Below are positions 1 through 64,000 of a stretch of DNA of 64,000 bases, one piece after another. The first letter of the stretch is position 1. Each line of letters starts with the position of its first letter. The position numbers and the translations under genes are program-made. Source of the DNA: Strigops habroptila (lineage: Eukaryota; Chordata; Aves; Psittaciformes; Psittacidae); the NCBI RefSeq assembly GCF_004027225.2, contig NC_046360.1, forward strand, positions 2,964,001 through 3,028,000, given 5' to 3'. The notes below the pieces were generated by a model that searched no databases, was not told the origin of the DNA, and saw only the letters and a program-made list of their open reading frames with translations.

Positions 1-451
1 AGTTGACTTTCATGTGCTTCACTGAGATGTGTCGTTATTGCATATAATTAAGCAGGCAACCATAAATTGCTCCTGCCTTAATTTCTTCAGTTGTTATTCT
101 TTGTACTGGTATTTTGGCTTTCTAGTAGCACACTTTGGCATGTGTTTGAATTAAAAATAACACTTGTAATGGAGTTCAGTTATATTGTTCATTCTGAGCT
201 GGCAGAGACGTGATTGTCAGCACTGACTGTGGTGGAGAAGCCATGCTTAATCATTTCAAATAGCAGCTTGCTTCTACTAGTAAGTTTTGATTTAAAAGAA
301 GATTGTGGGGGAAAAAATACACATAAATATACGTCCTTGTCTATAGTGCACTGTGTTATTAGAAGCAGATGTGATGTCTGTTGCTTTTCTCTGAAGAAGC
401 TGCTCTTACCAGTGGATTCCAGTATTAAACCAGCAAGTATTTCTCTTTCAG

Positions 452-1209
452 CTGATCCTTGGCATTCCTGAACAAGCCCTGAATATTCTGCACATGGCAA
501 TAGAACCTGTCTTGGCCCACGGAGCTGTCCTGGACAAAGGTTGTGCCATGTTCTTGGTGGCCAAATGTCAGGTGGCTTCTGCAGCATCCTACACGCCACA
601 GAAGAAGATTGAAGGTAGCGTGAAGAGTGATTCTCCTCCCTGACACTATGCAGAGAAGTGCAAACCAGTGTATATACTGGGGTCCTGCTACACAATCACC
701 ATTAAGAAAATACTAAATTATACAGCAGTGATATTACCTAGATTTAAGATAGCAAAATTAGTTATTCAACAGCCACTATGTTTATAGTGGAGTCTTGTTT
801 ATCTGCATGCTTTCACACCCATGTTTTGCAGTGAAGGCGGAATAACAGAGAGCTGAAAGAGCATGTTGCTAAGACACAAATTGTTTTGAAAAGCTGAGGA
901 ATTTGTCATTGGGCTCCTCAGAATTGAGCTGTATCACTTGGAATTGTTCTGGTGATCTTATCTTAAATGTGACTGTTCCGCTTTTTTTCCACAGCTTTGG
1001 AATCTGCTATCTTGAATCTAAATGAAGCCAAGACTTACTTCGCCAAAGTGGACTGTAAAGAGCAGCTCAGAGACGTTCTCTACTTCCAAGCCCGGCTGTT
1101 CCACACCCTAGGCAAGACCCAGGAAAGGAACAAATGTGCCATGTTGTTCCGTCAGTTGCACCAGGAGCTGCCGGCACACGGTGTCCCCTTAATCAATGCC
1201 TTCAAGTGA
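452..1209 (+). CDS. ANAPC5: ANAPC5 (APC/C subunit 5), last two coding exons
   Basis: Two exons, 452-614 and 995-1209, are joined by a GT-AG intron with the split codon G|CT. The first reads LILGIPEQALNILHMA and continues in the same frame. The second contains LNEAKTYFAKVDCKEQ and FQARLFHTLGKTQERN and ends HGVPLINAFK before TGA at 1207-1209. These closely match the C-terminus of vertebrate APC5 as I remember it. APC5 is a TPR-rich scaffold subunit of the anaphase-promoting complex, the nuclear/cytoplasmic E3 ubiquitin ligase that degrades cyclins and securin. The upstream exons lie off the left edge. Only about 126 residues are visible, and they look intact. The next gene, CAMKK2, lies downstream on the same strand. 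Confidence 0.96.
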
Positions 1210-1309
1210 TGCATTTAAAGATGAGATTTGTTTGTTTTCCTGGGTATTTTTTTTTTTTTACAAATGTCTTTTTATTATAGTCAGTATTCCATGTTTCAAA
1301 ATAACTGCA

Positions 1310-1315
1310 AATAAA
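1310..1315 (+). terminator. ANAPC5 polyadenylation signal
   Basis: A canonical aataaa lies 101 bases after the ANAPC5 stop codon, with T- and TG-rich sequence just downstream (ttctgttgaa, ttgcattttgtttgc). It implies a very short 3' UTR. A 12-base T run sits in that UTR near 1247-1259. Confidence 0.8.
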
Positions 1316-1329
1316 TCATGGTCTTCTGT

Positions 1330-3020
1330 TGAACAAACTTGCATTTTGTTTGCAATGACGTAAGGGAAAACATGGGTTTCCACCCATTTCACTTTTATTC
1401 TGTACTTGTAACTAAGAATAAGAATTGAACAGGGGGAAAATAGACAGACTCTCTTGTCTGCATGATAAACACACTGAGGGGAATGGTGCAGTCACAGTGA
1501 AATAATATCTGTTCTTTGTTGTGACATTTTCAGAATCAATGCTGGCTTTATGAACACTGAGGAACAAAAACTAGCGGAAAATGTATGCGAAGCTGCTTTG
1601 TTCTTGTTTTAAGTGGTATAGAACGGGTCTCATTTAAAACATGTCCTTGCATTTAACCTGTCTACAGTCGCTGTTTACTCCATAGAAACAGATGGTGCTG
1701 GCAGAAGGGAAAAAAAACAGGATTCAGTTGGAGAAGTCTAATGGTGCAGAGTCCCGGCATTGTTGTTCCGTGTGTCCTTGTGCAAAGAGCAGCTGAGAGA
1801 AGAGGTGAACAACAGCCCCAGCACAGCTTATTGTACGTGTTCTCCCGTAGGTGCTGGTATAATTTACCTGCTCTGGTTTTAGGGGTGAATAAATGAAGAT
1901 GGTTGCAACTAACTCAATATCTGGTACGCTGCCATTGAGTTCTAGTAATTAGATCCTTGTTTTGGAAGAAAATGTCATTTTGGATGTGGGCGGGATTGCC
2001 TTTTTGTGAGTGTAAACCTTCTGTGGGTGAACCTTGGGGATGGGGGATCCAGTCCTTTCACCTTGTGACTACATAGAAGGTGAACATCATGAGTGTAAAC
2101 ACTTGGAGGTGCCCTGCCAGGATCTTGAAATCACTAGATTAAATTGTGGCATTGTTAGCAATGAGAAGGCAAGAGCAGCCCTAAACCTGGCTCTGCTGGG
2201 GCAGAAAAGCTCTAAGATGGGGTTGAAACAAGGGTAGTTCAGTGCTGGTTTAGCCATCCTGTTAAGTAGTATTGGAATGTGGTTGTTGGCAGGTAATCAG
2301 TGCCTTGGTTTTAAAACACTGACTTTATTTCTAACAGGGAAGAGCAACCCAGGTTTGCAGAAACGCTGGTTTTGGTGGCTCATCCCCTCTCAGCTACGTT
2401 TTAATCCTCGTAATCCATAAAACATTTGGAGCACCTACAATGTTCCAGTAAGTGCATAAACCTGACTTCTAGAATGGCTTTCAAGATCCTGGTCAAAATA
2501 GCAGCGTTTATCCGTAACACTTGTTTGGAAGCATGGCTCTGCTCCAGGGAGCTCTACACTGGCAAAGTGGTGCCCGCATCTGAAAGCAACAGCGTTCGCA
2601 TCTGCTCGAGGTTGAAGCTGTTGCTTCATGAACAGAAGAATCGATCAGGTGAGCTCAGCGCAGGAACGGTGCTTGATCAGAGTGTTCTTGGTAAGAAAAC
2701 TAACCAGGCTTAGCGTGGACAAAGCAAGGGAGATGTTTACAAAGGGCCAGTGCCAGCCGGGGAGCTCCAGGCTGTGCCCATGTGGCAGCATTGCCTCCGT
2801 CCCAGGGCTGCAGAGCTGCAACCTGGGCAGGAGCAGTGCTCAGAGGTGGTGGCAGTGGCCTGGCGGTGGCTGCTGTGACATTTCCAGATACACTGGTTTC
2901 TAAAACCCTCCTTAGGTGATGATTAGGAAGCATTGGGCAATGGCTCAGCAGAGGCCATGGGAGGCTGGTGCAGGTCAACCCGTTTGGACCAGTTGACCTC
3001 ACGCTGCAAACCCAGTGTTT
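1330..3020. other. Intergenic, ANAPC5 to CAMKK2 promoter
   Basis: I see no exon, repeat family member or RNA gene here. Open frames around 2034-2237 and 2426-2903 have no recognisable protein similarity and no supporting splice structure. G+C content rises towards the CpG island at the right-hand end. Confidence 0.5.
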
Positions 3021-3029
3021 GCACAAGGG

Positions 3030-3830
3030 CAAAAGGGGAGGAAGCTCCGGCCGGGAGCGACGAGAGGAGGCTCGGGCTTGTTTGCCGGGCGATGGTACGC
3101 GGGTGCCCGGAGGAGCGGGACCGGCCGGGTCCCCCCCCCCCCGGCTGCGCTGCGCGGTAAAGGCGGGGCCGCGGCCGGAGCGGGGATAAAATGCTAAAAC
3201 AAAGAAACAATCGTAAAAGCCCCAAACCATAACAAAAAACGCACCCCAAAGAACGGCTTTGGGGGCGGGCGGGCAGGATGCGGCTGCCCGGGGGGAAACC
3301 TCCCCTTCCCCGGGGCGGAGCGGGGCCTCCCTCCCTCCTCCCCTCCCTCCCTCCCTCCCTCTCTCCTTCCTTCCATCCATCCCTCCCTCCTTCCCTCGCT
3401 GCCGCCGCCGCCGCCGGAGCGGAACCGAAAGCGAAGGCGGCTCCGGGTCCGCGGGGCCGCTCCCTCGGTCGGCGGAGCGGCGCGTCCCGCCAGGTCGGTG
3501 GCCGCGGGTGCGGGCGGGGAGGCCGGGGCGGGCCCGGTCGGGGCTGCGGCTGCGGAGACAAAGCCGCGCCCGGAGGCACCGGCACCGGCGGGTGTGGGCG
3601 GCCGCGCCGGGCCGGGGATGCGCTGCGAGCCGGGAGCGGCATCTCCGTCCAGCGGGGCTCGCAGCCGGCCTGTGCGGGCATCCCGGCGGGGCGGGAGCCG
3701 TGCTCACATGTCCCCGTCCCTCTTCGGGTTGCTGCGCCGCGGCCGCCCGGGCCCGGCAGCATCCTGCTCGCCTTTCGTGTGCCGGTGGTACCCGGTGGGC
3801 TGGCAGCATCCGCGGGCTGGGGATGTGACA
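3030..3830 (+). promoter_or_regulatory. CAMKK2: CpG island, probable CAMKK2 promoter and non-coding first exon
   Basis: This stretch is strongly G+C rich and dense in CpG, unlike its flanks, with many GGGCGGG-type Sp1-like boxes. It lies 4.6-5.4 kb before the first CAMKK2 coding exon and on the correct side of it. A possible 5' UTR donor is CCAG|gtcggt at 3494, which would splice to the acceptor at 8381-8383. The exact transcription start and donor are inference. The long open frames on both strands here are composition artefacts of G+C-rich DNA. Confidence 0.75.
3322..3417. repeat. (CTCC/CCTT)n homopyrimidine tract followed by (GCC)n
   Basis: The plus strand is almost pure C and T (repeats of ccctccct, then ccttcctt and ccatccat), followed by five GCC triplets, gccgccgccgccgcc. 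It is a simple-sequence tract inside the CpG island. Homopurine/homopyrimidine tracts next to promoters can adopt non-B DNA, but that is inference here. Confidence 0.85.
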
Positions 3831-3839
3831 AGGTGGTGG

Positions 3840-6800
3840 CTGTCCCTGTGACACCAGGTGACCTGCAGACCCCCACTGGGCTCCCGACCGGAGAGGTGCG
3901 GGCTTGGAACGGGGGCACTGGGAGAGTTAGGCCGTGGGGTTGGGGAAAGGAGGGGATTTTTAAGGTCAAGGAGCAATGAGGGGCCAGGAGACGATGGAGG
4001 GGATGGAGTTGGTGGAGTGACTGTGTGCAGGAGACAGGTCCGATTAGGAGAAGCCACAGTTTGGGTCGCTGTGAGTGCCTGAGCGTGGTTAGGAGGTGGG
4101 ACGCAGCCCTGTGGCCACGTGCACAGCACAGAGCATCAGGAGCGTGAAGGTAACAGTAGAGACCAAAAGCAGCAGCAGGATGACCACAGGAAGCTGCTGC
4201 GATGGAGCTGTGGGCTGACCACGCGGCTGTGTGATGCTACATGAGCAGAAACCATCCCTGGAGACAGGACCAGGTTGTCCTCAGGGCCAGGGGGACTGTG
4301 CTGGGAGTCATGTGTGGTGGCTGTGGGTACTGGAGCTGCCTTCATGGCCCCTAACTGGAGAGGCAGCCCCTATCCTGGGAGAAGGAGCCCATCCCTCTCC
4401 TGGCCCCTCTCAACGAGCAGTTAGTTTCAGGAAAAACAGCCAACAGAACCCAGGAGCCCATCCGTGAGTGCACTGCAGGAGGGTCGATCGACCAGTGCAG
4501 TTCCAGGGAAGGTGGCTGTTTTCACACTGGGGAGGTAATTTGGAGGAAGCTTTGCTTTCAACTCAGCCCTAATGTCTTTTAAGTGGTGTTCACAAAGCAC
4601 GGAGCCGCTCTCGTTTCCTGTCTTGCGGGCATCGTGGCGGGAGCTGTTGTTTCCAGGAAAGCTGGGATGCTGGACAAAGTGATGGTGGTTTCCTGAGCGC
4701 ATCCTGGCCTGTGCTCAACACCCTGTCCTGAGCTTATGCTCTTGTTTTGGGATGCTCATTGCTCAAGGAGTATTAGGCATTGTCATCAAGATTTCTTATG
4801 ATCTTGGTAAAGATGTGTTTTGACTCGTACTGAAACCTTCCACTGGGTTTTGTGCTGTTCCGATGCTACCAGCCCGGCTTTGTATTTTGTCTCCCAATTC
4901 TTTCACTGGGGTGGATGGGCCAGGGAGTGCAGGAGGCTCTTCTCTTCACCCCAGGGGCAATGCAAACGTTTGCTGCCTGGGCACAGGGACCTGGTGTAGA
5001 TGGCAGCTGGGTGTCCGTTTCAAGTATCTCATTATTTTGGGTGTCCTCAGACTTCTAGAGAAGCTGATGAGAGATGTTTTTCCATTAGAAGTCAGGCGGG
5101 GATGCATATGGTCTTTGTATACTACAGTGACTAATATATTTCTGGCAAGCTCTGTGCTTGCCCGTAGGAAGGGAAACTGTGATCGATGCCCCCGTTTGTT
5201 GCAGATGACACCACTCTTGGCACTGGCACTTCCACTGCTGACAGTGACCACAGGGAAAGCAAAATAGCCCCTGGACTCTGCCCAGCAAGAGTGATAACTG
5301 CCCCATGCGCCGGCCCTGGTTAACTGTTAACCACAGACCTTCAGTGGCAACAGGGGGAGGATCCTCTGCGAGTAAAACCAGCCTTGGTTTGGGTGGTTTG
5401 TGTTCAGTTTTGTTATAAACAGCTTGGTTTTGCAGTGCATAAGCTGACCCCCATGGAAGGATGGATGGAGATGTCACTGCTGGAGCTGCCACCCAGTCAT
5501 ATTCCCATGGGAGGGTCCGACCCTGACACTGTGTCTGGCCTTGCTGGAGGGAATCATGGCAGGGGAAGGCGAGCGTGCGGGAGCTGGGGGCACCGTCCCA
5601 TTGCTCACCCTGCACTGGGGTAGAGAAACAGCTCCAGGGAGGGAAGGACAGGCCGGTGCATCCGTCCGCTCCCATTTAAATCTGTGCAGCCAGTGCTGGC
5701 TGCAAGGTGCCATCCTCTTCCCTCCTGAAACCAGGCAGTGTGTTCCCATCCGGAGGTGGGTGCATCCCAGCAGGGACCAGGCAAGGGACCACATGCTCAC
5801 AGCGGAGCTGGGGCGGCAGGAGGGGGCTGTAAAAATCACTTCCCTCTTGCGGGGGCTGATTTTGCTCCCATTCGTTTCCACTGAGCCACGTGGACGCTGA
5901 ACGAGAGGGAGAGCCGCTGCCTGGGTTTCACAGAGCTCTTTTCATTTTAATATCCCTCTCCTTGCTGAATTAGATGCGAGACTGATTGCTTCGATAATCC
6001 TGCCGCAGCCGCTATGGGTTGTATGTGGATTGCAGCCAAAAGCCGTGCCGATAAATCATTCCTATACACCAGGCTGTTAGAGCTCCCGAGGATTTTGTGG
6101 GCATGTGCTGCTCGCTTTTACATAAGGATCTGCTGGAGTTCATACCAGAATGTGCCGCTTTTCCCTGGGCAAACCGGGTGGGTTGGTGAAGCCAAAGCCT
6201 CTGGGCTGTATTTCCCCTCTTTGGGTTTATTCCCCCCATTCCAGCTACTTTAGTTTTCCCTCTGGATGGGAATACAGCTCTTCTCCTCCTCCTCCTCAGC
6301 CTCCCCTTGTGCTTATTAAGGTTGCATTACCATTAGCAGTTGTCCCACATCCCGTGGGGCTGTGTTCAACAGTGGGATCTATGATTTTGTGGTCCCACTT
6401 TGGGTTTCTTTCAGGGAAGGTATCATCTCACAGGGCAATCTCTGCAAAACCCCATGCTTGGCCCGTTTGCACACACATCAAGGGAAAAAGCCCCCCAAAT
6501 ATCCACCCTTGCCAATACTACAGTGGTGCTTGGATGACTTTTAGCCTGTTTAGAGAGTCTGGGGGAGCCTGCTTGAAGTCATCAGCCTTGATATGTTTAT
6601 CCTGGTCAAGCCAGTTAACTCCTGCTGGCCAGGGCACGCTCAGCTCTCAAGTTGGGCAGAGGCTTCATAACTCAGTTTTGGTTTAGCCTGGCAAAGTTCA
6701 GCATGAACCCTTGGAAACCCGGATGCAGGCAGGATGCTTGGCTGTGCTGTGCCACCACCAGGGACCGGTGCTGCAGCCGGCGATGCTCCCGGGGTGCCTT

Positions 6801-8383
6801 CATCCACGAGCTGCCTTTTTAGGTGCGGTTGTGGCACACGGTGAGGGCACAGGGCATGGCATTCCGGATCAGCTCCGGCTTCGGGACACAGCTATTTTTA
6901 TGTGTCCACTGGCAGCGTGCCCAAAGCAAGCCAGGCAAATGGCAACTGGCCTCGAGATGCATCCCTGAGGGTTCGGGATGAACGGGGCAAGCTGCCTGTT
7001 TATTTTAATCCATTTTGGGAGCGCATTAAAACACACTCCCGTGGCTGCCAGCAGCACTGGGGAGGGGATTTTGCAGCCACCATGCCCGAGACACAGAGCC
7101 TTGGCTTGGCTGGTGGCTCCCGGCTCTCCTGCCCAGCAAAGCTCCAACCGGGAGTGGATTCAGCCTTGTGAAACACGGCGTTTCTGGAATAGTTTGTCCT
7201 TGTTGCTGTTCGTTAGCTTATTTATAGCCTCCCCATCCCTTGCGTGTCTCTGCGCCTCGAAACAGCAAGCGGCGCCAGGTCGGCTTCAGCTCCAGGCTGA
7301 TCCCACTCGGGCAAAAAATCTCCAGTTTATGGATTGGTGTTGAAAACAGCAATTAGGCCATTGTGAAGCCTTGAGGAAGGGGGAGAGGATTTGATTTCTG
7401 CACTTGACCCGTAATTTCTGCGGGGCTGATTCAGAGTGCTTGTGCTGCGGGTGCATCACGGAAACTTCAGTGGAGATAAGTGGAGCTAATTTTAACTGTC
7501 CGCCTCGCTGAGGTGTGGGAACCAGGCAGAAAAACGCCTCAAACCTTGTTCCTGCTTCTGGGCTGTGTTTCGGGATGGGTTTTTTCACTTGCTTCTGCAG
7601 AAACTCGTTAACCTAGAAATTAAAAACAGCACCGGCACCGCGGCAGGGCAGAGCGGTGGCTTACAAACAACCAGCCAACCATCAAAGTGCCCCAGCTGCT
7701 GTGGGACATATGGTGTGTGTGAATTAATACCATTTTCTTCCCTTTTTGAATTGCTATTTAATTATTTGAGAATGTTTAAACGTTCTTTGTGGCTAACAGA
7801 ATTGTTTCTCCTTTATCTCAAGGTACAGGAACCTGAGTTTTGCATAGAAGGCCATAAGGAACCCAGAGCAAGTAAGGGAAATCGCTGGCAATGATGGGCT
7901 GCAGGAGGAGGCAGTGAGCCCAGGGGGCTGATCCTGCACCCCACGCTCGGTAAGTGGGTCCCTGTGTCCCTGAATTGCTTTGTACAGGGGGTGTTTGGCA
8001 GAGATGTGCCTGCTCTCAATCTGGAACCGAGCAGTAAAGCAGGGAACCAAGTGGTATTTATGCCAGTATAGTGCAGGGCTGGATCCTGCCCCTGTAAAAC
8101 ACCCTTTTAGGGTATTTCTGTAGCAGAAATGACGGGGCTGTTATTCCCTGGAGTGTTTAAATAAAGGGAGTGGAAGGAGCGGTGTCAGCAGCCTTGGGGC
8201 TGGGGCTGGCCCCTGCCTGGGGTCTGTCCCGTGGCAGGGTGGGTGCACATCCTGCTGCCATCCCACTGCTGCCCTTGGCTTTACCATCCCCTGTGGGATG
8301 AATAAATTAATCCATAGAATAACAACTGGTGGGAGTAAATCCTGTTCTCCAGCAGAGCCCACTGAGCTGCTGTGTGTTTGCAG
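3840..8383 (+). other. Probable CAMKK2 intron 1 (no coding exon seen)
   Basis: No sequence here matches a CAMKK2 coding segment or another gene I recognise. Several open frames on both strands are short, unspliced and without similarity. The region ends at the clean acceptor gtgtgtttgcag (8372-8383). If the CpG island is the promoter, this is a large 5' UTR intron. Confidence 0.5.
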
Positions 8384-8426
8384 GTCCCCATCGCAGCATG
8401 GCCAGGATGAGGCCGTTGCTCACACC

Positions 8427-17429
<9,003 letters not shown>

Positions 17430-20400
17430 ACATCGACTTTATGGTTCTGTTGAGCAGCTTGGTCCAGGGCACGTTCTAAAGTGTGCAGCTGAGGATGAGC
17501 GACATCAACAGAGCCTGCACCAAACACAGCATGACACGGCGCTATCTCAGTATAATGCTGGATGTAGAGCTTACACAGCAGCATGTTACCAGACATCCGA
17601 CTACTTGCCATGAACATCGAAGCATCTCCGACCGCTTGGACTGCTGACTTCCCACGGGAAAGGCGCTGGCTGGCAGCAGAGGTGAGCTTGTGTGGAGCAA
17701 AAAGAACCCAACAAAGCAGTCAAAACGTGCATTTGGAACTGCTTTTAATGCCAAATCGTTTCCAGGGACTGATGCCAGCGTCCCAGGGGTGTTGTAGGCC
17801 CATCGTGTAGGTGACACACACGACAGTAAAACTACACTCTGAGGGTTCACAACCAACCGGAAATGTTGTTGCATCTATTTCTTGTCATTTTCTGGTTTGT
17901 TTTTAATTGACATCTTTTTAACTGCATGGGAACAAAGCAAAAACCCACCTTTTCAGCTTTCTAAAGAATGCCTGCCTTTGGGAGCCAAGTTGTGTTAAGC
18001 AGCATCTTCGGGACACTCAGAAAGTGAGGTTAATTACCTCCCAAGGTAATTAATGCCATTCCTAAGGTCTTGGTGTGACAAGGACTTGGTAAGTTGAGTA
18101 TTCAGTGTATGAAAGGAAAAGGTATTTAAGGGCTTAAGTTCAGTCTGAACTATTTTTGCTGCAGACACACGAGTGAAAGGTGGTGTTTAGCTAAATGTTT
18201 GTTTTGAGCAGTAGAAGAAGCACTAACAACCATTTGTTTCTAAATCTTTTACTTGATCTAGGTAGATATATTATGAAATATAAAATTCAGGGTAAAATCC
18301 TTCACTTCCATGTACATTACATGGTTTACTACAATTAAAAATAATACAACGTATGCTATTTTTTAAGTATAGACTTAGGGCTTGCTTAGAATTTAAGATC
18401 TTCATGAAATACTTAGGTTAGGTAGTAATTTTCAATGAAACTTCTGTTTTCCAAACTCTTAATCTGGAGTCTGGGGCCAATGCTATGTTTTATTGCAAGT
18501 TCGTTACCAGTAATTTGTGAATGCCTGTGGATCAGAGGCTTGTTAGTAAATTAAGTGTATACCTAATTCATGGATTGTTTCTTATGAAGAGCTCCTTCAC
18601 CTTCAGTCAGATTACTCTGATTATTTTGTGGTGCTTGTAAAAAATAATCATCTATTGTGTGGTGGGAGAGCCTTTGATGTCCAGATTCGCTTTCCCAAGT
18701 TCTCTGTGCTTGGACAAAGCTGGAGAATGGCAGAGTGTGGATGAGCTGGAGAAGAATCAGGGTTTGCTTGAGGAAAGGGGTCACGGTAAGTACAGTTGTT
18801 CTGTGGATGGAGCACGGGACTGGGGGGGAAGATCTGACAATGTCTGATGTGGTTTTGTGACCTTGAATGAGGTGTTGAAATGATGGTGTACCTGAAAGAG
18901 GGGGAAGATTCACATGTCCCAGGTACGTAAGGGACTGCTAAGGTGTAATTCTTTGCCCTGAAGAAGAAGGCACTAGGAGAGACCCAGGTATTTTGGTTAA
19001 TGGTAAGATCTCTGCCTGCTAACCCTGGCCACACTTCAGGAAGTGACCATCCCCTTGTCTTCCTTCACCTTGGGCAGCGTGCCGAGGTCCTTCTCCCCAT
19101 TGCAGCTTCCTGGTTAAGACAGGTCTTTGTTAAAGCCAGGACAGCGTTAGCAAGTGCACGGGTGCCTGCACAAAGTGGCGCTTACATCTTTTGATCACTT
19201 GAAGCCATGCTCCCCCTAAATCACAATTTATTACCGAAACATTTTGGGGCTGGCCTCTCTCCGAAGCCAGTGCTGATGGTTTGTGGTTTAGGAGCAGTAC
19301 TATGGAGTTTGGAGCCATAAGACATGCACTGTTTTCCTCCTGTTTTCCTCCGAGGCTATGCCAAAGCCCTGCAGCTTTAGCTATGGGAAAACCAAACAGG
19401 TAACTTGGGTGCCAGCACTACTACAGCTGCCTGCTCCCCTCTTCCTAAACAGGACTTCTCACCGCAGGAATGCGTGTGAGAGGTTCATCCTCTAACCCTG
19501 CAAATGGACTTGTTCTGCCAAAAAAAAAAGAAACAAAAAGAATCAGGGAATCTGATTATTTGTAGCTGGTGCATAGTAACGTGTGTGGTGTGTTTCTGTT
19601 AAAGGTGAGTTGTAGAGATGCTCTGTGCTGCGTTATCTCTGGTGTGTGATGTCGGGTGCCTAGTGAGACAGTTTACACTTACCAAACAGGCTTGTCAGGT
19701 GTAACGCAGCTTCTGAACAGAATAAACTGTACCAGTTCCTCGATGCCCAGCCACAAAGCCACTGGGTCTCAGGCACTACCATAGCTCAGTGTCTTACAGC
19801 AAGCACGGGCTTGGTTCAGGAGGATCCTCAAGCTCCAAAACGATTGTCTCTCGGTGCCAGCTCGGGGCGGGCTGCAGCCAAACGCACATCTCTGAAACAA
19901 ACTCGATGTCAATTGTTCTTGCTGATGAGTTCTGTTGAAAGCATAAAGCGTGGCTGTGAGAGGAAGGGCTGTCTAACTGCATGACCTGTTAGAGAAGCTG
20001 TGCTGTATATAGCAATCTGCTCAGTTCCCCAGCGGCTGTTCCTTTGTAGTAGAGGTAGCTTCTTACAGTGAAGTAAACATTTTGCTTGTGCCTTGGAACT
20101 GGGCTCTAGCTTGATTTCCCCAACTCCCTTCCTCTTTTCAAGCAAGCCCAGTGCTGACTGTAGGCTTAATGCTGGGTACTAAGCCTTTTTGGCTCTGAAA
20201 GCACACAGGAAAGTGCTAAGGGGAAACCAGGCCTCTTGTCTGAGTAGTTTTCCTTGGTGGTCCCCTCTTACCTATCAGGCAATTGATCCATTTCTTTTCT
20301 AAGGTCCTGAACTATTGCTGATTTTTATACTGTTTGTTTAATGATCAAGGCTTGTGTTTCATTCCTACTCCTTTATTATGCATTTAACTTTATCAGGTGT

Positions 20401-20800
20401 ATCAAGTTTAAATACTGTGTATTTACCACTTTTAAATTATATTACCTAAGAAGAAAGGAAAAAACCAACCAAGTGTTTTTCCACAGAGCTGTTCAAGCTT
20501 CACTGTACAAGTTGAAATAAATGACATGCAACCAAACCCAGAGGTAGTGATCAAGTGAAACCATTATCCTGTTTGACTGGTCTTTATCAAGCTCTGAGAG
20601 TTTCCTTGTTGGAAGAGAAGCCCGAAAGCACCTTCCTGCATTAGTGAAGGTTGGTGCTCTGCCACGACTGGGGTTAGGATGAGACCGCAGCGGCTCCAGC
20701 CACTGCATCATCCAGACTGGGCCATTCACATGTACAGACTGGAGCACTGATTCTGTCCCATTTGAGTTGGGATACTCAGCAGTAGCAGGCAAATAAAGAC
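17430..20800 (+). other. CAMKK2: CAMKK2 3' UTR region with several poly(A) signals
   Basis: After the CAMKK2 stop codon no coding sequence is recognisable for about 4.5 kb up to the P2RX4 stop codon, which lies on the other strand. Canonical aataaa hexamers on the plus strand occur at 19721-19726, 20516-20521 and about 20791-20796. Mammalian CAMKK2 has a long 3' UTR, so this length is plausible. Which signal is used cannot be told from sequence. Confidence 0.6.
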
Positions 20801-21124
20801 TAAAACAAAAGGTGAGCCATGCTCGACTAACCCACCCTGACCTCTACCTCTCAAACCTTTTCCCTTGGATAGGGTTTTAATGCAACAGACCCAAAGAAGG
20901 TGTTAAGAGATCCAAGGTGGAGCAGAAGCTGTACACACTGCATCACTCTTGAGAGAATCAAGAGGCCAAGCAGACAGCAGCACTGGCTTTGATAGCTCCC
21001 AGTAATGGTATCTGTGTAAAACAAAGTTCACTGACCCTGACCTTCACGGGTTATCCCCCTGGGGAAAAACAAACAAGCAAAACCCAGCTTGCAGGACTCT
21101 AGGAGGGCTGAGAGATCATAATAT

Positions 21125-21130
21125 TTTATT
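21125..21130 (-). terminator. Probable P2RX4 polyadenylation signal
   Basis: The plus strand reads tttatt, which is aataaa on the P2RX4 strand, about 870 bases after the P2RX4 stop codon. It is the first canonical hexamer I found downstream of that gene before CAMKK2 territory. Confidence 0.6.
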
Positions 21131-22002
21131 AAAAAGAAAGTAAATTTTAAAGTAGTACCTTAAAAATTAGACAAAACAGGAATAAAAATATAATAATCTG
21201 TAACCAGTGAGCCATTTACCACAGCACAATGGCAGCAGCCACTGCTTTGTCTCAGTCTGTGGCTACTGGAGCTTGGAGACATGATTAAAGGGTAGGTACA
21301 GGCTCAGCTAAGCATGACAATCCTTCAGGGTATGGAAAAGTGAGCTGACAACAGCAACGAGCTGCTCTCCCAAGGTTAGGCAAGACCTGGCAGGGGCCAT
21401 GTTCACTGTAAGGAAGAATCTGTGCCTGTCACCCTGGGCTCTCTGCTACCAGAAAGGAGACCTGTCAAAATGAGAATGTCAGAGCAGTCCCCAGCCCAGG
21501 CTTAGCCGGTGCAGAGGCCTGGCATAAAAGCACAATTCTCCTTCTGTCCTTAGTGCAATTAACCTGGAAAGACAGCAGCCAAGGAGCAGACCCAGCTCTT
21601 CTCTCTGGTGTTGGCTCCAGCCAGCTAAAGTAGCGAAAAGTAGTGAAGAAAAAGTCCCTTTCTCAGGTTTGTTCCCCAACGCAGAGGGGGTGGGTCTCAC
21701 AGCAGGGTCACAGTAACGTTCACAGCAGCAGTTGGTGCTGTAGCAGCAGGAGGTCAGGAGTTTGTTCCATATGTCTCACCGACTCCCTGCAAGGATCAGA
21801 TTACAGGTTTCTACCAGAAATACCTTCTTTCTTTCCCTTCCTTTCACATAAAACCCTCTGCACTACTCAGACTTAACTTTCCAGTGCCACAAGGTCTTTT
21901 GATTCAGAAATCCACCCCCTGTAGCAACACTTCCCAGCAAACACAGGGCTGCAGGGCCAAGCTCTATGCTTGGTACCAGTCACACAACCTCACTAAGTCC
22001 TT

Positions 22003-25000
22003 CTACTGGCCAAAGAGATCATTTGGGTCCTGGAGGGAGCTGTAGCTGTGGCTGTCAGCATACTCCTCCCATTGAATGGGTTTGTTCACAGCAGCAGGAA
22101 CCCCCCAAAGCCAAGAAGGAAGGATTTGACAGGGACAGAGCTGTCGTCTACAGCTCTCAGAAGGCAACTGCCAAGGACTGCAACCCAAAAAAGAGGTGCA
22201 GTGGGAACATGACAAGTTCTTGAACATACGTTTCCCTCTCCAAGAGTGGTTGCCCAGGAAACATGACAATATTTGTTTCTAGTGCTCCTCCCCGCAACAG
22301 CTTTGAGGTAAAAATTAGCTTCTGTAACAAAGACAAAGTTTCCTCAGCGCAGTGGCTCAAAATCCCTGTTTGATGTGGGCTTTCTACATCCTGTTTCACA
22401 GTCTCTCCAGGCTGAGGAGGAAGCAACTTTGCCTTCACTGACACTCACCAGTTCATAATCCTCCACGTATTTGTATTTCTTCTCCCGATAGTAGTATTTC
22501 TTCTTCATGCAGTACAGAACAACAACGTCACACAGCACCGTTGCCTGGGGGAGAGTCAAAGAGTTTAAAACAACGCTCCTCAGACGCGAGGCACTAACCC
22601 AGCACTGAGCCCAAGAGCAGACAGGGTCACTTACCACGCCAAACAGCGCTAAGCCAGAGCCGATGTTAATCATGGTAGGAATGACATCAAATTTTCCTGC
22701 CTAGAAGATGGTTATAAGGGTGAACTTGCTTTTCAGCATCTCTGAAAGCCCTCACCACAAGATCTCCAGGAATTAGGTCACCCACCTTTCCAAACACTAT
22801 GATATCAAAGCGGATGCCGTAAGCTTTGACAAGTGTCCGTGATTCGGTGCCGTTACTATCCCTGAAGTATTTTGCAAACCTAGAGAAAAGACAGGTCAGA
22901 GCTTAGCTGGAAGTTTTTGGGGTTGTTTATGTGATCATGCAACACTTAGGTGTGTCCCCCATCCCAAGAGGATGGGCTGAACATGGGGCTTGTCTCTGGA
23001 AGCACCAAAACGATGGAGATGTCATGCAGGCAAGCACATATAGGAGAACAGCCCCAAACAGGCGAATTTGAGCCAATAGTTAGCACAAGCCAAATGAGGA
23101 AACGTGCAAAGCACGGGAAGGGGAGAAAGCAGAAGGACAGAGAGGCAGAAACAGCCCCCCATGAGGATCAGCCCCCTCAGCCAGAGGCAAGCAGGAGGCT
23201 GCAGGAGTGCAGGCAGCCACGAGAGGGCAGGGCCGGGAGCAGGCAGCACCGCTCAGCCTGGCACACAAAGGCTGCTCCTTGTCCCGCACAATGTCACTCG
23301 CAGGCAAATAACAGGGAAAGCGGATGAGAATAAGTGAGATCAGACTTACTCCACCGCATGGATGACTAAGCCAGGAGGAAGCAGAGAAGAGGGTGGAAGA
23401 AAAGAGGAAGGATTGGTAAGGGGCTGCACATGGTCTGGAGTTAGCAAGAACACTTCAGAACCCACCCCAGCCCTGGGCTGTGATTTCCTCCAGCCAGTCT
23501 CACCCAACACCCCAGTACCTGCAGGCCTGGCACCTCCCAAACACACATCTGTATGACAGCAGCTTCTCAGTGAACCCATTCACGTTCCACCAAAGAGATC
23601 CCCTGTGCTAACTGAGAGTTTGTGGTTCTAGAAGGAAGCATAGCCCTGAGCCACGTTTCCTTGCAAGTGGAATTACTGCAAGGATCTCAGCAAGTGGCCA
23701 ATCCCTATTATTACAGCTCTGAGTCTGGATGCAACCAGCTGCCCAGCTCTGCACTGGTGGTTGCACTGGAGGTGCTGGACCTATCTGTATTGGCCAGAAT
23801 GTGTTTATGGTGGATGCTCCTGGTGCAGAGCCACTTTCCAGAGGTTGGTTTTTTCCTTGTGCACAGTGAAGGAGACGCTTCAGTCTCCAACCTCCACACC
23901 CCAGCACCCTCAAACCTCCCCGTCAGCACACCCTGCAGCAGTTCTCACATTGCCGTGTCACGGGGGAGGCTGGCCCAAACGGCCATGCAAATGCTGATGC
24001 AAATATGACTCAGACACTGATGCAATCAGTGGAGCTTCACTGACCCTTCCCCTCCACTGCTGTGTGCACACAGTGAGGATCTGACCTACTCTGTGTCCCA
24101 CAGCAGCAGAGAAATTCCCAAGTTTTATAGCAAGTTCAAGGAGTACCTGCAGCTGTAGGAGTGCAGGCAACCCCTAACAGCAGGGGCAGACTGAGCCTCA
24201 GGGACACCAGGTGCCCTCCATAGCCACAGTACCTGAAGTTGTAGCCAGGTGAGACAGTGTGAGCAGAGTCCTTGTTGTCCAGGCGCCGGAAGGAATACTT
24301 TGGCACACAGTGGGATGCAGCTCTGTCAAGGTTGCAGTTCCAGTTGATCTGCAGTGCCATGACTCCACCCTGCCAAGTAAAAGAGAGGAGAAGGTGAGCA
24401 GTCCAAGTGCTTGGCCAGCCCAGCACTAGGCTCTCTGCTGACCAGAACCCTGATCCACTGACCCATGTCCCAGTCAAACACCCTTTCCCCCTGCTGCAGA
24501 AGGGCCTTGCACATAACCCCACCCAAATAAGACAAGGGCAAATATCTGTTAAGTAGAACTCACTTTAGTCCACCTGGCCAGAGGAGCTCTCCATCCTGCA
24601 GCTACTCTGTGCCCTGTGTCTGATGCCACAAGGCAGAGGGGGACAACCACCTACCGCTCCTCTTCTACACAGCTGAGGCCCAAGAAAAGGATTTGCCAAA
24701 TACCTCCACAGCCATTTCCTGGAAGTTCTGCCCTGCAGCTTCAACTATTTTCCCTAATCGAAAGATAGGGCAGAAGGGATCTGTCTGAGAGTCATAGATG
24801 CAGTTCTTGAGGTAGGTGGAGTTGATATCAGGGAGGATGTTTCGCCTACAAGGGAACAGAGAGAGAGATCTGTTGCATCTTCTTCCACTCCTCCAGCTCC
24901 CCTTTACTGTCCAAGAGACCAGACAGTGCAGTGGCCCCCACACTATTTACTTGCTGAAGTTGAACTTGGGATACAAAATGTTGTTCTTCACCAGAATGGT

Positions 25001-27693
25001 GAAGTTCTCAGCTTCTTGCAGCAATGCTGGCCTACAAAACAACAGGAAAAGTAAGTAAGTTTGCATTCTGCTTAGCCTCCTCTCAGGAAGGCCAATGCAG
25101 AGAAGGAGAACAGAGCACTCACTTGGGTACGTGATAATCATTCTCCACAGGGCACCATGCAAAGACTTCACAGGTCTTAATGCTGCTGTTGTACGGTACA
25201 CACTCGCCAGTCTGGATGCCTGGAAAGACATGTGAATGGAGATGCTACCAAGCAAAAATAGAGAGGCAGTAGTTGTCCTGTGATATCTCCTCACTCCATA
25301 AGGTAAAAGCAATCCCCTCAGAAGTGAAGTGCCAGTACCAAGACCCCCACTGCAATTTGTAGTGCAATTTCAGAGAAAGAAGCATCACATCTTTTTTCTG
25401 AGTTAAATCCTCACCTACATGAAGTACTGCTTCATGGACTCAAGGTCTTGAAAAAGCCCTTACACTGTCTGCTAACTCACCAAAGCACACATCTATCCAG
25501 CATCCACCCAACATAAACTAAGCCCATTTGCTCTCCCCCCAGAAGAAAAACCTGAGCTTCCCATTCAGTTCTTTTAGATGTGAGAGAATGAGAACAAGGA
25601 GACTGAAGTGAAATGCTGCTTCCCTCACAGGAGGAAAGACAGCACAGAGGTATCACAGCACACAGAAAGGAGCCCTTGCAGCAGGCTTCTTACCATTGCT
25701 GTGGGTGCTGGCATATCCTGGAACACAGTTGTTCTTCACCTTGCACTCTGTTTTATCATCTGGAAGCTGGAAAGGGACAATAATTACACTAAACTCTACC
25801 AACTCTCTCCCTCACACTCCCACCCAGACAAGGCAGGATATAAGCAGGCCCTGTACCTACCTCTGGGCAGCGGCCTTGGCGCTGGTTCAGTGTGAGTATC
25901 GCATTGGTCATGACAAACACAGTGTTCTCCTCCTGAACATGCAAAACAAGGAGGAAACTTAAGAGTGAGCCTGCAAATAGCATCCAAACGTGCCAAATGG
26001 CTTTGCTGACAGAGCCCCGCAGAGGGGACTTGCTCTGGGCAGTGCTGGTGTAGCACTGAAGGAGCAGATTCCCACATGTATCGCCTGATGCCACTGCCTT
26101 TATGTGGAGGAAGGAGTGTGGGACTAGCAACCCTCTCTGTCCTCCCACTTGGCCCAAACTTCCTCATTCACATGTGAAAACAGTGATCACACAGCTCCTC
26201 AGGGAGTCACAAGGCAGAGGCAGAAATCAAGTTCCAGCTGCAAGCCTGAGCACAACTCCCACTCTTTTTGCAATTATCTATTAGAAATTTGACCAGTCCT
26301 TGTTGGTTTTTCCAGGGAGCGCCACTTCCATTATCTTCAGATCTGCACAACGCAGGATTTGTTGTTTGCTTCTTCTCCACTGACATACAAATATGATCAC
26401 TCAGCCAAAACCTGGCTAAATCTGCCACTTTTACCTGCACTACACCTCATGCAGACAGAGTGACCCCCAACCAGCAGCTTGGCTGTGCCTGCCAACCCTG
26501 AACATATTGCATGTACAGCTCAGATCCGCACACACAGAGTCAATCAGTAACTACAGCAATACCTCCTGTTCAGTTCCGGATCAAGTGACTTGCAGGCTAT
26601 TCCTGGGGTTTCTGCCAACAAGTTAACTTTGAGTTGTTTGCTTTAGAAAGCAGTGAGAAGGAGCACATGTGGTTATTGTTGAAACTCTTTTCCTGAAGCC
26701 TGATTCTCCCTCCTATACAAACGCACAGACACACTTTTCTTGAAACAAGCTTCCCCAGGGCTAGTGGTTCAGGTGCTCCACATGATCTGCAGCAAAGCTG
26801 CTTCATTCTCTCATATCAAGGCCACACTGGAGCCAAAGCTGCTCCAGACCTCGCTGGACTCTGGCAGAGCAATAGCTGCTTGTTAGAAAACCCTCCCTCT
26901 GCATGCGAAAGTGGTTGATACCTGAGGAGGGATGACATAGTCAGCCACATCCCAGACCGTGGCTCCCAAGGCGGATGTGTTTGTCAGCGTTACTCCTTTC
27001 ACCTTTGTGATTACAGAACTGACCACAGAGTCTGTTTCCTGGTAGCCCTTCTCCCACAGAAAGACCCATCTGTAAAAGAAGGATTGCAAGAAAGAAACAA
27101 CAAAAAACAGGTAAACACCATAGACCAGCCCAGGCAGCGGGAATTTCTCCTTTTTTCACATGTCACCTGAAGGGGTCACAAGACAAGCAATCTCCCTTAT
27201 GTTCTTTTTCTTGGCGTGGTTTGGCAGGGTGTAATTACTGCTTTTATGCACACCTCACAGGGTGAATGTTGATCACCCTCTGGGATAGTCTCCACTCCCA
27301 AGTGGAGTCCTGCCTACAGCCGCCCTGAGCAGCTCTATTACCCCAGTTAAACTGTCCCACCCTCTGCTTGTCACCTCTTGGTGTTGGCACCCGTGGCGAG
27401 CTCCAGCCTCCCCTCAGCCCCAAGGCCTGACAGAAACGGGGGTCCCGGCGCTGCAGACGGCTCCCTCCCTCAGCACCGCACCCGGGGGCTCCCAGCGCGG
27501 AGCCGGCCCGGGACCCCTTCCCCACAGCCGGGGCAGGGGGGGGTCAGGCCGGTCCCGCTCACCCGATCACGTAGGCGAGGATGGCGAGCTGCACCGCGCG
27601 GTTGATGAGCCCCACTTTGCGGCTCCGGATCAGCACGATGCGGGGGGTGTCGTACTCGAAGAGGAAGCTGTGGAAAGCGGCGCACGACACCAT
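22003..27693 (-). CDS. P2RX4: P2RX4, P2X purinoceptor 4 (all 12 coding exons)
   Basis: Exons in transcription order: 27693-27563, 27069-26922, 25932-25861, 25766-25694, 25219-25123, 25031-24951, 24845-24704, 24369-24233, 22879-22786, 22700-22635, 22544-22449 and 22029-22003. They total 1164 nt, or 387 residues (human has 388). The product is a trimeric ATP-gated cation channel of plasma membrane and lysosomes. The N-terminal [18 protein letters not shown] and the tail [12 protein letters not shown] identify P2X4 rather than P2X5 or P2X7. ATP-contact residues are all present: K66 and K68 (TKVKG), T185 (AENFT), N292 and R294 (GYNFR), K312. All ten ectodomain cysteines are seen. TM1 is at about 30-50 and TM2 at about 335-358. 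The last exon encodes only DPNDLFGQ; it rests on phase, acceptor and the matching length of human GLASELDQ, so it is slightly less certain than the rest. Confidence 0.95.
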
Positions 27694-28010
27694 GGCGGCG
27701 GCTCCGGAGGCCTGGGAAGGGCGGGCGGGAGCGGGAACGGGAACCCCCCCCTAACACGCCGGGCAGCGGCTGCCGCGGGGCCACAGCGCCCCGAGCAGCC
27801 CGGAGAGCGGCCCCGCAGCGTGCCCCGGCTCGGGCTCTGGGGGCCCGGCCCCGCCTGCCTGCGGGGCGAGGAGGAGGCAGCGGCTGCCCCGGCTGCTCTC
27901 GGCAGGGAAAAGCGGTTCACCAGCGCCCTGACCCCTCCGGGGATAACCCGGGGCTCGGCAGCCTCGGTACCCGAGGCCTCCCGCTGCCGTAGCTCTGCCG
28001 TGCACGGACA
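27440..28010 (-). promoter_or_regulatory. P2RX4: CpG island, P2RX4 promoter and first exon
   Basis: A G+C- and CpG-rich stretch surrounds the P2RX4 start codon (27691-27693, context GCCGCCATGG). It extends about 300 bases upstream on the P2RX4 strand before composition drops to A+T-rich intergenic DNA. No TATA box is evident. Open frames read through it on both strands are composition artefacts. Confidence 0.75.
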
Positions 28011-29990
28011 CCAGGTTTATGGTGGGTCATCCCGAGGAGGATGCTCTCACCCTAGTTGTTAAATCAGGGCGATTTCCCCCCCGTGCTACTCGCTGTTAGC
28101 AAGTTTATGGGGAGTTTTCCACCTCCGCACTGGTCAAACGTGAGTTAGGGATTACCTGGAAGTCTGCTGCTGTCAGCTTTCCGCTGCCTCTGGGCTACCA
28201 ACTCTCACAAAGCAGCTGTATAGATAACCTCAGGCCATCCTAACACCAAGAGGTAACTTCAGGCAGCTCAGAGCAACGACAGAGCAACTGCCTGCAAGAG
28301 GTAGCAGAAGCATAGCTAAGACAGTTATTCTCCCATCCACAATGAGCAAATCCTTTATATTTATCCTCTCACAGAATTAATCTTTGCTATAAAAGCAGAG
28401 ATCTGCACCACCTAATTCTTGTGCCTTCACTGATGGTGAGCTGCCCAACATGGTGCTTATTTTAGAAACATCACCATAACCCTTATAATAGCAGGTAAAT
28501 CATTAGAAAGAGGTGAAGGGAACTGACAGACTGGCAGTGGGAAATCCAGAGAGAATGAAATCATTAAAGAGACTTTAGGTCAGCTACAGGTTAGTAAAAC
28601 CCCCTATTTATTACAAAAACAGTCAAATCTGACAGGACTAAAAAGAAGGGGGGAGAGAAGAAGGAAGAACATATATACATAAATGTGAAAGGAGATTAAA
28701 ATCAGTCTTAAGTGAATATTCAGTGTAAATCTTTCCAAAAGGAGAGTGAGCTTATGTGTCAGAACCAGAATGCATTAATGCCAACTGTAATATTGTCCCA
28801 CTCTAGATATATAAGATGCTGCAATATGAATGTTAATACAATTAATGCATATTACAAGCGAAGATATAAATGCCTTTAGCATAATCTGCCAACAATGTAT
28901 CCTAAAATATATGGGAAATGGAATGGCAAACTGCTGGGTTAGCTCAGAAAGAACAAAGCTTAGATGAAAGGAGGGCAGAATATATACGTTAGAATCCTTC
29001 TCACCTTGTTCCGACAACAATAGAACATGTCCAAGTATAACAAAAAGAACTGAAAAGGTGTTAGAGCACGGATTAATCTACCCCAAATATGGTGCTCCTC
29101 AGCTGCACTCTGGCCTTGCACATCACTGCACAAAGCAGCTCGCACTTAGCTCTTCAGGAGGAGGAGGTGAAGGAGGAAAGGCCTGTTTGAAGCTAAGAGC
29201 AAACAGGCCAAAATCCGACATTACCGTTTCAATGAGTATGAATGAAATGCCCCAAAATAATACATAGAGACGATAAAAGTATTTTTCCTTGTAAAGTCCC
29301 GAGTTCAAGCTTAAAGGAGCAATACCAAAGAACAGCTGGGCCTTCCAGAAAATGCTGCCTGTCACTGAAATCATCTAAAATGAGCCTGTTTAATGTGGAT
29401 GGACCAGGAGGCCTTCAACAGCGAGTTATGAAACTATGTGCTCAGTGGCCTCTTTCGAGAGCATCTTAATCCAAGCTACAGAAAGGTGGTGAGGCTGGGG
29501 GAGAAAGATGCCCAGGACCACGTTTCCAAGCAATCTCTCTTTTGGATTTCCTTCCTCCAGGGGTCATGCTTTGAGATGATTCTTGGCTCCATCTTATTTT
29601 CAGGGTGCTGGTCATCTCCGGACTCAGCTGAGGTTCTGGTGTGCAGTAGTGCAAAGGCAGGAGCCGGGAATCTCCCACTAAAAGGTAGCCCTAAGAACTC
29701 ACCCCAGAGCCTGTATTTCCAAACCATTCACTCACAGAATGAAGCAAAGGCAGAAGAAGAAAGCACTTCAGCTCAAAGTATTTGTTCTATGCTAAGCAGG
29801 AGGCCACTGTGTCTCTCCAAAGACAATATATAAGAATTCAGCTGTACTACAGAATATTTTGGGAAGTCACATGCTTTCTTCTCTTTTTTAAAGATCTATG
29901 AAAGAAAACAAAGGTTAAATGTCCAAAGTCAGTCACAGCATGAGCTCAAGTTGTGCTACATCCTTACTCCATCTTAAAACCAGTATACAA
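28010..29990. other. Intergenic between P2RX4 and P2RX7; two exon-like segments
   Basis: This is A+T-rich DNA with no clear gene. On the minus strand two short splice-bounded segments stand out. 29309-29225 is 85 nt with acceptor ttgctcctttaag and donor gtaatg, and encodes ...YKEKYFYRLYVLFWGISF. 29049-29005 is 45 nt with acceptor acaccttttcag and donor gtgaga, and encodes FFLLYLDMFYCCRNK. They faintly resemble P2X exon 9 and the end of TM2 in exon 11, and they lie where 3' exons of P2RX7 would be expected. No exon 10 or C-terminal exon accompanies them, so I do not annotate them as coding. Confidence 0.3.
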
Positions 29991-29991
29991 C

Positions 29992-30640
29992 CATAGAATC
30001 ATAGAACAGTTTGGGTTGGAAAGGACCTAAAATCACCTAGTTCCAGCTCCCTTACCACAGGCAGGGACACCTTCCACTAGACCAGGTTGCTCCAACCTGG
30101 CCTTCAACACTGCCAGGGATGGGGCAGCCACAGCTTCTCTGGGCACCCTGTGCCAGTGTCTCACCATCCTCACCGTAAAGGATTTTCTTCCTTATATCTA
30201 ATCTAAATCTCCCCTCTCTCAGTTTAAAGCCATTCCACCTTGTCCTGTCCCTACAGGCCCTTGTCCAAAGCCCCTCTCCAGGTTTCCTGGAGCCCCTTTA
30301 GGCACTGGAGCTGCTCTAAGGTGTCCCCTTCAGGAGCCTTCTCTTCTCCAGGCTGCCCCAGCCCAGCTCTCTCAGCCTGGCTCCAGAGCAGAGCTGCTCC
30401 AGCCCTCGCAGCAGCTCCGTGGCCTCCTCTGCACTCACTTCAACAGCTCCACGTCCTTCTTATATTTGGGCGGACACAGTACTCTAGTTGGGGTCTCACC
30501 AGAGCAGAGTAGAGAGGGAGAATCCCCTCCAAGTACTGGCCACACTTCTTTTGGTGCAGCCCAGGACACAGTTGGCTTCCTGGGCTGCAAGCACATGTTG
30601 CCAGGGTCATGTTGAGCTTCTCATGAACCAACAACCCACT
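29992..30640 (-). mobile_element. CR1 LINE, about 650-bp 3' fragment with reverse-transcriptase tail
   Basis: It begins with catagaatcatagaacag and ggttggaaaggacct and runs through characteristic CR1 segments (cagggatggggcagccacag, gtgccagtgtctcaccatcc). Read on the minus strand it still encodes LYSALVRPQLEYCV, the conserved end of the CR1 ORF2 reverse transcriptase. The frame is broken beyond that. It is therefore a 5'-truncated element in minus orientation, lying between P2RX4 and the recognisable P2RX7 exons. Confidence 0.93.
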
Positions 30641-33600
30641 CACTGGCGTGCTTTGGCTCAGATTCTTCATTATCCTGGTTCTCATTGGAGCCACTGGTGC
30701 AGCAGCTGCCAGCATCACAAAATTTCACAGGGTGGCTCTGTGACAACAATTCCCAACATAAATTAAAGAAAAAAGCATTTACTGCTTCATCCAACTGCAG
30801 AGAGAATTTACAACAGTGATCCTCCCCATTGGGTTTCTCATTTGACACAGCACAATAGGGATAATGATGATGGATCAGCAGATCTGGAGGAGGATTGTCT
30901 TTCTGTGTTGCCAGCGCCCACCCTAGCGAAACCGAATCGACACCTCACAAGTTGTTTCAACACCAACGCACTCCCGCTGGCACATAACCCACCACAGGAG
31001 AACAGCAATTTTTAGCTGACTCTAGAAAATACATCCTCTGGCCACAGGGCCTATTTACTTGAGGCAGACAAGAGGAATCTAGTTTTAGCCCTTCAGAATC
31101 CGATGTGGAAATATGAGAGGGTGGTAGAAATCAAATTGGTTTGGACTGATACTCCTCACTTCTCCCTTCTAAAGGGAGGATTCCAAAGGTTAAGCATCTG
31201 TCTTTACCTCAACAATGCTGCCCATATTTCCAGTATCTGGGATAGCAAGGCCATGGGGAGCTGCAGGGACAAGGGAACAGGAAGACATGGTACGGAACTA
31301 CCTGTAGGAGCATGAAGCTGCAGAAAGTTCAATCATAAGTAAAGCAGTTTGAAAACCCCAGCAAGGATACGTGAGGAGCTGGCAGTGACAAAAGTGCCCA
31401 TGTCTGAGGGCTTTAATATCATGTTATCCAAGGCCAACTCTGAACTCCTGAGCACGTTTCAGCATGATGGATATCAGACATTTCCCATTCTTCGATCACT
31501 AGAGAGTGTCAAGAATCCTGTGAGCCTTTACTACCTTCCAGTTTCTTATTCTGTCAAGAACATGACCTGATGCACAGCTCACATCAGCTTATGGATCAAT
31601 AAGCAGTCACAGAGCATGGAACAAAGAAATCCTTTTAAATCCGACAATGAAAAGCTGGCAGCACACACAAAATCATAACATTAAACTGAAAGACATACTA
31701 ATCCACACAATAATACTAATATCCAACCTCTGGTAACAACAACCATATGTCTTCTGCCTCAGACATGCTGTCAGGACTTAAAGTGCTGGGTTGTTCTTGA
31801 CTGGTTTACTTGAGTGATCTCTAAGTCCTGTTCTCCTTCATTTAGAGGAATAATTTAAATGGGAATTTGCTTAGCTGAAGGGACAGAAGGTCAGTTCCAG
31901 GGGCAGCAGATCCTCACAGATCACTCTGTTATTGCCAATCAAAATTTGTTTTATAGTTGGTTGTCTGATCAAGTCCTGAAAGAGTAAACTGTTTAAGAGG
32001 ATATGTCTGGTGTAAATGCCATCAGCTCAGTGCTCTGCCTTCTCCCATCTCCAGGTACTCATTCACATAATAGAGTCATCTAAAGGAAACCACATTTTCC
32101 TCCTTTCCTTTCTCTTCAGGTTCAGTTCCTGCTGCTCTGCTTTGCCATCTTGATGCTAACAAACCAGCCCAGAGCAAGCTTTTACTTGATTCCACCCTCT
32201 CCTGCACATCCTACTGCAAGCTAAGTTTGGCAGACTTTGAGTGCTTTGAATCAGAGTTCCCCAGATCATGCGATCATTTGCTTCCCATTCACTGCGATCT
32301 GATTTGTATTCTCTGAAGGCAGTGAGTCACTCAGAAAACCACACTGTAACGTGTTCTGCTTTCTCCTTGCTTGCACAGACGTGAAATGCCCTTTTCCCTG
32401 TGCTGAACAGTTCCACAGTCTGCGGCCAAGACATGTTTTATGGGCCAACTCTGAGCCTCTGAAGCCTGCAGGACACTTTGGGTTTATTTGAAAGTTCTCC
32501 TAAGTTTCCAGGATCAGAGGTTTTCTCTAGCCTTAAGGGGAGAGGTGATTTCACATCTGCTCTTGGTGGCACAGAAGCCTTCTCCTCTGTACCAGCTTTG
32601 TGCTCAGAACTGACCTGTTAAGTAAGAGCTTTCTTGATCACTGGCTGAAGCTTTGTTCCCTTGCACCTCAAGTGGTTATTTTCTTTTGGAAGGCTAAAGG
32701 CTGTTTCCATTTAAGTCTATCACAAAATTCCCTTTGGAACCGAGATAGAATCAATAGGGCTTCATGCAGCCAGAGGCTATAAGCTGCCTAAAGTAGCTTT
32801 CCCGACTTGCAGGACAGCCAGACTGCAGGGGGAGCAGCATTCTCTACCTGCCCTATTTCTTACTCTCTTTTCTGCTATTGATCTTTGTTAGCCTTAGGAC
32901 ACTGGGCTGGGTGGACCTCTGATATGATAATACTTTACATTCTTACAACATGTCACTGATGTCAAAAGGGTTTTCTTGAAATATATTAACTGTAGGATCA
33001 TTTCTAGCTCTTCCCCCCTCACTCACTTGGGTAGTTCTACTGAAACCAGCAGCTCTGTTTATACAAGTTGGCACACACTAGCTCAGCAGCGTGGCAGGGT
33101 TTGTGCATGATCTCTGCCAAAACATCCATGCTTCTTTTAGATAGTATTATGCTCAATCTATTCACTGCTCCTCAACGTTCATTGTCTTTGCTTTTTATAT
33201 TGCTGCACTGAACTACTCTGCCCCTCTTTTTAATTTCGGAGAGATTAGAGAATGACATTTCCTTGCCAATAAACCCCTTGACTGACAGATAGACAGTCAG
33301 GCCACCAGGATGTGGTCTGGCATCAGGCACACGCCGCCAGCAGCCTGTATTCAGCCAGTGGGCCTGTGCTGCTCACTTCCTGCAGCAGAGATTTCAGCTG
33401 AACTGCAGCAAAACAATCTTTCTGCAGACTGGTATTTTGATGTTTAAAGGATTAAAAAATGTGGGGTAAACCCATTCTTGGCATTTTGACCCCAGTGTTA
33501 ATCTGACACTAAACATCCTCGAAACGACTCCACTGTCTTCTTCCAAAAGCCTTCTCAGAAACTGCTTTGCCTACAAAAATGTTGCTGGCCTCAGCCTCAC

Positions 33601-34650
33601 AACTCTGTCAGGTTGGTTGCCAGGTCAGAGGGAACATCTATTTGTTCTGTGTTTGCACAGCTCCAGCACAGTACAGCTTTGGAACACGCTGGCAGCTCCT
33701 AGACAGTTATGGCACTCATGTTAGCATCACAAATGTATGAAAACCCATAGTGTAATAATAGTCATGCTGTGAGTCAAAAAGAGAGTGCTGTTACACGAGA
33801 GTTTTGACCTAGATCTGAGGGACAACTTCAAACATGCTGATAAGCATTTGATAAATGCTTTGTGTAAAACTATTTACAACTGGAGTCATAGTAAGATTTT
33901 TTTGTCGAAACTTCTCATAAATCTGCTATATGCACATAGACCTGAAAGCTCTGATTTGCTTCTGAGTTAATCATAATTCAGTGAACTGTGGGGTTACCCA
34001 GATGGAAGAAAAACACTTTGTTATTTTATTTGTGTTCATTCCTTTGGGAAACTCACAAGTTTAGGTAGTTTCAAGCCTCAGTTGCCATATGGTGGAACCT
34101 GCTCCAGCTATTCTGTGAATACTTGCTGGAAATTTCTAGGCCTTCCAACACAAAATCTCCTGCAATACAATCATGTTCATTTGCAAAATGACCATGATGA
34201 TACATCTATACAAGTGCAGCAACTGCAGGTTAAGGACATGACTACAAGAGTGAAGAATCAAACATCTTGTCATTCCAAGTCATCCCCATTCCCCACACCT
34301 CATAACACCTTTGCTTCAATATCCTTTAGGATTTAGGATCTGCTTGAGTAGAATCAAAAGATGACCATGAGTGACAGCCTTTTATAGGATCTATTTAAAT
34401 GCACCTTGCTTTATAAAAGGGCCTCTACATGCTACAGTACTGGCAAAATAATACCAACTCTGTCAAAATGGGTCCCATGGGTGAGATGTTAAGCATATTT
34501 AATTCTTAAAAATTGGGGCTACCTTGCTTCTCACACAATCAGTTTCTGAAGCTGGCACAATTCCATTCTCTGGCAGACAGCAAAACGTGCAGGAAGAGCA
34601 TTAAAAACATGTTTTAACACTGAGCATGATAAAAAAGTAGTATCACAGAC
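30641..34650. other. No exon recognised (P2RX7 3' exons expected here)
   Basis: Exon 8 of P2RX7 should begin within a few kb left of 34651. I looked on the minus strand for an acceptor followed by Gly-Gly codons, for the WDCNLD and YSFRRLD motifs, and for an exon end coding GYNFR. I found none. GGTGGAATC after an AG near 32185 is followed at once by a stop codon. Nor do I see the cysteine-rich C-terminal ballast domain of P2X7. The rest is unremarkable A+T-rich sequence. Confidence 0.4.
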
Positions 34651-37600
34651 CTTCACTGCCACCTCAGAGAATTCCTCTTTTGCTTCTTGAAGGGTATCTC
34701 CCAGATGGAAAACCGGACAGAGCGAAGAACTCATCTTGTTGTATGTGCAGGAGGAATTTAAATTTGGTGGAATATTTAGTCTGTGAAGAACACACACAAT
34801 TGTTTAAACTTAAAACCAAGCTGGAGCAACTACAGGTACACGGAAGGGACTTCACACTTACTAGAACCTGTGTAAAATGTGCTCAGTTTGTAAGAATATG
34901 AGCTTTTGATTTTGTAGCTACCAGATCTATATATCCCTCACCGGGATCTAGGAATCAAGATGAATTCTCTCCTCTTTGGATATTATCACCAGCAAAGTTT
35001 TACCTGTGTAAACTGAACACTTTCACCTTATAATTTGAATCACACGTCTGTTGTGCTACATTTTAGTGATTTTACCCTAACATAAACCAGTGTATCTGAG
35101 TGAACAACTCCGGTGTCCAGTGCATGAGAGAAACAGCGTTATTGTGGGAGGCTCTGTTCCCAAGCTCTCCTCATTTCTCTTGGTTCCTGAAGGATTTGTC
35201 ACTCGAGCAGATACAGATCTAAATTCACAACCTTTTTGAGTAAAGAAGGTGCCCATTTATACAATCTGTTTTTTTCCAAGCACAACTACTCACTCTTCAG
35301 AAAACATTGAGGAATGTTTGCACTTACACGGTGTAATTAAAGTTTGGGAAGTGAATGTTGTTCTTTGTTAGCACAATGAAGTCTTCAGAACTCCTCAGAA
35401 CAGCAGTCCTAAAAAAGAAACATCAAATTAACTAACTTTTTTTTTTGAAACTTGAACACATCAGTTAATGTTATGCTACTTTACTATTACCTGGAAAGCT
35501 GTCAGTAGGAGGAATAAGTTACTAAGAATAATACATTGAAATGCAGGGAGTTGGGTGGCTCAGGGGATCAAGAAAGATATAGGTTGTTTTCTTAATTTTA
35601 TAGATTGTTCTCTCTCTATTGCATTTGTTTGTGTAGGCCAAGCCTAACTGGAGTCTCTACATGCAGCTGCAATACAATCTCAGGAGACTTTTCATATAAA
35701 TCTTGCTATAGAATAGTAGTAAGAACCATTTGACAGCTGATGATTTCTTGTACAATGAATTGGCAGTTTCATTGCTGGTCCCCACAGTCAGGTGGTCATT
35801 TTAACCAGAGCTGTCCAGCTACTGACAGTGTAACAATGAACCATGTGCTCAATCCTAAAGGATGTCTCTGGAAGTCAGGTGTCAATCACATCACCAAGGG
35901 TTGTCCTGCCTTCCTAGGAGATACCCACTTGAGGACCTCCCCTGCGGTGGTTTGTGTCACTCAATATGTAAGTGGGATGCAAGCACAATGGAAAGCAGGC
36001 TGCCAGTCTGATCCTTCCTCAGAAGAGTGATTTCTCTGAAGCTAATGTGGCAGGAAAGAAGGAATTTTCCCCACAAGTTGCCAGCTGGGTAACCTGGGCC
36101 TAGACTGTGTGAGACAAGCTCTGCTATATCCAGGACTTGCCAAGGCTATATGAAAGCAAGAGATGCAATTTTTAGCATTGTCTGTCTAGCACAGGGACTA
36201 TGCTGAACTGGAATATTGGCATTGTTCCATTTTAAGAATGAGCCTGGAATATCTTAATTTCCATCAAGACAGCCATTCCAAAGAGGAAACCCAGTCTTCA
36301 AAGCAGTCACCCACTTAAAGGACAGTGCTTCTAACAGGGAGTATTTTTCCTATCATTGTATTTTGAGCAATGCCTCTGCATCAGAGATCTGTGATGACAA
36401 GAAATACATTAGCTGGATGACACGCAGCTTCCATGAGGGACTGCTCATGAGTGTTTTCTAAACCATGTCAATGAATGAGACTTGACTGCAAACCAAATTA
36501 ACATTTGTGGATGACACGCAAGTCACTGATGAGTCTCAGTGTATAACAGTCAAGACATTAATAACATGTTAATTTTTAAAGAACTGAAAATGAATGAACC
36601 TATAATGTGAAACTGACCATAATTCATCTGCTGGGAAACATCTGGAATCTGATCCAAAGCTCTTCTGAAAAAGGTGTTGTAAAGAGCTGTCCTTCAGCCA
36701 GATAATCTGGCCATTGTGCCTGGCCTCAGGCAGAAATGAACAATCAATCTTCTTGCCAACATGCAATGGCTTTGTTCAGCTCCTGCCATAACTAAGGGGA
36801 AGGAAAAGGAGGCCTCCTGTATATAGCTCATGAAACTTACCTTTCAAAGGCATTTGGACAATAAAGACAATCATGGGTGTAACCAAAGCCCAACGTTGCT
36901 ACCTCAGTATCTCAACCAGATGGCAAAGCTTCCTGGGCTCTGACCTTGGTCTTATGTATTGTTCTGGTAGAAAACAAACACTCAACTTTGCTTTTTAGTG
37001 ATTCCTTACTTTTCCTGGCCAATGGAACTTGTGAAGGAACTTCATACATCAGAGGTTTGGATCAAACCTCTCAGCCGTTATTTTTGGTCCCTGGCAGTGA
37101 CTGACTGCTGGCACTTCAGAGGAAGGTCAGGAAACAAGACAGAATGTGTCAAGTGTGCCATGTAATTAAAGGCAAAATTCCCTCTGTAACTTCCACAGCA
37201 GTGAGCCCACACAGTGTGACATTTAAAACTGACTGGCAGTCACTGAAACTTCATAAAAAACCCTAGGATTTCATTAACTCAGGAAGCTCATGCATATCTT
37301 GCCCGGATGCTGTATGAACAATTACAGCCTTCCTGTTGTTGGACAAAGCCTTTTTCAGATCACAACTCTGTCCACAGGAGAAAAGAATGGAAATTCCTCC
37401 AAAGACCTGAAAAAAAGTCAGCAAAAGGAGCTGTAGCAGGCATTGTGGGCTCTGGAAGGGCCCTGGCAGTGGAGAAACTGCTCAGTCTCTGCAGAAAACC
37501 CCAAATTAGGGAAAAGATGGGACATATACATGGAATCATGCTTCTATCTTTTAAAAGGAATGAGTTAATAGAAGTGATAATTGACCTAGTTTCTTGCACA

Positions 37601-39701
37601 CATACTTCAAAGCACCTTCATTTGCTCTCTTAGAGAATAATTTGCATCATTTCAATTGAAATCAAACCTTTTATAGATTTTTTTCATGCTTTGGCTGATA
37701 CAGAATAGAAATAGAACATTTTCATCTTGGAACACTGTAGAGTCATGGGGTTACAAAAAAAAAAATGGTTATGAGGCCCCTGCATCCTATTCTCTAGGTC
37801 ACAGCAGCATTGTTCCATGGAGTCTTTTCCCTGGAGTTTTCTCCAGCTCACTGCTACAGATTGCCAGCACTGAGGTTTTCATCATCTACCTAGAGAGGAT
37901 GGAGAGGCTGTTCTTCAGCCTGACATGGCTCCCCAAACACTAGCTGCAGCACAACGTGCAGACAACCAATCCACCCCTCCTGCTCTGGGAGGAGGAAGCA
38001 ACCTCACTGGGAGAAGTGAACCCACAAAGAACTTCTACACTATAAAGCCTTAAGCCTTGCAGAGAAAACCCCAAGTTAGGGAACTTCTTATTTCTGTCAC
38101 TGATTAAACCTATCTTACATTGATGCATTTTCCTTGACATTTGAATTAATGAGCCAAATGCCTCTAGTGAATTCAAGAGGAGCCTGTGACATCTAAAACT
38201 GTTTCTATGGCAGCTGCATGATGATACAAAGCGTATCAGTGAAGCTATGACTTCACTGCAGAATCATACAGCAGGACAGATTGTTAGAAGTAATTTATTT
38301 AGATATTATGAGTGTTAACAGTATGGCTGGGAAGGAAATAGCTGCTTTACGTACATGAGGTTTATACGTGCCTAGGCAAAGGGATTATCCCAAAATATCA
38401 TGACTTTGTCAAAATAAATCCTTCTTCAGACATGAAAAAAATGCAGATACCTCTTTCACTTACCCAGGGGGGTTTTCCAGGGATTCCACAGGGCACCATG
38501 CCCTGACCTTACAGCTTTTAACAGTATCATTATAATTCACACATCTTCCTGATGGAATTCCTGTAGAGAAACAAGCTCTTATTTAGCAAAGACAAGAACT
38601 TCTCACCAATTAGAGACAGTTTCAATATGTCAGTGGATTCCTCCTCAAATGTAAGACAGGGAGCTTGACATTTCAGATTGTTACAGCTTTCTATAGGAGG
38701 AAGCTGTCAGAAGAACTACCCAAACCATGGTCCTGCCACACCTCATCAATCCTTATTTAGCCATTTGCTTGGGTCAACAGTGCTTGTCATTGTTTGGGCT
38801 GAGGGTGAAGTAATTTCCTTCACAGTTTTATATGAAGTTACATATCTGAGTCTTGGAATAAAGTGAGAAACCAACTGTTTCGGTCAAAAGTTTATGTAAA
38901 TGTGAGTGAATTAAACAAGGATATAAAGGTGGGCAGAAAACCTTAATTCTTCCTGCACTCCTGGAAAGCAACATTTTTTGTGAGTGTTTAGTCTTTAACG
39001 GGGAAAGTGATAATTACATAAAAAAGCAATATAAATATCTCCCCTTCCACACCTATATAAGAAGTCTTACTCAGCTGCAATGTAAAAGTACCAAATAATA
39101 AAAGAAAATAACACTGCAGAGCAAGTATAACCCTTACTAACTATTTGGCTTTTTAGAGATAAAGGCTCAGCTACTGCAAAAAACAGTAAAAAGCCCTTTC
39201 CTTGCCTACAATAATATTCTCCTTTATTATTTATGCCTTTTCCCATTTTTCACACTCTCTTCTGTGCTATGAAGCACAATAAATTTAATAGCGGACTATT
39301 TCATTCTTTGTTTATTAACAGTCCCATACTTTTGCCAGTGAAAGTCAACATCATCAGGAAGGACAAGGCGGCTGCTCCTGCTCTACCTCCCCTGACAGAC
39401 ATTCACGTTCTACCTGGCTCAAACAGGAAAGCAGGAGGAATGGAAGATTTGGCTTTAGCCATTTCTGTATCCAGTGTAATGGAATCACATAGAATAAGAT
39501 AGCGACATGTCAGGAAAGCAACCAGATATATCAAGGGAAGTTGATACTGGACTGACATTAAATTAAGACTTGCCTGCATTGGTGTATTCTGCTGAATCCC
39601 AGATCCTGTCCTCTGTGTAAGCAACTCCTTTTGCACTACTGCAAACTGAGCTGTTAATGTCACCTGTCTCCTGATAGAATCTGCAAGCGATGACAATACA
39701 A
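34651..39701 (-). pseudogene. P2RX7: P2RX7-like gene, incomplete; exons 2, 4, 5, 6, 7 recognised
   Basis: Exons in transcription order: exon 2 39701-39574, exon 4 38703-38607, exon 5 38560-38464, exon 6 35408-35328, exon 7 34780-34651. Exons 5, 6 and 7 show P2X features: [58 protein letters not shown]. Exons 5 (97 nt) and 6 (81 nt) match P2RX4 in length and phase. Exon 7 is 130 nt with compatible phases. Exon 4 begins LPPIESC, as in P2RX4 (LPDDKTEC), but is 24 nt longer. Exon 2 has FYQETGDINSSV and RIWDSAEYT. Similarity is closest to P2X7, and the position between P2RX4 and IFT81 fits. I could not find exons 1, 3, 8 or a C-terminal domain. Exon 2 ends at a GC donor one base out of the expected phase. 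No stop codons occur in exons 4-7. A fast-diverged functional P2RX7 remains possible, so the pseudogene label is tentative. Confidence 0.6.
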
Positions 39702-42700
39702 CTGTCAGACAAAACAGAAAGGACAAGTAAGTCCATAAGGATAAACCAGGTCAGCTTCTTTCTACCATTCTAGGACAAAATATCCTGCAAGATAAAAGTC
39801 AGATGGACATTGTCAAGTAATTGAGAGCCTTTTTATGTGAGACACCTGCATCGCCTGGACCAAAGTCTGCCTTGGTTTCACTTCTGCAACTTTTGGCTTT
39901 GTCAGAAATGAACTGATACATGCAAGAAGACAATTTCTATTTTCCCATCCTAAATGATAAAGGGAACCTGAGGTGACATCCTGGCTCTCCAGATGCCATT
40001 TGTGAAACACCAATTAACTGCAACAGGGCTTGATGTCATGCCAAAGCTTTCACCCACGCTGAGTTGTTACGTACCTAGACTTGGACTCCTGTCCCAAACT
40101 GTAACATCCTCTCCATGGTTTTTTTTTAAGAGAGCTTAAAATACTTAGTCCTTAGCTTTCCAGAGTGACTGGTTTTGTGCCTCATGCTGACTGCTTCAAA
40201 AAACCTTGGCCTAACATTTTTACTTTCCCATGAATTGAATGTGTTAGTAAAAGAAGGAAGGATGCCTCTGTTTTTAAGCTGACAGGAAAGTCACAGAGCT
40301 CATCTAACTCATAAAAGCACTGTCAACTTTGAAAAACTATTGTATGTTCAGAAGATACTTTCTACATTACATAAAAGTGATATAAAAGGTTTGCTTTGAA
40401 AAACAAGCCATAAGAGCTAGCACCATTTCAGTTTGACAACAGACTGTTCTGAAGGGAGATAAAATAGTATCTGGAGAACAGAAACACAAAGCAGCTGATC
40501 AATGTTCCTTTATTTATATCCTCTATTATGATGAGTCTTTTCCTCCTGGAGAACAGTTCTTTGGGATAACCATGTTGTTGGAAACTGGCAGCTCTGAGCA
40601 GCAGTAGGTGGGTATAGTACCTTCGTAAGGCAACTTGAATTTCCTGCAGACTTGATTCTGTGTGAGATTGGGATCAGTGCTCTCAATGTCCTGGCTTGCT
40701 GCCCTCCCATGAGAATGAAACCAACTTCATGAACTTCAGCAGACTTTGTTCAGCAAACACTTATCACTGAGAACAGGCCTAGTTTGGCAGCAAAGAGGAA
40801 AATATGCCCTTTAGAGGCAATCCATTATTGCTTATTCCTAAAACATCTTATTGTTCCTGCAATCTGCTGCAAGGGGTGAGTGGCCATTTCGGCTGACCCT
40901 GAATAGGAGACTCCACAGAGTAGACTCTAATCTCAGAAGCACTGGTGTAAATCTGAGATTATTCCATGGAGTAATTTTGGATTTTCAGACAAGAAACAAA
41001 ACCAGACAGCATGGCAAGAAACAAAACTGCAAGTGTTTTTAGAGGAAGCTTAGTTAACTCTGTCCAAGCAACCCCACCTTGTTAGATAACATCCTACGCC
41101 ATGCTCTTACCACAATGTTCCCACAACCACATCCACCTTCCAGGAATGGTCTAACACCAGATCAATGATCCTGTTTGCTGTCACTAGACTCAAAGTGCTG
41201 AAAGACAAGTTGTAACCAGACAACCCCCAATACAACACACATTTACTCAGGCCTTACGGAATCAGGAACTGCCCAAAGAGCCACATCCTTTGGTTTGTTC
41301 ACAGAGAAGGCACCATCAACAGAGCTGAGTGTTCAGCACTGTTCCTGTCACCTTCCATTGGTGGCACCATCTCTCCTCAGTACTACCAGACTTTCCCAGT
41401 CTGAAGTAACCCTGGGACAACTGTAGAAATGAGGATAAATGGATGGAAGCCAGCATCACGATGATCTCCTCCTAAGGCTGACTCTCCACCACCCAACACT
41501 TTGCACCAGCACAAAGGAGGTGTAATGCACTTCTGGACTGGGAAGATGCGTGCAGCACCCACTTCGCAGGGCTGGCAATGGCCATGCAAGACACACAGCA
41601 ATAGTAAATCAAGCTTCTTGGTCATCAGTGGCCACAGAGATCCCCAGCTTCTTATCTCACATTGCATGGGACACCATGCTATTTGCTCTTAAGTTGGTTT
41701 TGTATCAGGTCATAGGATTACAAGGGAGTGACAAAAGTTACTACTTCTCTCAGCAAAGCCAATGCATGGCACATACTTCGGTTGCAGCCTCTCCAACTCC
41801 ACAGAAGCATACACAAGCCAGAGCTGGTCAGTGTGCTGCAAGCCAACATTTGTATCTGGTCCAGGGGATCAAGGAGCAGGCGTGAGGCCACCATCCAACA
41901 CTGAAACACAGGAGGTGGAGCTGTAAAGATGCAGAGCTGTTAAGGTGGGACCTGTAAATCTCAGGCTCAGAGTCTGGAAGACAAGCATATTAGCTCAGAA
42001 TCCATTAGACCCAGATTAAAAGGACCAGGGTCCTCTGTCTTACAACAGAAGACCCACACAGAGGCCCAAAATATACAAACCCTACAACAAAGAACTAATG
42101 TTTTTCTTCCAATCCTTTAGTATTTTAAATCACCTCGGGTGCTACCTACGGCTGTAGTCATGACAAGACACTCAGAACCAGACAGGCTTCTTGCTGTTGG
42201 TATTGTCTTAAATGCTTTAGCACACAGGAACAAGTTAGATTCTGCACAAACAGGTTTCATTTTGTGAGAAATTGGTGATCATTCCTTAGGCTTTTGCTGA
42301 CCACAGTCCTCACTGCTGGGTTGTATCAGTGCCAGTTCAGCAAGCAAAATCCTGCTACAGAATAAGAACTGAAGAAGCTGCAAGTGAGAACCAGAAACAG
42401 ACCTGGGATGCATTTAGCGGCTGGAAGAGCCACAAAGAAATTGATTTTTAATAGAACAGTCAGACCTACTCTTATATGTACATACACATAGCACTACTTA
42501 TAATAAGAGAGACAAACAGGAGGGATCAGATTGCATAAGAAAAGCAGGAATAAGTGTTGTCTTCTCTTCCTAAATGCTCTTGTTTTCACATTAACATCTT
42601 CCCTCTGTCTGGGATCCGACCTCAGCAGCTCGGCCGGACGTATTCCTCTTCTTGCCTGTGATGTTCCCATATAAGGTGATCTCTCTTTGCCCATGGAGCA

Positions 42701-45390
42701 CGATTTGGATTTGCTCAGGTTTCGTTCCACTCTGATTTGCTGCCTCTATGGCCGAGCTGTCTCAGTTTTGCAAGGCACTCATCCACACAGCAGTAGCTAT
42801 AAAGGGAGGAGAAAGTCAGGAGGGAGCAATGAAGCCAGGCCTGCAGATCTAAAGAGCTCCGGATAGTTTATTTGCAGGCTCCATTCTCTTTCTTCCACAC
42901 GTTGCCTCTGCACGATGCCTTTTCAATAAGCAGCTTCCATAAGCCTTTCCCAAACAACAGAAAACATAAGCCCTATCCAGACAATTGGATGGAACTCTAG
43001 GGCTGAACTGTGATAATAAGTCTCATGTCATCAGGAAACTGCTTGAAATCCTGTATCACTCTCCATGCAAACTAACTTGGGAATTTGGAAAAATACACAA
43101 CAAATATATATGAACACTTCGACTCTGCAAGACTTGACCCAGATACAGCATCACCCCAACTAAGATAACTTAAGACCAGTTAAGCATCAAACAAATACCT
43201 CAGCTGCTTCCTGTAATATTTACCCAGGGCTGCACTGAAAGCTGTCATCTCTTTCCTGCCTGTGAAAATTCTGTTGTGATACAGAGGTCAAGGTGCTGAG
43301 CTAAGCCGTCATTTTCTTTTTAAGCAGTATGAAAACCCAGACACCACTAAAGATTGTAAGTATCGAGCAGCAGGCAGGCAGCCTGGGGTAGCAGTGTGTC
43401 TACTTTGAGTAGCACAAACTGTTAAAGGAAAGGATCATGAAAACATACAACTTTAAGGACAACACAGGATCCCTGACACTTTCCCCAAGTTGGGAAGTCC
43501 CATAGACCTGGCCTCCAACACATGGTTTTGCTCCTGCTTTCAAACAGGCCAGCAAGCCAGAGCTCAGGCAGTCCAGTTCTAATGATGTTTGGTCACAGAA
43601 GTCTCCTTCCCCAAGAGTCAGAACAATCAGATTTGGCTTTCCACCATGACAAAGTTAAACAATTTCACCATCATTTTTATTTCTTATCTTGGTGTTTTCT
43701 AAAGTTTTCAGACATCCTTCTTCTTCTTTATCTGTTGCCTCTTTAATGTTACAGAGACATGAGAAGAGGGGAACAGTCCTTTGCTTCCTGGAAGGACTGA
43801 AATAGTCTGATGTAAAGGAGACTCTTAGAGGAGCACCCTCCCAGTGCACCCAGCATAGATCCCTCTTCATCCTCAGCACTGCAGGCACAACTGCTCTCTA
43901 CTCTGCACCCAAGCCTGAAGAAAGGATGTGTATCAGTATCTACACAAACTGTGTTTCTCCAGCATAAAGTGGTGGACCCGCATCATCCACTTCCTATTAC
44001 CTATTAAAGCAGACCTGCCCCAGAGCCTCCACAAGAAACAAAATCATTTTCATTTCTCCCTATGTGTATTCTTTACGCTCAAAATACTCATCAGAAGAAA
44101 AGTGTAATTGATACCTGGAAAACATGTCAAAGGAAAGCAGATCTCTTCTGGGAACTTGTAGGTAAATACGATTCCTAAAGGTCAGGATACAGCGCGAAAG
44201 CACAAAGGAAACATGATCTGGTTTTAAAGTTCAAATGCAGGAGTCAGGAGACTTGGATTATGTTCCTGGCTCTACCACAGCTTTCACGCACAATCACAAG
44301 CAACCCATCCATCCCCTCTGTAATTTAGTTTAGCCAGTTAAAGGCTAGGACCCCGATGCAGTGTCACTTTTCAGGCTCCCCATTAAAACCTGTAAATCAG
44401 TACTTTGTGAAGCATTTTCTGTTCCTCAGAAGGAAAAAAAAAAAAGGAGCTAACCTAAGATAGACGCAGTGCTTAGAATTGCAAAGTATTACATTTATGA
44501 TTGCTATTTACTGAGTCAAATTCTGCAGTGATTTACAACCTGTGCATTTCAATTGGCACCAATTTAATGTGACTCACTGCATATTTTAATCCATCATCTG
44601 TGGAATCACATGGGATTCTGAGACTATCCAAGAAGCTAATTGCAATAGCAAAGGCTCCAAAATCCACCTATTTAAGGTCTAAGCACGAGTTTTGAAGAAT
44701 CTGGAACAGAAAACTTGCAGATTGAGAGATACCCATTTCATAAACAACTTTGACTTTAATATATAATCTATTTTTGATTGTTTGGTATGTTGGAAGCTCC
44801 TGTCCCTGTTTCAGATTTAGCATAGCTAGCACTACATATTTATTGCTACTTTGAGGCACACTGACAACTGATGTTCAACCCTGAAGACATAAATTTGCCA
44901 TTTGCCCCTGATGAAGCTTGGGCACAGGACTGGCATTCTCTGAACATTTTCCCATTTCAAAGGAATGAAGTAACCATTCACCTGATAGATTTATCAGCCA
45001 CACTTGACATCTCTTTCTGCTGTCAAAGACTGCCAGAAGTCTTAATTGGGTAACTGCATCAAGCTGTTTGTACATCTCCTACACACGCGACAACAGCCTC
45101 CCTCTGAAGAAACCGCAGAGCTAAGTATATACTTTAGAGGGTGAATCTCAACCTATTTCTGCTGTTCCTTGCATCAAGAGCACTTGTGCTGTTAAGAAGC
45201 CCCACAAGATACTTGGCCCATGGAGCGTACACCCCAGCATCACCCACAGCCACGCTTCCACACAGCATGGACAGCACCCCTATGTCTGAGAACGGCGCTG
45301 GGGCTACACCTCATAGCACAGGCAGCGCATCTGCCTTTTGGTCTGGAGATGAGGTGAAAACCCCAATTCCTGCCTAATTCAGGGCGGGAA
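39702..45390. other. Region upstream of P2RX7 exon 2; no gene recognised
   Basis: P2RX7 exon 1, which would encode the N-terminus and TM1, should lie here on the minus strand, but I could not recognise it. Short open frames on both strands lack similarity and splice support. A minus-strand segment near 40081-40125 reads VTVWD before a gtacgt donor, resembling the end of P2X exon 2, but nothing upstream of it continues the match. I see no RNA genes and no clear transposon. Confidence 0.4.
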
Positions 45391-45580
45391 ACGCGTGTGT
45401 TGAGGCGGGGGCTGAGCTTCCCAGAGCCCCACCGGGCTGGCACAAGCGGTGCAGCCGGGACGCCTCACAGCGCGGCCTGCTCCGCCTTACCTCCCCTCAG
45501 GCGGCAGGGGGCTGCGAGGAACAGTGAAACAAGCGAGGAGAAGGGGAGGAGAACGCGAGGACCCGCCCTCCACCGGCAAT

Positions 45581-45646
45581 GTCCGGTCCGGACCAGTCCG
45601 GTCCGACCGGGCCCGGCTCATCCCGGCTCATCCCGGCCCATCCCGC
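45581..45646. repeat. Short tandem repeats in the IFT81 CpG island
   Basis: Copies of gtccg and its complement cggac give a locally self-complementary block (45581-45610). It is followed by about 3.5 copies of a 10-base unit, cccggctcat, at 45612-45646. It lies about 175-240 bases upstream of the X-box. Confidence 0.75.
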
Positions 45647-45820
45647 CGGGGCGGCCGCGCCTCACCACAGCCCGGCCCCGCCCTGCCGCGCCCCGCCGCT
45701 CTGCGCATGCGCCGACACCCCCTCGCTCTTCCCCCCCTCCCGTCCCCTGCATTTTCCCGCCGCTCTAGCGCGTTGGCAGAAGCACGCCGGAAGTGACGCC
45801 ATTGCTCTGGCCTGGCAACC

Positions 45821-45834
45821 GTTACCAAGGTAAC
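45821..45834. promoter_or_regulatory. X-box (RFX-factor binding site) for IFT81
   Basis: The sequence gttaccaaggtaac is a perfect inverted repeat of GTTACC with a 2-base spacer, matching the X-box consensus GTTRCC-N(0-3)-RGYAAC bound by RFX2/RFX3. RFX factors activate intraflagellar transport genes, and IFT81 is the gene immediately downstream. A further half-site, ggcaac, precedes it at 45814-45819. Confidence 0.85.
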
Positions 45835-46103
45835 CGCAGGACGAGGCCGCGGCCGCCCCGGTACCTCAGGGCGCTGCCGCTGGAGCCGCGGCCCCGCTGA
45901 CCCCCCCGTGAGCCGCGGTGAGGGGCGTGGACCGTCCTTCGAAGGCCGTAGAGGGGCTGAGGGAGCGGCTGGGCCGTGCTCCGCCGAGCCTGGTGCCAGC
46001 TCACCGCCTGCGGGCCTCGCTGAGGCGGTGCGTTCACCCGGCAGCGCCTCGCCGAGGCCTCTGGAGAGCTCGTCTGCGGAGGTTTTTGTTCCAGGACACG
46101 ATA

Positions 46104-49100
46104 ATGAGTGACCAAATCCAGTTCATTGTTGAGAAGCTCAATCAAGAGCCCTTCAGGAAGAACTACAATTTAATCACGTTTGACTCCTTAGGGTCAACGC
46201 AGCTGTTGCAGCTGCTCAGTGATGTTCTGGGAGAGATTGACCCAAAGGTAAGGAAGGCGATTAGAGGTGCTCAGACCTGCATAGCTGTGAACATCTCGAA
46301 TGGGATTGACACAAAAGTTTGCTTTTAGTTAGGTCTGGCTCTGCATAATCCTGTGGCATGTTTGGTTTACCAAAGTAGCTTGTATGGAGCTTCCTGGAAA
46401 TAAACATGCCTGGCAAGAATCCTTCCTGTCTGTACATCTAAGTGTTTTTGGCAAACCAGCAAATGTTTCTTGGGTCAGGGATACTGGATCCCTGTCCCCT
46501 GCAGACTGACGACTGTATATTTTGCCTTGGGACTCAGGATACAGCTCTTCACTGGGTTCATACTGCCAACCACTGTGTTCTTAAGTCAAATGCTAGGCTG
46601 TGTCTTGCACAATTGGCCAAGAACTGAACCATCAATTAGCCGTTGCAATAGATATTGAATCCCTTTCCTCTGAGGCTACCAAAACCATGTAAGATTAGAA
46701 GGGGTCGTTCATACATCTGCAGTGCAGATACATGTGCCTTGGAGTGCTGGGATATCTGGCTTCCTTTGTGGGAATAATTGGTTTGTCTGCATGGATGAGG
46801 TCCCGTGAGCAGGGAGAATGTATTCCTAGAGTAAATTCACCTGAATAAATGCATTAGAAGGGAATTGAAGTTCAGTGCTAAAAAGGATGTTCTATAATGG
46901 AGCATCTCACTTCATTGACGTATCATGTGGTGGATGGATAAATTCTTTTAGTGTTGCTAGTTAATTAACATGACTTGGACAAATGGTGGATAATTAATAT
47001 TCTTTTTAAACTACCCAGCATGCTGTTGATATTAGAGAGGAGCTGCCGGAACAAACAGCTAAAAGGATGTTGAGTCTTCTTGGTATCCTTAAATACAAAC
47101 CTCCAGGAAGTGTATCGGACTTGTAAGTATCTATTTGCCTACAAACCCCAGTAAAACATCTTTTACACTTTAAACGGACCTGGAATTCAATAGTTGGGTG
47201 TATTTTTGACCTCGACTCTCCCAGTGGGTACATGTTAATGCCTTGGGGACAGGCGGTCCCTTGTCCCTATAAGGTGAGCTATGGGGGATGCCAGCCAAGG
47301 CTGCCCCTCGGGCCCTGCTGCAGCAGCTGCTATTGCGGAGCCAGCCAGGAGAGGGTGCCGCATGACTGGCAGGGGCACTCCCTTCCCCATCCATCCCCTT
47401 CGGACCAGCCGCCCGGGACTGGATTGCACCCTCCTGTGCCAGGTTTTAACCCAGAAAACCCACACTCTTCCCACATTGCCTTTATTCCTGAAGAATATCG
47501 CAGAAAAGGAAGAGTCGTGGTGGTTGGCTTTAGCTTTTTGATGTGTTATGGGGGGTTTTATCTGTCTCAAGGTAGCAGAATTGGGATAGTAAATAGCAAA
47601 TTGGCATCATGAATGTTTTCTCTTTTAACAGCATTAAGAAAATCATTAGGCGAGTGGAGGAGGAACATCAAAATGCTGCAAATTGTTTGTTCCAAGCCAG
47701 TGCTCTTTAGTTTGAAGTATTTTCTTTTTGTTGTTTTCCTATAGGAGTGCCTTTCGCCAAGGGTTAGTGACTGGAAGCAAACCTGTAATTCATCCTGTCT
47801 TACATTGGCTTCTTCAGAGGACCAATGAACTCAAGAAAAGAGCTTATCTGGCACGTTTCTTGGTAAAACTGGAAGTGCCAGCAGAGTTTCTACATGATGA
47901 TACTGTGGCTGACATCAACAAACAGGTACCATTTTTCATGAATGCCAACAGTTTCTGTTGATTAATTCAAGCGCCAACAGGAGGAGTTACTGCTGAGATA
48001 CGTGTTCAAGTGAGGTATGTTAAGAGCATGTTGGAATCAAGGATGAGCAAAGATTTGTGATGAGAAATATATGTTTTGACCATCTTTCTCCCAATAACCC
48101 TGAAATTGTATATTAATAGGTAGCATTGAATTGAAAGGTTTTAAGCCCATTAAGTACTTGGTGCTAAATAATGTTCAGAGCCATGTTGGCCAGGATAGAT
48201 TTTTATTTCTTAATTTTTAAAGACTTTTTTTTTTCCCCCTATGGATATGAAATGAATGGTTTTAACTTCATAAATTACCACTTCAAACTAGTGCAGAAAA
48301 TGTTAGGACCAAAAGCCAATGTCTCCTAATTGTGAATTTTATTTAGTGCTTAATATTTGTGTTAGCCTTATCCCACTTCTGCTTCAACCACTTTTTTTTT
48401 TTTTTTTTTGTGAATAAGTAAAATAATTGCTTCTTCCTGGCTTGACATTCCTGCTCATTATGTTCCCACTTCTTTTGTGAGCATTAAATGTTGATTTTTA
48501 GATAGTCAGACTGGGTGGGTTTGAAATGTAAAGCTTAAAAGTGCACCAAAGTTATGGTTTTAGATCTATATTATATGAGGTACATATTTACTTAATTTTT
48601 ATCCAGTTTTCTCTGCCTTTTGCTCTGTATAGGCAAAATCACAGTGGTTTTGAATGTCTGTAGCAGGTAATTTGATTTATTAACTGTGCACCAGCAAAGC
48701 TGTGTAGTTTAACTAAAACTTGGCTAAGCCCTTTATTTTTTTGTTACCACTAACAATATTGGATCTGTAATTTGGAGTAACTAAGCAGTAGTAGCAAAGA
48801 GAGAAAGGAATGCAGATTGTATGGGGGTCTTTTTCAGTATGTCACAGTCTTAGTATATATAAATATCCAACTCCATTATTTCCATTACCTAAGATGTGTT
48901 CATTTCTGGGATTAGAGTAATATAACCATCTTATTAGTTAATGCCCTGCTGATTAATTCAAAACAGAAGCTGGGTAATATAGTGCCTTGATATAAGTTAA
49001 TACTACAATGCAAATATTTAGATATTGTATTAAAGAATTTAGCCTACATCATTTAGATACAGGCTTGCCATAGTGTCTCTTAAGAGAAGCATTTCAAACA

Positions 49101-52100
49101 TGAGAGCTTGGAAATCTTAGAACATGGTTGAGTTTTACGGGTGTATAGAATCAGAATGGTTAGAGTTGAAAGGGATCTTAAAGCTCATCCTTTTGTAGAT
49201 CATTTAAACAAGGTGCTTGGGATACTTGCCACCTTCTCAACTGTGTTGTGATTTACACATTGGATTGGCTGCAGTATCTCATTTAAAAGTAAGCAACTTC
49301 AGGCGTAAATCTAGTCTTCAGTGAGCTGCCCCCAGGTGCCAGGAATCTTTCTTTCCACTATAGGAACCTGGGTGTTCTTTGGTCATTTGATTGTGTCATG
49401 CACTTCAGGTGCTCTTGGGGTAATTGCAGCTTTTATTGGGTGAAGGTGAGAAACCTGCCCTTCATTATGCTCTGGCAAAGTGTGCTCTGCCCTTGTTTGA
49501 ATCTTGCTGTTGGGCTTGAAATTTTGTGTTCCAATAAGGGAAAGACTCACTACAATCCCCTTTTGCAAGAGGTAGAGAATCCATGCAAAGGGAAGCTGTT
49601 GGACATCAGCAATCAGGAATACAGTTGCTCAGAGACTACCTGCTATCCTTTATTTGTTAAAGTACTTCTGTAACACCCAAGTGATACCATGCAGGCCAGT
49701 TGCATTTTTACTCCTACTCTTCTGTAACTCATTCTTCATTGTCCAGCATGTCCATTGCCATTTAACCAAGCTCTTTCTCTATTATTTTATCTTCTTCTCA
49801 GTATCCATTTTATTGCTATTTTTTAAAATTCATTCCAGCTTGTCAGTGTGTTGATATTAAAACAACCAGAAATGAACAGAGCATTCTAGATGCTGGTTTC
49901 CCAGGGTTTTATAGAATAGAATTGCTTCTTCACTGCTCAGGGCTGGGATGTCTTTGTTTGAACTGGCCTCTGCCATTGCCACTTTGTGTTCAACATTCAT
50001 ATCAATTGCTTTTTCCAGGAAGTAAGCAATGACTTGATCTTCTCTTTTTAGATTTTTCCATCTCATTGAATGGCTGTTTCTGTGGAGATTATCTTTCCTT
50101 GTATCTCAGCTTGCATTTCTCCCAAGTTGAATCTAAATTTATTTCCTATCCATATTTCTAAACTCTTTCTGTCCCCTGTTATTTCTCTACCCACACAGAC
50201 TTTCACACTGCCTCTCAGTTTAAGATTACTGGTGGGCACTGTACTGGTGTGGAAGTAGCACACTGTCTACTTCTTTCTAACTACTGAACTGCATATTTAA
50301 ATCTCTGTAATATACTGAGGGCATGATTATGCAATGTGTCAAAACTGTTTCTCACGTGTTAAGTCAGGTGTGCTCTTGGACTGCTTTGATGGATTGAAGC
50401 TCAGTGCTCTCTAAATTCAAGCCCCATTGCTTCGATCAAGTATACTGGGAGATCAAACTCTTCCTTTTTGGGCTGATAGATTTACGTACGTGATATACAC
50501 ACAGTAAGAGAGAATAATTTGTTAATGTAGCATCATCCCTTTCAGATAACATCTTCCTGTTTTGAAAATACACTGTGTATTACAAGGTGAAAATACCAAA
50601 GAAATTGTGAAACTTCTGAGTGTGCCTTTGAGTAGCAGATAATTCACTGTGATTTTTTTTTTTTTTTGCTTTATAAGTTGACAAGCTTTTGTGATGGAAA
50701 AAATACCTTTAATTCTTGTTCTCACTGTATTTCTTTTTGAATATTTACTGTCTTAGTAGTAAAGCAACATGTCGATCTGAAAATCCTTAGCCAGAGAGCT
50801 CATTCTGCATGGTTTTTATTTCATTTTTAGTATGAAGAACTGATGGAAGCATTCAAAAACCTACATAAGGAGTGCGAGCAGCTCAAAACATCTGGTTTAT
50901 CTACTGCAGAAATAAGAAGGGTAAAAAAAACTTGACAAAATCACACAACTTTTTTTTGTTAGTTATTTTCTTGAATGTCAGTAGTTCTATTTTTGTTGGG
51001 TTTATGGACTCATTGCAGTGTGTGAGTTGTAGAGGTCAGAGCTGGTGGGCACTGCAGCTGCCTTTTGAAACTGTTCTCTGTTGGCAAACAGCTTAGCAAA
51101 TCCTCACTTGTGCTTAGAGCTGAGCTTTCTGAAGCAGATTGGGAACTAAGGCTGCCAAGACTCTCTTCAGCAGGATTTTCAAATATTAGAACTCCCTTTC
51201 CTCTGCTTGCTAAGGCTTTTTTGCCTTTGCCTGCTACAAAGCCTTTTGCTTTACTGGCACAGGGTAATAATTTCAGAGGGAGTTGAATGAATTAAGAGCT
51301 TAAGTCAATAAAAATGATGATCCTGTGTGGCCCAGGTGTTAAGCAACATATTTTCCCTGTTTCAGCAAAATATTGGAGTGTGTGTACAGCTTTTCAGTAA
51401 GACGTACAGACAAGTTAAGCAGATGTTGAGAAAAGGTCTAAATTTGGAGAATTTATTTCCCTTTCTCTCATAACTATCAATCTGCAGAGTCCTGCTGTTG
51501 TAAAATAGGAGAATAATAATTAAATACATGTTTTAGCACTATAAAGTGTTTCTTCTAACACAGTTTTAATACAAACAGTGGCAGCAAACATCACCTGTCT
51601 GCAACTTTGTGTAAAATTGTGTGCCAATTGTTCTAACATTAAGAACATATGTTCAACATCAGATGTTGAATTGATGCTGATTTTTGCAAGGTGGTTTCTG
51701 TTTGTTTGTTTTTATTTTGGAGAAATCCACCTGCTTTTATTTTAAATGTTCACACTAATACGGAGAGGTGCAGATGAAGGAATGTTAGCAGAAAGAGAGT
51801 GGGAACTGTGGGGGAAGAGAAAAGAGAGATTGGAATCCTGGATATTCTGATCATCGATCAATAAAATGATAACCACTTCATTGTATTCAGAGAAGAATTC
51901 TGATTTTCATATTAATTTGAACAGAATTTAGTCCAATCCATATGATATTGCAAATAAATTAACATTTCTTTATTTTTTCCTGCTTTTTAGGACATTGATG
52001 CAATGGAAGAGGAGAAAGATCAACTCGTCAAAAGAGTGGAACGTCTTAAGAAGAGGGTAATAAGAGAAGTAACACTATTATGTTTCAGTGTCGTAGTCCT

Positions 52101-55100
52101 TGGCTTGCAACTCTGATTTTGGAATGCAAACAAGGATTAAGATAAACATACTCTGTGTCTAGGAAGGAATCAAGTAACTAATTGACCCACAGGGAATCTC
52201 CCTAGGCATTAGTCCAGAGCTTTTAAGAATCTTGAGTCCAGAACTTTGCTGTCATTTCTGAGTAGTAACATGTATGGAAAGGAAATGCTAAGTGAGCTTG
52301 TGAAACACATGATCTCTTTAATGTATTTCTCAACTATCTGACAGTAACATGCACTATTTATCCACTTGCTGTAGGTGGAGACAGTACAAAATCATCCACG
52401 AATTCTTGAAATAGCAAGACAGCTTCGCGTAGAAAAAGAGAGAGAAGAATCTTTGGCTCAACAGAAGCAGGAACAAAAAAATCAGGTACTGCCATAAAAG
52501 CATGCCTATAAATAGTTGTTGACATGTTTGGGAATAATGCATTAAAAAAAGTACATCAGGAACAACAGTCCAGTGTTTCTCCCAGCACCAGAAAATTAAA
52601 TCCCATTGAAAATATCTGTGTACATTTTAAGGGAAGAGGCTTGACCCTGCAAGATCTAAAGACCTCATTCAAAAAACTTGGCTGCCTCAGCTGCCACTGA
52701 CATCATCATTTAGCAGTCCCAGGATATGTTCCATGACTTACTGTTGTAGCACCCAAAGAGAATTCATTATATTTATGGGAGTGAGCAAATGTTTCCTTAG
52801 ATTTGTATCTCTGCATCTGTACTAAGGTTTCAAGGGCTGAGGAACACAGCAAGTACCTCAGCTTTTCACTGGGTGGGAATATTGATTCAGGAGCAACCTT
52901 GGGATTTTGGTCCCTGAGTTTGACAAAAAGGTTGTCCTGGGAAGCACTGGAAGCGGTTAACATCTGAATTCCTGAGCTGTGTTGTCAAAACATGATACTT
53001 TTCTAAAATCCAGTGCAATATTGATATATCATCTTCCCAAATTCTGTAGTATTAACTTCAACACTGTATTAAAAGGGGAAACCCCCACAGATTTCTAGTA
53101 TTGCAGTCTTATGTCTGGATGTGGAATCGATGTGAATCAGTTGGCTGTCAAGCTGCTGAGTCTTTGCTTGAACCTGAGTGAGATCACAAGTAAATGAATG
53201 TGATGTCCAGCTGATTCCAGTTCTTGGTGTGCATCAAATCACAAAATCACAAAAATGATCATCAACTGGGTGTTGTCTGGCAACAAGCTTCCCAGTGTGC
53301 TCTCAGGTTGGACGGTGGATCTCTGTGACAACTCAGCTGCATTGCAAGAACTGCAGTACAAGGATAGTTAGCTGCTGCAATCCTGAGTCTTGCTGTCTTT
53401 ATGTCTTTTGTTGTTGTTCTGATGTGCAAGCCACGTGTATTTTTGATTGAAAACTGTGCAATGAATTTCTGTCATAGAGAAGAAACCACTTGAGAGAACA
53501 AGAATCCTCAATGAACACTACAGAATATTGAGTAAAGGCCAGTTGCTGAGACTTTGTTTTGGCACGTTCCCTTGTGAAACAGTCAGCAGATGCTCACAGC
53601 TACCATTTTTTATATTTGGGATTCTTTTTGATACTCTTTTGTTTTAGGTGTTTGAATATGCATTTCAAAGGAGTGAGCTAATCTGTGTCCCATTCTCTCT
53701 CCAAAGTTGTTCCACGCAGAGCAAAGACTGCAAAGAGCACAGCTCCAGCTGAAAGAAATGCTTCATGCAGTAGTGGATTCAAAACCTGAAAGTAAGTAGT
53801 AATCTATAAAGGCTGGGGGTTTACACTTCTCTGTTAGAAATGAAATCAAAATTGGATGGTTGTCAGTAATACGGCAGTGCCAGAAAGAATATAGGAACTT
53901 ACGAGAACCTAAGGCACATGCTGGAGATCCTAAGGCTGAATATGCCTTGCTACGAACAGCCAGGGAGACAATCACAAGGGAAGATGATATCAGTCATATT
54001 TTTGAGGTCCATCTCTTAAAAAAAAAATCTCAAACCAGTTAAATAGTGAATACTGACCATAATACTCTGCAAGAAAAAAACCACAGCTGGAAATACAAAG
54101 GGTTGGAAAAAGCAGAAACCACTTAATCAGAAGTTTGTCCTTTCTAAGGTTTTATGCCTTTTTGTATTTGTAATTGGGTGTTGGTGAAATACTGCTTCTG
54201 AAATTTTTTCTCAATGAATGTACAAATACATCAAATATTATGTTTTATTCAGTGTAGGTTTGTTTTTTCTAGTTACCTCCTATAAAATACTTTGAAAGTT
54301 TGGAAAGCTTTAAGGCCTTTTTCTTACTGTAGTGCAACTTTGTGTTGTAGTTTTGTACGATACTAAAAATAAAACTACTTTCTAATTAGGCTTTTTTTAT
54401 AGATCATGGTTTATATATAGACATACACTTACATATGATTATGTTTATAAATATTTTTACTACATATATCTATATATTGAAGCCTATATATTTAGATATG
54501 AATATCTTTGTTTACATATGATGATACTGTGTTCTTGTTATACGACTGAGCTGATTGAGTTGTCTGTTGCTGTATTACATTAATCACAGAATCCCAGACT
54601 GGTTTGGGTTGGAAGAGACCTTAAAGCTCATCCAGTTCCAACCCCCTGCCACGGGCAGGGACATCTTCCACTAGAGCAGGTTGCTCCAAGCCCCTGTGTC
54701 CAACCTGGCCTTGAACACTGCCAGGGATGGGGCAGCCACAGCTTCTCTGGGCACCCTGTGCCAGCGCTTCAGCACCCGCACAGGGAACAACTTCTGCCTA
54801 AGAGCTCATCTCAATCTCCCCTATCAGCTTAAAGCCATCACCTCCTGTCCTATCGCTACAGGCTCTTGTAAAACAGCAAGATTTTTTCTCCTCGTTTTCA
54901 GTGCTATCTCAGTCTGCAAATAACCTCAGCAAATAAATTATAGTAATTGTGGAGTAGGTTAGTACTGTATGATTGTTTATAGAAATAGCAGGTGGGAAGG
55001 AATTGCAGTTACTAGGTAAATGCATAACTAACTGTCTCCAAAGGCTACGATTTGACAATCTCTAGGTTTCTGCTGGTTTAATCACTTTGAGGGAAATGTG

Positions 55101-58100
55101 ACAAGGATTAGCCTGGCACTTTGACAACAAAACTGGGAGTCAGGTTAGGGTTCAGTGTTTCAGATATGTGATCTCTGGCAAATCACTTACCCCCTTTCAG
55201 TTTCTCTCTTGCACTTAGTTGCTAATAACACATCACAGGATCAATAGATATTTTATGTGCTGTTCATACAGGGATTAGGGTTGATTTATAGGCAAATACT
55301 TCACTGCATGCAAAGTAGCGTGGAGGTGTAAGACTCAGAATGATCCTTTCTCAGGGCTTCTCCAGTTGCATTCTAAGTTGCTGTGGTAAAAAATAAAAAG
55401 CCATAGAATGATTTTTATTATATGTATAAATTACATCCAGAATTATAGAACCTGTTTATCGATTTAAACTGCACAAAGTAAGTCATTGTCCTGCTCTTTC
55501 AGGTGCAGTTAATATTCCAGTTGCATCACATAACTGCTTTGGCAGCCGCTTTGAGTTAGAGAGTTTTTTCCATCACCACCACGCTGCGTTGCTGTTACTT
55601 TGTAATTTTACTGTAATTCTTTTATGATGCTCATCAACTGCTGAACCACAAATTGAACTAAGAGTATCTGAACTATCTTCTCTACTCCAAGGGACCTGCA
55701 GAGGATTTTGTAACTGTTCCATTTTTTGCAGTAGCTATCAGAGAGTTTATACAGCAAAGCTGTGTCAACAGTTCTATTTCAGTTCCGGGGGTTTTTTTAA
55801 GGCCAATGGAAACTTGATGGGTTCAGTTCACAGAAGCAAAGGTAACATAATAAAAGGCAGTAAATGTGTCATTTAATCGTTGAGATGAAAATAAAGATAA
55901 AGTTAACATATTTAATTTCCTTATCTTGAGTCCTGCTTGCAGGGGAAAAAAAGTGTTTGGATGTTCTGAAGAAAAATTTGGAGTCATTACTCAAGCAAAC
56001 TTGTGTTGAAATGTTGCCCAAACAAAGACTTAAGGACATTGCTCTGCAACTGCTTTTCTCTGTAGTAGTTACAAAGACACTACAGTAGTAGCAATTGCAG
56101 AATGCCAACTGTGTGTTTGAAATAATTGAAATTAGGTGACCAGAGAGCACTGAACAGGATCCCATTTATTTTAAAAGCTTTGTTGGGCTACAGTTAACAC
56201 AATTTATTTTACTTTAAAAACTCCCTCTGGCTGCAGTTTGGTCCCTCAGCTGCCTGCTCAGGTCAGTATAACTTGTGTGCTGACAGGCCAGTATAGCTCG
56301 TGTGCTGACAGGTCAGCAGCTGCTTGGTAGATGTGGATTTTCACTGGAATTTAGACTTTCCTTTAAAATTATTTTATTTTTTAATACTTCAGGTGTTTTT
56401 ACTTCCAAAGCAAGACACGACGATAGAAGTTGTTGATAATGAATAGAAGCTTTTTTTTGTGTCTTACAGATGCTGCTTTGATCACTTCATCCTATAATTA
56501 ACTTGGGATGAAGTACTTTAAAGAAATGAAAAGGAATGCAACTAGCACATATTGATGAGCATCATTTGTATGCAATTAACATCATTCTGCTTTAGCTAAG
56601 CCAGGAAAATACAGCTTATGGTTCATAGGTTTGTAACTCTTGGAAATAAAATACTTAGAAGACTTTGTATTGTAGCATGAAAACCAGGTGATTGTTTTGA
56701 GATGCTTTGTAGACTAAAGTTGATCATACTGGTTTCTACAGCAGACTCCTTAGTGGTTTAACTTCAGTACTACTCAATATATTTAACTCCAGAGAGGCAG
56801 TTGCTTCTGATAGCACTAAGTAACATGAATTTAGAGTTCCTGGGGTTTTTGTGTGGTCGTGGTGTTATTCCAGATATGAATAGCATTTTTATTAGCACCC
56901 ACTAGTTTGGATAACCTAGCTCGTGCTTCCTCAGCAAGATTCCCATCTTTTTGCTTTGAATATCTCTGCTGGCACAAACAGAAATGTTTAATGCCAAGAA
57001 TTGAGCAGAATTACTGAAATTCTTGATCTCTGTCCATTTTATAGGACATGATTGTTCACTTTATTGGCAGAAATACGAAGAAGTGGATGACTAGCTGGAA
57101 AATGTTGATTAAAGGAATGTATTAAGATGATTGTTGTTGATAAACAGTGAAATGTGTAATTGATATACTTCATTAATATGTAGTAATAGATTTAGAGCAC
57201 TGAGAACTTCAAAGATACCATTCAAAGAGGAACTGCTTTGTACAGAACTCTATTCTATGCCATTCACTTGATAAAAAATAGACATTTAGGATGCTGTTAC
57301 TTAAAACATTCCATTTGAATGAAAACATTAACAATTTTCTTTCCCACAGAACTATCTTTCCCAAGAATTCCAAGTTTAAATGATCTCCACCAACACGGCA
57401 GACCACATTTCAGTTAAAATCATAGATGTGTTTGGTAAAGGAGAATGGCTTAGGTGGAACTTTATTTTCATCTTGAAATGATTTCTTTATTATAAAGTCA
57501 CTGTCAATTGATGCAAGCTCAGGGGTAAAGCACTGATGTCTTTGATGAGAATTCAAGCCTGCTTGGTCAGATTAAATAGTATTGCTGTGGTTGACTTCTT
57601 TAAGACCATTGACTCTTAACTGGCACCCTGTTTTGAAGACAAACAAGGCAGCAAAAATTCAACATGAGCTCTGTTAAAAGGATTAAAAGGAGTTTGTTGA
57701 AAGTTTTAGAGAATTAATCAGGGAATCATCACCAAGTGGATGCATTTCTACTTGGGACATGCAGAAATCAGTGTTGGGCTCTTTTTTGTTTAGTATTTAC
57801 ACTGGACACCTGAAAGAAAAGAGCCCATAAGGACTGGTGAGATTGCCAGGAGAACTAAAAATAGGGGCAATGACTGAATAATGAGGAGTCTGTTGATTCG
57901 AAGTGACCTTAATCACTTAGGAAGCCAAGCCCATGCCAACAGTATGTATTTTAAGGAATAGCAGAATGCCACAGTATTCCTCTAGGAATAATATATATGC
58001 AATGTCATTATAGCATGTGGGACTTTTTCCTAAGAAGTGACTCTGAAAAGGACTTGTGGGTCATAGTGTAAAATGGAAGAACGGTCTGAAAGATTTGGTG

Positions 58101-61100
58101 CTATCCATGCATTTATTTATGGAAGAAAATGGAGTGGGAGAGTTGTATTACCTCTGATGTATCCATCACTGCAACACTGTGTCCATTGACCAGAATTCAG
58201 GAAGGATGTTGAAACGTCAGAGGGATTTTGAAGAGCATCGATAACGATAAGCATGGAAAGCATGACTTAAAATGGCAAATCCTGGAAGCTTTTTAGTTCT
58301 TCAAGGAGATATCAAAGGGATGATTTGATCATAATCATCACTTCCAATTTCCTTGTGCTAAATACTAGAAGCTGTGGAGGGAATAATTTACATACTCTCT
58401 TAGTGAGGGTGGTTGCAGACAGGGAAGTGAAGGCTTTGGTGGAAGTGAATGGTGTGTGGAAGTTTGTTGTAGATGTGCCTTCCTATGTGATATTAAACAA
58501 AGTGTTGGCAGGTAGTCTAGAAAATGAGTGCTCTTCTTGCCCTGTCTCCTTTTAAAATCAGTTATTGCTGCAAATAGTTTTGGTACAGGATGCACACTAT
58601 TGGTAGCCTGGAGAGGGAAAAGAAATAAGTGAATCAAGTTTTCATAGAATGGTTTTAGATCCATTAGCAGAATTATGCCGAGAAAATTGCCTCTTTTCTA
58701 CATGACCGAGCAAGCACGAAGAAACTCTTTCTCCCATCCCTCTCTTTGTAATAATAATAATAAAATAATCTGAATGGAAAACATGAGGAGTTGCTCTTAA
58801 TAGCTCTCCACATGTAAATACGTGGTTGGCAGAACCTTGCTAAAATAACCTTAGGGCACAGAGCCAGGCTTTCTGTGCAGCTTACGTATGTGGATTTTGT
58901 AACCATAAGTCAACGTTGAAACATTAAAAACAAATTTATATGTGTAATGGAAAGATTTAAAGCATGCTTGCTTTTCTTTCCTCCAGTCTGGGAATTTGAA
59001 ATAAGACTGGTTTTCAATGAAAAGAAGATTAAAGCAAGAGCTGCCCTATGCTTTGTTTTCTAAGGTTCTGTTAAGCAGCAAAAGTAGCTCTCAGGTAGTT
59101 GCTTCTCCCTGTGTTACGTTGAATTGTATAGGAGGGAAAATATATCCTAAGTAGTTAGGAAAGAAACTACATTAGTCATGAGGGATGTTGACATCATCAT
59201 GTCTTTCCCCATAAAGATGTCAAGTCTTAACTCGCTTCATTGCTCGCTGGGCCGTCAAGAGTAAGCGTGATGCAGAACCAGGCAGTGTGTAAAAGGAGTC
59301 GGTAGTAGCTCAGAGGTTACCTGAGAAATGGATCTCGATAGTGATCAAGGCTATACCCTGTGGAGGCAATATGTCCTCACTCTCCTGAAAGCAGCTGTTT
59401 AGGCGTGGTTGTTTCCTGAGTGTCATATCTCCAACAAATCATTGAAGCATGTACAGTTTTAGAAGGAAACTGGAGAGGTGGAAGAAATAAAGTATAGGCT
59501 GTAAATGCAGATATTTTTTTTGCTACTAAGAGGAAAGCAAGAAATCAGGTTCATTAAAATATTAATATTTAATATCAGCATAATTAAATTGATATCACTT
59601 TGATTTTGACACCAAAGATCTTGGTTATAAATATCAAACTGTGTTTCTAGTCAGTTCTGAGGTGGTAATTCTGCTCACAGCATACGTGGGAAGCTTTGCT
59701 GCATTTGCAGAGGTGGTAGATCTCTAGTGAGACATTAAAATGTGGTCCCTCCTGCCCAGCTCTGTCGTGGGCTGAGGAAGGCTGGAATCAAGTGCTTCTG
59801 GAAGAAAGAAGTGGGAAATCTCTCTCAATAAGTCCAAGTGTGTTTCTCAGGTATAGCTGTAGTGCCATGTACATAATGGCTTTTGCAAACATCGCATAAC
59901 TCCGCTATCCCATTCTGAAACCAGTATCAATGCTGTTTTGCACAAGATAAATGACTTTTCCACAAAGGGGAAAAGATCCTGTGGTAGTGTTGCTTTTCAT
60001 AAACATAGAAATCAACAAACTAAACTGCTGGAAAAGAGGAATTCCCACTCATTTTCAGTTTATGTTGACTTGACATTGTTAGCAACCCTGCTTTCCCTAG
60101 GGTCTGTTTTCTTTCTTCTAGTTCTTGAGGCTTTCTCAAGAGCTAATGGCTTATTTCCCCTCTGGCAGCTAAACCCAGTAGCCTTCCTTTCAGTCTGAGC
60201 TGCGAGCAGAGGGTGAGGAGGATCTAGAAGCCCTAGGGGCCCATTTTCCTAGGCTTCTATTTCACTTTGCTCTGACCTCCTCCTTTTGTCAGTGAGGGAT
60301 GTGGTCAGCAGGCTCTATAGGCTGAGAACCACAAGCTCTGCTTTTACCTACCACCTTTCCCATCCCGGCATTTTTTCAGCTGTGTATTGTTCTTACCTGT
60401 ATGTACCTGTATTTATTTATTAATTATCTGTTAAGGAAGCTAAATGACCTGGCAAGAGCCAAGTCATCCTAAGCCTGGTAACATGCAGTGTGCACCAGGC
60501 TGGTATAGAGCAAGACTTACAAATGGAGTTGCTTTTCTCCACAGATTTTTTTGTTGTCGTTCAGGAATTCCTTCTTGGTTTTTTCTATTTTATTGTTATT
60601 TTCAGCAGTCGTAGTCTATATCCTGTCCTGAGAGTAAATGCTTGTTCTTACAAGAAAAAAATAGTGTGCTATTTACAGGGAGGCAATTTATAAGTGTTCC
60701 AGCAATGCAAAAGACCCTTAAAGTAGGCATACATTAAATTCTGCTCATTTTAAGGGCTTTTTAGATGCCAGATTGGAATCAAGTTTTATTTTCAGGGAGA
60801 CTTTCCTGAAATCTATACATGAGCTAGGCCAAATTAAGATCTCTGTACCGATAAAGGATTCACCCTGAGATAATATCTGTCTGTAGGTGAAGTTAATTCA
60901 CATGAAACAATGAACCGTGCAATCTGTGAGTAGCACCAGCTTCAGGATGGTCCAGCCAGGGAAGTTCCAAGGGGTACAGCACAGCTGTGGTATGCTTTGC
61001 TGCCCCTCATCAGCGTGTGCATAAGCAACCACAGTCTGGCTCTTCACTTTTAAGATTTCAGAAGAATGTAATTCACAGCACAAAACAAGTAACGCAGAAT

Positions 61101-61630
61101 CCAGCGTGTTGATGTGTTTAAGGTGCACATCAGGTTAATGGCTTTCTGTGTCAGTGCTGCATGTTGAATTTTGCATCTGATTCAGCTGGAGTTTCAAATA
61201 AGAAGGGATTTCCTTGTTTGTCGATGAAAAGATCTGTCAAGGAGATAATAGGTATACGCTAGAGATACAGATGGATAATAATACTTACATTATTTAACAT
61301 CCAGATTAAAAATCTAAATCAAGTAACTGTTTCTTTGAGCTTTGAAAAGAATATGCAAATGCTGTTGTTATCATAATCTGCTACTAAATACTTAATGTAT
61401 TGGTGAAATCAGGCTTAATTATCTGCTGTGTTACTTTTATAGACACTGATTTAATTTGCTTTTAAGGTTTAATGAAGAAACTGGAAGAGGAGATAAATTT
61501 CAATACATACCTGGTAACTGAAAAAATACCTAGAGAGCTGGAAAGTAAGAAGAATTCAACATACATCTTACAAAAGGTGGCTGCAGAGCCAGCTATGAGT
61601 CAATCTGATCTCAACGTACTTGAAAGCAAG
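46104..61630 (+). CDS. IFT81: IFT81, intraflagellar transport protein 81 (first eight coding exons; truncated by window edge)
   Basis: Exons: 46104-46247, 47019-47122, 47745-47925, 50831-50920, 51991-52056, 52375-52485, 53707-53791 and 61467-61630. All have GT-AG introns, and the 945 nt (315 codons) stay in frame. The start [20 protein letters not shown] matches human [20 protein letters not shown]. Residues 1 to about 125 form the calponin-homology domain that binds tubulin together with IFT74. Its basic stretch LGILKYKP and the segment [19 protein letters not shown] are well kept. From about residue 145 the protein is coiled coil ([45 protein letters not shown]). IFT81 belongs to the IFT-B core complex carrying cargo along cilia. 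The last visible exon ends LESK|gtaagc, and the next, expected to start INEINTEI, lies beyond 64000. About half of the roughly 676-residue protein is present. Confidence 0.97.
48391..48409. repeat. Poly(T) tract
   Basis: About 18 consecutive T residues in an IFT81 intron. No element body is recognisable on either side, so it may be a simple homopolymer rather than a retrotransposon tail. Confidence 0.8.
49144..49215 (-). mobile_element. Short CR1 LINE fragment
   Basis: The segment reads tatagaatcagaatggttag, then gttgaaagggatcttaaagc and tcatcc. It matches the CR1 3' end in minus orientation with several substitutions. Its right-hand end is uncertain. Confidence 0.65.
49870..50010 (-). mobile_element. 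Possible old CR1/L2-type LINE remnant
   Basis: Read on the plus strand, acagagcattctagatgctg, then an atagaatagaattgcttctt stretch and a later tgtgttcaacattcatatca stretch recall the CR1 region that encodes the end of the reverse transcriptase. It is heavily diverged. I am not confident of the family. Confidence 0.35.
54582..54870 (-). mobile_element. CR1 LINE 3' fragment, about 290 bp
   Basis: It opens atcacagaatcccagactgg, ggttggaagagacctt and tcatccagttccaaccccc, then follows the CR1 consensus (gggacatcttccactagagc, ttgaacactgccagggatgg). The order is that of a minus-oriented copy inserted in the IFT81 intron. It shares long stretches with the element at 29992-30640. Confidence 0.92.
56261..56316. 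repeat. 25-base tandem duplication
   Basis: Two copies lie head to tail at 56261-56285 and 56286-56310 (ggtcagtataacttgtgtgc then tgaca, against ggccagtatagctcgtgtgc then tgaca). A partial third copy, ggtcag, follows. The two copies differ at three positions. Confidence 0.85.
57740..58330 (+). mobile_element. Diverged CR1/L2-type LINE fragment, sense orientation
   Basis: Several stretches follow the familiar end of a CR1-clade ORF2 in plus orientation: ctctgaaaaggacttgtggg, then tcatagtgtaaaa, then actgtgtccattgacc, then aggaaggatgttgaaac and gagggattttgaagagc. They appear in the right order, but the frame is broken. It is older than the four CR1 copies listed. The boundaries are approximate. 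Confidence 0.6.
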
Positions 61631-64000
61631 GTAAGCTAAGCAAGGCCACACTTCATTTGTATTCCATAGCATAGTCTAAGGTTCTTGTGCACTACTTTAT
61701 ATCCTTGAGAAAATGTCTAATTCCCAAAGGAACATCCCTTCAGCTGTAAAACAGAAGATGTGTTAATCACTAAATGCAAACTCCCAGATAAGTTTCTAAA
61801 AATACCCACAAAACAAACAAGAAAACAAGCCCCAAACCAAATCCAAACCAACCATGTCCTTAAATGCTATTTAGAAAATTGTGTTAGCAATTTGCTCTGA
61901 GATGAGCAGAGGTGTTAAATTAGCATTAAAGGTTTGATTTTAATTCTCTTCAGATTTCACTTGGTTTAAACTCTCACTGACATCAAGGGAGTTTATAGCA
62001 GCAGATAGAGAGCATTTATGGAGTGGTGAACAATGTTCTTAGAGTGATACATCTACACAACATTGGGTTTTAATGTGCAGTGGCTCAGAACTCCTTAGTG
62101 TTTAGAATAGGTCTGGTTTAGTCGGTAAGCCCAAAGGAAATTTGAGAATCAAATACTTGATTTACCTTTCCACATTTTTTTCAGAAGTTAAAAACAAATG
62201 GTGTTAGAATGAGCAAAAATCCTTATTTGTAGTATGTATCCAAAACGTGCAGAGGGATTTGTTGCCACGAGTCCATTTATATATTTCACTCCATGAAGTT
62301 TGCATGATCCTAAATGAAAGATTAAATAAGTAAGATTATATTCTAGAAGAATTGATATGAATGTTAATTCTTAGTATTTCTACTGATGCTGATGAAGATT
62401 TACAACAATGTTACCTAGGGTAGGAAGACTAGTCCTACATACTGCTAGCTACACTGTTCAGTCTCAATGTCAGCTTCTTTTACCAGCTGGTTTTTACTAT
62501 CCCTGGAATCTCCAACTCAGGCTCTGCTGTGAAATATAGATAATGAGGAGACAGAGTATTTGTAATAGATCAGAGAATGATTTACCCATGGGTGTGAGGG
62601 CTGCCATCCACCATCCTTCTTGTGTCTTGAAGCAAATCCATCAACTTCACAGTAGCCTGTGCATTCACACACAGAACATGCCAAAGTAAGGCAAGAAAGA
62701 AATGCCCACGGGTTTCTTGGATCAGAGGAGAACCAGCAGTCAAGTGTCATCAGGAATACATTCTATTTTAAGGTTAAGACTACTTTTAACAAAAGTAAAG
62801 TCAGTGGCAGCCTAATGCTATTTTGGATCCTGATCATTGGACTTTTAAGGATGCAGCATTATTAAATGGTAGATGAGGTCTGAAATAACAAACTAGCTCT
62901 GTAGTTCAGCCTCCGCCTTCGTAGGACATGTTTTCTAATCACAACAGTGTTTGTGGTTGCAGTTATTTCTTTCAGCCACACTTGAAGCCTGGTTTTGCAC
63001 TTTCTTTTCCAAGAGTATTGTTGGGGTTTTTGGCAATATTGTAAAAAACTTCAACGTTGGGGTTTTTCCCCTCTTTCTCCATGAGGTAACCTTTTAATTT
63101 GTTATATTTTGGAAGTATTCTCTTCTTAATGGATAATAAACCCAAAATAGATAATGTCATATACTTGGCTGTTATCACAGCATGGCCTTAGACAGCATTT
63201 CTTTTTTTAAAAGTCAGCCTTCTGTTTTCTCAGTGCCTTAAAAAGGAACTGGATTGCACTGTCCTGCATTTTCTAACGTATAAACCAGGAATTTATTCAC
63301 AGAAGGGAATTCTTACGCCATCTTCAAATTCAGGCCTGTTCTACCACCAATAGTTTTTGTAAAGGAATAGAATTCACAGGTGTTGGAGTATTTTTAGTCC
63401 TATGGAGCACTTTATTTGAAATACTTGGGTTTGCAAGTGCGCGGATATTGCTCATAGAAATGTTCGGGGAATGCCCAGTGCTACCTGCAGTACAATTTGA
63501 CATTATTGGATTTCAGCACGTATTTACACTGCTTATCAACACTCATCTAGTTAGCAGAGAATTAAAGGAAGGTTGCTAGGGCTGTGGTTTCCATGGCTGA
63601 TCAGAGTCCCAGGGTAGCATTAAGTCAGGACTGGAAAAGCTGGAGTCAGTACACTGATGTGTACAGTACACTGGTGGAGCTGTGATTTCCAGGTGCAGTG
63701 GGCTCTAAAGCTTGAGCTAGAATGAACATCAACATGTTGAGCCTCTGGACCAACAAAGAGATTATGGAGAAACTGCATGTTGCAGCAGTAGAAAGAAGGT
63801 ACCACAGAGTTGGAATATGATGGTCTGCAACTCTTCAAAGTATTGATGAATTTGGTATCACTTAGTCTTTACTTGCTCCCCTTTAAACTTCTGATAAGTG
63901 GCTGAGTGAAAAGAAATGTTAGTTAATATTGATAAAATGACATGTTACATGTGGTATGTGACAATATCAGTCTTTTTTCCATCTTTACCAATTCACGTGC
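61631..64000 (+). other. IFT81 intron running off the window
   Basis: No segment here matches the next IFT81 exon (expected to begin near INEINTEI). The sequence is A+T-rich, with short open frames on both strands that show no similarity. Confidence 0.6.

What the first reader, a model, noticed from the sequence alone, without database searches (positions are those of the whole stretch)
34651..39701. P2RX7 appears incomplete or decaying
Exons 2, 4, 5, 6 and 7 can be placed with splice sites and, for 4-7, compatible phases. Exons 1, 3 and 8, TM2 and the large C-terminal ballast could not be found between P2RX4 and IFT81. Exons 4-7 (405 nt) carry no stop codon, so any loss is recent or the gene is a fast-evolving functional form. 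Loss or strong remodelling of P2X7 would alter ATP-driven inflammasome signalling in this bird.
Basis: partly seen in the sequence, partly recalled or inferred. Interest (0 to 1): 0.72.

Follow-up and report, generated by a model that had tools for sequence, protein, structure and literature searches.

The report
Broken remnant of the P2RX7 gene
In this bird the gene for P2X7, an ATP-gated channel that alerts the immune system, is reduced to a few leftover exons between its usual neighbours, so the bird probably has no working P2X7.

Summary
The finding holds, with one correction. Between P2RX4 and IFT81, minus strand, lies a P2RX7 remnant. Exons 2, 5, 6 and 7 are certain; exons 5-7 are 65% identical to chicken P2X7. 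Exons 1, 3 and 8-11 and the C-terminal ballast were not found in the window.

Nor were exons 8-11 and the ballast found elsewhere in the assembly (1.149 Gb, 89 contigs): chicken exons 8-11 give 9 matches, all in the five other P2X genes, and the ballast family gives none over its cut-off. The same local profile found exons 1, 2, 3 and 5-9 in 5 of 5 other P2X genes.

Exon 2 also ends in the wrong phase, and a threonine that contacts ATP in chicken P2X7 is isoleucine. Exons 5-7 have no stop or indel and keep splice sites, which points to recent inactivation.

Most likely a recent unitary pseudogene made by local deletion. No other bird genome, RNA or second individual could be examined, so lineage spread, age and fixation are open.

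The parts
39574..39701 (-). P2RX7 remnant exon 2 (end of TM1 and first ectodomain stretch), GC donor, ends in phase 1 instead of 0
   Evidence: 16.1 bits; 0 of 60 shuffles reach it; phase and donors
38704..39573 (-). Interval where exon 3 should lie; none recognised
   Evidence: Frameshift-tolerant search: 46 of 60 shuffles reach the best score; profile scan
38607..38703 (-).
   Evidence: No gain in profile score, 150 of 200 shuffles as good; Pfam alignment reaches into it
38464..38560 (-). P2RX7 remnant exon 5
   Evidence: 40.1 bits
35328..35408 (-). P2RX7 remnant exon 6, carries T189I
   Evidence: 34.6 bits
34651..34780 (-). P2RX7 remnant exon 7, last exon found
   Evidence: 46.3 bits
27694..34650 (-). 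Interval between exon 7 and the P2RX4 start codon where exons 8-13 should lie; none recognised
39702..46103 (-). Interval between exon 2 and IFT81 where exon 1 should lie; none recognised
22434..27693 (-). P2RX4, neighbour and internal control
   Evidence: Human P2X4 residues 5-385 covered by matches; exon phases

Best explanation
The locus is a unitary pseudogene of P2RX7. The gene once stood complete between IFT81 and P2RX4 and lost its 3' half (exons 8-13: TM2 and the ballast), most simply by a local deletion, while P2RX4 kept its place about 7 kb downstream. Exons 1 and 3 are also not recognisable, exon 2 no longer joins in frame, and a residue of the ATP pocket has changed. What remains cannot encode an ATP-gated channel. 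Shown: which exons are recognisable and which are not, the exon 2 phase break, and the failure to find exons 8-11 and the ballast elsewhere in this assembly. Inferred: deletion as mechanism, recent age, and loss of P2X7 function (ATP-driven K+ efflux and IL-1 release) in the animal.
For: Orthology: exons 5-7 match PDB 5xw6 best of 35 sequences (147.8 bits; human P2X4 9bqh 90.5; [quoted passage not shown] Loss: the profile scan finds only exons 2, 5, 6, 7. Controls: exons 1, 2, 3, 5, 6, 7, 8, 9 found in 5 of 5 other P2X genes of this genome. Genome-wide: chicken exons 8-11 give 9 matches, all in the other five P2X genes; ballast PF20478 best 19.6 bits, cut-off 23.5, none of 8 on C11. No N in the window. 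Exon 2 phase break. Of 52 positions invariant in chicken and four mammals 12 changed here, T189I among them; mirror count for chicken 6 of 46. By alignment T189 is chicken Thr177, which contacts adenine (PMC5638823, passages).
Against: Exons 5-7 have no stop or indel and keep 5 of 5 conserved cysteines, as a working gene would. The faster rate is not significant (window-unique 13 against chicken-unique 7 with human as outgroup; chi2 1.32-3.20 over four outgroups). A neutral-replacement test was inconclusive. Power falls with decay: at 0.2 substitutions per site the profile still finds exon 8 in 34 of 60 simulations, but exon 3 in only 20 and exon 10 in 10 of 60. Genome searches score only candidates of a loose first look. 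No bird ballast was on hand as a positive control. One assembly of one individual.
Confidence: 0.87

Rival explanations
1. Assembly or haplotype artefact: exons 1, 3 and 8-13 exist in the animal but dropped out of, or differ from, the assembled haplotype.
For: Bird assemblies can lose genes (general knowledge); one individual only; exons 5-7 look like part of a working gene.
Against: No N in the window; both neighbours join the remnant without a gap; base composition of 28-40 kb is ordinary, 39-47% GC; exons 8-11 and ballast are on no other contig that the searches could show; the exon 2 phase break is a separate defect.
Confidence: 0.08
2. A functional but strongly remodelled, fast-evolving P2X7 whose missing exons have diverged beyond recognition.
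For: Exons 5-7 open with splice sites kept; P2RX7 had a global omega of 0.71 in a set of bird bone genes (PMC4870793, passages).
Against: Exons 8 and 9 are found in 5 of 5 other P2X genes by the same profile, so they would have to be less conserved than paralogues; exon 2 phase break; T189I; no ballast match over cut-off.
Confidence: 0.02
3. The surviving exons are still transcribed and spliced, as a truncated ectodomain or as the 5' part of a P2RX7-P2RX4 fusion (exon 7 to P2RX4 exon 8, both phase 0).
For: Exon 7 ends and P2RX4 exon 8 begins in phase 0, same strand, about 10 kb apart; exons 5-7 have no stop or indel.
Against: No exon 1 or 3 recognised and exon 2 ends out of phase; no RNA evidence available.
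Confidence: 0.03

Closest known systems
P2RX7 (P2X purinoceptor 7), chicken ortholog crystallised as 5xw6
   Same: Exons 5-7 are 65% identical (67 of 103 residues); lies beside P2RX4; exon phases 4/5 to 7/8 as in P2RX4
   Different: Exons 1, 3, 8-11 and ballast not found; exon 2 out of phase; the residue aligned with chicken Thr177 (human T189) is Ile
P2RX4 of the same window
   Same: Paralogue with the same exon plan
   Different: P2RX4 covers human residues 5-385 of 388; the remnant scores higher with P2X7 than with P2X4 (115.9 against 104.7 bits with the human proteins)
Unitary pseudogenes (single-copy gene lost in place)
   Same: Ortholog at its syntenic place, introns kept, disabled, no working copy found elsewhere
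   Different: Surviving exons 5-7 are unusually clean, which suggests recent loss

Membership tests
Functional P2X7 receptor | Ectodomain of the P2X fold with conserved cysteines | tested here: inconclusive
   The joined exon 4-7 stretch matches PF00864 at 109.4 bits and keeps 5 of 5 cysteines conserved in exons 5-7; the rest of the ectodomain is missing or unrecognised
Functional P2X7 receptor | Two membrane helices (TM1 in exons 1-2, TM2 in exons 10-11; exon numbers of the helices recalled) | tested here: not met
   No exon 1 and no TM2 exon stood out in the window; chicken exons 8-11 match only the other five P2X genes
Functional P2X7 receptor | C-terminal ballast (PF20478) | tested here: not met
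   8 matches at E up to 10, best 19.6 bits against a cut-off of 23.5; human P2X7 scores 267 as a whole protein; no bird ballast available as control
Functional P2X7 receptor | ATP-contacting residues | tested here: not met
   Residue aligned with human T189 / chicken T177 is Ile; adenine contact from PMC5638823 (passages); contacts encoded by exons 8-9 (recalled) are missing
Unitary pseudogene of P2RX7 | Ortholog at the syntenic place | tested here: met
   Next to P2RX4 on the same strand, flanked by CAMKK2 and IFT81; P2X7-P2X4 linkage from PMC7016195
Unitary pseudogene of P2RX7 | Disabled coding sequence | tested here: met
   Exons not found, exon 2 phase break
Unitary pseudogene of P2RX7 | No functional copy elsewhere in the genome | tested here: met
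   Searches show six P2X loci, one of them the P2RX7 remnant; limited to this assembly and to first-look candidates
Unitary pseudogene of P2RX7 | Fixed in the species and not expressed | not testable with these tools
   No population or RNA data
Processed pseudogene | Introns absent | tested here: not met
   Remnant exons are separated by introns with splice signals

The most novel reading that the evidence does not exclude
The surviving P2RX7 exons are still spliced, as the 5' part of a P2RX7-P2RX4 fusion transcript (exon 7 to P2RX4 exon 8, both phase 0), giving a hybrid P2X ectodomain with a P2X4 pore and no ballast; this would explain why exons 5-7 stay open.
Probability: 0.03. Interest if true: 0.75.

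Novelty: new member of a known kind. Interest (0 to 1): 0.52.

Why it matters
P2X7 links extracellular ATP to K+ efflux and IL-1 release in mammals (general knowledge), and chicken P2X7 is a working ATP-gated channel (PMC5638823, passages). A bird without it would be a natural knock-out: it shows the gene can be dispensed with and gives a testable contrast with chicken for ATP responses of macrophages and bone cells. It may also bear on the report of the highest global omega, 0.71, for P2RX7 among bird bone genes (PMC4870793, passages): if copies from birds with decaying genes entered such alignments, relaxed constraint could pass for positive selection. That is a suggestion, not shown; the paper mentions aberrant sequences with frame shifts in a sentence cut off in what I saw.

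Tried and rejected
Exon 4 is a weak exon, found in 2 of 5 control genes, so its absence is not claimed either.

Two weak matches among the 15 interval tests: an exon-1-like text at 43381-43349 (2 of 40 shuffles reach it; the frames there show no TM1) and an 11-residue exon 11 text near 33649 (1 of 40). Not accepted.

Neutral-replacement test: of 36 differences from chicken, 14 were assigned to the window branch, 6 to chicken, 16 to neither; the 14 cost about as much score as random changes (639 of 1000 simulations score as well or better). Counting only changes away from mammals biases this test, so it is not used as evidence.

The simulated power for the ballast is circular (human ballast against a profile holding human P2X7), and the profile used on the window has 391 positions and so hardly covers the ballast; the ballast claim rests.

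Repeats at the deletion edges: no direct repeat of 25 nt or more and one 80% inverted pair in 27700-46000; no breakpoint could be placed. No bird nucleotide sequence other than this genome was available, so no dN/dS.

Papers: ten searches. In the listings I saw no report of P2RX7 loss in a bird; I looked at passages of four papers (PMC7016195, PMC4870793, PMC6356682, PMC5638823) and opened no others. Papers outside this open library were not searched.

Full report
What the window is. The window lies at C11:2964001-3028000 of an assembly of 1,148,577,936 bases in 89 contigs; contigs C4, C11 and C14 are 86.5, 39.2 and 12.2 Mb long. The window has no N. tblastn with recalled human proteins places CAMKK2 on the plus strand (about 8.5-17.0 kb), P2RX4 on the minus strand (27693 down to 22434, human residues 5-385 of 388 covered) and IFT81 on the plus strand from 46104. 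The P2RX4 junctions 1/2 to 7/8 have phases 2, 0, 0, 1, 2, 2, 0, as I read them from the sequences.

What is left of P2RX7. Human P2X7, chicken P2X7 taken from PDB chain 5xw6 and a six-sequence P2X profile agree on four blocks between 39701 and 34651: exons 2, 5, 6 and 7, at 16.1, 40.1, 34.6 and 46.3 bits; the best unrelated block in the window scores 4.9. Boundaries, lengths (128, 97, 81 and 130 nt) and splice signals are. Exons 5-7 give an open 103-residue stretch, 65.0% identical to chicken and 49.5-55.3% to four mammals; chicken is 54.4-62.1% identical to the same mammals. Of 35 distinct PDB sequences matched, 5xw6 is best at 147.8 bits, five mammalian P2X7 sequences follow at 119.3-111.6, and the first chain named P2X4 scores 90.5 (one residue of that query at the exon 5/6 joint was wrong). 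That 5xw6 is the chicken structure of PMC5638823 is recalled; the passages I saw of that paper fit it.

The Pfam alignment of the joined stretch does start at its residue 7. Exon 4 is poorly conserved, found in only 2 of 5 control genes, so it is neither proved nor excluded.

What is missing. Frameshift-tolerant searches of the intervals gave nothing above shuffled controls for exon 3 (46 of 60 shuffles reach the best score), exon 4 (18 of 60), exon 8 (11 of 40 with chicken, 31 of 40 with human), exon 9 (40 of 40; 26 of 40), exon 10 (15 of 40) or two ballast stretches (38 of 40; 10 of 40); two short texts came near the edge of the controls (exon 1, 2 of 40; an 11-residue exon 11 text, 1 of 40) and lead to no exon. 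Sensitivity was checked in two ways. First, the same profile finds exons 1, 2, 3, 5, 6, 7, 8 and 9 in P2RX4 and in 4 of 4 other P2X loci fetched from this genome; these are paralogues, so harder targets than a P2X7 ortholog should be. Second, with chicken left out of the profile, test exons decayed by 0.1 substitutions per site plus indels are found in 58 of 60 simulations for exon 8, 49 for exon 9, 44 for exon 3, 43 for exon 1 and 40 for exon 10; at 0.2 in 34, 24, 20, 19 and 10 of 60 (exon 1 was taken from P2RX4 of this window). A single short exon could therefore be missed after heavy decay; but exons 5-7 have decayed little, and exons 8-10 of the same gene should be about as recognisable if they were there (inference).

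Genome-wide. PF00864 gives 31 matches in six loci. By best match to recalled human P2X1-P2X7 the four loci away from the window are P2RX3 (C4), P2RX6 (C11, 15.08 Mb), P2RX1 and P2RX5 (C14). Exon 8 appears five times, once for each of the five other genes, and not for P2RX7. Chicken exons 8-11 give 9 matches at E up to 10, all in those five genes. The full chicken chain gives 26 matches at E up to 10: 25 in the six loci, including all four remnant exons, and one weak match on C20 (E 1.38, 24% identity, not looked at further). The ballast family PF20478 gives 8 matches at E up to 10, the best 19.6 bits against a cut-off of 23.5, none on C11. These searches score only candidates of a loose first look, and no bird ballast was on hand as a positive control; human P2X7 scores 267 bits as a whole protein.

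Independent signs of disablement. Exon 2 ends with CAG/gcaagt in phase 1 while P2RX4 ends exon 2 in phase 0; of nine GT sites scanned the only open phase-0 one would shorten the exon to 76 nt. Of 52 positions identical in chicken and four mammals, 12 differ here, among them T189I; the mirror count for chicken is 6 of 46. Chicken Thr177, which aligns with human T189, contacts adenine (PMC5638823, passages). The relative-rate difference is not significant for any of four outgroups (chi2 1.32-3.20), and a neutral-replacement test was inconclusive.

Age. In neutral simulations of exons 5-7 (309 nt with the completing base), the chance of neither stop nor indel is 0.32, 0.15 and 0.07 at 0.05 substitutions per site and 0.17, 0.05 and 0.01 at 0.08, for indel-to-substitution ratios of 0.05, 0.10 and 0.15. 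So the gene was probably disabled recently on the scale of bird evolution, or the exons are still under some constraint. This is a loose bound from one sequence, not a date.

Reading. The simplest account is a unitary pseudogene. The remnant still stands beside P2RX4, so loss of exons 8-13 was local, most simply a deletion within what are now the 7 kb between exon 7 and the P2RX4 start codon. No repeat marks the edges. The order of events (exon 1, exon 2, exon 3, 3' half) cannot be told. Loss of P2X7 function in the animal follows from lack of TM2 and ballast and has not been measured.

Literature. [quoted passage not shown] the figure legend I saw uses chicken as its bird. PMC4870793 (passages) reports an omega of 0.71 for P2RX7 in birds. 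PMC5638823 (passages) shows that chicken P2X7 is ATP-gated. In the listings of ten searches I saw no report of P2RX7 loss in a bird; most of the listed papers were not opened.

Noticed in passing
Whole assembly G000: No separate P2RX2 locus: 27 of 27 matches of recalled human P2X2 at E up to 1 fall in the P2RX1, 3, 4, 5 and 6 loci. Two of the seven vertebrate P2X genes may be missing in this bird; P2RX2 may instead have dropped out of the assembly.
   Followed up: partly
30040-30560: Sequence that looks like the 3' part of a CR1 element (recalled pattern, no library search) inside the interval where exons 8-13 should lie.
   Followed up: no
Whole assembly G000: Size (1.149 Gb) and 89 contigs resemble what I recall of the kakapo reference assembly, and contig C11 (39 Mb) is far larger than I recall for chicken chromosome 15. 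Species not established; one paper search for that assembly name found nothing.
   Followed up: partly
39574 (exon 2 donor): GC-type donor (CAG/gcaagt) on a remnant exon; whether ancestral or new cannot be told without another bird.
   Followed up: no
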